DNA of 64,000 nt, from positions 39,563,665-39,627,664 of the forward strand of contig NC_065570.1 of NCBI RefSeq assembly GCF_937616625.2. Direction: 5' to 3'. Each line of letters begins with the position of its first letter. The stretch's first letter is position 1. Shown one piece after another: positions 1 to 64,000 of the stretch. A program made the translations under genes and the position numbers. Under the pieces are notes generated by a model, which saw only the letters and a program-made list of their open reading frames with translations, did not search any database and had not been told where the DNA came from. Source of the DNA: Mercurialis annua. Taxonomy: Eukaryota > Streptophyta > Magnoliopsida > Malpighiales > Euphorbiaceae.

Positions 1-301
1 GACCCCTTATTGTTTCCCAATTTTCAGGTTTACGTTTTGAGTCTGTCGGGTGACCTCCATCTTTGTTGATTTCCTCAGATGTTTAATTTTATTTAATAAA
101 GATGTTCAACTGATTTAAATCTTTTAGACCGCAGTAGTACTTATTCGATGTCTTTATTATTATATTAGACTTGCTGTTTTGTCGGAATGGTCCGACTATT
201 GCTTTATTCTTATTAGCACGATGTTACTTTGGTTTATGATTATATATATGTCATGTTGTTGGAGTCTCAGAATTGTACCGAGCATTTGGTTATATTGTTG
301 T

Positions 302-361
<60 letters not shown>

Positions 362-659
362 GTATATATATATGTATATGTATATATATATATATGTATA
401 TATATCTGTGTAGATATATATGTATGTATATATATACATACATATATCTACACAGATATATATACATACATATATGCATACATATATATATGTATTGTTT
501 ATATAGCTGCTAGACCTAGGTTGGAGTCTCGGTTGCCCCCGAGCATTGGTTTTTATGCAGGTTATGTGTTTGTATGTTATTTGAGTCTAGCTACGGGTTT
601 CAGAGGTACCACTCCCATACCCTAGCTCCGGTCACGATCTATGAAAATGGGTCGTGAGA
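1..659 (+). repeat. Element A 5' LTR, 3' portion only
   Basis: The stretch matches the 3' end of the LTR at 17363-20150 and the E LTR ends near 38800-39241 and 55130-55592. It opens inside a block resembling a 3' splice acceptor (pyrimidines then CAG at 25-27). It holds the shared 3' module (GCTACGGGTTTCAGAG, then ACTCCCATACCCTAG) and ends GGGTCGTGAGA, a mutated form of the usual CGTGACA. Confidence 0.85.
300..490. repeat. (TA)n microsatellite with TATG/TACA interruptions
   Basis: Long alternating TA runs grade into TATATG and TATACA repeats inside the A LTR. The 3' LTR of the same element has the same tract as nearly pure TA (about 19816-19850 and 19907-19994), so the two LTRs have evolved separately here. 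The tyrosine/isoleucine reading frames across it are artefacts. Confidence 0.95.
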
Positions 660-663
660 AAGT

Positions 664-680
664 TGGTATGAGAACTTTGG
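664..680 (+). promoter_or_regulatory. Element A primer-binding site (initiator Met tRNA)
   Basis: TGGTATGAGAACTTTGG follows the LTR end by four bases. Plant gypsy elements commonly use TGGTATCAGAGC, complementary to initiator tRNA-Met; this copy carries two changes in those twelve bases. Confidence 0.85.
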
Positions 681-997
681 TTTTGAAAACCAAGGACTTT
701 TGCATGTTATGTGTTATGCTCTTTTGGCATGATAAGTTGATGTCGTGTCATAGAAACTACTAAAGAATTAGGAATTTGTGTCTTGTTTTTGGAAACATCA
801 TCTTTTGCTTTTAAAACTTTCTTCCTTCACCTATAGGAATGTTGTGTGTCGGTCTTATGCTTCAACTGATGCTATGAATTACTATGATATTGTTTTCACT
901 TGGGTGATTACTTATTGGCTGTTATGTTTTTGCTATGATAATTATGTTGTTTATATTTTTGCTATGTTTTGAGGTTTTCTTTATTTCATTCTTAGGA

Positions 998-1949
998 ATG
1001 AATAAGCGTGCTCATGTTGCGGCTCAGCAAAATGTTGATACTGATGACGCAATGTCGATAAAGGTTGACCATAATGAACTAGAGGTTCAAGCTGGTAGAG
1101 GTTAGGCTGGCAGAGGTAGTGGCAGAGGTAGAGGTCATGGTAGCGTAGCGGGTGCTCAAGAACCAGGTGTTTCGACTTCACTACGTTTTTAGCTGGGATT
1201 GCAGCTCTTCAAAATAATCAAGTTCAACAGCAAGCGGGTCAAGTCGCTATGCAAGATTAGTATGCAGTGTTGGGTCAGTTAGTGCAACAACAACAGCTAC
1301 AGGCTGGTGGTGGTGTAGTTAGTGGTGTTGGAACCATTAACAAGGATTTGGTGTTGGCTTACATGAGGGTGAAGCCGACGCAATTTGACGGAAGTGGTGA
1401 CGCCTTAGAATTTCTTGAGGAGGTTGAGCATGATGCTCAGCGTTTGTAGGCCACTGAGCGTCAGACCACTGTTCTCATGGAGATGTCACTGAGAGGTCCA
1501 GCTAAGGACAGGTTTCGCAGGGTTATCCAATCTGTGATGGTTACAACTTCTTGGGCTGATTTTATGGCTAGGTTCAGAGAGTTATTTCTCCCGTTCTCTA
1601 TTACCGAAGGATACAAAGATAGGTTGTGGATGCTTACCAGGGGTTAGCGGTCGGTTCAGAAGTATACGACAGAGTATGTGTGGTTGAGTCCAGATTTGCA
1701 GACTGATCAGATGAGAGTGAACGACTGATATATGAAGGGTTTAGGCCCTAGGTTTGTTGGTCTACTAACTGAGACACACAGAGAATTTACTAGCATTGTG
1801 GATAGTGCTCGTCGTCTAGAGAGTACCGTGATGCAGTTTAGGGAGATTTCTGATCCTTCTCAGACTAAGAAGTTTTCTGGCACTGGACATGAGAGTGGCA
1901 GTGGCAACTACCAATCGACACCCTCCTATTGTAAGAATGAAAAGAGGGA
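998..1949 (+). pseudogene. gag: Element A gag, N-terminal part (broken)
   Basis: Gag is the capsid/nucleocapsid precursor of the particle. The start ATG at 998 gives MNKRAHVAAQQ, then a glycine/arginine-rich stretch. A frameshift between about 1150 and 1260 leads into the recognisable capsid region (LAYMRVKPTQFDGSGDALEF, then FRELFLPFSITEGYKDR). In-frame stops interrupt at about 1105, 1447, 1645 and 1729. The frame is cut at 1949 by the copia-like LTR and resumes near 13458. The F gag at 51-52 kb aligns domain for domain. Non-functional. Confidence 0.85.
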
Positions 1950-2908
1950 TGTTAAGAATATTAGTAGTATGTGCCCTAGGGCCATTTGATCATGTATAAT
2001 TGTATAACTAATTCCAATGGCAAAAGATATATATGTTTTATTTGAACTAAGTGTCTCATCAACTAAGTGTTCATTTAATACGTATTGTCCTTATCACATT
2101 GTTATAGAATCTATTCTTAAGGTGTTAAGAATATGAGTGACAAATTCTATAATACAAGTGATTTAAATAACCGTTCACGATCGACGGGTCCTACGAATAA
2201 GGGCATCGCATTATCCTGGAAAGATCGTCACCTCTGTTTATTCTCCTGATTAGTAAAGAATTACTAATTATAGGAAGTAGTGAGTCTCATACTTGTAATA
2301 CCCCAAAATATTTAATTATTTAATTGGACCACGTGTCCAGTGTTAAGTTGCTAGAGTGGCGATATCGGAAAGATTTCCGGGAAATTAAGATAAATATTAA
2401 ATTTTAGCAGGACGGATTCGAAAGGATTATTGCGAGAGATTTAACATTATATTTCAGTTCTAAAGTTGAAATTGGAATTAGAAAAGAAAAATGTTAAGAA
2501 AGTCGCAAAATAAAGTACAGGGACTAAAATGGTAATTTAGCCATATAAATTTTGAAGTGAAAATTATTTCGCCAAGGTCCGCGAAATGTTTTATAGTATC
2601 TGTGGTAAAAGTTTCGGGTCAATCAGAGACCTTTTAAAATTTAGACGCGGATGCGTTTGGGCTAAATTGCAACTTTTGAAAAGTTCAAGGACCAAATGTA
2701 AATTAGCCAATTAATCTTCGAGAATAGAAAGTAAATGATTTCTGACGGAAAATAATAATTTTGGATTAGTATTATTTATTTGAATATAAATAATACGTAA
2801 ATAATCGAGTTAAAAGAATAATTTAACTATTTGGTTAAATTATAAAGTTTAAAAGAGAAATGGTTTAAGTTAAAGAAGTGAGGGATCAAAATGACCTTTT
2901 TGGCAAAA

Positions 2909-2917
2909 TATATATAA
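2909..2917 (+). promoter_or_regulatory. TATA box of element B 5' LTR
   Basis: TATATATAA lies about 180 bases upstream of a consensus-like splice donor at 3089. The matching position in the 3' LTR is near 9955-9963. LTR promoters drive element transcription; the start site is inferred to lie about 30 bases downstream. Confidence 0.55.
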
Positions 2918-3296
2918 CGATCAGGAAGTCAAAAGAAGGATCGAGAGAAAGAAAATGGAACAGATGAATAAAAACGACGATCATCGTCGATTCACCGCGG
3001 TTTTTGCGGTTTCTCGTCCGAATCGAATGATTCTCGCGCCGTTAGATCAAGAATTCGATTCTCTATCAACTACAAGCATCAAATTGAGGTAATATTTCTG
3101 TGTTTGATTTCTGAAATTTGAAGATATAGGGCTGTTCATTTTTGAACGAATCGATTTAGTCGAAATCACGCCGGTTTTGATAGTTTAAGGTAGAAAATTG
3201 ATGAATTATGGTGTATAACGCAATAGGTATGTAAATAAAGCTTAGAAGCATGTCGGAAACATGTCGGATTGTCAAAAACGACGAAGTTAGGGTTTG

Positions 3297-3532
3297 TAGC
3301 GACGCTACACCGCTTAAACCGACGCTACACTGTGTGAAGCGATGCTTCAAAGTTGAAGCGACGCTACGCAGTGTGAAGCTACGCTACAAAGGGTGAAGCG
3401 AAGCTACACTGTGTGAAGCGACGCTACACTGTGTGAAGCGACGCTACAAAGGGTGAAGCGACGTTACACAGTGTGAAGCGACGCTACAAAGGGTGAAGCG
3501 ACGCTACACAGCGTTAAGTGACGCTACATGCA
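3297..3532 (+). repeat. Tandem 20-bp repeat in B LTR (GAAGCGACGCTACA type)
   Basis: About eleven units of the form GAAGCGACGCTACACTGTGT, with variants AAAGGG and CAGTGT in the spacer. Each contains near-palindromic GAAGCG..CGCTAC words. The 3' LTR copy is at about 10342-10590. Confidence 0.9.
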
Positions 3533-4118
3533 TTGGCACGACTTGCCAAGCCTGTTTTATCTCGGGTACGACGTGCCGAGACCCGACACGACATACCCTG
3601 ACCCGATATCAACCCCGGATTCCGAAAAATACGAGAAGAAAAGAAACAAATATTGACAAAAGTTATGATTAAAGAAATGATCGATTTGTTTATAGAACCT
3701 AGAGTATATCTCTAAAGTTTGTACTTGGACGTCGAACGCATATTAATGACATACTCTTATAATAGATCCGACAAGCTACCAGAACGACGAGATTGCATAT
3801 TTCAATATCGATTGATCAACGTGTATTGTCTTTAAGTCTTCGTATAGTCAAGCTACGAGATCGAACGACGCATGGAACCTACGTGATTGGATGACGATAA
3901 TGCAATTTTGGATAGCGGTCACTGTGAGTGGAAAATTTACTTTTGCGTATTATTATGAAAGTTATTTTCTTATATCATGAATACTATTATTAAATACCTC
4001 GTATCTATATTATTTGCTCGTATAAAATGTTTTGTTTAATAGATTTGATTATATGAATTCTTTTGTATTCGTTGCTTTGAATATTAGTGTCTAATGTGCG
4101 GTCCTAAGAGACCAACTA

Positions 4119-4137
4119 CCTATTGGGTGTCAATAGG
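4119..4137 (+). other. Conserved LTR hairpin CCTATTG-GGTGT-CAATAGG (B, 5' LTR)
   Basis: A perfect 7-bp stem with a 5-nt loop. Equivalent hairpins are at 11185-11203 (B 3' LTR), 32993-33011 (D), 45919-45937 and 53147-53165 (F, minus strand) and 60203-60221 (G, minus strand). Confidence 0.75.
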
Positions 4138-4224
4138 CTGTATGATCATTAATGAGTCAATCTAGAATACCTGACTTTGTGATTAGAATTTAATATATAT
4201 TTATGCATAATATGATATGAATTC

Positions 4225-4400
4225 GATACGAGTGAGCACTCGGCTACGGTGTAGTCTAGAGTCCCCGTATCTAGTGGGCTGGGCCCACCAGTGGGTTGGA
4301 CCCACCAGTGAGTTGGACTCACACTTTATGATTTCGATACGAGTGAGCACTCGGCTACTATGTAGTCTGGAAGTCTCCGTATCTAGTGAGTTGGACTCAC
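4225..4400 (+). repeat. Hairpin array with covarying stems (B, 5' LTR)
   Basis: Two larger folds are closed by GATACG/CGTATC (4225-4230 with 4266-4271; 4336-4341 with 4378-4383). Each encloses GAGTG-AG-CACTC and GGCTAC-NNN-GTAGTC. Between and after them sit GTGGGC-TGG-GCCCAC (4274-4288), GTGGGT-TGG-ACCCAC (4291-4305) and GTGAGT-TGG-ACTCAC (4308-4322 and 4386-4400). Stems differ but remain paired and the TGG loop is constant. The 3' LTR repeats this at about 11290-11467. Confidence 0.85.
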
Positions 4401-4880
4401 ACTTTTGAAATTAATAATGTTTGCTTATATCATAAATTTATATATGTATTAAGCGTGTGACGCTATATTTTGATAATACTATAAGTAACTTGCAAACTCA
4501 CTCAGTATTTTCCCAAATATTGACCCCTCACTCTGATGTTTGCGGGTATTAGAAGTCGGATCAGACAAGTCATCTCCAATGTGCCAGAAGTCTTTGGACT
4601 TGCACAAGCATGAGTTCTTAGAGCTGCAGTAGTCAGTAGATGTCGATATTAGATAGACATTTTGACTTCAAATAATATTTTATATTGTAAATTCTAATAA
4701 TGATATTTTAATATCTATAAATGCATTATCTAAAAGAGTTTTTCTGAAAATGTTTTATATATAATATTATACTTTTAAATGCGAAAAATTATTAGTCGTT
4801 TTAGGCTTGCTACGGGTTTCGGAGCTACCACTCCCATTCCCTAGCGCCGGTCTCGGCTCATAATTTGGGTCGTGAAATTG

Positions 4881-4892
4881 TGGTATCAGAGT
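4881..4892 (+). promoter_or_regulatory. Element B primer-binding site
   Basis: TGGTATCAGAGT follows the 5' LTR end by three bases and matches the 3' end of initiator tRNA-Met at 11 of 12 positions. Confidence 0.88.
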
Positions 4893-5139
4893 AGTTGGTC
4901 CAGTTACCTCTGCTAAGATGCGTTTGTCGGTTAAGTAACCTATGAACAACTGCAGCTATAGAGTTGAGTTCTGTCTGGTCCCAGTCGTCTACGTAAAAGT
5001 GTTTTGTGATGAGCATAATAGATTGACTTGCGAAATGTTTGTTTGCTTTTCGTGACACGTATATATGGGATATATACGTATAATTTTGTTTTCGATAAGA
5101 TGTGCTTGCATGATATGAGATTGATTTGTATGAGTTGAA

Positions 5140-5300
5140 TCAGATACATCGGTTGGCTTGGCTATCGATGTCAGGGATATAAGAATACATCGGTTGGCTT
5201 GGCTATCGATGTCAGGGATATAGAATACATCGGTTGGCTTTGCTATCGATGTCAGGGATATAGGATACATCGGTTGGCTTCGCTATCGATGTCAGGCAGA
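5140..5300 (+). repeat. ~40-bp tandem repeat, four copies, in B interior
   Basis: Unit ATACATCGGTTGGCTTGGCT followed by ATCGATGTCAGGGATATA. Each unit can fold through ACATCG/CGATGT. The stems are constant here, unlike the LTR arrays. Confidence 0.9.
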
Positions 5301-8300
5301 AGAGGTTAAGTATGATAGTTATGAAATGAAAAGTCACGAATAGAATATAATATGATTGTGATTTGATGTCATATATATGTGTGCTTAGCATTAGATAACT
5401 TGAGGGATGCTATTGAATTCGATCGATCGAAATTTTAGAAAGAGTGTGGAGAAGGAATGCAAAGTTGTAACAGTTGAGGAACTTTCCAGAAGCAGAGTTT
5501 ATAGGTCTAGAGAACTTACAAAACTCGAAGTTTATAACTTTTAAGGTTATTTGTTTAACGATTCTAAAAGCATAATTGTGCCTAGACCCGTAATAGCCAT
5601 TGATAAATGCCACGACATCGATAGAAAATGCATCACTACATACATCAATACATGCATCAATAGGACATGCATCATATGCATTATGTTCAGACGAAGAGGT
5701 GAGATGTGGCAACTCTTTGGGGATGAGAGACGTCGTCACCCTAGTGCACAATTTTGCTAAGATTTAAATGGAATTTCCAAATGAGTCGTTTTATTTGAAA
5801 GAGTTTTCAAGAAGTTTTGTTTTTATGTAAGTATACCTAGACCAGAACTCTGTGACGGAAGTGAGATGCTCGCAAGCAAGCTGTGATCAAGGATACGAGG
5901 TGAATGAATACGTATAGTTGTGAGAACATAGGATTTCTGCCTCTAGCTAATGCACCTAGCCTGGATAGTAGATATGTGTTCGGATAAAAAAACATATCCG
6001 ATTAATAACGTATGATATGTATGTTATATTTTAATATTCTTGATGTTTGATTAAGTTCATGTGAGCGGAATGCTCGCAAGACTTAAGTTACGATACATAA
6101 TCAAGAAAATCTAGGAGACATTGATTTTCTTGAATCCGGTCAACATAGATGCTTATAGCTACGATAGTAATATGTGTGTGACATATACAACGCGAGTATA
6201 TGTTTTGATAATTTGATAAGTCTACGATGAGTTAGAACACTCAGGAGACTTGCAATAAGAGACGTAATCATAGAAGGCCTAAAGGAAGGAGATGTTCCTA
6301 AAGTCTAACGTACGTGGACAACGATTAGTTGTGATGATTAGTGAGTGTTATATTTTAAGGAATTTATCAGTATTCCTTTATATAATCGCTCTACTATGAG
6401 TAAAGAACTGCACGAATGTGTGCAGTTACACAGCAAGTATATGAGGCGCGAGAAGAAGATCGAGGTAATCCAGGGTGAATGCAACCTACTCCAATTAGCC
6501 AGTAAAGGCCAGAGATGAGATAAAGATCAACGGGAAATTAGCAAAGTAAAGTGGGAACATACAGGCATCGGAAGTGCCGTAGTAGCCCAACGTCATTCTG
6601 AATCAGTTAGCCGTAAAAGCAACTGATAAAAGGAATTGTGTATCAATAATAAGATTATGGATACAAAGACAATATTAGCGTGAAGAAAGAGATACCTATA
6701 AAGGTTTAGCAAAATTGTGATGACTTTAAATTGAGCCGCTGAATCAAGTTGATATCGGGATATGATGTTTTTAAGACGAGTACCTAAGTATTAATCACTG
6801 CGATCGTTGAAATAGGAGCTTGAAATAGTTTAATAAGAGTATCAATGGAAAATGTATATGGATAAAGATGACGAGCCAAGAGGGCGTGTGACAAGAATAC
6901 AAAAGACAGAGTATAGAATTTGATTAACTAGGTACAATTAACGTCAGAGTTACATGGAATTGAATAGTTTAAAGTATAAGATTTGGCTTGCTGAGTACAG
7001 CCAACACAACCCCTGTATGAGAATGAATACTTGGAGGTACACGATAAGAAAGATCAAGAGATAGACAACAAGTGTTGTAATAAGTTAACTAGAAGTTAGA
7101 ATCTCCACCACAAGTTGTGATTATAAAGCAAATGAAAATAGTAGAATAAATATAAGTATGATAGATGTACGCGAAGCACGGATCATAAGTTTCGAGTTTG
7201 ACTGATAAGGAGTAAAGTGAATAGTGCGATTAATCTAGAAGGTTGATAGTAACCCTTATAGGAAGGTGTAGATATAATATATGAACGGTTAAGAGATGGT
7301 ATATGACATCGAATGTGTCAGATATACGTTAAAGGTTAGTATGTTGAAATAAGTGATAAAATGTAAAGCAGAAACTCAATATTGCAATTGAGCCATACGA
7401 AAGAAAGTAATATCAAATAAATCGAACGAGAACATAAGATGTGAAAGTAAGGTATGCTAAAGGTATAAGATATACATTCGATGAAAACTAATAAGGGATT
7501 AAGAATATTAAGAAATCATTTAAGATGATAAGCATTAAAAAAGCGTGAATAGCTTGCGTATGTCGCAAGGAACTCTGTAAGAGAGATTGAGGTAAGGAAA
7601 AGAGAAGTTACGTGAAGAGTTGACAAAGGGATTAGAAAATGGAATTCTATATAGTCGCAGACACATAGAAAACAAAGAAGGATAAAGAGGAACGAGACAT
7701 AAGATGGAATTTACTGACAGTTAAGATGTCAGTAAAAGTACAATAATACAAGATGTAAATAATCGAGAGTGCACTACGTCGATAATTCAGGCAAAAGAAA
7801 CTGCGACCCAATATTTAGTCGGTGATCGACGTTAAGAGTGCTGAAGCAAGAAATATCGGATATGCGAGCGATAGAAGTGATATCAGCATAGGATCGGCTT
7901 TACAGACGACTATGGTGATAGTACAAATACGATAAGATGATACGTATACGACTAAGAGCACACTACATCGGGAAATTCAGATGAAGAAGGCCACAAAACT
8001 CTCTATTAATGATCGATGTTATGGATATTAAAAGCAGGTAGTACACGATGTACAAGATGCGCTGAGGAGGAAAGCAAAGAATGTAATAGAAGAAGATTAA
8101 GAAACGCGATAAGAGCGTGAATAAGAAACATAAGAAGAATACCATAGGATGATAGCATTTAGACTATTAATCCTATGGACACGAGTACAAGGAAGTACAT
8201 CTACGATATGAACAAAAGTAGGAATAACAAGCGGAATAGCAAGATCATGGATAGTAGTGAGAAGTAAGCTTAACGCTACATGATAGTAAAGAGGAATGAG

Positions 8301-9482
8301 TTGGAAGTTAAGAACCAAACTAAGATTGATATTGAAAAGAAAATATAAATAAGAAAGAGTTGGATTATGACGATAAATGCTAAGAGCATCTTTGAAGGTC
8401 AAAAGACGAACAAGGTCAAGAAGACGACAGAGAAAACAAAAGTGTAAATGAAATGAGAAAGGATAATGAATAAAAGATCAAGCATGAAGTGAGCCATGAT
8501 GTCATCAAGGAACATTCAGATGTAAGTATATGATTGGAAAAGGATTAAGATCTTCATTTAAGGATTAGAAGAAAAGAAAGCTTGCATGAGCATTGGTCAC
8601 ATGCTGTCTTATTAAGATAAGATATTAGCGACCAATATGAAAATCCTATCTGATTGGAAATCAGATTGATGTAAGGTAAGAAGAAACAAGGAATTTCAAA
8701 GAATAGTAAGTCATGCTTAAAGGAAATAAATCAATGGATATGCAAACGAATAGAGAGGTATATGAAATATCAAGATGCAAGAAAAAGGTTAAGTAAGTTT
8801 TACAAGAAAGGTAAAGACCTTATAAGGGTACGTCCTGAGGATTCACCTCATAGATAATCATGATTAATGATGATAGCGAAAGAATATTCATACGAGAAGT
8901 GAAGTAATGAGATAAAAGGAGATAACAGATAGTGGGATAAAATCCTAGCGCTACTATAAATAACAATCGGACGACGGCAACAGTCATACAAGAGAGACTA
9001 CGTAAGTAGTGAAGCATGAGTTGTTTGAGTGTCCACATCACTCAACAAGAGACGATGATAAGATTAGACGGTGTTGGAGAATAAGATCAAGTCGTGACAA
9101 CGACCAAATAGAGAAGATTAACAGATTGTTGAAACAAAGAAGCCTAGTGACGAAGATTATCATCCTTAATGATAAAATATCAATAAGATGAGCTATCATT
9201 GAACATCAGTAAGGAACTGAAAGTTCAATTACGACTATAAAAGTTTATAGTAACGAATGTCAAACACATGAATTGTGTTGTAGAATAAAGAGAAGAGATC
9301 AAAGATAGATTGTCAATGATAACTGACGTCAAAGTGCAAGAAGTACAGAAAGTAGGATAACGATTCCTTGCGCTAACCAGTGTCGTAAGACGAATACAGT
9401 ATTCCTACTATGAATAAGAATTCTAGATGTAAATGGGATTAAAGTAAAAAGAGTATATGAAAATTCGAGGACGAATTTTTAT

Positions 9483-9495
9483 AAGGGGGGAAGAA
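9483..9495 (+). promoter_or_regulatory. Element B polypurine tract
   Basis: AAGGGGGGAAGAA lies directly before the TGTAATGCCCC start of the 3' LTR, as required for plus-strand priming. Confidence 0.9.
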
Positions 9496-11863
9496 TGTAA
9501 TGCCCCAAAATATTTAAGTATTTAATTGGACCACGTGTCCAGTGTTAAGTCGCCAGAGTGGCGATATCAGAAAGATTTCCGGGAAATTAAGATAAATATT
9601 AAATTTTAACAGGACAGATTCGAAAGGATTATTGCGAGAGATTCAACATTATATTTCAGTTCTAAAGTTGGAATTGGAATTAGATTTGAAAAATGTTAAG
9701 AAAGTCGCAAAATAAAGTACATGGAATAAAATGGTAATTTAGCCATATAAATTTCGAAGTGAAAATTATTTCGCCAAGGTCCGTGAAATGTTTTATAGTA
9801 TTTGTGGTAAAAGTTTCGGGTCAATCGGAGACCTTTTAAAATTTAGACGCGGATGCGTTTGGGCTAAATTGCAACTTTTGAAAAGTTCAAGGACCTAATG
9901 TAAATTAGCCAATAAGATAAAGAAATGAGGGATCAAAATGACCTTTTTGCCAAAATATATATAAGGATCAGAAAGTGAAAAGAAGGATCGAGAGAAAGAA
10001 AATGGAACAGATGAATGAAAACGACGATCATCGTCGATCCGCCGCGGTTTTTGCCGTTTCTCGTCCGAATCGAGTGATTCTCGCGCCGTTAGATCAAGAA
10101 TTCGATTCTCTATCAACTACAAGCATCAAACTGAGGTAATATTGCTCTTTTGATTTCTGAAATTTGAAGATATTGGGCTGTTCGTTTTTGAATGAATCGA
10201 TTTAGTCGAAATCACGTCGGTTTTGACAGTTTAAGGTAGAAAATTGATGAATTATGGTGTATAACGCTATGGGTATGTAAATAAAGCTTAGAAGCATGTA
10301 AGAAACATGTCGGATTGTCAAAAACGACGAAGTTAGGGTTTGTAGCGACGCTACACCGCTTAAACCGACGCTACACTGTGTGAAGCGATGCTTCAAAGTT
10401 GAAGCGACGCTATGCAGTGTGAAGCTACGCTACAAAGGGTGAAGCGAAGCTACACTGTGTGAAGCGACGCTACACTGTGTGAAGCGACGCTACACTGTGT
10501 GAAGCGACGCTACACAGTGTGAAGCGACGCTACAAAGGGTGAAGCGACGCTACAAAGGCTGAAGCGACGCTACACAGCCTTAAGTGACGCTACATGCATT
10601 GGCACGACTTGCCAAGCCTATTTTAGCTCGGGTACGACGTGATGAGACCCGACACGACGTACCCTGACCCGATATCAACCCCGGATTCCAAAAAATACGA
10701 GAAGAAAAGAAACAAATATTGACAAAAGTTATGATTCAAGAAATGATTGATTTGTTTATAGAACCTAGAGTATATCTCTAGAGTTTGTACTTGGATGTCG
10801 AACGCATATAAATGACATACTCTTATAATAGATCCGACAAGCTACCAGACCGACGAGATTGCATATTTCAATATCGATTGATCAACGTGTATTGTCTTTA
10901 AGTCTTCGTATAGTCAAGCTACGAGATCGAACGACGCATGGAACATACGTGATTGGATGACGATAATGCAATTTTGGATAGCGGTCACCGTGAGTGGCAA
11001 ATTTACTTTTGTGTATTATTATAAAAGTTATTTTCTTATATCATGAATACTATTATTAAATACCTCGTATCTATATGATTTGCTCGTATAAAATGTTTTG
11101 TTTGATAGATTTGATTATATGAATTCTGTTGTATTCGTTGCTTTGAATATGAGTGTCGAATGTGCGATCCGAAGAGACCAACTACCTATTGGGTGTCAAT
11201 AGGCTGCATGATCATTAATGAGTCAATCTAGAATACCTGACTTTGTGATTAGAATTTAATATATATTTATGCATGATATGATATGAATTTGATACGAGTG
11301 AGCACTCGGCTACGGTGTAGTTTGGAGTCCCCGTATCTAGTGGGCTGGGCCCACCAGTGGGTTGGACCCACCAGTGAGTTGGACTCACACTTTATGATTT
11401 CGATACGAGTGAGCACTTGGCTACGGTGTAGTCTGGAAGTCCCCGTATCTAGTGAGTTGGACTCACACTTTTGAAATTAATAATGTTTGCTTATATCATA
11501 AATTTATATATGTATTAAGCGTGTGACGCTATATTTTAATAATACTATAAGTAACTTGCAAACTCACTCAGTATTTTCCCAAATACTGACCCCTCACTCT
11601 GATGTTTGCAGGTATTAGAAGTCGGATCAGAAAAGTCATCTCCATTGTGCCAGAAGTCTTTGGACTTGCACAAACATGAGTTCTTAGAGCTGTAGTAGTC
11701 AGTAGGTGTCGATATTAGATAGACATTTTGACTTCAAATAATATTTTATATTGTAAATTCTAATAATGATATTTTAATATCTATAAATGCATTATCTTTA
11801 AATGCAATATCTACCACTCCCATTCCCTAGCGCCGGTCTCGGCTCATTATTTGGGTCGTGACA
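9496..11863 (+). repeat. Element B 3' LTR (2368 bp)
   Basis: Collinear with the 5' LTR, with two deletions. A donor-like TGAG/GTAATA is at 10136. The tandem repeat is at 10342-10590, the hairpin at 11185-11203, the hairpin array at 11290-11467 and the acceptor-like TTTGCAG ends at 11611. It ends GGGTCGTGACA. Confidence 0.9.
10136..11611 (+). other. Candidate LTR intron, element B
   Basis: The donor context is CTGAG/GTAATA. The acceptor context is CTGACCCC, then CTGATGTTTGCAG/GT, with a hairpin CAGTATTT-TCCC-AAATACTG at 11569-11588 just upstream of CTGAC. The same order occurs in C, D, E, F and G. Splicing is inferred, not shown. Confidence 0.45.
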
Positions 11864-12727
11864 ATACTACTTGATGGGGATCAGAATAAACATGTGGACA
11901 TTTAAAGAGGTTGAGTGAGTCAAACAAGTGACGCTAGATGACTTATACATGGTATTTCATCAAAGTCAATTTAATGTCATCTAGTTCATAATTGTACATA
12001 TGTCCTTTGACTTGCGGTGACACTATCTTGTATATAGGTGATTAGAGTTTGATACTCCTTATCCCTAGATCTTTCTTGAGCTAGGGTCACGGGATGTGTT
12101 GGCTCTAATTAGTTGTATATAAAGATAGGGGTTTAACCTAGAGAGGATTCATCACTCTGGATGAACGGAGATAAGATTCTATGCAATCTCGAATTGTTCT
12201 TGATGGATGATAAACCCTGCGCAGGCGTATATGACTTACTTAGAAAGTTGTTTCTAGTGGAAGTCATATTTATCAAGAATCAGAAATGAGAGATGAGGTC
12301 ATATGATCAAGACAAACAATGTTTGACTTAACCATGGTATTAGTCCAGATTGGAATCTTAAATGAAAGGAATTTTAGATGGACGGTAATTATGAACATTG
12401 GTTCATAAAGAATGCATCGGAATATTCATCTCTATTTGGGGTGGTGATATGTTGCTAGACGTCACTCACGATCCACGAGAATTGATAATTAATGAGATTT
12501 AATTATTTAATATAAGAAAGGCGTTTGTTATAACTCTCGTTGCCATATAGAAGTGAACCTCGTTAGTCACACACAATAGGGTGTGCAAACGATTGAGTAT
12601 ACGAGAGATTGATTTCATATAGATACTAGCATATCTCGGAAATTAAAATAAGATGAAAAACAAGTACAAATTAGTATAAATTAGTAGGAACATAATTGTA
12701 TGTTATCCAAGTTAATATGATTAGTGA

Positions 12728-12812
12728 TTTGATGATGTCATGTGATGATGTCATGCGATGGTGTCACATGATGATGTCACGTGATGATGTCATGCGATGA
12801 TGTAATGTATAT
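12728..12812 (+). repeat. Tandem GATGATGTCATG repeat in copia-like LTR
   Basis: About six 13-14 bp units of the form GATGATGTCATGYGATG, each containing the palindromic word ATGATGTCAT. Confidence 0.85.
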
Positions 12813-12814
12813 CT

Positions 12815-13012
12815 TGGTGTGTGACACCTGGCATCCGAGGTGTCAGATGGTGGCAACACCTATACTTGGTGTGTGACACCTAGCATCCGACGTGTCAGAT
12901 AGTGGAAACACCTATGGTTGGTGCGTGACACCTAGCATGTGAGGTGTCATATTGTGGCAACTCCTTTACTTTGTGTGTGGCACTTAGCATGTGAGGTGTT
13001 GGATATTCCTAC
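12815..13012 (+). repeat. ~55-bp tandem repeat with TGACACCT/AGGTGTCA stems
   Basis: Four units, the last divergent. Each has TGACACCT, about 8 bases, then AGGTGTCA, followed by GTGGCAACACCT. It lies inside the copia-like LTR. Confidence 0.85.
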
Positions 13013-13457
13013 AAACTCATGCCTATTGTCTTTGCTCATTCTCAAGACACTACCCTTAAAAGAGCATACTTAAAGGAGTTCAAGTAGTCACCAATCACGG
13101 AAAATCTTGGCAAGGTTTTTCATACATCCGAGTAAAGACGTAATCGCGGCGAGAGTTTGAGCTTAGGGTTGCTCGGGAGGAGGAACTCTTGCGGATTACT
13201 TCAAGGCAAGGATTCGGTCAGACGCATACTCGTGTGGATGACCTTGAGGTTGCCGTACTATCGGGACTACAAGAATCGTTGGAGAATCGACATAGGTATT
13301 CTTCTTACACTTTCTAGATGCGTGCTTCAATTACTAAATTATATGACGATCTATTTGTTATTGATATGATCAATTTCTGGATCTGGATTGGTGGAATTTT
13401 GATTAATCATTAAATTGAAATATATGATCCAGACCCTTGTGTCCCTCTGTGCCAACA

Positions 13458-16400
13458 AAGAAAGGGTACCAAACTTACACTTACAATTCAGGTGATAGTG
13501 GTAGCAGCCGCAGTTCTGGCGCGGTAGCAGTGGAGGTGCTAGTTTTCCTTTCTGCCAGAATTGGAGACGTCGACATCCGGGTGAATGTCCCTTGGTTCCA
13601 GGCAGTTGTCACTTGTTGCCAACAGGGTCATTTTGCTAGGGAGTGTCCAACAGTTGGGCAGCAGATGTCGACGGCTAGTGTTGCTCAACCATCTTATCAG
13701 CATATATCAGCGTTCTCTTCACCGGTAGGGTTTTCTCAACCTGCCGCTTCATTTGGTGGCCAGTGGGGCCTTAGTTCAGGAGGGTGAGGTTTTTATGGCC
13801 GTGGTAACGGTGGTCGGAGTACTAATAGTTATGGTACTGGTCAGACTTCACAGCAGCAGGGTCAGGGTCAAGCCAGAGTTTTTGTTTTGACTCCTAAGGA
13901 TGTTCGTGCATCCAATGCAATGGTGTGAGGTATTATTCTGATATCCTTTGTAGATATTTTGGTGTTATTTTATGCGTGTGCAACCCATTCTTTTGTGTCT
14001 AACTGTTTGGCTAACAAGTTGGATATAACACCATCTCGTTTGGTCGAGCCTTTATCTGTATCTACTCCTATGTTTGATAGTATTGTGGTGGATGTTGTGT
14101 ATCCATCGTGTTTTGTGGTTATTCATGGTAGAGATTTATGTGCTGATTTTTTTGTGCTTGACGTTCTCTCTTTTGACGGTTGAGTTTCGGATTCTGGACG
14201 ATCTACTTTTCTCTTTCCAAGGGGAGAAGGTGGAGACGTCTTGATATCTGCTATCAAGGTAAAGCGTATGATGAGCAAGGGTTGTTAAGTTTTCTTAGCT
14301 GTGGTTCGTGATATGGATGCGGAAGTTGGTAGTGTGAACAATGTTCCGATAGTGAATGAGTTAAATGATGTTTTTCCAGAGGAGTTAGCTGGATTACCAC
14401 ATGATCATGATATCGAGTTTTGCATTAATAATTTTCCTAGAACATCTCCTATTTCGATACCGCCGTATCGAATGGCTCCTGCCGAGCTTAAAGAGTTGAA
14501 AGATCGGTTATAAGAGTTTATGGATAGTGGTTTCATCAGACCAATTATTTCTCCGTGGGGTGCTCCTATTTTGTTCGTCAAGAAGATGGATGGTTCCTTT
14601 CGACTGTGAATTGATTACAGGCAGCTGAACAAGGTTACTGTCAAGAACAAATATCCTCTTCCTCGCATCGATGACTTGTTTAATCATTTGTAGGGTGCGA
14701 AGTGTTTCTCTAAGATCGATTTGAGATCCGGGTATCACCAACTTCGGATCCATGATACCGATGTGCCTAAGAGTATTTTTCAAACGCGTTATGGACATTT
14801 TGAGTTTCTGTTTATGTCCTTTGGGTTGACTAACGCACTAGCAGCTTTCATGGATATGATGAATCGGGTTTTCAAGCCGTTTTTGGATTAATTTTTTATA
14901 GTGATCCTTAATGACATTTTGATTTACTCTCGGAGTGAGGAGGAGCATGCTTATCATTTGAGGATTATTCTACAGACATTGAGTGACCATTAGTTGTATG
15001 TCAAGTTTTTGAAGTGTGAGTTCTAGTTGGATCAGGTTACCTTCTTACGATGTGTGGTCTCAAAGGATGAGATCAAGGTTGATCCGAGGACGATTGAGGC
15101 AATGATGGATTGGCAGAGGCCTAAGTCAGTTACTTATATTAGGAGTTTTCTTAGGTTAGCTGGTTACCGTCGTTTTGTGCAGGATTTCTCTTGAATATCT
15201 GCACCGTTAACGAAACTAACACATAAGGGTGTTAAGTCTGAGTGGACAGACAAGTGTGAGGCGAGCTTTCAAAAGCTTAAGGAGATTTTGACTACAGCTC
15301 ATGTTTTGGCTTTGCCATCTGGCATTAAGGGCTTTACCATTTACTATGATGCTTCACGGATTGATTTGCGTTGCATTCTGATGCTACATAATAAAGTGAT
15401 CGCCTATGCTTCTCGCTAGTTGAAGAAGCATGAGGTGAATTACCCTACGCATGATCTGGAGTTGGTAACTATGGTTTTTGCTTGAAAGATTTGGAGGCAC
15501 TACTTGTATGGTGCGACTTGCGAGGTCTTCACTGATCATAAAAGTCTGTAGTATATCTTTGATCAGCGTGAGTTGGATCTGAGGCAGCGGAGATGGTTGA
15601 AGTTACTAAAGCACTATGATTGTACCTTTCAGTACCATCCGGGTAAGGCTAATATGGTAGCTGATGCTTTGAGTCATAAGTCTTCGGGCAGTTTGGCTCA
15701 TATTTCTGAGGTTAGGCATAGGCCTATGATTCGCGACTGGAACAAGATGATAGCTTCGAGTTTTTGTTTCCAGATTTCTCAGGGTGGTAGTTTGTTAGCA
15801 CATTTGCAAGTGCAACCTATTTTAATTGATCGTATTAAAGCTACAGAAGCTGAGGATCCACAATTTAAGCAAATTATGGACGAGGTTCTTCAGGATTGGA
15901 ACTCAGACTTTGTGATTATTGATGGGGTTCTCAGATACGATTCTATATTGTGCGTTCCGGATTTGGATGGTTTGAATGACAAGATCCTGGAGGAAGCACA
16001 TAAATCAGCTTACATTGTTTATTCGGGTTCTACTAAGATGTATCATGATCTCAAGGGTTCGTATTGGTGGAGCAGAATGAAAAAGGACGTTGCAGAGTTT
16101 GTGTCTAAGTGTTTGACTTGCCAGCACGTGAAGTTGGAACAGTAGAGACCGTTTGGCTATTTGCAACCACTACCTATACTAGAGTGGAAGTGGGAGCGGA
16201 TTGCTATAGGTTTCGTGGTTGGTTTACCACATACCCATCAGAGGTGTGACTCGATTTGGGTGATAATTGACCGTATGACCCAGTCGGCACACGTTTTGCC
16301 GATCAAGGTTACGTATTTAGCTTCAAGGTTGGAACAACTGTACATTGATAGAATTGTCAACCTTCATTGTGTACTAGTGTCGATTGTATTAGATAGAGGT

Positions 16401-17245
16401 TTAGTTTTTACCTCTAGGTTTTGGAAGTCTTTGTCGAAATCTTTGGGTTCGTGGTTGGATTTCAGTACCGCTTTTCATCGTCAGCCTGATGGTCAGTCTG
16501 AGAGGACGATTTAGACTTTAGAGGATATGCTCAGGATCTGTGTGCTTGTTTTTCAGGGTAGCTAGGATACTCATTGTCGTTGATTGAGTTTTCGCATAAT
16601 AACAGTTACCACACTAGTATCGAGATGGAATCTTATAACGCTTTGTATGGGCGCAAGTGTTGATCTCCTATATGTTGGGAAGAGGCTGGCGAGCGTATCC
16701 TTTCAGGAGCTGAGATTATTGAGATTACCTCGAAAAAGGTACCTTTGATTAAGCATAGGTTGGAGACTGGCTTTAGTCGGCATAAGAGTTATGATGATCC
16801 TAAGAAGAAGGACATTGAGTTTTAGGTTGGCGACTATGTGTTTCTTCGGGTTTCATCGATGGAGGGTGTGGTTTATTTTGGTGTTAAAAGTAAGTTACCA
16901 CCGAGATATGTAGGGCCATATCAGATTATGGAGCGGGTTGGAGCGGTGGCTTACCGATTGGCTTTGCCACCAGACATGTCGTTGGTTCGTCCAGTGTTTC
17001 ATGTTTCTTTGTTGCGGAAGTGTATTTACGACCTTTCTCACGTGATTGTACCACAGAGTGTTGAAATTCAGTAAGAGTTATCATATGAGGAACAATCTAT
17101 TGAAGTTGTTGATACACAAGTGCGTAAGTTGTGGAATAAGGAGGTTTCGATGGTCCAAGTTATGTGGCGTAATCATTCTGTGGATGAGTGCACTTGGAAT
17201 ATGGAGTCCGATATGCGGAAACGTTATCCTTTCCTCTTTCCTTGA
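13458..17245 (+). pseudogene. pol: Element A gag C-terminus and pol (broken)
   Basis: The reading resumes in gag with a nucleocapsid knuckle (CCQQGHFARECP, first cysteine spacing damaged). The protease retains THSFVS but its active-site aspartate region is degraded. RT keeps [25 protein letters not shown] and [13 protein letters not shown], while the catalytic box reads ILND where IDD is expected. RNase H (about 15330-15560), integrase zinc region, integrase core (DSIWVIID, SIVLDRG, GQSERTI) and a chromodomain tail (MVQVMWRNHSVDECTWNMES, ending TGA at 17243-17245) follow. Many in-frame stops (for example at 14511, 14609, 14690, 14889) and a frameshift near 16560-16600 kill it. Confidence 0.9.
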
Positions 17246-17350
17246 GATATGTGGGGTTTCTTGTTCTTGTGTGGTTATATTTGTGTGTGCTATGTTGTGT
17301 TTATATTTGGTTTGTTTTGTGTGCTAAAATCGAGGACGATTTTGTTTTTA

Positions 17351-17362
17351 AGTTGGGGAGAA
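17351..17362 (+). promoter_or_regulatory. Element A polypurine tract
   Basis: AGTTGGGGAGAA lies directly before TGTAATACCCC. The preceding AAATCGAGGACGATTTTG is the common gypsy 3' tail and is also seen in E. Confidence 0.85.
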
Positions 17363-17567
17363 TGTAATACCCCCTGTTTTTGTAGCTTGTACCGATGAAA
17401 TTTCCGATGTGTTATGTTTGATCTTTGGTGGTTTGCTTCTTTGAAACCATGTTTTTGTTTACATAACCTTTATATTGATGTTTTATCTAGTTTCAAGTGT
17501 GGTTCAGACCTTTTGGAGCGACTTGGGCTTTAATCCCAAAAACAAATTTTTTATGAGCAGAAGCTCT

Positions 17568-17644
17568 GTCACGGGCATGACATGCCTGTCACGGGCGTGA
17601 TAGAGACACGTCACGAGCGTGGTAGAGACATGTCACGGGCGTGA
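17568..17644 (+). repeat. Palindrome array GTCACGGGCGTGAC upstream of TATA (A)
   Basis: Four words of the form GTCACGRGCRTGA at 20-22 base spacing, ending 26 bases before the TATA box. Element E has GTCGCGGGCGCGAC at the same place (36862-36895). Confidence 0.85.
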
Positions 17645-17669
17645 GTGAACACAGTTGTGTTTGCCATTC

Positions 17670-17679
17670 TCTATAAATA
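17670..17679 (+). promoter_or_regulatory. TATA box of A LTR
   Basis: TCTATAAATA, identical to the box in E (36921-36930), in the same context before ACCCCTTA. Confidence 0.75.
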
Positions 17680-18217
17680 ACCCCTTATTCAACCTAATTC
17701 ATTTCCACTTAAATCTAAAACCCTAGAACAATTGAGAAATCTAATAAACTCATTTTATATCTTCCCTGATGATCCTTGGTGGTTTTAAACAATTGTTGGT
17801 AATTATTTATCCTTTTCGCGAGATCTACGCGATTTATACGCGGTGTGTTTTGTTGGTGTTTTTATGGTTGTGTTTTTTTTTTGTCCACACCCTTTTCCCT
17901 TGGGTTAATGTTGGTTATTTGTGTTATATATCACTTTAAGGTAATGTCCTTCATCCCTTATGTATTGGTTTGTTGTTGTTCACGTTTAATGCATATTTTG
18001 GGTGTTTTGAGGATCGAAACCTTATATTTGATGGTTTGAGTTTTATGATCTGAAATATATGTTTTAAATGGAGTATGGTTTGGTTATAATCTAATATATA
18101 TGGTCTACGATTGGATTGTCATGATTTAAACTATGTATAGACGTTTTCTTGATTTGTGCGTTATGGATTCACTTGGCATTTTATATAAAATGTTAAATCT
18201 GAATTGCCATAATAATT

Positions 18218-18534
18218 ATGGTTAATTATATATAAAATCACCACCTTTATATGATTTGTCAAAAATAACTCTACTTTTAAAACGTGTCAATTCAAGGCAT
18301 CACCTTTCATTTTTTTTCAAAAACAACATGGGTATATTTTAGGTAAAATTTCGCAGACTTGGACACCCGATGGGTCTGCCACGTGTCCTGCCACGTCAGC
18401 AAAAACGCCACAAAAAATTGCCAATGTTGTTTTCGAAAAGAAATAAAAGGTGGTGCCATGAATTGACACGTTTTAAAAGTCGGGTTCTGTTTGAAAATTC
18501 GTGTAAAGGTGGTGATTGTATATGTAATTAACCC
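18218..18534. mobile_element. MITE copy 1 with ~100-bp inverted repeats
   Basis: The termini GGTTAATTATATATAAAATC and its complement enclose long inverted arms (AAAATCACCACCTTT; GTGTCAATTCAAGGCATCACC). The centre is CCACGTGTCCTGCCACGTCA. Copy 2 is at 32533-32850. Arm length suggests a Mutator-like MITE, but flank duplication here is unclear. Confidence 0.85.
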
Positions 18535-19170
18535 TAATATATTTATGTATGTTCATCATTAGCTATTGATCTAGCATGTCTTGGGTTGACGGTATGTGTT
18601 GATTATTGGTTGGGTTTGATAACACCTACGTTTTGTGCAATTTGGCGATAATTGGAATTTTGAGCGTTGTGGTCATCAACATATTTTAGAATGTTGTATC
18701 TACTGATGTTATGTGTATATTAGGGTGTTTAAAATTTATAAGATCAGTTGTTATGTTATTTGATTCATGGAATTTATGATTCGAACCTAATGGCATGTTT
18801 AGGCAATTTTTAGTGAAATTGCTAAATTGGTTGTTTAAGTGATGTTGGCATGTTTCCAAATCTGAATTGTTTTAGTATGAGGTATTTAAGCATGATATAT
18901 TACTGATCTAAGATGTTTAGTTGATGGTTCATGTTTGGGTTTTGTTATGGGCTAATTGCCATGTGTGCTAGTTTGGCCTATTTCATGAAAAGCATGTTTT
19001 ATTGATCTAAATGTTTGGCCATATCATGTGTTATGCTATATGAGGTTAGTATGCATGCTAGTGCTAATGTGGTTTGGTTTTCAGCCTATTTAAATGTGCT
19101 TGCCCTTTGTGAACTTATATCGAACACTTGATGGACATTTTGCCAAAATTGTTTATTGGATGATTTTTCT

Positions 19171-19249
19171 TAGACCCGTCGACAGCTCGTGCTTTTGAGT
19201 CGAAACAGGTCTAGTTGCTTGCCAGGGTTTTCAACAATTTTTTGCAAGC
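19171..19249 (+). other. Two hairpins in A LTR (TAGACC/GGTCTA; GCTTGC/GCAAGC)
   Basis: TAGACC at 19171-19176 pairs with GGTCTA at 19208-19213. GCTTGC at 19217-19222 pairs with GCAAGC at 19244-19249. E copies near 38339-38416 and 54663-54740 keep the arrangement with some decayed pairs. Confidence 0.6.
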
Positions 19250-19814
19250 TGTGAGTTTATGTTTCTATTTACTGCTTTAGTAAGTAAATTCTATAATTTG
19301 TATATATATTGATACACAACTTTTGAACTGTTTTGAGATTATGGATCTGAATTGAAACAGGCTACTCAATTGGAATCATCGAGATTGTGTGAGCTCCAAC
19401 ATGATCATATGGTATTAAGGTAGGTTGGAGATTCGTGTCGCCTAATTGAGGGCGCCGGTGGAAGATACGTCTCCTGGGACTCTCGTGATTTATTTAAATG
19501 ACAGTCGAGGGTCGGTTATGGATATACCTCTCACCAGAACGACAACTAGAGTTAGATATTGTGGTTTAGGGTTTCAATGCTTATCCATAATGAATAAAAT
19601 GCTTGATAAATGTTTTGAGCGTTTCAGTTGACCTCCATCTTTGTTGATTTGCTCGGAGATTTACTTTTATTTAGTAAATATGGTCAATTGATTTAAAATT
19701 CTTACACCGCAGTAGTACTTAGATGATGTCTTTATTATTATTTTAGACTTGCTATTTTCTCAGATTGGTCCAAGTGTTATTTTATTCTTATTGGCATGAT
19801 GTTACTTTCGTTTA

Positions 19815-19855
<41 letters not shown>

Positions 19856-19904
19856 CATGTTGTTGGGGTCTCGAAATTGTACCGAGCATCTGGTTATATT
19901 GCTG

Positions 19905-19995
<91 letters not shown>

Positions 19996-20150
19996 CTGCT
20001 AGACCGAGGTTGGAGTCTCGGTTGCCCCCGAACATTGATTTTAATGCAGGTTATATGTTTATATGTTATCTGAAAGGCTAGCTACGGGTTTCAGAGCTAC
20101 CACTCCCATACCGTAGCGCCGGTTACGATCTATGAAAATGGGTTGTGATA

Positions 20151-20753
20151 CGAGGAGTTGCTACGATGTCTATCAGATAGACTAGACTATTCTATTCTAC
20201 CTACTGGGGACTACTTTGTTCTGTAATTTGGAGTCCACCCTGCCCCTTAGTGTTCTTTCGGTATTGGAGGACTTGGATCAAGTCCTGATTTACGACATGG
20301 GGCCTATTGCTCTCACTTACTTTTATATTAGTATGGACCAAGTCGTCCGAGGAGGGTCCCGTCTCTATAGGATATGGCATGTTATGCATGTGATTTCCTC
20401 TCTGACCCTGTTTTCTATACTTTTTGCAGTTACTGATTTTTTTAATCCGGTTATGTATTCTCTTTTTTAAAGTTGGGCCATTCAGACTGGCATTTTGTTC
20501 GGATTTATCCGTATTCCTCTACCATCCATTCCTTTGTTCAGAAACTTAGATTGTCCCAAGAGCAGAGATCTGCTTGTAGGGGCCAGCTGAACGACCCGGC
20601 CTTAATTGATGTAAGCAACACACGAGAAACAAATTTCAATTCATAAACTGTCTTTGAAATACATACTTACTTGGAGTAATCTTGTAGGTGCGATCGTCAT
20701 GGAATACCCCTCCCGGGGTGCATTAGCCTAGCTAGCATTGAGGAGCTCGCGAC
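20151..20753. other. Unassigned stretch between A and hAT-like element
   Basis: About 600 bases with normal composition and no frame, motif or repeat I can name. It may be the older DNA into which A inserted. Confidence 0.4.
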
Positions 20754-22017
20754 TAGGAGTGAGAAAAAACTGAACCAAACCAAAAAACTGAGTCAATCCG
20801 AACCGAAAATCCAAACCTAAAAATAGTTAATATGGTTTGATTTGGTTTAAAATTTATATAAATTGCGGATTTCAGTTTTGGTTTGGCTTTAAGGTTTGGT
20901 CACCGAACCGAACTAAAAAAATCAAAATATTAAAAGAGGCTATTTTGTCATTTATATAGAATGTCATATATACCTTAGTTTGACCTAAAAACCCTAATTG
21001 TTCCTTTCTCTTCCTTCCACACTCATCCAGTTCACTCCCTCTCACCCACACACAGCCTCTTTCTCTTCCCATTCCTCTTTTTTCCTTTCACTTCTTCTCC
21101 ATTATTTTTTCTCTATCATTTACAAACTCTATACTCTTTTGCGATTCTTCACTCATTTTTATGTATCACAAATTTTATCTTTATCTCTCTAATTGATTTT
21201 TTGTATCGGTTCGCAAAGGTGTAACCGATGGATTTTATGGTGACTTTCAAAGATAATCATGAATTTATAAGGTAAAGAGCCTCTATTTATTATCAAGTTT
21301 ATTTCACAAATCTAACATTTGTGTTGTTTATTGTTGATCCTAAATTTATAATAAATTAATGGTTAATTTTTTGAATATTAGGAGAACTCTTTGAGATTTA
21401 TTTTTTAAAATTAATTTTAGATTAATTTATAGGCTTTATTTTTACCAATATTTTCTATATTCTATTTTATTTAGTAATTTTAACTACTTTTTTTTTGTAT
21501 TTCAAGTTTATTAAAATTAAATCAAGATCTATTCCTAGAGAAAAATGGAAATTAACAGTACGCATTTAGTTTGTTATTCATGTAATAAAGAAAATATTAT
21601 AATGTGTAAAAATCAAACTATGTGATGTGAATAGACCATTTTTATTATTCATGTAATAAAGAAAATATTATAATATGTAAAAATCAATCTATGTGATGTG
21701 AATAGACCATTTTTATGTATATATATCTGTATGTAATTTGTTTTGATTCTGACTTCTATCATTTTGATTTTTTTGATTTATATTTGGTATTTGAATTTTG
21801 TGTTTATTTTAATCGGTGAACCAACCGAACCGGACCGAGAAAAACCGACTTTTTTGTTATACCGAATCAAAAAACCGTAAATCATATTTGAGAGTTTGGT
21901 TTTAAATTTTATAGGGGTGGTTTGGTTTGATTTGGTTTCGGCAATTCTCAAACCGAACCGGATCGAACCGGATCGAACCGGATCGAACCGGATCGAACCG
22001 AACCGTTCTCACCCCTA
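20754..22017. mobile_element. hAT-like non-autonomous element
   Basis: The ends TAGGAGTGAG and CTCACCCCTA are inverted. Subterminal regions are rich in GAACCGAACC/GGTTTGGTTT words in opposite orientation. The TAGGGGTG-type end is typical of plant hAT elements. No 8-bp target duplication is apparent (CTCGCGAC left, TTTAATTG right, the latter overlapping the D insertion site). No transposase frame. The right end has four GATCGAACCG units (21961-22000). Confidence 0.6.
21570..21715 (+). repeat. Two-copy tandem duplication (~75 bp) inside hAT-like element
   Basis: GTTATTCATGTAATAAAGAA through GTGAATAGACCATTTTTAT occurs twice in a row with two or three differences. Confidence 0.9.
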
Positions 22018-22129
22018 TTTAATTGTAATATCCCATAGGCGAGTAATGTCAGAATTTTGGAAATGACGTCAATTTTGATATGTGTGTTCGGGTTTAGTTT
22101 CTAAGTTAATTTGTAAGATTTTTCAGGTC

Positions 22130-22255
22130 ATAGACGATTGTCCAAGAAAGTAGATGGTCGTTTGTTCAAAAGACAATTCAGTCTTTTGGACGACCTAGGA
22201 AACGATCGTCTAAAGGCATAGACGATCATCCAAATCATAGACGATTGTCTAGATG
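22130..22255 (+). repeat. Palindrome array ATAGACGATYGTCTA upstream of TATA (D)
   Basis: About five words around AGACGATCGTC or its half-sites (TAGACGATTGTC, AACGATCGTCTA, TAGACGATCATC), ending just before the TATA box. Confidence 0.75.
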
Positions 22256-22263
22256 AATCTGCC

Positions 22264-22270
22264 TATAAAA
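22264..22270 (+). promoter_or_regulatory. TATA box of D LTR
   Basis: TATAAAA in the context CTGCCTATAAAAGGAAAC, the best TATA match in the window. Confidence 0.7.
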
Positions 22271-22950
22271 GGAAACATGTGCGAGAAGAATTCATTTTTT
22301 ACCTAATTTTCTCTCATTAAGAAAAACTTTTAGATCATCATCTAAACTTAGAATCAAGCTTTACATGTGAGTTTCCAATTGATTTCTCATAAGTTTCTTG
22401 GGATCAAAGTGTAACACGTACCCACATTTGAATATCATATAGTTATGCTCATGCATTTCATTCATTTTTATGATTAAGAGTAAGTGACATTCATTAGCAT
22501 TTACGGAAGCATTACACGTATGATTGATATTCATTTACATAGGAAATATGGAAGTTTGATTAATGCTATAACTACTCAATTGATTAAGAGTTAGTATAGC
22601 GACAAACAAATATATTCAAACTAAATTGGAATGAAAGTATGTCGGTTAATTAGGGTTATTTGGTTATTATGAAAACAAATAAATTAGAAGGTTTAAGTTA
22701 TACTTAAAGGATATTTCAAGGACTATATGAGAAATTTTTAATGGTAAATGATTCCATAAAAGCATTCCTATTTTAGTTAGATGGAATCTTAGCTAAAGGT
22801 TAAATAACAACTCTTAAATATTTCTTCTTGATATATCAAAGAGAGAAAAGGAGAGAAGAGTAAGAAATTCATTAAAACCTAACCCTAGCTTCACCCATAA
22901 CATCAAGTACACCTTAAATTAAAGTTTTGATCAAGAAAAGGAGATATTTG

Positions 22951-24473
22951 GTAAGTAATTTAGAGTTTTGGTTGATTAAATTAGAGTTCATCATCTTTTT
23001 GAAAGCAATATGCACATATCCGAAAATTTTATCTCTGTTGTTTATATCATAAACCGAGTTATACAACTCCAAATTGATTGATTCTTGATTCTATGGAAAC
23101 TATAGATAGTCTACTACAATTGTTATTCGTTGTGTTTCATCATTTGAAATAGTTATAATAGCCGAATAGTCCATAACATTTTGTTGCTCTGTCTGCCTAT
23201 ACAGCCTGATTGGGTGTCACCAAAACATATATATCTCATTGTTTAGAGATCTAATTGAGTTTGTTCTTTTTGTTATATTTTTTAGACTCATATAACTATA
23301 ACTTTACCGAAGGGTTTTTCAAATTGTGTTTATATTGATGTGTGGATCAATTGCAAGATAGGGTATATATTCTGCCTACTTTGTAGAACTATGGCTGCAA
23401 CATTAGCTACTTGTGAAATTGATAAAAATGAGTTATACATGTCCAAATGATGCCATTCTTGTTTATGTGGATTCATTAGGATGTTAACTAAAACTTTTTA
23501 GTTTTGACAAAAGACTAATTCTGTCATTTAGATATTGAATATGGAAGAAACATTTAATTGTATAATCTGTCTAGACAGTCTAGCCTAGGGGTGTTTTAAT
23601 GTGCATAATCTGATTTATACTAATCCAATTGATGTGCTTCCAATTGGAAATGAAACTAGACTCAAATTTACAGCACTCATATCAATAGTTTACAAATGAT
23701 GTTTGAGTTAGGAGTAATACCTATTTGAAATCATTACCCATAATCTGTCTAGAAAAAGGGGTTATGGTTACTAGTTTATTTCTTTATTTAAATTGAGGAA
23801 ATAGTTATACCTTGTGAATGAATTGAGATTATATATATATGAATAGGTACTCATAGACCAGAAGGGAATACGACAGACAAGCCTGGAACTTCACGGGTTT
23901 GAGACTCGGTGAATTGAGTAAGTGAATAGATAGTGTTATACTTGGTATATACGTTTGTTTGCAATTGCAAATGTGTATTGATTTGAGACGTAAATGCGCT
24001 TGTGAATTATGGTTGAATTGTTTGCACGAGTCATGTTTTGGTTTTGAGAATCATGTCATGCTTATGTTTAGATATTCAATGAGAATTGAGATAGTCGTTT
24101 GGTTGCCTAAAATGGCGATTCGGGCCAACGACGTGAGATTGAGTTATTGGTTGCCTAAAGGGCGATTTGGGCCAATAACGTATGTTGGTTGCCTATATGG
24201 CGATTTGGGCCAACATGAGAATTATGAGCATGATTGAATATCCTTTTGTAAGCTTGATGTTGATTGCAAATGTGAGAATATGTTTGCTTTGAATTGAACA
24301 TTGGAGTACTACTTTTGTTATGGTTATTGTTTATGTTGAATGGATCAATGCTTGAGTTATATATTAGTTACTTGAAATGCTTATAAATGTGCATATTTAG
24401 TATGCATATATCTACTTGCTTATTGAGTTGCAGACTCACCCCTCTGCGTTATTTGTTTTTCAGGATACAAAGA
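22951..24473 (+). other. Candidate LTR intron, element C
   Basis: GTAAGTAATT is close to the plant donor consensus. The acceptor is CTGCGTTATTTGTTTTTCAG. In the 3' LTR the acceptor has become CAC (about 31062) and the hairpin array is deleted. Confidence 0.5.
24094..24216 (+). repeat. Hairpin array with covarying stems (C 5' LTR)
   Basis: Three units share the core TTGCCTAAANGGCGATTTGGG. Outer stems differ yet pair: GTCGTTTGG with CCAACGAC (24094-24102/24125-24132, one bulge), GTTATTGG with CCAATAAC (24143-24150/24172-24179), and ATGTTGG with CCAACAT (24182-24188/24210-24216). Confidence 0.9.
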
Positions 24474-24769
24474 GTTGCATTGAGTCGACATTTGCATCTG
24501 ATAGAGGTTTTAGGTGGGCCAATGGAGAGTTCATTGCACGTTTATATTTTGAAGTGTTTATGTGTATAAGATAGATAACAAAACTTTTGTACTGAGAGTT
24601 TTTGTATAAAGTTATGTATTAGTGTTTGATGTAAGATAGTTTGAATGTTACGGTTATGCGATAAGTTAAAATTTTTGTGTCGAAAAATAACATATATTAA
24701 ATGGATATTGTGATGTTAGCTATAAATGTTTGACTATATAATGTTTTAATTTGAGGGTGTTATATTAAG

Positions 24770-24781
24770 TGGTATCAGAGC
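24770..24781 (+). promoter_or_regulatory. Element C primer-binding site
   Basis: TGGTATCAGAGC is a perfect 12-base complement to the initiator tRNA-Met 3' end, five bases after the 5' LTR. Confidence 0.95.
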
Positions 24782-24886
24782 GGGGAATAGATTCCCTAGG
24801 GTGTAGAGTTGTGATGAATCTTGGATACCATGCTTTACATGCATGACATGATATACATCTAATTGATGTAGTACATCTTCTATAGG

Positions 24887-27800
24887 ATGGATGAGCATGG
24901 AGATGATCCCATTGGCCCAGAAATGTCTGTAGAGTCTGTGCATGGTTCTGGAAATGCATCTTTTAATGAACGGGAACAGTCTGAAGATAATGCTCCACCG
25001 CAAGATGAAAATCCTTTGTTGCGCCAGTTTATTGAAATGTTGCAAGGAATGATAGCACCTCCGCACCATCGAGCACAAGAACCATAAATTGACAAAAACT
25101 ATGAGAGAGTTAGGAAACAAGGGGCAAAGACATTTGGAGGTACTTCATATCCTGCAGAAGCTGAAGAATGGTTGAGAAATACAGAGAGGGTTTAGACAGA
25201 ATTGAATGCGCTCCTCGGCAGAAGCTGAAATATGCAGTGCCATTGTTTGAGAAGGTTGCTTTGGATTGGTGGGAAACAGTTCCAGGAAGCGGAAATAGGC
25301 CATTGACTTTAACCTGAGATGATTTCCTCAAAGAATTTGGTGAGAAATACATGCCACCAGTGTATCGTGATAAAAAGAAAATTGAATTCATGGAACTGAA
25401 GCAGAATATGTTATCAGTGGATGAATATGAACTTCAATTTGTCAGATTATCAAAGTATGCACCTGAGGAGATAACTACTGAGGAAAGGAAAAGAAGTAAA
25501 TTTGAAAGGGGTTTGAACCTTGATATTCGAGAGAAAATTGCTGTTAAGATTCCTACTTATAGTGCATTGATTGAAGCCGCTTTGAGGACTGAAGAAATAC
25601 TAGTTGAAAGGAGCGAGATAGAGTCTAAAAAGAAGAAAATGACTGGAACTTTTAATGCTCCTTCAAGACATGGTAGTTCCTTTTCTTTTTAGAGGATCAA
25701 GTTCAAGTACTGATGGCTATAGAGGAAAGGGAAGAGGTCAGTCGAGTAGGCCAGCCTCAATGTCATATGGCAGAGGTGGATATACATCTACTGGGTTTGA
25801 TAATAGACAACAACCAACAAGGTCAGTTAGTGTAGGATCCACTCCATTGTGTGCAAATTGTGGTAGAGTACATTTAGGGGAGTGTTGGGGAAGAAACCCT
25901 ATTGTGTGTTATAATTGTTGTCAACCTGGCCATATTGTTAGAGATTGTTCACTTAGGAGAGGTTTACTTGAAGAATCTCAAGCTATGGGTCAGAGTAGTG
26001 TGGGTGAAAATATACACCAAGTGGGTGTAGGCCGGGGAAGAGGGAGAGGTAATAGAGGAAGAGGAACATCTTCAGCTATATATTATGGATATACAGACCA
26101 ACCTCATACCCAAGCCAGAGTATTTGCAGTGACGAGGCAAGATGCACCTACTGCACCTGATGTGATTACTGGTACATTTTCAATCTGTAACTTTGATGCA
26201 CATGTGTTAATTGATCCTGGATCTACATGTTCATTCATATCACATGAGTTTTCATTACGTGTGCATGGCATATTAGAACCATTTGGACATGATATATATG
26301 TTTCTATGCCTGTTGGGGGTGTTATTGTTGTAAATACTATGATAAAATCTTGTCCTATAGTTGTGGATGGTATGACCTTACAAGCTGATTTGGTTGTTAT
26401 TCGCTTGAGAGAGATTGATGTTATATTGGGTATGGATTGGTTGTCAAAACATCATGCCCTTGTTGATTTTCAAACTAAAGAAGTAGTTATGGAGATTCAA
26501 GGGCAGATGAAAATGATGATTGTTGGGGAAAGGAAAACAGTGCCTAATTGTTTAATCTCTGCTGTTACTGCATTTCATTTAATTAAAGATGGGTGTCAAG
26601 CATATTTGGCTAGCATAATAGATGTGACTAAAGTTTGTCCGGGGGTTTTAGAAATTCGAGTAGTGAGAGACTTTCCAGATGTGTTTCTTGATGAATTGCC
26701 TGCTTTGCCACCACATAGGGAGGTTTATTTTGAAATTGAAACTATACCTGGGTCAGCTCCTATTTCTATAGCACCATATAGAATGGCTCCACTAGAATTG
26801 AAAGAACTCAAGAAACAGTTAGAAGAACTACTTGATAAGGGGTTCATCAGGCCTAGTATTTCTCCCTGGGGCGCACCTGTGTTATTTGTGAAGAAGAAAG
26901 ATGGTAGTATGCGATTATGCATTGATTATAGGCAATTGAATCGAATTACGGTGAAGAATAAATATATTTTGCCAAGAATCGATGATTTACTTGATCAATT
27001 GAGAGGTGCCATGGTATTTTCTAAAATTGATTTGCGGTCAGGATATTGGCAACTTTGAGTTGATGAGAAGTCCATTCCTAAAACTGCATTTAGAACTAGG
27101 TATGGTCATTATGAGTTTATTGCGATGCCATTTGGATTGACGAATGCTCCAACTGCTTTTATGTCATTAATGAACAAAACGTTTCAGCAGTATCTGGATC
27201 AGTTTGTGATTGTCTTTATTGATGATATTCTTATATATTCTCGTAGCCATGAAGAACATGAACAACATTTGAGAATTGTCTTACAAGTTTTAAAAGACAA
27301 ACAACTTTATGCCAAGTTTAGTAAATGTGAATTCTGGTTGGTCGAAATAGCCTTTTTGGGACATATTATTTCTAAACATGGTGTACAACCAGATCCATCG
27401 AAGATTAAAGCTATTCTTAAATGGGAGTCACCAAAGAATGTTACAGAAGTTCGAAGTTTTCTGGGTTTAGTAGGGTATTACAGAAGATTTGTGAAAGACT
27501 TTCTGTTATTGAAAAACCGTTGACAAATTTGCTGAAAAAGAATGCAACTTTCAAGTGGATTGACACATGTGAAAAAAAGCTTTGAGGAATTAAAGAAAAG
27601 GCTTACTTCAGCACCAATGCTTTCCTTACCATCTGAAAATGGAGGTTATGTGGTTTACACTGATGCATCAAAGCAAGGCTTTGGATGTGTATTAATGCAA
27701 AATGGAAAGGTTATTGCTTATGCTTCTAGACAACTGCGACCTCATGAAGTAAATTATCCAACACATGATCTAGAACTTGGTGCCATTGTGCATGCATTGA

Positions 27801-29658
27801 AAATATGGAGACATTACTTATATGGTGAGACGTTTCAAATTTTCTCAGAACAAAAGCTTGAAATATATTCCTACACAGAAAGAGTTGAATTTAAGGCAAA
27901 GAAGATGGATTGAGTTACTGAAAGATTATGATTGTACTATTGATTACCATCCTGGAAAAGCCAATGTTGTTGCAGATGCTTTGAGTCGAAAGGTTGTGGA
28001 TCATATGGCAGGTATGCCTTCTTATGATGTTGACTACTTAATTGCACTTAGAAGTATGAATACTTTATTGGACACACATGATGATATCTTATTAGTCACC
28101 TTGCAAGTGATGCCTTCTATTGAAGATAAAATTAAAGAAACTCAATTTGAAGATCCTTATTTACAGAAGATGGGAAGAAAGGTTGAAAAGGAAAACATGA
28201 TCAATTTGTTCTGAGAGATGATGGTCTTTTGTTAAATGGCAACCGTGTTTGTGTTCCAAATGTGGAAAACTTGAGGGAGGATATATTAAAAGAAGCTCAT
28301 AATGCACCCTATAGTATGCACCTGGAAGTACTAAAATGTACAGAAATATGAAGCCTTTTTATTGGTGGCCAACAATGAAGAAAGATGTGTCAGAATTTGT
28401 GGCTAAATGCTTAACATGTCAACAAGTGAAAGCAGAACATCAGGCACCTGCAGGTAAACTTCATTCTTTAGCTATACCAGAGTGGAAATGGGAGAAAATA
28501 ACTATGGATTTTGTTGTAAGGTTGCCACGTACATTCATAAAGCGTGATTCTATTTGGGTTATTGTTGATAGACTCACTAAATCTGCTCATTTCTTACCTG
28601 TTCAACAAACTGATTCCCTTGATAAATTGGCTACATTGTATGTTTCTGAGATTGTTAGATTGCATGGTGTGCCTATTTCAATTGTGTCTGATAGAGATCC
28701 ACGGTTTACTTCACACTTTTGGGGTAGTTTACAAAATGCCATGGGTACTAAGTTGCATTTCAGTACAGCATTTCATCCGCAGACAGATGGGCAATCAGAG
28801 AGAACCATTCAAACTTTGGAAGACATGATGAGAGCTTGTACATTAGAGTTCAAAGGGAAATGGGATGATCATTTACCCTTGATGGAATTTGCCTACAATA
28901 ATAGTTTTCATTCTAGTATAGGTATGGCTCCATATGAAGCACTGTATGGAAGAAAGTGTCAAAGTCCAGTGTGTTGGGATATTGAAGGAATGCAGCAACT
29001 TGAAGATCCTGAAATAGTTCAAGAAACTGTGGATAAGATACAAACAGTCAAACAGTGTTTGAAAGCATCACAAGATCGGAAAAAGAGTTACACTGATAGA
29101 CATCGTAGGGAAATGGAATATGAAGTGGGTGAGAAAGTATTCTTGAAAGTATCTCCATGGAAAGGAATTTTAAGATTTGGCAAGCAGGGAAAGCTTAGTC
29201 CAAGATATATTGGACCGTATGAAATCATTGAGAGAATTGGACCATTGGCTTATCGACTAGCATTACCGGGAGAGTTATCACAAATTCATGACGTGTTTCG
29301 TGTTTCCATGTTACGAAGATATATATCTGATCCTAGTCATGTAATACAATAATCAGAGGTAGAACTCACAGAGAAATTTGTATACACAGAGGAACCTATA
29401 GAAATACTGGGAACAGAGATAAAGAAATTAATGAATAAAGAGATACCGATGGTTAAAGTAAGATGGAGTCGTCATTCTCCAAAGGAAGCTACATGGGAGG
29501 TGGAAGAACACATGAGAATGAAATATCCTTTTCTTTTTCATGATGGTTGTAAGTTCTTCAATTTCGAGACAAAATTTTCTAAGGTGGGGAGAGTTGTAAC
29601 ACCCACATTTGAATATCATATAGTTATGCTCATGCATTTCATTCATTTTTATGATTAA
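24887..29658 (+). pseudogene. gag-pol: Element C gag-pol polyprotein with chromodomain (frameshifted)
   Basis: Start ATG 24887 (MDEHGDDPIGPEMS). Gag capsid (FEKVALDWWETV, later YMPPVYRDKKKIEF) is followed by a glycine/arginine-rich linker and CCHC knuckle [14 protein letters not shown], preceded by [12 protein letters not shown]. Protease has [14 protein letters not shown] has [12 protein letters not shown] and an intact catalytic [13 protein letters not shown]. RNase H has [17 protein letters not shown]. Integrase has KCLTCQQVK, DSIWVIVDR, SIVSDRDPRF and GQSERTIQTLEDM. The chromodomain is VKVRWSRHSPKEATWEVEEH. Breaks: stops at about 25085, 25318, 27056 and 29350, and single-base frame changes near 25195, 25680, 27495, 27575, 27860, 28185 and 28320. 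Integrase to near the end is open for 338 codons. Confidence 0.93.
29581..29594 (+). promoter_or_regulatory. Element C polypurine tract
   Basis: AAGGTGGGGAGAGT lies immediately before the 3' LTR start TGTAACACCC. Confidence 0.85.
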
Positions 29659-31363
29659 GAGTAAGTGACATTCATTAGCATTTACGGAAGCATTACACGT
29701 ATGATTGATATTCATTTACATAGGAAATATGGAAGTTTGATTAATGCTATAACTACTCAATTGATTAAGAGTTAGTATAGCGACAAACAAATATATTCAA
29801 ACTAAATTGGAATGAAAGTATGTCGGTTAATTAGGGTTATTTGGTTATTATGAAAACAAATAAACTAGAAGGTTTAAGTTATACTTAAAGGATATTTTAA
29901 GGACTATATGAGAAATTTTTAATGGTAAATGATTCCATAAAAGCATTCCTATTTTAGTTAGATGGAATCTTAGCTAAAGGTTAAATAACAACTCTTAAAT
30001 ATTTCTTCTTGATATATCAAAGAGAGAAAAGGAGAGAAGAGTAAGAAATTCATTAAAACCTAACCCTAGCTTCACCCATAACATCAAGTACACCTTAAAT
30101 TAAAGTTTTGATCAAGAAAAGGAGATATTTGGTAAGTAATTTAGAGTTTTGGTTGATTAAATTAGAGTTCATCATCTTTTTGAAAGCAATATGCACATAT
30201 CCGAAAATTTTATCTCTGTTGTTTATATCATAAACCGAGTTATACAACTCCAAATTGATTGATTCTTGATTCTATGGAAACTATAGATAGTCTACTACAA
30301 TTGTTATTCGTTGTGTTTCATCATTTGAAATAGTTATAATAGCCGAATAGTCCATAACATTTTGTTGCTCTGTCTGCCTATACAGCCTGATTGGGTGTCA
30401 CCAAAACATATATATCTCATTGTTTAGAGATCTAATTGAGTTTGTTCTTTTTGTTATATTTTTTAGACTCATATAACTATAACTTTACCGAAGGGTTTTT
30501 CAAATTGTGTTTATATTGATGTGTGGATCAATTGCAAGATAGGGTATATATTCTGCCTACTTTGTAGAACTATGGCTGCAACATTAGCTACTTGTGAAAT
30601 TGATAAAAATGAGTTATACATGTCCAAATGATGCCATTCTTGTTTCTGTGGATTCATTAGGATGTTAACTAAAACTCTTTAGTTTTGACAAAAGACTAAT
30701 TCTGTCATTTGGATATTGAATAAGGAAGAAACATTGAATTGTATAATCTGTCTAGACAGTCTAACCTAGGGGTGTTGTAATGTGCATAATCTGATTTATA
30801 CTAATCCAATTGATGTGCTTCCAATTGGAAATGAAACTAGACTCAAATTTACAGCACTCATATCAATAGTTTACAAATGATGTTTGAGTTAGGAGTAATA
30901 CCTATTTGAAATCATTACCCATAATTGTTTATGTTGAATGGATCAATGCTTGAGTTATATATTAGTTACTTGAAATGCTTATAAATGTGCATATTTAGTA
31001 TGCATATATCTATTTGCTTATTCAGTTGCAGACTCACCCCTCTGCGTAATTTTTTTTTTCACGATACAACGAGTTGCATTGAGTCGACATTTGCATCTGA
31101 TAGAGGTTTCAGGTGGGCCAATGGAGAGTTCATTGCACGTGCATATTTTGAAGTGTTTATGTGTATAAGATAGATAACAAAACTTTTGTACTGAGAGTTT
31201 TTGTATAAAGTTATGTAATATTGTTTGATGTGAGATAGTTTGAATGTTACAGTTATACGATAAGTTAAAACTTTTATGTCGAAAAATAACATATATTAAA
31301 TGGATATTGTGATGTTTGTTATAAATGTTTGAGTATATAATGTTTAAATTTGAGGGTGTTATA
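29595..31363 (+). repeat. Element C 3' LTR (1769 bp, deleted)
   Basis: Almost identical to the first ~1 kb of the 5' LTR. It then diverges more, with an internal deletion removing the hairpin array. It ends GGGTGTTATA. Confidence 0.92.
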
Positions 31364-31430
31364 TAAAGGCTGATTTTTGAGAGAAATCTTCAATGAGAAA
31401 TTCTGAGATCTTGGGTTTCAAAGCTTCAGG

Positions 31431-33473
31431 GTAAGATGGTTTAATCCCTTTGATTTTTCTTGGTTATTATTGAATTTTGATGGTGAAAATTGTGTGAAAT
31501 TGGATTTTTGATTTCTCTTGAGATTTAGATCCAAAATTAGGGATTTTTAATTTTGGTGGTTGTTTCAACATGCATGTACGGATTTAAAGGTGATTCCATG
31601 ATCTAAGTATGATTTGATGATTGATTTGAGAAGATTATGGTTAATTGATGATTAATTTTGATAATTTTGTGTTAAGTTGAAAGATTGAATTTTTGATGAA
31701 AAGAGTGGTTGCATGTCATGGATTTTGATGTTTAATTATGATTATTAGTTGATGGGTAGGCTAAGATTATGAGAATGATGGATTGGTGCGATTTTCAATC
31801 AATATGGATGAGATTCTCAAAATTGATGTTTAAGGACGAAATGGTAAGTTCTGCAAAATTTGAGGGCTAATCGGTCAATTGGCAAATTTACAGAGTTTTG
31901 ATAATAATAATAATAATAATAAATTGATTTAAAAATTAATTTTAGAATCTTTGATGATTTTTGTGATTTTGAATCAAAAAGTTCGTTTAAAGACTAAAGT
32001 GGTCAATTTTAAAAAGATTAAGTACTTTTTGGTATTTTTGTCGAAAAATATATTTTTTCCACTTAGAGGGCTGTTTTTGACCAATATGATGAAAAATAAA
32101 TTGATTTAAAATAAAGTATCGGTTTATGCTTTGTAATGAAAAATTATGATTTTAAAATCGTTTGAATCGAAGAACCGGGCGTTAAGAAAATGCTTAAGCC
32201 GGCGGGTTACTATGATTTCGGAAACGAGAACGTAACTGTTGGACATGGAATATTATATGTATTCGGTCAATGAGTTGACACGTCAATATTAAAATATTTT
32301 ATCGAGAAAGTTTTATCGGAGCTAAGCATGTTAATCGAATTTTAAAGAATCGATTGAATTGACTATAAATTGTTTGATAGGATTACATGACTGATTGACG
32401 TAGGTTTTAGAGTTTATCTAGATTTAAGATGGTTATCGAAGGAAGCGGAAGGAGAACCGCGCTGCTAAACGGGTGTCTAGTTTTTCTTTTTTTATTTTGA
32501 GCAAGTTGTGAGTAGTACTTTAGTTCTTAATATAGATAATTACATATAAAATCACCACCTTTACACGAAATTCCAAAAATAGCACGACCTTTAAAACGCA
32601 TCAATTCAAGGCATCACCTTTCATTTCTTTTCAAAACCAACATAGGCACATTTTTAGATAAAATTTTGCTGACTTGGACACCCGATAGGAGTGCCACGTA
32701 TCATGCCACGTCAGCAATAACGCCACTAAAAGTTTGCTGATGTTATTTTTGAAAAGAAACAAAAGGTGGTGTCCTAAATTGACACGTTTTAAAGGTCGTG
32801 TTATTTTTGAAATTTCGTGTAAATGTGGTGATTTTATATATAATTAACCCTTCTAAATATTATTGAAATGCATTTATTTTATCGTAAATCATTTAATAAA
32901 AGCATATCATCGAAATTAATTTAATCTGGTATAGTTCTGACAAAACGTGCTTGCCTAATTTAATCTGGTATAGTTCCGACGAAACGTGATTACCTATTGA
33001 GCGGCAGTAGGAGTGTGTGTACATTATTATTATTATCGTATCATGAACATAATCAAGGAAAATAGAATGGAAATGTAAGGTAAGACGATAGTAACAGTAT
33101 GAACCCGATCAATGATGTTAGTATTGAATACACAGTCATGTGATGACAATGGTTAATATGCTGACGATCTTGACAATTGACAACGGTTTGAATATGAACC
33201 TGGTCAATGACGACGAAGGTTGAAATACCCGGTCATGTGGCAAAAGTGGCTATACCGGTCAAACAAAGGATTGCAAAGATTTTGATTATCCTATAGTATG
33301 TGATCGAGTGTTGATCGATGAAAGGTTTGTATATTTAGGATTAAGGTTTCGTTCGGTTTCTGTGCTCGGTATGCATACACATTAAAGTTTATAGCACTTT
33401 TTTATGTTTTCAGTAATGTTTATTACTAATTATAATATCTCACTCAGCATAGTCTGACCATATTGACTTCTAG
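31431..33473 (+). other. Candidate LTR intron, element D
   Basis: Donor TTCAGG/GTAAGA; acceptor CTCACTC, CTGACCATATTGACTTCTAG. It contains MITE copy 2. The acceptor is weaker than in the other families. Confidence 0.35.
32533..32850. mobile_element. MITE copy 2
   Basis: Same inverted-repeat element as 18218-18534, inside solo LTR D. Flanks TTCTTAATA (32524-32532) and TTCTAAATA (32851-32859) match at 8 of 9 positions, consistent with a 9-bp Mutator-type duplication. Confidence 0.85.
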
Positions 33474-33721
33474 AAGTTCTGCAATAGTAGCTAGAAGTCT
33501 TTCGCTTAGATTGTTTAATGTTATATACAGTTTGGGATATTTGTATATCGAACGAATGTATCTTTAATACGTTTTTATTAAAGTAAATTTGGTATCTTAA
33601 TTATGAAAAATTATTTTATAAGATAAAAGTTGATATCGATTAAGGCTTGCTACGGGTTCCAGAGCAACCACTCCCGTTCCCTAATGTCGGCCTCGACTCA
33701 AGAAATCGGGCCATGACATTA

Positions 33722-34038
33722 ATGCATGGCCCTAACTGCCATGCTTGGTTCATAGATGAGCGAGTGTTCCACTGGTGGGTTGGGCCTTGTGAGCATGAGA
33801 TTCCTAGAGCATCGCCTTTTTATATGTTGCGTGGCCGAGATGTTCAGCCTCTTAGCGTTCATCGTGACCAGCAAGGCCATGCCGCTAAAGATCTAGTTTA
33901 TGCGCCTCAGGGGAGCTATATCGATAACCAAGTGAGGTCCCTGCTTCTGGGAAGATTACCCCAGCTTGATGGGGTGGCACATCTGGTGCCTATTATTCCG
34001 GGTGTTCCAGTTGAACGAGCGGCTGTTGAGCCTCAAGT
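33722..34038 (+). pseudogene. Gene-like exon fragment, unrecognised product
   Basis: From ATG 33722 an open frame encodes about 105 residues (MHGPNCHAWFIDERVFHWWV onward, with PRASPFYMLRGRD and QGSYIDNQVRSLLLGRLPQL). Residue composition is protein-like, not repeat-like. The frame closes just after CAA/GTATGA at about 34038, which resembles a 5' splice site. A pyrimidine-rich CTTTTTCTGTTAG at about 34106 could be the acceptor, with a further open stretch (TPRIALVIKPVAADSSRL) after it. I do not recognise the family. It begins at the D insertion site, so its 5' part may lie left of the D and hAT insertions or be lost. Confidence 0.35.
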
Positions 34039-34484
34039 ATGAAATACTTTCTTGGTCTTTCATCCCTATGGCATGCTTCATTTCCTTCTAACCTTTTTCT
34101 GTTAGGTTCCTACTTAGGGACAGCTTAGACGTGGATCCCTGTGCGCGATTGGCGATCCCTGAGACTCCTAGAATAGCTTTGGTCATTAAGCCGGTAGCCG
34201 CTGATTCTTCTAGACTCATTTCGGGTTCAACAAGTCGAGATGTTGTAGAACCATGCTAGTTATTTGATGCTCATGGGCATCAAGCCGCTGGTTCGTAATT
34301 GGGATTTTGGTCTTTGGATAAGACCCTATGTGCTTGTACTTTTCTAGCATTGTGTTTTGAATACCCTTGTTTACAGTGTTGAACTCTATAGTCACTCTGT
34401 ACCCCAGATGTACTGTTTGGGTTTCTACATTTGAAGAAATTGGCCTAATTTTCCATTTTTTGATAGGATTGTCCTTGTCGCCTC

Positions 34485-34890
34485 TAATTCCGGTAGTAGC
34501 GGCCAATGTTTTCTGGTTTTGCTAATAGTGCCTTGATGCCCTTGGAATCTGGTAGGTAGTGGCCCGATGTCCTTTGTATCTGGTAGTGATAGTGGCTTAA
34601 CGCCTCCGGTATCTGGTAGTGGTAGTGGGTTGATGCCCTCGGTATCTGGTAGTGATAGTGGCTTAACGCCTCCGATATCTGGTAGTGGTAGTGGGTCAAT
34701 GCCCCCTCTATTTGGTAGTGGTAGTGGCATGACGCTTCCAGTATCTGATACTGGTAGCGGCTTGATGGCCCCAACATCTGGTAGTTGTGGCTTAATGCCC
34801 CATGATTCTAGTTGGTAATGGTTTGACACCTTCTGATTCTGGTAGATGATGGTTTCACTCCTTCTGATTCTGGTAGGTAATGGCTTGACG
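34485..34890 (+). repeat. 33-bp minisatellite
   Basis: About ten units. The best are in 34582-34760, of the form GGTAGTGATAGTGGCTTAAC GCCTCCGGTATCT. The 11-residue period makes GSDSGLTPPVS-like repeats on plus and PLPLPDTGGVK-like repeats on minus. Several frames are open because the unit is a multiple of three, so I do not call a gene. Confidence 0.9.
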
Positions 34891-35056
34891 CCTCTGTTTT
34901 ATGTTTGCCCTCACTTAAGCATGCAACTTTTTGGATGGTGAACTAGATGGTTTGATGAAGATACTGGTGGTACCTGCTTAACTGCTCTGGTTTTGACCTT
35001 GCGGGACCGGTCCAATCTTGTTTTTTCAAAAAAAAGTGTGCGCACACTTAGCAATT

Positions 35057-36003
35057 GAACAAAGGTCACTTTACCCCCTCAACTTGGCACAAAGTATCAA
35101 AAACGTCTAAATTGAGAAAACCGGATCACTTTTACCTTGAACTTTTCAAAACCTGTACAAAGAGACCCTTATGCTGATGTGGCACCTTAATTGGAGAGTG
35201 GCTTACTAATTAATTAAAAATTAGTATAATTAATCATATTTAAATACTAATTAATTATAATTTAAGCCTAATTAATTCAAGGGCCTTTTTAGACATTTTT
35301 CAAAAAACAATTCAAATTTTTTTCTCAATTTTCGGCGAGGAGGAACTCTCCCTGCCGGAAAAAGGAAGCTGCTGCTCCTGAGGAGCGGAAAAAGAGAGCT
35401 GCTGCTGGTCTGTTTCCCAGAGAACAAACCCATCGTCTGTTCTCCAAAGAACAGACGAACGGTTGTTCTTCAGAGAACAGACGGCGGGTCTATTCTTTGA
35501 AGAACAGATCCGTCGTCTGTTCTCTGAAGAACAGACCCAGATCTGTTCTTCTTCAAGAACAGACCCACGAGTCCGTTCTTGAGGACCCATGGGTCCATAA
35601 AAAAGTATAATTTTTTTTTAATTTTTTTTTGTTAAAAATTTAAAAAATTTTAATGTTTTTATTAAAAAAATTAATTTGGAGATTAATTTGTTATATATAT
35701 AAAATTTGGGGGGTTAATTTGTTATATAAAATTTTAAACTAAAAGGATTAAATTTTTTTTTAATTATTAGGAGTTAATTTAAAGTGTTATGAAAAAATTA
35801 GAATCATTTTAAGCTCTTGCCATTCAAAACCACCTAGGATAAAAGAAATCCGGAGAGTGTGTCCCATTCTCTTAAGTGAGAGTGAGAAGGGGTATTTTTG
35901 TACCAAATTTGACAAGTTCAGGGTAAAAGTGATCCCGTTTTGCTAATTTTGATGTTTTTGATACTTTTTCCCAAGTTCAGAAGGTAAGGTGATCCTTCGT
36001 TCC
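35057..36003. mobile_element. MULE-like non-autonomous element with palindromic core
   Basis: Inverted ends of about 110 bp start GAACAAAGGTCACTTTACC on the left and GAACGAAGGATCACCTTACC on the right. AGTATCAAAAACRTC and GATCACTTTTACC are shared by both arms. Flanks TTAGCAATT and TTGACGAATT look like a decayed 9-10 bp duplication. No transposase. The core (about 35328-35600) is an array of GAACAGAC and GAGGAACTC palindromic words between A/T-rich arms. Confidence 0.7.
35328..35600. repeat. Palindrome array (GTTCTC-GAAGAACAGAC words)
   Basis: About nine GTTCT..AGAACAGA-type words with variable spacing (for example CTGTTCTCTGAAGAACAGAC), flanked by GAGGAACTCTCC and GACCCATGGGTCC palindromes. 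Confidence 0.85.
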
Positions 36004-36452
36004 TTGACGAATTATACAGCGCACAGCTGGAAAGCGCAAAGAATTTTTTAATATGCATTTTTTGATATTTTTTGTTCAATTGTCTCAAGGATTACGATTT
36101 TAAATTTATGTTCATATGTCCATCCTTTTTAAAAACATGTGCTGGTCAATAATCATAACATGCATGCATGATAAAAGAACTATTTTATTGGTTCCTTGAA
36201 TAAATGGTACAATTAAGATACTTTATGTTTCAAGCTATCATCCTCTCTCGTCAACTAGTCCTTGCGGATTTTCTTAATTGACAATTTACCTCTCTCTCAA
36301 CTTCTATTTTGCACGATCTCTTAGTAGGTTAATGAATAATCTATATGAGGGCTTCTTAGAGATCTCTTCCTCTCACTATTTAGATTATCATACTCTAGGA
36401 TAAGTGTATGGGAACTTGATGTGTGCTGGACTTTATGGTTGGTGGGGAAGCT
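36004..36452. other. AT-rich sequence without recognised features
   Basis: No frame, LTR end or tandem repeat seen. It is the left flank of element E and appears continuous with 55598 onward. Confidence 0.5.
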
Positions 36453-36920
36453 CTCTCTTGTAATACGCCGTGTTTTTCCGGCTTGTTCCGATGTGTTTTG
36501 GGTTGATTTTGGTGGTTTGGTTCTTTGAAACGTTCGTTTGGTGTGCATAACCATTGTATTGATGTTAGATCTTGTTTTCGACTTGATTTAAGATTGTTTC
36601 AGTTTGGTTTTTGCATTGTGACACCTGAATTGAGCCTTATTTTGTATCTTGTATGTTTCACATGTTTCGTGCGGGTATTAGATGTTGATTTGATTCGTTT
36701 CCGGTTAATTATAGTAGATGTGTTTGTGCAATTTTCAAATTTGTCATGCTTTAGTAAAACGTCCATATCTCCCGTTTGCACCGTCGAATCGGGTCACCGT
36801 TCGGATATGTTGTTCCTTAGAGGATTTTCTAAAATCTGGTAGGTTAAGATCGGTTTTGGATGTCGCGGGAGTGACCTACATGTCGCGGGCGCGACTCGGG
36901 CGCTGCTATGTTTTGCGAAG

Positions 36921-36930
36921 TCTATAAATA
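36921..36930 (+). promoter_or_regulatory. TATA box of E 5' LTR
   Basis: TCTATAAATA, same as in A; the 3' LTR copy is at about 43795. Confidence 0.75.
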
Positions 36931-37195
36931 GACCCCTTACTCGACCTAGCCCGCCTCCTTTCGACTCCTAAATCCAAAACACGATTCGATTCACTAAAAA
37001 TTCTATGTTTCTTCATTCTAACTAGTCTTGGTGTGATTCTATTCGATTAGATAGTATTTTATATTCGATTCGGAAGATTTATGAAATTTCTACGTTCGTG
37101 TTCTTCGCGAGTGCTTGGTTATTCGAATTGGTTTTGGTCCATACCTATTGTCTCTGAGTCTTTGCTCTTCTTATCATCTCAAATAATATTCTTAG

Positions 37196-38819
37196 GTAAT
37201 CTCTACGCTCTCATTGATTGTTGGTTTCAATTTTGGCCTTCAATATGTGTAGGAATCACTTTTATGGTTTTTGATGCTTTGATTGTTGCTATTGATTGTT
37301 GATTGTTTAGAAACTGATCTATATGATTAAGATAATGATTTTGATATGTATAATCTGATCTTAATTGATTTGAAAATGAAATCGGGTAATTAAACAACAA
37401 TTTGGCGAATTATAGATTTATACCAAAATGATTCTTTTAGCGATTGATTCGAATGATTGAATCTAAATTATTTAAGTTGTTATGAGTTTATACATCTATT
37501 GCTACTGATTTAAAGAGTTTTTTTTAAAAGGAGACTTTAAATTGAATTGACATTTGAAATCTATACGATTTGCGAAATTGACGAATTTAAGGAAATTGAG
37601 CGCAACGATTGCAAAATGGTTTTCAAATGCTATACCTACTGATCTTATATTTTCTATATGATATTTTAATGTTTTTAGATCAGTAGTAATATACTTTGGT
37701 TTGGCGATTGTTGGTTTTGAAATGTTTGGCTAGTTAGGCAATTTTCGGGAAAAATGTCAAATTTGATAATTTGAGTGCTTTGGCTTAATTTTGGATTTGA
37801 TCTTAAATTGTTTTAATTGTTATATTAGATATACCTACTAATCTATATAAGTTTTTTACATTGGGTGATGTTTAAGTTGTGCGTTTCGGTTAATTGCCGC
37901 AACGAACTAGTTTTCTTTTAAGTGAGTTTTTAAGCTAAATTTGAGTTCCCTTATTTCTAAAATGGTAAATTTGGTTTATTAAAGTATTTCCGGATATAAA
38001 TGAATTGTTTTATTTTGGTTGGATGTTTTGGATCAGGTTAGACTTGTGTCGCCTGACATGTGAGGTCGAGGTTGATAATTATGGTATGTTGCTGACTCAC
38101 TACTTTGGGATTTTAATCATTGATTTACATTATATTTAAGTTATTGAAATGATTTCCGTATAACATTTAAAGATGGGAGCTCAATTTGGTTTGGTATTCG
38201 TATGACTTTGATTATGCTATGATTAATTGTTAGTCTACTTTGATTATGGTTGATTTATTGGTTTGTAGTAATCCTACATTTTGTCTATTATTCTTAGAGT
38301 TAGGGGTTGAATTGATTTTAACTTATGCTTTATTTCTTAGACCCGTCGAATGCTCGTGCTTTGGAGTCAAACTAGGTTTAGTTGCTTGCCTGGTTTCACA
38401 TGGATTTGCAAGCAGCGAGTTTGTAGTGCTATTTACCGCTTTATTAAGTAAATTGCTTATTTTATTCTATAAAGGTTTTTGAACTGGTTTTCGAATAATT
38501 ATGGATCTGGATTGGAACGAGTTACTCGATGGGCATCATCGAGACTGTGTGCACTGGTTACATATATATCAGCAGATTATTATTTTCTGGCCTACTTTGG
38601 TTACGACAAAGTTATCTCTGGCCTACTTTGAGATTCGACGAGGATTTGATCCCGTTTACTTTCGGTGATACTTTGGGTTTCATTTAAATACTGTTTCCAC
38701 AATTTTATATATATTAGAATGAAAGGACTTAAGGTTTTAAAGGTTTCCACTTAATAAATGTAAATAGTATTATGAACTCATCTCAATATATCTGACCCCG
38801 TTGTTTTTCCCATTTCCAG
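37196..38819 (+). other. Candidate LTR intron, element E
   Basis: Donor TCTTAG/GTAATC; acceptor TATCTGACCCCGTTGTTTTT CCCATTTCCAG. The acceptor pyrimidine tract is the strongest in the window. Confidence 0.5.
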
Positions 38820-39245
38820 GTTATGATTTTTGAGAGTGTTGGTGACCTCCATCTTTGTTGCTTTTCCTCGGAGGTTTACATCTTTGTGACCTCCATCTTT
38901 TTAGACCGCAGTAGTACTAATATGTCTTTATCTTTTTTTGATTGTTGTTGCCAGATCGGCTTGACTGTTGCTATGCACATTTGTATGTATTACTTTGGAT
39001 ATTGGAATTATATATATAAGCATGTTATTGGAGTCTCGGATTTATGCCGAGCATTTTGTTTATTTATTGTTATATAAACTGCTAGACTTAGGTTGTAGTC
39101 TCGGTTGCGTCCAAGCGTTGGTTTCTTTGCACGTTTTATATGTTTGTATGTTTATCCGCGAGGTTAGCTACGGGTTTCGGTACTATCATACCCATACCCT
39201 AGCGCCGGTCACGATCACTGAAATTGGTTCGTTAGTTTAGAAAGT

Positions 39246-39257
39246 TGGTATCAGAGC
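39246..39257 (+). promoter_or_regulatory. Element E primer-binding site
   Basis: TGGTATCAGAGC, perfect initiator tRNA-Met complement. Confidence 0.93.
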
Positions 39258-42200
39258 TTTGGTTTTAAACCAAGGCCATTTTTGCATGTTATGTGTTTAT
39301 TGTTTTATGGCATGTTAAGTTGTTGTTGTGTCATAGGGACTACTGTGTAATTAGGATCCGGGTCTTGTCTTTAGAAATGTCATCTTTTGATTATAAAACC
39401 TTCTACCTTTACTGATAGGAATGTTATAGCGTCGGTCTTATGTTTTACTAATGCTTTAATTTGGTATGATTATCATTTACTTTAGGTGATGTTTTGTTGG
39501 CTGTTGTGCCTTATATGGTATTTAATTTGGGTGATGTTTTGTTGGTTGTTGTGCCTTATATGGTGTTTACTTCGAGTGATGTTATATTGGCTGTTGTGCC
39601 TTATATAATGTTTACCTTGGATGATTACTTATTGGCTTTTATGCTTTGGATGATTTCGGTTATTATTGGATTGCTTTTGCCTTATTGGTGAGTATAATTT
39701 AGTTTTGTCTGTCTTTGTTGGTTGCTATATATGTTGGCATATAGTATGATACGTTAGGCTTCGCCTTGTGTTGCATTTAAAGGATTTTTGTGTTAAATCT
39801 TTAAGCATGTTTTATGGCTACACGTTGTTTGGTCACACATTGGTTTTATGGTTTTATTGAGAAAATTAATTTGATTTGTTTTGTGTTTTGACACGAGGGA
39901 AGAGAAGTCTTGTTTTAATACAAAAAGAAATGTGATTTTTGGTTGCTGTAATAGTAAAAGGAATTTCACGTATTTCGGAATCTTGCATTTGGCTTGGTGT
40001 TGATAAAAGATTATTTTTAAAATAATAGGATTTACGATATATGTCACGTCTTGAGGATTTAATATTTATATTGTTAATTTTTTACCATGTTGTGGTATGT
40101 CGACCTTTGATGTGTCATTAGTCATATATTTTGGTAAGTTATGTTTGGCTGGAGTACGTGCCTGCAAAATGGTTGTTTGCGGTTAAAGTCCTTCTCACTT
40201 GAATATTTGAATTGATGTTTTATGTTTGAGTTATTCTGAGCTCTTATTTTTAAAGATTGAGATTTTACTTAGCTGCATTTTTTCCGATTTATAAATGTTT
40301 TGAATACGTTTTATAAATGGTTATTATGGGTGTGACTTGGTCACTGATATTGGGAGTTGAGTTTGAAAATTGTAATAATTAGGATAACTCGATGATTTTA
40401 TGGATTTAGATGTTTTTGGAAATATAACCATTTTTTAATTATAGAAAGTTCTCCAAAAAAGTGATTTTAAAACCGTGGAGCTCGACTAGAACTTGAAAGC
40501 TATTGTGAACTGATTTATGTTTGAAAAGAGTTTTTGATGCGTACCTTTTGATCGATGCCATACCAAATGTTGATTTTATTACAATGATTTTGAGTGTGCT
40601 ATAACATGTTATGTTTTGAGATTTGAGATATCATTAGGTTATATGGTTTTGTACGCTATTACGGTATATATATATATATAATGACCAAATAGGATGTTGC
40701 ATGCTCGTTTCTTTTGATGGCATGTTAGTTGCCTACCATGTTTATGATTTGTTCTATGGAAATATCTTTGAGTTTATAGCGATTAATGGCATGCTTGGAT
40801 GGTTTGTGGTTTGTAGAATTCGTAATCTTTTGGTATCGACTTGCGTCGTACGCCTCGTATGTTGGTTGATTTATGTTGGTTGAGTTTGTTTTGTTTCATC
40901 TTGCGGAGTAGCACGTGCAGTAATTTCTTTCATGCGTTCTTTTGGTTTAACCTTGATGTTTGATTTGTGAGTCGAACCTTCGTTTGGATCCTGTATTTCT
41001 TTCGTTTCGGTTTCAGGTTATGCTGAGTTTAGTGTATTGTTTCGTGGGTCGAGATCTTTGGGTTTCGATATTGAGTAAGATGAAGAAAGTGTTTTTTTAG
41101 AACGGTTTGGTGGTTTCTGATTATCCTGGAAAAGGATATTGGAAATTATAACCTGAGAAGATAGGTCAGTGTATTAATACACTAGTGTTTTCATCAAGAT
41201 GAAGGATGTGATATGGGAACTGGTGGTAAGTTTTGGAAAATCGTGTGTGATGTATTGTTTTCCTTTAGTTTAGTTTCGGCTTGGTTGGAGTCTAGTTGGA
41301 CACTATTTGTGCATATGAATTTTAATGGAGTTATCGGGTTATAATGTTATATTAGTATTATAAGATTTTGACAGATTGCAAGTATGGAGTTTGAGAAATA
41401 TTTTGAGGCTGTCGAGTGCACATCTCATAGAGGGTAATGTCTAGCAAATGTTTTATCGAGGAATTTATTTTAAATGTTGATTTGTTAAAGTATTTGAAAT
41501 GTTTTATCACATAATTGTTCCCAGACATATCATGAACATGCATTTTAAATGTCACGAATAGGTTTTCATTGAGCTCTAAGTATGTTCATTAAATAAAAGA
41601 CAATTTAACAATTGATACATGCATAATAGTACATGCATCATGTGCATGGAAATGATTAAAGTTGGATGCAACTCTTTGGGGATGAGAGATGTCATCACCC
41701 TGATGCACAATTATATAAAAAGGAATGTTACAGATAAAGTGTTTTTGAAAAAAAAAATTATATTTTGAAACGAACTCGCGAGTCACATTGTGATAAATTT
41801 ATTTATAAAGTTGATGGATATAAAATGGTTTTGAAATTTTTACCGAAAGGTAGCTAGACAAATACTTTGTGATGAGAGTGGTGAATTAGCACAATTGCGT
41901 TGCAATGGTCATTTTTATGTTATTTGAATAACTGTGTTTCATAGGAATTAGTATTGGATATAAGGTTGCATTCGAGTTATTGTTGCTGTAAGTGTGATGT
42001 GATTTTGAGGTCGGATGGAAAAGCTTACGTGTTAGCTTCCGATTTATGATTTGAGGGTTGTTGGATTAAGGAATTTGGTTATGCTCTACGTGTGTGTATA
42101 TGCTGTGATTTAAAAGAAGTTTGTTTTTACATATTCGATTTTGATTAAATGTTTCGATATACTCGTATTAAAATATTGTGTGAACAAAGAGATTTTCTTT

Positions 42201-43094
42201 ACAAAAATATTTCCATTTTGACTAAAGGATAAGTTTCAAGCATTGAATTAAAGAGAAATATAATCTTGTTAGTTGAAAGATTTTACAGATTTGCAAACTT
42301 ATTTGAAAGTAAGGTGTAATTGCGAATTCAAAAATACGAACGTTTTGACAATTTAAATGTGTGTTTAAAACAGGAGGTTTTCGAAAGGTAAAAGCATTTT
42401 GGTTTTGTATATAAAGAGAGGTATAAGATGTTAACGTCTTTAAAAGAGAAGTGGAAAATATAAATATAATGTTATGTGCTTTTGATATTTTGTTTTCGCA
42501 TAAGTTTGACTTGAGCATAACGAATGACCCGATTACTAGTGAATTTAATCTAGGTGATCTCTTGTTTGCAAGGTTATAGTTATATTTGGTATAATGATTT
42601 TGAGAATTTCAGTTTGTTTTGGATATATGAGTTAGCTGATTTGAGGATCAAGCATCGCGATTAATAGGTTTCGCCAAGGGTTGATTGGTCGATTTTGTTA
42701 ATTGATGATGTTATTGTGAAATGTTTGGATATTGTTTTGATTTGTTGTTGAACATCTTGTGTGTGCGACATGATATTAAGTTTGTGTAATATAAGTGGGA
42801 TGTGGTCAATGTTTGGTTACCTTAGGTAGTTGTGGGCTTTATACTTTCGAAGGATTGGAAGAGTCTTTTCTGGATGATTTTGTTGTTTAACAATTTGGAA
42901 ATTTTTTTTATCATGAGTTAAATTGGTGTACCCTTGGAGTGTTGTTCAGTAATCTCATGATTCTTGATTCGTTAAGGTTGTTCGTCTTGTGGAGAGTCAT
43001 ATGTAGTTGATATATTATACTAGATCGTTCGTTTGTTATATCGGATTTATTTAAATGTTTTGATAGTGGCAAGGGATGCATGATCTTTATCACT

Positions 43095-43204
43095 TGGGAT
43101 TTCAAGGTATTCATGTGGTTTCAGTTGGGTTGGTCACTCGGTTGAGGAGTGCACTTGGGAGACAGAGCTCGTTATGCAAATTGTTATATTTTATTTCCTT
43201 GAGA
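43095..43204 (+). pseudogene. Chromodomain tail relic in element E
   Basis: Bases around 43139-43204 encode VEECTWETELVMQIVIFYFL then TGA, matching the A tail VDECTWNMESDM...PFLFP plus stop. This is the only polyprotein remnant in E. Confidence 0.7.
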
Positions 43205-45684
43205 TATGTTGGATTTTATGTTTCTGTGTTTTTACGATTTTTATGTGCGTTGTGTTTTTTTTTATGCTTGGTATAATTGTGTTAAAATCGAGGATGATTT
43301 TGTTTTATGTTGGGGAGAATGTAACACCCCGTTTTTTTCCAGCTTGTTCGGATGAGCTTTCCGATGTGTTTTGGGTTGATCTTGGTGGTTTGGTTCTTTG
43401 AAACCTTAGTTTGGTGTGCATAACCATTGTATTGATGTTAGCTCTTGTTTTTGACTTGATTTCAGATTGGTCCAGTTTGGTTTTTGCATTGTGACACCTT
43501 AATTGAGCCTTGTCTTGTATCTTGTATGTTTCACATGTGTCGTGCGGGTATTCGATGTTGATTTGATTCGTTTTCGGTTAATTATAGTAGATGTGTTTGT
43601 GCACTTTTACAATCTGTCATGCTTTAGTACAACGTCCATATCTTCCAATTTCACCGTCGGATCAGGCCGCCGTTCGGATATATTGTTCCTAAGGGGATTT
43701 GCTAAAATATGGTCGGTTAAGATTGGTTTTGAATGTCGCGGGAGCGACCTACATATTGCGGGCGCGATTCGGGCCTTCCTAGGTTTTGCAAAGTCTATAA
43801 ATAGACCCCCTAACTCGACCTAGTCCGCCTCTTTTCGACTTGTAAATCCTAAAAACGATTTGATACACTGAAAACTCTATAATACTTCATTCTAACTAGT
43901 CCGGGTGTGATTCCATTCGATTAGAACGTGATTTTATATTCGATTCGCGAGATCTATGCAATTTCTACGTTCGTGTTCTTCGCGAGTGCTTGGTTATTCG
44001 AATTGGTTATGGTCCATACCTATTTTCTCCGGGTCTTTGCACTTCTTATCATCTAAATTATATTATTAGGTAATCTCTACGCTATCATTGATTGTTGGTA
44101 TCAACTTTGGCGTTCTTGATGCGTATGAATCACTTTTTAGGGTTTTTAATGCTTTGATTGTTGCTATTGATTGTTGATTGTTTAGCTAGTGATCTATATG
44201 ATTAAGACAATGATTTTAATATGTATAATCTGATCTTAATTGATTTGAAAACGAAATTGGGTAACTAAACAACAATTTGGCGAATTCTAGATTTATACAA
44301 AATTGATTCTTTTAGCGATTGACTCAAATGATTGAATCTGAATAATTTAAGTTGTTATGAGTTTATATATCTATAGCTACTTATTTAAAGAGTCTTTTCT
44401 TTAAAAGGAAACTTTAAATTGAATTGACTTTGAAATCTGTACGATTTGCGAAATTGACGAATTTAAGGAAATTGAGTGCAACGATTGCAAAATTGTTTTC
44501 AAATGCTATACCTACTGATCTTATATATTCTATTTGATATTTTAATGTGTTTAGATCAGTAGTAACATACTTTGGTTCGGCGATTGTTGGTTTTGGATCG
44601 TTGGCTAGTTAGGCAAATTTCGGCAAAATTGCCAAATTTGATTATTTAAGTGTTTTGGCTTAATTTTGGATTTGATCTTAAATTTTTCAATTGTTATATG
44701 AGATATACCTGCTAAGTTGTTTGCATTGGGTGATGTTTAAGTTGTGCGTTTCGGTTAACTGCCGCAACGAACTAGTTTTGCATTTAAGTGAGTTCTTAAG
44801 CTAAATTTGAGTTCCCTTATTTCTAAAATGGTATATTTGGTTTACTAAAGTATTTCCGGATATAAATGAATTGTTTTACTTTGGTTGGATGTTTTAGGTC
44901 GGGTTAGACATGTGTCGCCCTACATGTGAGGTCGAACTTGATAATTATGGTATCTTGCTGACTCATTACTTTGGGATTGTAAACATTGGTTTACATTATA
45001 TTTAAGTTATTAAAATGATTTCCGGATAACGTTTTAAAGATGGAAACTCAATTAGGTTTGCTATTCTAATGACTTTGGTTATGCTATGATTAATTGTTAG
45101 TCTACTGTCACGACCCAATCTCTGGTGCCGAGACCGGCGCTGGGGAATGGGAGTGGTTGCTCCGAAACCTGTAGCAAGCCTAAAAACGTAAATAATTTTT
45201 TGCGAATATAAACGTCATGAATGACATACATAAACATGTGTCATGCTGAAAACACATGTCAGGCATACATATCCTCTGGCAATCTCAAACATCAAAACGC
45301 AGTAAGCGTAAAACATATATACTTTAAAACATAAAGTTATATTTACAGAAAACTATATATTATAGGCTGACTTGCAAAACACTTATCTTCTGCAGCTCTA
45401 GGAGTAAAGTATTGTTTCTTTACATACTTTCAAAAATACAGACTTCTGGAAGTAGGATAGAAGTCCGTTACTTCAAAGCGTCTTAACCTGAAAGAAAGTC
45501 TGTGAGGGGTCAGTATATTGGGATATACTGAGTGAGTTTGCATAGTTACTAATAAACATTTAAAACATAAAATCGATAATGTAAACGATTCGATCAAATA
45601 CAGCCGAGTAACTGATCCAGATGAAACCCTACTCTCCAATTATCTGTCGATATACGATAATACTCAAATTGATCGATCCAATAG

Positions 45685-45800
45685 GTAGGGTCCCGAGATA
45701 ATTCAACCGAGTTCAACCTCTACCGTCTCTTTATCCCATGTTGTGGGTCCCGAGATAGTTCAACCGAGTTAAACCCACTGGATACATGTCCCGAGATAGT
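45685..45800 (-). repeat. Hairpin array with covarying stems (F 3' LTR)
   Basis: Three units share the core CCCGAGATARTTCAACCGAG (plus-strand view). Outer stems: GTAGGGT with ACCTCTAC (one bulge), GTGGGT with ACCCAC (45743-45748/45773-45778), and a weaker ATAC/GTAT. The 5' LTR copy (52951-53050) has lost one unit. Confidence 0.8.
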
Positions 45801-46487
45801 TAAACCGAGTTAAACCTCGTATACAATTTAATATTTATTCCAACTTCGATATGCTATGATATTCGATAATATGGGCCCTTTTCATAACTTCTCAAATCGC
45901 AACTGGTGATCACACAGTCCTATTACTTCCCAATAGTAAGGCACGTTTCATCGGATTTATACTGGTTCCAAACTTAAGTATGAATGCAATTTTATATAAA
46001 CACTCACGATATAAGCAAATGCGATGTAAATAAATGATATAAGCATTTACGATATAAAAACGATATATTTTTTAAATACTTCAAAAGTAAACAAACAAAC
46101 TCACTGAAAACGCTTATCCAAAAATACGTCGGGGCTTAAAAACGTCAAGCTTCCCGAGCTCCTGGTCCAGCTGCTTCTTGCCTCGCCGGATCTAAAACGA
46201 TTTAAAACAATTGACTCATATCAGAATCTCTATTCTAAGATTGACTCTAGACTCGAGACTCGACACACTGAACCCTCATTAATCGTCGTGTTTCTCACGC
46301 ATATCCCGATAAACGGTATCTAACTCGTTTACGGATCGAATTCCACTTTTAACTCAATTCTCGTTTAACCTCATTAGGTTAACGCTTCTAATTAATCAAT
46401 AAATAATCGAATACTAATCGACTTCAAGTCTCGATGTGCGCGTATGAAATTTTCTCGAAAAAATAGGTCGATTGGCGAAAACAATGT

Positions 46488-46606
46488 GCGTACGCGCGTC
46501 TGCCTGTGCGATTGCACAGGGGACTGTGCATCCGCACGGTGTGACTGTGCGTTCGCACAATCTGGCTGTGTGTTCACACAGTTTGGCTGTTCGACGCACA
46601 GCCACG
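46488..46606 (-). repeat. Palindrome array CTGTGCG-N-CGCACAG (F 3' LTR)
   Basis: About six CTGTGCGNNCGCACA-type words; the 5' LTR copy is at 53712-53843. It lies inside the candidate intron, near its donor end. Confidence 0.85.
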
Positions 46607-47288
46607 AGTTTTTGGCCCGGGGTCGATTCCCGACGAGCTTCTAGGCGTAAAAACGCCCTAAACGCATCCAAAACGCTATTTCTAACTTCAAAACATTCAA
46701 ATTCAATCCTATAATCAATTAAACGATAAAATTGTTTCGTGGCCTAAAACTTTGAATTGATATAACTCAAAATATATCCGTTTAAACGAGAAAACATCAA
46801 GCTTACCGTGATACGCCACTGAAATACGATCGTTTTGAGTTATAGAACGTCGGAAACGGACGAGAAACGGAAACCGCGCGACGAACCGTAATCGATCGCC
46901 GTTTATGAACGAAGAATGAAAGAAATAACTGATGAAGGTCTGGATCCTTCATCTGTAAGGATTTTATATATATAATCTGGCTAATTTGCACTTTGGTCCT
47001 TGAAACTTTTCAAAAGTTTCAATTTAATCCAAAACATATCCGCGTCCAAATTTTAAACGGTCTCCGATTGACTCGAAACTTTTATCACTAATACTATATA
47101 TTATTTCGCGGACTTTGGCGAAATAATTACCGTTACGGGTTTTATAATTTATTTTATATTAATTTCCAAAGTTAAATTTATTTTCTAAACTCCCGATATA
47201 ATTAAATTAAATTCTCCTAAATTTAATTTATCGAAAATCTCGACACGTGGCACGATGTAATTACCTTAAAATATTTTGGGGTATTACA

Positions 47289-47305
47289 TTCACCCCCTCT
47301 TAAAA
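47289..47305 (-). promoter_or_regulatory. Element F polypurine tract
   Basis: Minus strand ATTTTAAGAGGGGGTGA directly precedes the 3' LTR. Confidence 0.85.
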
Positions 47306-47329
47306 TAAATTCGTCCTCGAATTTAAAAT

Positions 47330-50300
47330 TTAGCCACGTACCTTGAGTAAATAGATATGGGTATCTTCTTCTGTCTCCCACATGCACTCTTCTACGGACT
47401 GACTTCTCCAAATAACTTTCACCATCAGAATTCTCTTCGTCCGCAATTACCGTATCTGCGTATCAACAATTTTCACTGGCCGTTCTTCATATGTTAGTTC
47501 TTCGCTTACGTCTACCACTTGCGGTTGAATTATTCGAGAGGGGTCCGGTACATATTTCCGAAGCATGGAAATATGAAAGACAGGATGAACTTGCGACATT
47601 TCCGGTGGCAAGTCTAGCTTATAGGCAACTGAGCCTATGCGTTCTACGATCTGGTATGGTCCGACATATCTCAGAGCCAACTTGCCCTTTTTTCCGAAAC
47701 GAATCACTCCTTTCATCGGTGATACTTTAACGAAAACGTAATCTCCGATCTGAAATTCGATGTCTTTCCTTTTGGGGTCTGCGTAGCTCTTCTGTCGACT
47801 GGAAGCAGTATTCAGACGTTGCTTTATCAACGGTACTTTTTCTGACGTAATCTGGACGATCTCTGCTCCAGTGAGCTTCCGTTCACCGACTTCATCACAA
47901 CAGATTGGGGATCGACATTTGCGACCGTACAGTGCTTCGTATGGAGCCATCTCAATGCTTGAATGATAACTGTTGTTGTAGGCGAACTCGACTAAAGGTA
48001 GGTACGTATCCCAACTACCTCCAAAGTCTAGTACGCATAGTCGAAGCATGTCTTCTAACGTTTGAATCGTCCGTTCAGACTGGCCGTCCGTCTGAGGATG
48101 AAACGCAGTGCTGAAATTCAATCGCGTTCCTAGTACGTCTTGTAAGCTTTTCCAAAAATGAGAGGTAAATATGGAACCTCTGTCTGAGATAATTGACACG
48201 GGAACTCCGTGTAGGCTCACAATCTTATCGATGTAAATCTCCGCCAACTTTGCTGCAGAATAAGTCGTCTTTGTAGGAATGAAGTGCGCTGACTTCGTCA
48301 AGCGATCCACGATTACCCAAATGGAGTCAAAACCTTTCTGCTTCTTAGGTAGTCCGGCTACGAAATCCATCGTGATTTGCTCCCATTTCGACTCCGGAAT
48401 GGGTAACGGCTGAAGAAATCTGTAAGGTCGCTGATGTTCCAACTTGACTTGCTGACAAGTCGGACATTTAGCCACGAATTCTGCGATGTCCTTCTTCATT
48501 CCCCTCCACCAATACGTTGTCTTGATGTCGTGGTACATCTTCGTGGAACCAGGATGAACACTATACATCGTTCAATGAGTCTTTTCCATGATCTTCTGTC
48601 TCAAGTCTTCCACATCTGGAACGCACATTTGATTACTATATTTCAGTATTTTGTTGACAATACTGAAATCTTGACTCTTTCCTTGTTGTACTTCTTCAAT
48701 TAAATGCTTTAATTGAGGATCATATGCTTGCAACTCTTTGATTCGATCTATCAACGTCGATCGTATCGTTAGTTGAGCCATTAGGTTTCCGAGTGATGAA
48801 ATCTCGAACTCCACTCCTTGAGTGAACATCGTGTGAATTTTGTTGATTAATGGTCTCCGCCATGCCGTTATAATATGCGCGAGACTCCCTGCCGACTTTC
48901 TACTTAACGCATCCGCCACAACGTTGGCCTTGCCCGGATGATATTGTATCGTGCAGTCATAATCTTTTAATAACTCCATCCACCTTCGCTGTCTGAGGTT
49001 CAACTCTCGCTGATCGAAAATGTACTTTAAGCTTTTATGATCTGTAAAGATCTCGCACGTGGCGCCATATAAATAATGTCTCCAGATCTTTAGCGCGAAA
49101 ATCACCGCCGCTAGTTCTAGATCATGTGTCGGGTAGTTCGTCTCGTGCTTCTTAAGTTGTCATGAAGCGTACGCGATTACTCGACCATGTTGCATTAGGA
49201 CGCATCCTAATCCAACTCTTAATGCATCACAATATACTGTGAATCCTTCCGTTCCCTCTGGCAACGCTAAGAGTGGTGCCATTGTCAGACACTCTTTCAG
49301 TTTCAGAAAACTGAGTTCGCACTGGTCCGTCCAGTTGAATTTCGTATTCTTCTGAGTTAACTTCGTCAAAGGAACAACGATCTTTGAAAAGTCATGTACA
49401 AATCGTCTATAATATCCCGCTAAGCCGAGGAAACTCCGAACTTTAGTAACTGATTCAGGCCGCTTCCATTCTATCACAGCTTCGATCTTCTTTGGATCAA
49501 CGTTAAGACCGTTTTGTGATACCACATGACCTAAGAAAGCCACTTCCGTTAGCCAAAATTCACATTTCGAGAATTTGGCGTAAAGCTGATGCTCTCTTAG
49601 CGTCTGTAGTACTATCCGCAGATGATATGCGTGCTCTTCTTCTGTACGCGAATAGATCAAAATGTCGTCGATGAACACGATCACGAACTGATCCAAGTAC
49701 GGTTAGAATATCCTATTCATCAAATCCATAAAGGCTGCTAGCGCATTCGTCAGTCTGAATGACATAACGAGGAACTCGTAATGACCGTATGGAGTTCGAA
49801 AAGCAGTGTTCTGAATATCATTGTCGCGAATCTTCAATTGATGATAGCCTCATCTCAGGTCGATCTTGGAAAAGTACTTCGCTCCTTGTAACTGATCGAA
49901 CAAATCGTCGATTCTTGGCAACAGATACTTGTTCTTGATTGTCACCTTATTCAGCTGTCGATAATCGATACATAGTTGAAGCGATCCATCCTTCTTTTTC
50001 ATGAATAACACTGGTGCACCCCACGGGGATACACTCGGTCTGATGAAACCACGATCAAATAACTCTTCTAGTTGATCCTTAAGTTCCTTGAGCTCTGCTG
50101 GCGCCATTCGATAAGGAGGTATCGATATCGGTTTCGTGCCATGAGCCAATTCGATACAAAACTCAATCTCGCGATCTGGGGGTAATCCAGGTAATTCCTC
50201 TGGAAAAACGTCTGGATACTCAGATACAACTGGTACATCACTTAAATTTACACTTTTCTTCTCCACGTCTCGTACTATTGCTATGAATCCTTGACATCCC

Positions 50301-52105
50301 TTCTTTAACATACGATCAGCTTTAAGAGCTGAAATAATACTCGTAGGAGATTCTGTTTTATCGCCCTGGATTGAGACTGGGTGAATCTCAGGTGTGTTAA
50401 ACGTTACCGTCTTCTTCCGACAATCCACATTGGCGTAGTGCTGAGCTAGCCAATCCATTCCTAGTATGACGTTAAAAGCTAATACCTCAAGCAAGATCAA
50501 GTCGACCAATAAATCTCTTCCTTGAATTTTGACATGATAAGATGGATAAACAATACTAACTTCCACACTTTCACCTACTGGGGTGGCTACGGATAAGGAG
50601 TTCTTAAGATAAGCCGGTTGTACCCCTAACTTACTAGCGAAACTAGGCGAGACAAAAGAATTCGTAGCGCCCAGATCAAACAAAATTAGTGCGTCTTGAG
50701 AGGCGATAGAAAAGGTACCTTGTACCACAGCATTGGAAGCCTGAGCCTCCTGAGGATTCAGTGCAAAGACCCTGGCCTGACTCCCACCGGCCTGCGAAGT
50801 CTGACCAGTACCGTGACCTCCACCGTTCATTCCTCCTCGATTTCCATAACCACGGCCTCTCTGGCCAGTGAAGGTACTTCCTGTCTGATCATATCCTGAC
50901 GCTGCCTGATGTGTAGTTCTCTGCTGCTGATAGGAAGGTTGTGCTACTGTAGTCATGGAGCCTTGAGGCATCTGCCTCAGACAATCTCTAGCAAAGTGGC
51001 CCTGTTGACCACAGTTGAAACATGCTCCACTAGCAATGTGGCACACGCCGTAATGCCTCCTATTACATGTCAAACAAATAGGAGCTTCGCCTCCTAAACC
51101 ACTAGTAAACCTAGCACCAAATCCTGTGCTAGTAGTTCCAGATCAAGATCCATGTCGAGCTTTCTTACGTTCTCGCTAACATTATATCGACCTTGAGTAA
51201 CTACCAACATATGACTGTGTTGGAGCGCTCTGCACGCTGCGAAACGTATCACTCCGTATAGGTACAACGTTAGAAGGATCAGGAATTCTCCCAAGCCGGA
51301 TCAAAGAAACCTCCATCTGCCTGGCGCTATCGATCAGTTGCACTAAAGGTTTACTTATATCAGATGTCAAACTCACAAACTCGGCTCCTAAACCTTCTAC
51401 AAACCTCGAGTTCACTCTGACTGGATCTGCCGTCAAATCGAGTGCAAATCGACTCACTCTAGTGAACTCAGTCACAAACTCCTGCATGGACCGATTGCCT
51501 CTACTCAGGGTCAGCCACTGATTACGATAACTCTCCGTCACCGCATACGGTAAGAAAAATTCTCTGTAGCGATTCACAAATTCAACCTAAGTCATAGTGT
51601 CCATGGTTGGCTGAATGTGCTGCTGAAACCAATCCTTCGCGGGTCCTTTCATTGACATTTCCACCATGATGATGGTATGTCTCTCATTAGCTTGCAGATG
51701 GCGAGCGTTACGTTCTACTTCTTCGAGGAAATCTAGAGCATCACCTGAGCCGTCAAACTTAGTTGGCTTGAGGCGCATATAAGCCAAGACGATGTCTTGA
51801 TCAGTAAAAGCAACATTGCGTAGCTGTTGCTGCTGTAGTTGTTCACGATGCATATTCTGCACATCAGCCTGATTGGCTTGCATAGTTGCAATTCCCGTAA
51901 GAAACTGATTCAGATCAAAACCCACAACATTAGGTTGTTGGGCTTGCGCCTGCACTCCAGGTGCCTGCGCCTGGGCCTCTTGGCCACCACCACCTCCGTG
52001 AATAGAAGACTCATCTTGAGCTTCTGGATGGACGTCATGCGCCCCTTCTATAACATTTCGTGCTGCAGCGGCAGTTCGCTCTTTTTCTTGTCGTTGGTCA
52101 GACAT
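47330..52105 (-). pseudogene. gag-pol: Element F gag-pol-chromodomain polyprotein (nonsense mutations only)
   Basis: The ATG at 52105 gives MSDQRQEKERTAAAARN; the frame runs to TAA at 47330-47332, about 1591 codons with no frame change. Order: gag capsid (KPTKFDGSGDALDFLEE; RYREFFLPYAVTESYRNQ), CCHC knuckle [14 protein letters not shown], protease ([12 protein letters not shown], where DSGA/DTGA is usual), RT ([12 protein letters not shown]; catalytic [13 protein letters not shown]), RNase H, integrase (KCPTCQQVK; DSIWVIVDR; SIISDRGSIF; GQSERTIQTLEDM) and chromodomain (VKVIWRSQSVEECMWETEED). Stops interrupt at about 51587, 51179, 51173, 51128, 49847, 49679, 49157, 48569 and 47447. Non-functional as written, but the best-preserved copy here. 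Confidence 0.95.
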
Positions 52106-52348
52106 CCTGACCAAGACAAATAGCGTTACTTAGCCACATAATCGCATATTATCGCAAACGCATATCGTATTAAACACGCATCGCATCACGAACGCACACG
52201 TAAGACAGACTCACATCCTAGAGGGAAAGCTGAAAGTTTGAAAATCAAATGAACACGTAACAAAGACAGGATTTGAATCCTATGTGCTGCAGTAGATTCC
52301 TAGGGAAATCAATCACTCTTCTGACATCAGCAATAGTAACTGGACCAT

Positions 52349-52360
52349 GCTTTGATATCA
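52349..52360 (-). promoter_or_regulatory. Element F primer-binding site
   Basis: Minus strand TGATATCAAAGC then ATGGTCC; two transitions from the standard TGGTATCAGAGC, four bases after the 5' LTR. Confidence 0.9.
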
Positions 52361-52364
52361 ACAT

Positions 52365-54558
52365 TGTCACGACCCAATCTCAGGTGCCAAGACCGGCGCT
52401 AGGGAATGGGAGTGGTTGCTCCGAAACCCGTAGCAAGCCTAAAAACGTAAAATAATTTTTCGCGAATATGAACGTCATGCATGACATACATAAACACGTG
52501 TCATGCTGAAAACACATGCCAGGCATACATATCCTCTGGCAATCTCAAACATCAAAATGCAGCAAGCGTAAAACATATATACTTTAAAACATTAAAGTTA
52601 TATTTACAGAAAACTATATATTACAGGCTGACCTGCAAAACACTTATCTACTGCAGCTCTAAGAGTAAAGTATTGTTTCTTTACATACTTTCAAAAATAC
52701 AGACTTCTGGAAGTAGGATAGAAGTCCGTTACTTCAAAGCGTCTTTAACCTGAAAGAAAGTATGGGAGGGGTCAGTATATTAGGATATACTGAGTGAGTT
52801 TGCATAGTTACTAATAAGCATTTAAATAAAACATAAAATCGATAATGTAAACGATTCGATCAAATACAGCCGAGTAACTGATCCAGATGAAACCCTACTC
52901 TCCAATTATCTGTCGATATACGATAATATTCAAATCGATCGAGCCCAATAGGTAGGGTCCCGAGATAATTCAACCAAGTTCAACCTATACCGTCTCTTTA
53001 TCCCAAGTTGTGGGTCCCGAGATAGTTCAACCGAGTTAAACCTCGTATCCAATTCAATATTTATTCCAACTTCGATATGATATGATATTCGATAATATGG
53101 GCCCTTTTTATAACTTCTCAAAAATCGCAACTGGTGATCACACAGTCCTATTACCGCCCAATAGGAAGGCACGTTTCATCGGATCTATACTGGTTCCAAA
53201 CTTAAGTATGAATGCAATTTTATATAAACACTCACGATATAAGCAAATGCGATGTAAATAAATGATATAAGCATTTACAATATAAAAACGATATACTTTT
53301 TAAATACTTCAAAAGTAAACAAACAAACTCACTGAAAATGCTTATCCAAAAATACGTCGGGGCTTAAAAACGTCAAGCTTCCCGAGCTCCTGGTCCAGCT
53401 GCTTCTTGCCTCGCCGAATCTAAAACGATTTAAAACAATTGACTCATATCAGAATCTCTATTCTAAGATTGACTCTAGACTCGAGACTCGACACACTGAT
53501 CCCTCATTAATCGTCGTGTTTCTCACGCATATCCCAATAAACGGTATCTAACTCGTTTACGGATCGAATTCCACTTTTAACTCAATTCTCGTTTAACCTC
53601 ATTAGGCTAACGCTTCTAATTAATCAATAACTAATGGAATACTAATCGATTTCAAGTCTCGTTATGCGGGTATGAAATTTTCTCGAAAAACTAGGTCGAT
53701 TGGAGAAAACACTGTGCGTACGCGCGTCTGCCTGTGCGTCGGCACGGTGTGACTGTGCGTTCGCAGAGTCACCTGTGCGTCTGGACTGTGCGTTCGCACA
53801 TTCTAGCTGTGCGTTCGCACAGTTCGGCTGTGCGACGCACAGCCACGGGCTTTTGGCCCGAGGTCAATTCCCGATGAGCTTCTAGGCGTAAAAACGCTCT
53901 AAACGCATCGAAAACGCTATTTCTAACTTCAAAACATTCAAATTCAATCCTATAATCGATTAAACGATAAAATCGTTTTGTGCCCTAAAACTTTGAATCG
54001 ATATAACTCAAAATATATCCGTTTAAACGAGAAAACGTCAAGCTTACTGTGATACGCCACTGAAATACGATCGTTTTGAGTTATAGAACGTCGGAAACGG
54101 ACGAGAAACGGAAACCGCGCGACGAACCGTAATCGTTCTCCGTTTATGAACGAAGAATGAGAGAAAGAACTGATGAAGGTCTGGATCTTTCATTTGTAAG
54201 GATTTTATATATATAATCTGGCTAATTTGTAGTTTGGTCCTTAAAACTTCTCAAAAGTTTCAATTTAATCCAAAACCTATCCGTGTCCAAATTTTAAACG
54301 GTCTCCGATTGACTCGAAACTTTTATCACTAATACTATATATTATTTCGCGGACTTTGGCAAAATAATTACCGTTACGGGATTTATTATTTATTTTATAT
54401 TAATTTCCAAAGTTAAATCCTTAAATCCCGCTAACTAACTTATTAAATTTTATTCTAAATTCCCGATATAATTAAATTAAATTCTCCTTAATTTAATTTA
54501 TCGAAAATCTCGACACGTGGCACAACGTAATTACCTTAAAATATTTTGGGGTATTACA
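52365..54558 (-). repeat. Element F 5' LTR (2194 bp)
   Basis: Same structure as the 3' LTR. TATA-like TATATATATA is at 54206-54215. The palindrome array is at 53712-53843, hairpin 53147-53165, stem-loop 52773-52792 and the shared module at 52365-52445. Confidence 0.93.
52750..54047 (-). other. Candidate LTR intron, element F
   Basis: Minus-strand donor CACA/GTAAGCTT at 54047; acceptor CTGACCCCTCCCATACTTTC TTTCAG ending at 52750. Intron length would be about 1.3 kb, removing the hairpins from a gag mRNA leader. Confidence 0.5.
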
Positions 54559-55597
54559 TCTACTTTAGTTGTGGTTGATTTATTGGTTTGTACTACTCCT
54601 ACATGGTGTCTAGTATTCTTAGAGTTAGGGGTTGAATTGATTTTAACTTATGCTTTATTTTTTAGACCGGTCTACTGCTCGTGCTTCGGAGTCGAACCAG
54701 GTTTAGTTGATTTCCTGGTTATCACGTGGACTCGCAAGCAGTGAGTTTGTAGTGCTATTTACCGTTTTATTAAGTAAATTATTTATTTTATTCAATAAAG
54801 GTTTTCGAACTGGTTTTTGAATCACTATGGATCTGGATTGGAACGAGCTACTCGATGGGCATCATCAAGACTGTGTGCACCGGTTACATATATATCGGCG
54901 GATTATTATTATCTGGCATACTTTGGTTTCGACGGAGTTATCTCAGGCCTACTTTTGGATTCGACGGGGAATTGTTCCCGTTTATTTTGGGTTATACTTT
55001 GGGTTTCATTTCAATACTGTTTCTATAATGTTATATATATTAGTATGAAAGGATTTAAGGTGTTAAGGTGTTAAAGGTTTTCACTTAATAAATTTAAATA
55101 GTATTATGAACTCATCTTAGTATATCTGACTCTGTTGTTTTTCCCATTTCCAGGTTTATGATTTTGGAGCATGTTGGTGAGCTCCACCTTTGTTGCTTTT
55201 CCTTGGAGGTTTACATTTTTGTTTTAAATAAAGATGTCGAACTTATTTAAAACTCTTAGACCGTAGTAGTACTGATATGTCTTTATCGTTTATTAATTGT
55301 TGTTGTCAGATCGGCTTGACTGTTGTTATGCACGCTGGTATGTATTTCTTTGGATAATGGAATTATAGATATAAGCATGTTATTGGAGTCTCGGATTTAT
55401 GTCAAGCATTTTGTTTATATATTGTTATATAAACTGCTAAACTTAGGTTGGAGTTTCAGTTGCCCCTGAGCGTTGATATCTTTGCAGGTTTTGTATGTCT
55501 GTATGTTTATCTGCGAGGCTAACAACGGGTTTCGATACTACCAATACCTATGCCCTAGCGCCGTACACAATTATTGAAATTGGGTCGTGACATCTCT

Positions 55598-56130
55598 TGA
55601 CTATAATCTAGGTAGATTAATCTGTATTCTAATATGGGTTCTGCCATCTAGTTCTCTGAGATGTCTTTTCGGCTGTGTAAATTTTCTATTTTTTTGCCTA
55701 ATCTTTTTGCCTAAGCGGTTCATGTGGGTCCTGCTTAGAAGGCTATTCCCATTCTTTTTGGATTCAAGATTGTATATTCAGTGTTGAATTTTCTCCTTCA
55801 CTTTTCAAATGTAGTATCAATTGAAACATAATTATCTACGGAAATTCATTTACTTGTATCTTTTCCTTGCACCAATTATTGAGTGTGCCAATTATGTATA
55901 GATTTATTTACTATTTACACATGCATGACAATTGAAAATAACATGTCCATCCCACAAGACATCACATAAATGGGCGAAATCAGGATTCACCAACTCGAAT
56001 AGATAGAATATATAAATTTTTCAAAAATCTCAATGTGGAAATAAAAGAAATTTTAAAAAATAAATAAATAAAATTGTTCAGGAGAACATATCTCCAAATG
56101 CCCCAAACATGGGCGAGGTCACAAATCAGT
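55598..56130. other. AT-rich sequence without recognised features
   Basis: The right flank of E; no repeat or frame I can name. Confidence 0.45.
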
Positions 56131-56134
56131 CTCA

Positions 56135-57035
56135 CAATCTTACTTATAGACTCTGAATGACCCCACTATCGATCAAGTCTTGAATCTTATGTCGGAGAGC
56201 GATACTGTGGTCTATATAATGCCCTTTAATTTGGCGTAACTTGTAGTATGCGTTGGAAATATAATTCGATTGATTTGGATCTGGTACCATTCTTACCGCT
56301 ATTGGTTATTTTAGGCCTAAACACTTTATTTCTTCAAATATGACAGATAATGGTTCTTTGAACTTAGTGAATTTTTTACCAAGAGCCCTCGTCACATTCA
56401 AGGCTTCCCGAATATTCCACTAGCTAGTAAATTGTGCATCAATGGGAGGTCCTGGTATAGCGGGCTCCTTGTACATAGTTCCGGAAATAGCAATGATTAC
56501 ATTCTTTATCTCACATTTGAAGGTTTCCATCTCAACCCTCAATTCTATCATCATGTTAGCTTTGATGATTATAAACTCATCCCGTGTAGCGGGATCTCCT
56601 TTAACACCTCAAGCAGTCTATGCATGGACTTTAATTCTTCCTTTCTTTATCAGATCATGAATAGCGCGCTTCAATCTTGCACACTGCTTTGTGGAGTGTC
56701 CCGTCTCCTTATGGTACTTGCAGAATTCTTCTGATGACAATGGTTCTATATGACCCTCCCCTATTATCCTTTTAAAAACTTGGGTTATCGGCTTTCTCAA
56801 TTTGGAAAAAGGTATATATTCCTCCTTTTCAGAATTTGTCTCTCTAGTCTTAGGGAATTCTCGATCTTCATCATTTTCCCTTCTGACGAATCTAAGGATC
56901 CTTCTTCACACTTCTGCTTTTTCCCCTTTTCTTGGGTGATTCTGGAATGCATAGTTGATCTCTCATCTTTTGCCTTGTCTGATTCATGGTTTTGGTTTCC
57001 GATTTCTTCCATGCCTTGTTTCCAAATAATCACTA
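56135..57035 (-). pseudogene. Degenerate Tat/Athila-like gag-region relic
   Basis: The minus strand reads FCKYHKETGHSTKQCARLKR then AIHDLIKKGRI (about 56630-56750), and further on YYKLRQIKGHYIDHSIALRH then KIQDLIDSGVI (about 56160-56260). Both follow the zinc-knuckle-plus-helix pattern (CxxH..GH...C..LK..I.DLI..G.I) seen in Tat/Athila-type gypsy polyproteins; in the second the cysteine positions are lost. A lysine/glutamate-rich stretch lies upstream (56797-57033). Frames are broken by stops and no RT or integrase follows. Lineage is inferred from motif pattern only. Confidence 0.65.
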
Positions 57036-57507
57036 TAAATGCTTGACATTCTTGATGCCTGGTTGATTGAATCGAAAGAACAGATGAATAGATGGTTGTA
57101 AGACAAATGGTTCATAGATGATGAGTGTAGGGGCTGCATCCAGGAAGGGTTAATATATGACATGCCATACTGGATGTATGATATGAATGATATGTGTGCT
57201 TATGATATGCATTTTTAGTTAACATGTAGCACGTAGAACAATTTATATCCCAGGGACAAGTTGTTCATTCCAACCTTATTACTCCCTCACACGCTTTCCG
57301 GCGAGGCATGATTCTTAGAATTTATGGTATGGACTGTTGCATATTAAATGTTATTGTCGACGTCTACATGCAAACTCTCTCTTTTAATGTTTCTATAACA
57401 AACAAGCGGCATTATCGATGTAAGAGTCGTTGGCCCCTTAATCAAGTGCATGGACAAGAAAGGTGGATCTATGAGGCCAAAATTGAAACTGTAATAAAAG
57501 TTTAGAA
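57036..57507. other. No recognised features
   Basis: About 470 bases with short frames only; possibly untranslated sequence of the same relic. Confidence 0.35.
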
Positions 57508-57925
57508 AAGGGAGTGACCATAATGGTCAAAATCTCGAATTTGAATGACCGTGACTTATAGTCACAAAAGAGGATGGCCTTAAAGGTCAAAAACTGGAAT
57601 GCGATTTATGGTCACAAAAGAGGGTGACCTTAAAGGCCAAATTTTTTAATATGACTTATGGTCCCAAAAGAGGATGACCTTAAAGGTCAAAATATGGAAT
57701 GTGACTTATGGACATAAAAGTGGGTGACCCTAAAGGTCAAAAGCTGGAATGCGACTTATGGTCATAAAAGAGGGTGACCCAAAAGGTCAAAATCTGGAAT
57801 GTTATGTATGGTCACAAAAGAGGGTAAAATCTAGAATGTGACTTATGGTCATAGATGAGGGTGACCCTAAAGGTTAAAATTTGGAATCTGACTTAGGGTC
57901 ACAAAAAAGGGTGACCTTTCAAGAT
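57508..57925. repeat. ~51-bp tandem repeat, about eight copies
   Basis: The unit contains two palindromic words, TGACCTTAAAGGTCA and GTGACTTATGGTCAC, joined by AAAATCTGGAAT and AAAAGAGG. One unit near 57815-57830 is shortened. Confidence 0.9.
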
Positions 57926-59405
57926 AAGAATAATTAAGCCTTATAGGTGTATCAAGTAAATGGAATTAAGCTAATTGCATCTGGGTAATTTTTAAAAACT
58001 TTCAGTTTTTGGAAATTGGATAGGGATTTTGGAAATTAGGGTTTGGATTGAGAACTTCATGAAGATTTTAAAAATCTAGATTGAAAACCGGAGATTTGGA
58101 TTTATATCAAAAGAGTGATTTTGTACATGCTGGATTTTGAAAAATGGGCTTTGAGCCCTTACATTGATATGTCTTAAAACATAAGCATTATATTGGATGT
58201 TTCCTTAGAGGGAAGGGACTAGGCTGGATTGCATATGGGCTGAGTCGAAGGGTACGGTAGTAACCGGCTTAGGTCCCCACAGTAAATATACATTTGATGG
58301 GTCTTCTTAATCCCAACTACAAGCAACCGAGGTACGAGTCTGTGAGTGATACTACTCCGTATAAGACACCCTGGGCATTGTAGTTTAATACTAATATGTG
58401 AAATCAACTATGAGCATCGTAACTAATAAAAGGGACCCCTAGAGTATAAGATGAGAAGAGAAATTCAAATGCAACGCAACAAGTGTTGGATATGTCTTAT
58501 AAATCGATAAGATATATAAGCCACAAGTCCGTGATCATGTCCAACGAAAATAGTTTAAAAACATTTTTTGGTTGCTTATGTTTAAAGAAGTTTTGATTAT
58601 TCCTTAGTAGAGTCGCCATTATGAGCGGAGTGTCGAGCTTGCCCAGACTTATGGCAATCTATATCTTGTTTAGTGTGAAAAATATTGTCGCCACCTAACT
58701 TGGCAAGAAAATACCTTTTCTACCGACTAGACAATCTCACGCGCCTATAGATGAGATGTTGTGCATCGGAACAAAAGATTCGGGTTTGTGGACGCGACCA
58801 ACTCGTGTACTTGACTTACTGATTTTATCGATTTATCAGGAATATCCCATTGAGAAATCATCTCATCAAAACAAGGCAGCCTGAAAAAATAAAGTGCTAG
58901 AAAGTAAATGGATGGAAAGAAAAGTACAGGAAAATAGAGTGCAAAAACATAAACATGCGTTACATTCATGACTCGCATATGACTCAATTTGGCCTGGCAT
59001 GGTGGACAAGTAGCAAGTACTCCTAAACAAGTATCTAACCAAAGGATTTTTAACATGTAACAGAAAAAAGGTGAATTTTATTCCAATCACATGCATAAAA
59101 CCTAACTAGATGTAAAAGTTAAATTGATTTTAGATTTACTATCTTGGATACCTATACAACCATTAATTACAGTTTTCATGATAGTCCTTGGATTTCTATG
59201 TTATTTGATTAGTTTATAGCTAGATTAACGTGATTATCTGATTAATCCTATCAATGATGGATTAGAACGTACATTCAAAGCAAGAAACATTATTTACATA
59301 TCCAAGTGACAATTGATATACATACAAGGCTAGAGATACTTTTAAACCTTATTTTAAATTGTTTGATGGTTTTCTGTCGTTTGTCTATTAATACAGCCAG
59401 ATTCA
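57926..59405. other. Unassigned 1.5 kb
   Basis: No gene recognised. The stretch around 58605-58740 (GTAGAGTCGCCATTATGAGC and after) has the look of a gypsy LTR or untranslated region, but I cannot match it to another copy in this window. Confidence 0.3.
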
Positions 59406-60430
59406 TGTCACAACCCGAAATCTCGGATCGAGACAGGCGATATGCAATAGAGTGGTAGCTCTGAAACCAGTAATAAGCCTGAAAATCACTATAAAGTTTT
59501 AACTTTTAAACACTAAACATTTAACATTTCATGCATCTCGATATGACAACAGTTACTAAAGCACACTTAGAGGTTAAGCCTGTCATGTCATAAACATTTA
59601 CCACACAAGGTATACAATATTTCAAATATTATAAGTGTACACAAAAAAAATATTATCAGAGCGTATGCTAAACTTATAGACCGAGTCCATAGCATATAAT
59701 AAACAAACATTTCTAGTACTATTGTGGTGCTAAACTAAATAAAACATTATGTTTACATGCATATTTCAAAACAAGACTTCCGAAGAAAGAAGATGGAAGT
59801 CCACTCCAGCAAATTTCTATAAACCTGTAAAAATGTTTGGAAACGACGCGTCAGTATAAACTGAGTGAGCTTTCATAATTACTAGTGAATATTAAATGAA
59901 ATAAATCGCATGATAAACAATTTAAGCAATGAAGCTAGATACAATATCCGAATAAAACCCTAAACCTCAAAACATACATATCCCAATAAACCTCAATCAA
60001 TTTACAAAGAAGTCTGGACTGTGAACTTTGTACTGTCTTCACAGACTTTCGCTTATTATTCTACTTTATCTGGACCGTAAACTATGCACCTTCCCCTCAG
60101 ATATTCCCGTTAAGTCTACGCCGTGAGCTATGTACCGTTGCCTTAGACATATAATTAATCATTACTTATTTTTACTACGATCGTTTCTGGTGCGCACACA
60201 GTTTTATTGCCGCTCAATAGGAAGCATGTTCAATCGGATCTATAACGGTTTCAAATATTAAAAGCAATGTGCTTTAAATAAACATTTAGGAATTTAAAAT
60301 ATTATTGTATTAATATTTTAAAGTAAAATGCGAACTCACGGTCCACCATTATTTTCCAAAATAATACTCCCTTAGTGCTGCAGTTCTGACCCCGTGATTC
60401 GCGAACTCGTCGAATCTAAAAATAAATTAA
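59406..60430 (-). mobile_element. Element G: truncated gypsy LTR, 3' part
   Basis: On the plus strand it begins TGTCACAACCCG, the complement of an LTR end CGGGTTGTGACA. It carries the shared 3' module (59406-59490), an acceptor-like block (CTCACTCAG..CTGACGCG..TTTTTACAG, ending about 59825), a three-unit hairpin array (60010-60148) and a hairpin like the F hairpin (60203-60221). F-like similarity stops near 60430; no LTR start or coding interior is seen. Confidence 0.8.
60010..60148 (-). repeat. Hairpin array with covarying stems (G)
   Basis: Three units with related cores (GACTGTGAACTTTGTACTGT; GACCGTAAACTATGCACC; GCCGTGAGCTATGTACCGT). Outer stems: AAGTCTG/CAGACTT (60010-60016/60042-60048), TATCTG/CAGATA (60067-60072/60098-60103), and GTCTA/TAGAC (60114-60118/60144-60148). 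Confidence 0.85.
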
Positions 60431-60787
60431 TAAAGGCTTAATTACTCAAACAACCCTCACCATTAGTCTCTTTTTCGTTTATACATTAACCTAAGAAAAA
60501 TGTCACATATACCCTTGACGTTCTCTTTATGTTTCTACCCTAAATTTCAAAAAAAAAAGATGATTTATTGAAAACAACTAAATATAAGGGTTATTTCATA
60601 CATTTTTCTATTAAAAAAATACAAACAAATACTTCATCTTTACAAACGTTCAAATAAGTCCTAAAACTAATTAATTTTTTTAATTTAAATAAATTAAAAT
60701 AAATAAAATAATTTTTATTAATTCCAACTTATAACCGTACTCTGATTTAAAAAACCGCTAAAATTATTATTTTTTAAATTTTTTTTA

Positions 60788-60962
60788 CGGTTTTCGAGCT
60801 CCTCCTCCATGGGAGGAGCGCACTTCCTCCAATGAAGGAAAGAGCAGCGAGCTCCTTCGTCATGGAGGAAGGAGCAGGTTGTTGCTCCTTCCTCCCATGG
60901 AGGAAAGAGCGGCGAGCTCCTTTTCATGGAGGAAGGAGCAGGTCGCTGCTCCATCCTCCCAT
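60788..60962. repeat. Palindrome array GGAGGAAGGAGC/GCTCCTTCCTCC, left
   Basis: Several words such as GAGCTCCTCCTCCATGGGAG and GCTCCTTCCTCCCATGGAGG; strand-symmetric. Confidence 0.9.
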
Positions 60963-61289
60963 GGAATTGGTATCATTCGGGGCTATACCACTTCGTGTGG
61001 CATAGCATTTCTGGATTGCATAAACATGAACCATATATTTTTGGAAGGAAGCAATAATGAAAGTTAGCAACAATAGGAATTAAGGTCTGGAATTATGAAA
61101 CATTTATGTTGCAGTGTAATTAAGGTCAAGAATAAAAGATGGTCATAACAAGCACTAGTAAGAATAACACAGATACAAATGAGCTACAGCTTAAATAGTA
61201 TAAGCATTGGGCAGCAAACTGCTATATTATGGATTCAATTTTGTCCACAAGCGATCCCCACCTCAATCATAAAAAAAGAATAACATGGC

Positions 61290-61405
61290 GAGCTCCTTCC
61301 TTCCATGGAAGGAAAGAGCTCGCTGCTCCTCCTTCCATGGAAGAAAGGAGCAGATCTGCTCTTTCCTTCCATGGAAGGAAAAGAGCTCCTCCTCCATGGA
61401 GCTTA
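61290..61405. repeat. Palindrome array CTTCCATGGAAGG, right
   Basis: Four CTTCCATGGAAG-centred palindromes flanked by GAGCTC or GAGCAG words, related to the left array. Confidence 0.9.
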
Positions 61406-61760
61406 AAATTTTCAAAGAAAAAAATAAATTTTGTAGCGGATTTTTACGGTGGTAGGTCGGAATTAAGTAGTCCGAATATTTTATTTGTTTTATATAAATT
61501 TTTTTAGGGTTTTTAATTTTTTTTAAAATTACTGATAATTAATATTAAATAAATTATTATTATTAGCTGAATTTTTTTATAAAAGAAAGTATTTTTGTGT
61601 AATTTATAACATTGACGTGTAATTAGAGTATATGCTAAAAATGAAGAGAAAATATTACCATATACCCCAAAAATTGAAAATATTATATTAGTACCCAACA
61701 TAATATTTTTGGCAAAAATCCCCCTTTTTTTAATTGTTCCTTTTCAGCTCTACCCCTTTC

Positions 61761-62480
61761 AATAAGCAGTTACTAAATTAACCCTATCCTATTATTATTA
61801 TTCTGTACCTTATTACATCACATATTTTCTCTACCAACTTTTTCTTCTCCAAAAAATGATGTTCTGCTACTTTCTAACTGTTCGCCTGGAAATATTCCGG
61901 ACTTGAATCTTTGAATTTATATTCGGGATCGGCTTGAGGTTTGATACTTTAACGAACCTATGCAGATATTCACAGGGCTTGTTTGGTTAAAAACACTTAA
62001 TCACGTGATCTAAAAGTAATAATCTAGGAGCTACTAACTCAGGCGAGATTAATACCGAAAAACTACTCCTAAGTTAAAACAATCCGGAGATTGCGAGATA
62101 AAAAGCACTGGGCTTGGTTTTTGATTGATTGATTTGTTGATACAAGAATAATGAAGCTCTGAGCTATTTATAGCTCCTCCTAACCAAGATTCCTAATCTA
62201 AGTAGGACTAAAACTCTAGAAAGAAAAATACTCCTAATGAGTCACAAACTCCTAATAAGAAGAAAAGCAATAATTAAAAGGCTTTTCTTTGGGCCTGAAT
62301 CCCTCGTACGCCCACATGATGCTCCTATCCAACAATGCCCCCAACAAGCTTGAAACATTTATTTTTGGGCTTGTTCTTCTCTTAATACTTTCTTTGATAC
62401 TTCCCGGCCCAATACTGAGGCCCAAATCATCGAAAGGGGATTTTAAAGGGGTGCGCATCTATTGATCTTTCGGTACCCCT
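61761..62480. other. Intergenic sequence upstream of PMD gene
   Basis: No frame recognised. GAGCTATTTATAGCTCCTCC near 62160 is a local palindrome containing TATTTATA. A promoter for the gene below may lie here, but no convincing TATA position can be fixed. Confidence 0.35.
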
Positions 62481-62665
62481 TTTGTGCCACATCATCACCA
62501 GCTGTCCTCCACGATGTCACGCCTTAACTCCACGACCTTTCGGCTTCCTCTGATTTTCTCTTTTAAGAAAAGTACCATCTCATTTACTCATTCACCTACT
62601 CTCTCTACATTTGTCAAGCTTTCTCTCTCCTCAGCAACTCCAAGTACTCTGCTAAGTCTACTCTG

Positions 62666-62747
62666 GTAAACTCTCGTCCTCGCCTTTTTCATATCTGAAT
62701 CGCCCCTTTAATTAATCGCCTAACTAAGGTGTTTTCTTACTTTGCAG
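62666..62747 (+). other. 5'-UTR intron of the PMD gene
   Basis: Donor CTCTG/GTAAAC at 62666, acceptor TTCTTACTTTGCAG/TT ending 62747: 82 bases, T-rich, placed just before the start codon. The upstream CT-rich leader (TTTCTCTCTCCTCAGCAACT) is typical of plant 5' UTRs. Confidence 0.65.
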
Positions 62748-62752
62748 TTACC

Positions 62753-64000
62753 ATGGCTGCTCCTAATGATACCATCGCCACTCAAGTGACCGATAAGATC
62801 AACGAGATCCACACCGCAGCTCCAAACACCGATTTTCAGGTAATAATTAAAACCAATGACGATCAAGAGTGTGTTGGTCCGATTCTAGTTTCACCCAGCC
62901 ATCTATGCGAAATTGCCACTCCGTTTCACGAAGAAGTCCACCACGATTCTCACTCGCCCATCAGTCATCCATCTGGGTGAACATAATGTTCAGAAACTGG
63001 CTGACCGAGCACAAGGGTTATCAAGAATGGGTGAACCGATTAAAACCTCATTTCGGCCAACTGTGGAAAGATGTTGGAATATATGAAATGATCGGCCTCT
63101 GCAAGGCGAGCAGACCAATAGCAAAGCATTACACTATGGGTGCTTCCCTCTTCTGGTCGACCGCCGTCAACTGTTTTTGCTTCAAGTTCGGCATGATGAC
63201 CGTCACTCTTTTGGACATGGCTGCTATTCTAAACATCCCAGTTATCGGCGAACGTATCTCGCCCAACTTGGACGCAGATATCCCCATTTTCAAGTTGACG
63301 AAAGCCTAAAGGAGCTATGGTCCATTCGTCAACCTTTTTATGGGCGAAGAACCTTACAAGCCCGACACGAGAGAACACATTGCTTTCCTTGCATTTTTCG
63401 TGGCGAAATTTTTCCTTTGCACTTCATCATTCAGAGTCAAAACTGGCTGTTTTACACTCGCCGCTGTTCTGGCCGAAGGACGGAAATGCAACCTTGGCGA
63501 ATTCATGCTAGCTCACTTGTACAGAAGTATGAGCGAGATCGCTCCTCACGCCGAACAACGGGTCTTCCAATGCCCTAGTGGTCCACTATGGGTCCTTCAA
63601 TTATGGCTCGCCCTTTACTTTCCTGAGCTCTTTGAAGTCGGCCCCCATATCAAAGCCGAACTGTGCGGTTATCAATTAATTGCTGCTGGTACTCGCCTTC
63701 CCCATATCCTGGATGTTCTGGAGGTGTTCACCAACTCCGTTCGCACTTCAGAGCTATTTTGCCCGATTTTGACTTTGTAATATCCTCCATCCTGGTTGTA
63801 CCTGGCTGGGACAGCGATGATACAGAATAAGCAATGGCCGATCCCAAACGGAAACTTGGAGGCCAATATTGGGGTAGCTCCTTAAAAAGCAGAAATTTGA
63901 TCGCCGGTTTGGAGTATAACCGCAGTAGTATAAAGGCTTACTGCCCTAACTATGTGGCTCGGCAGTTCGGCTACAATCAAGGAATTCCCTGTCCTTTATT
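62753..64000 (+). pseudogene. Plant mobile domain (aminotransferase-like) protein, broken, runs off window
   Basis: ATG 62753 in a strong context (ACCATGGCT) gives MAAPNDTIATQVTDKINEIH. A frame change near 62975 leads into the plant mobile domain: MFRNWLTEHKGYQEWVNRLK, HYTMGASLFWSTAVNCF, FGMMTVTLLDMAAILNIPV, then FMAHLYRSM-type helix and GPLWVLQLWLALYFPELFEV. A TAA at 63307-63309 and a second frame change near 63770 interrupt it; CPNYVARQFGYNQGIPCPL follows near 63940-64000. PMD proteins include the MAIN/MAIL1 family and many transposon-associated copies; whether this is a host gene or a transposon-borne copy cannot be told from one end. Confidence 0.75.

Follow-up and report, generated by a model that had tools for sequence, protein, structure and literature searches.

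Why would the long terminal repeat (LTR) of a plant retrotransposon carry, side by side, several hairpins that keep nearly the same core while their closing stems differ in step? The question is raised by the window, a 64,000-nt stretch of the Mercurialis annua genome, in which the 5' LTR of element C holds three such units on the plus strand. T1 (24094..24132) pairs GTCGTT(T)GG with CCAACGAC around the 22-nt core TTGCCTAAAATGGCGATTCGGG, T2 (24143..24179) pairs GTTATTGG with CCAATAAC around TTGCCTAAAGGGCGATTTGGG, and T3 (24182..24216) pairs ATGTTGG with CCAACAT around TTGCCTATATGGCGATTTGGG, with one further T.G pair outside. An earlier note had described a constant core within three different paired stems; our analysis confirms three units with different complementary stems around a near-fixed core and corrects the description of the core, which is nearly constant at 21-22 nt and differs among T1, T2 and T3. 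The extra T in the 5' arm of T1 is a bulge absent from all the others of the 61 loci examined. Stems at this spacing are rare by chance: among 9514 positions taken from four of the window's LTRs, at least 7 pairs occur at 0.095% and at least 8 at 0.011%. When arms are swapped among the units under strict scoring, own partners give 22 pairs and the next best arrangement 17 (best of 6 arrangements), while under looser scoring the matched arrangement is not uniquely the best, with 3/6 or 2/6 arrangements reaching it in two scorings. The arms of all three units share TTGG/CCAA, and an initial test on long arms gave no information on C. On the plus strand, 30, 3 and 5 of 500 dinucleotide shuffles fold as stably as T1, T2 and T3, respectively, and 5 of 500 fold as stably as the whole array.

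The LTR that carries the array spans 22410..24767 on the plus strand, as delimited by the match between the two LTRs and by the flanks. Its 3' counterpart (29594..31365, plus strand) has lost the array in a 583-bp deletion, and the LTR-LTR match joins 22420-24769 to 29601-31368. Element C is decayed; its Pfam matches follow the gag-PR-RT-IN order, with a zinc knuckle, SH3_Tf2-1 and an H2C2 integrase, and element D shows the same domain order in part, both encoding zinc knuckles. Matches to the chromodomain PF00385 (E 8.9e-05 in C, 2.1e-04 in D) both fall below the curated cut-off of 25.1 bits. We take C to be a Tekay-like Ty3/gypsy element, a clade name given by resemblance, and the primer binding site TGGTATCAGAGC (24770..24781, plus strand), recognised from its sequence, presumably matches initiator tRNA-Met. 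C is nested inside an LTR of element F (22030-22409 and 31366-33719) and is flanked by CAAAG and TAAAG, read as imperfect target repeats. The identity of its two LTRs is uneven, at 99.3% over the first 1.3 kb (22420-23744) and 95.1% over the last 0.45 kb (24326-24769), which may reflect conversion or a mosaic origin.

Searching the 451-Mb Mercurialis annua genome with a 25-nt pattern of the C core, we found 64 exact matches, and none with the reversed pattern. The 60 stretches fetched cover 63 of these 64 places, the last being the window itself, and they yield 226 C-type units in 61 loci, with 2 to 9 units per locus. Both arms fit T1, T2 or T3 in 37, 68 and 61 of the 226 units; the other 60 are fused or depart from these types by one change or more. 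The seven inner stem pairs are complete in 176 units, and 43 units form six of them. Covariation was counted on 128 rows representing 126 distinct units, where 93.6% of stem cells are paired against 85.7% in shuffles, and the covariation score is 0.264 against 0.129; none of 500 shuffles reaches either value, and slid partners pair in at most 51.3%. Across the C-type units, the near-constant core with paired, changing stems described in the earlier note holds up. Each of the four outermost stem pairs occurs as 3-5 standard pair types among the distinct units (G-C/A-U, C-G/U-A and U-A/A-U, and outermost G-C/U-G/A-U/U-A), and one inner pair is U.G in 118 of 126 units. Because the cells of the pair table count sequences, we read this variation as about six changes between the C types. 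By the two measures least sensitive to relatedness, the C-type units do not exceed the shuffles: 4 pairs are changed on both sides, a number reached by 500 of 500 shuffles, and there are 19 further pair types, reached by 441 of 500. Within single C types, none of 87 changed pairs is changed on both sides, 31 having become G.U and 56 broken; counted as distinct transition events, the pair is kept in 11 and broken in 14. This lack of compensation within types is expected of copies that no longer move. The inner helices of the units show no covariation, and an alternative inner helix, CCTAAA/TTTGGG, was likewise rejected for want of covariation.

The array also stands out in sequence conservation. 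Its bin is the most conserved 100 bases of the C LTRs (0.967), within a run of 100-base bins from 23810 to 24509 at 0.908-0.967, compared with 0.775-0.890 in the upstream bins. T2 cores were selected by the search pattern itself; T1 and T3, mostly unselected, still stand at 0.96. The spacer between T1 and T2 equals the T1 arms in conservation.

Does the same plan occur elsewhere? The earlier note had reported the same design in an element it called B, probably the minus-strand element D (45106-54559), with which we identify it here. One LTR of D carries an array of three units on the minus strand (45684..45825) with the core TTNAACTCGGTTNAANTATCTCGGGA; the other has two units, one with mismatched arms after the loss of a 41-bp unit. 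The D-type core has 596 exact matches in the Mercurialis annua genome, and 20 small stretches chosen among the matches listed, together with L202, supplied 52 units, which fall into four arm types by position. Even at a given position the loci have different arms, and these vary as matched pairs, as in GATAC/GTATC versus GACAC/GTGTC or GGTAG/CTACC versus GGTAC/GTACC. The D-type count comprises types I, III and IV, all in a common register (33 rows, 32 distinct); types were assigned by eye, four badly fitting units (L205, L217, L220 and one of L221) were kept, and type II units and units cut by stretch ends were excluded. Here 83.1% of stem cells are paired against 61.3% in shuffles, and covariation is 0.578 against 0.237, with 0 of 500 shuffles reaching either; slid partners pair in at most 40.9%, a control that is at a disadvantage because the structure was derived from the same sequences. 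Eight of ten pairs are changed on both sides (reached by 281 of 500 shuffles), and there are 22 further pair types (reached by 136 of 500). Matched arms score 6.24 against a mean of 4.67 for re-paired arms, and 13% of re-pairings reach the matched median. In swaps within single arrays, own arms are the best of 6 arrangements in D and the best of 24 in H, and when D and H are pooled the observed arm score is matched or exceeded in 6 of 20,000 permutations.

A further LTR family, G, bears on how the two core types came to share a plan; it makes up 18 of the 61 loci with C-type units. In the 2.8-kb stretches compared, G resembles C chiefly in a ~480-bp module that surrounds the array (23923..24404 on the plus strand of the window, defined by similarity), at ~80-91% identity, the two LTR families being otherwise different. 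Fourteen of the 18 G loci carry one D-type unit (at most 4 mismatches) further on, whose arms pair poorly by eye. Since one LTR family holds both core types, module exchange would explain the sharing without convergence. Cassettes thus seem, as judged from the sequences, to move between LTRs, and the earlier view that convergence or very ancient retention is implied is not supported, as exchange would suffice.

Could the matched stems be a product of copying, with no selection for pairing? Template switching by reverse transcriptase in quasi-palindromes would rewrite one arm from the other, and unequal recombination would multiply the units. Several features agree with such an origin, namely the free gain and loss of units, from 2 to 9 per locus, the fused units (in L144, L150 and the 5' LTR of D in the window) and the absence of compensation within types. 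However, copying of this kind should erase bulges, yet types I, III and IV of D keep a bulge at the same place amid changing bases, where unpaired column 13 (A, T or C) persists while its neighbours change. It should also erase wobbles, yet one inner C pair is most often U.G. Furthermore, the cores are nearly constant and no part of the C LTR is better conserved than the array bin. We therefore consider an origin by copying rather unlikely.

The age of insertions bears on the idea in the earlier note that unpaired arms should be missing from recently inserted elements. From 17 candidate partner stretches we obtained two partner LTRs, 97.6% and 97.0% identical to those scored, their positions being inferred from distance and not from target repeats. 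In both young pairs all three stems are complete in the scored LTR, and one partner LTR has one broken pair (n = 2). Among neighbouring pairs, identity is 94.9% for L161/L162 and 92.4% for L159/L160; L146/L147 (98.8%) and L177/L178 (94.2%), whose similarity extends past the LTR part, were excluded. The copy of C in the window has T1 with its bulge in one LTR, and its other LTR lacks the array. A broken T3 pair is common to L134, L135 and L137, whose stretches are 97-99% alike; if they are separate insertions, they may count against the recent-insertion idea. In L128 and L129, another LTR-like sequence is inserted within a T3 unit. These two, with their fused units, were considered as transposed elements with unpaired arms and rejected: they are 96.6% alike over the whole 2.8 kb, and we read them as a locus duplication because the match spans the flanks too.

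If pairing is maintained, at which level does the constraint act? Of 113 distinct C-type units, 107 fold better as the plus strand (mean -11.9 versus -8.7 kcal/mol), an advantage due largely to the U.G pair found in 118 of 126 units. RNAalifold is weak on single types, where 132, 40 and 17 of 200 column shuffles reach T1, T2 and T3. On the whole array it gives -30.1 for the plus strand against -9.1, and -12.1 when shuffled, but the fold joins different units. In the D-type helix, internal pairs show a modest strand bias (G.U 14 versus A.C 5); with end pairs included the counts are 16 versus 15, and under free alignment 20 versus 29. The same palindromes could in principle be control elements in DNA, that is, transcription factor sites whose dyads reflect dimeric binding or cruciform extrusion. 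The near-constant core contains TGGGCC in T2 and T3, which we take to be of the site II type. Tandem repeats in retroviral U3 regions can act in transcription (PMC3601003). A site model, however, leaves arms that differ and yet pair unexplained, the arrays of A and D lie far downstream of a TATA-like box, and it is the plus strand that folds better. We regard control at the DNA level as unlikely and think that the constraint probably acts on RNA.

Pairs covary between types and between families, arrays occupy the same place in several LTR families, and the C LTR carries blocks that resemble splice sites on either side of its array. Upstream lies a putative 5' splice site, G/GTAAGTA (conserved GGTAAGTA, 22950..22957, plus strand), the sole GGTAA followed by G or T in the C 5' LTR. 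Among 300 local octamers it comes fourth in conservation within the C family; over the whole C LTR upstream of the array, 273 of 1670 octamers are at least as conserved. A GT-containing pattern matched 27 of the 43 C-family loci and the donor GT is kept in 26 of them, with conservation over the family of 1.00 for G and 0.90 for T. Downstream of the array, CTCACCCC is followed by a T-run and then by CAG/G at 24461, forming a putative branch point (CTCAC), polypyrimidine tract and CAG acceptor (24433..24463, plus strand) that is the best acceptor of the C 5' LTR under a splice matrix. The block is present in 39 of 43 C-family loci, with CAG/G kept in 31 of the 39, and is broken in the C 3' LTR of the window. 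The D LTR has an acceptor-like block of the same kind (CTGACCCC...TTTCTTTCAG/G, 45488..45513, minus strand). The branch-point-like CTGACCCC occurs in D, E and G, and CTAACCCC in H, each followed by CAG.

The distance from the end of the array to the acceptor-like block is ~245 nt in C, ~195 in D, ~130 in A and ~210 in H, and these arrays start up to ~415 nt upstream of the block. The D-type units, in their design and position, thus bear out the claim that a second LTR family has the same plan built on its own core, again some hundreds of bases ahead of an acceptor-like block. Thirteen of the 18 G loci contain the block, with the final exact C-type core 497-720 nt away from it. When ten LTR copies are scored with the same splice matrix, C is the only element whose proposed donor comes first; for the proposed acceptor this holds in the 5' LTR of C, the 3' LTR of A and the 5' LTR of E. 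ATGs number 43 in the putative C intron, 0 in the guessed first exon and 16 in the rest of the leader.

Because a donor-like site lies upstream and a branch-point/CAG-like block downstream, the arrays look intronic, and on balance we favour a position within an intron, as far as such sequence signals can indicate one. Were transcription to start near LTR position 450, the array would fall in a long R region shared by the two ends of the RNA and might serve in RNA 3'-end formation or translation control, with no splicing involved; the conserved donor and branch-point/acceptor blocks of C suit an intron better, and we hold this role in R to be quite improbable. The branch-point block also has a possible CAG..CTG hairpin of its own, at 45505-45540 (minus strand) in D, 4500-4535 in A and ~2620 in L130. 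The inner arms of this hairpin differ between families (CAGTATAT/ATATACTG, CAGTATTT/AAATACTG and CAGCT/AGCTG).

On this basis we infer the transcription start, splicing, binding partner and role of the C array. Its tandem RNA hairpin units would lie in an intron-like stretch of the LTR leader, between the donor at 22950 and the acceptor at 24463, with the near-constant core as the part that is recognised and an outer stem that would need only to pair. As splicing would remove this stretch, the units would mark unspliced, full-length RNA. Their most likely binding partner would be the Gag zinc-knuckle protein that the element itself encodes, or else an RNA-binding protein of the host, and this binding might hold the RNA back from splicing or carry it into particles. 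That the array is a cis-acting tag on unspliced RNA, serving Gag and packaging or retention, is a tentative proposal for which we claim less than an even chance. Rather doubtful is the wider suggestion that the units represent a seemingly undescribed class of RNA motif, with a fixed core of ~21-26 nt, an interchangeable stem and a tandem arrangement, which passes as a cassette from LTR to LTR and tags unspliced genome RNA; plant LTR retrotransposons might use such a class as a signal for packaging or retention.

Small ribozymes usually consist of a constant core plus free stems. The fixed core and free stems of the units resemble this plan, and the core could be catalytic RNA, for instance a self-cleaving ribozyme of the kind found in retrozymes. 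However, no Rfam family matches the window at the gathering threshold, the models of known ribozymes including the hammerhead being unmatched, and permissive scans of both arrays returned three snoRNA rows only, far below the cut-offs. Catalysis is thus very improbable. Retrozymes are plant LTRs with hammerhead ribozymes and an LTR of ~350 bp (PMC4918200). As described there, they are like the present arrays in placing structured RNA with a fixed core in plant LTRs that have little other sequence in common, and unlike them in showing tandem units, a protein-coding element, an LTR of 2.4 kb and no hammerhead match.

A tag on unspliced RNA would have counterparts in retroviruses. The packaging signals of HIV-1 and MLV sit behind the major splice donor, expose conserved bases and occur only in unspliced RNA. 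By analogy, the arrays may likewise be hairpins with exposed conserved bases present in unspliced RNA only; unlike those signals, they lie inside the LTR, are tandem and have one core with swappable stems. HIV-2 and SIV have leader introns with donor and acceptor both within R-U5, an arrangement that the putative C intron may resemble, although it spans ~1.5 kb and belongs to a plant element. The U3 tandem repeats of retroviruses and of Tnt1 (PMC3601003) are also tandem units in an LTR, but the present units have arms that vary together as matched pairs, and their array is close to the LTR 3' end.

Among viral contigs we found no relative by the core pattern, the C protease-RT, the acceptor block or RT alignment. 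A pattern with 17 fixed bases hit 117 stretches in genome contigs; the 80 listed, which carry bacterial or archaeal titles, were taken as chance. Keyword searches of the open-licence PMC library listed no title or abstract on such arrays or on an intron within a plant LTR, and the sole match there for an intron in an LTR was an engineered lentiviral vector.

Long plant LTRs are usually regarded as fast-changing filler, except for the promoter and the ends. In family C, conservation is highest in a set of hairpins that vary their stems in step, and other families repeat the plan around another core. If the array is truly an RNA tag for full-length transcripts, it becomes testable how plant retrotransposons keep and package unspliced RNA; caution is called for in that LTRs can combine modules of different origin.

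Other LTRs hold further short palindromic structures. Element A has short hairpins, GTGGG/CCCAC and GTGAG/CTCAC, around loops of the TTGGA type (4273..4410, plus strand). Further LTR arrays of short palindromic units lie at 3298-3528, 10344-10594, 46485-46601 and 53712-53842, with a 20-mer (AGCGACGCTACACAGTGTGA) and a 21-mer (TGTGCGTTCGCACAGTCTGGC) as repeat units. A block resembling CTATTGGGTGTCAATAG, a possible hairpin, occurs with small differences ahead of the arrays in A (4080-4150), D (45900-45950, minus strand) and H (1360-1390 of L202), and also in F (32980-33010).
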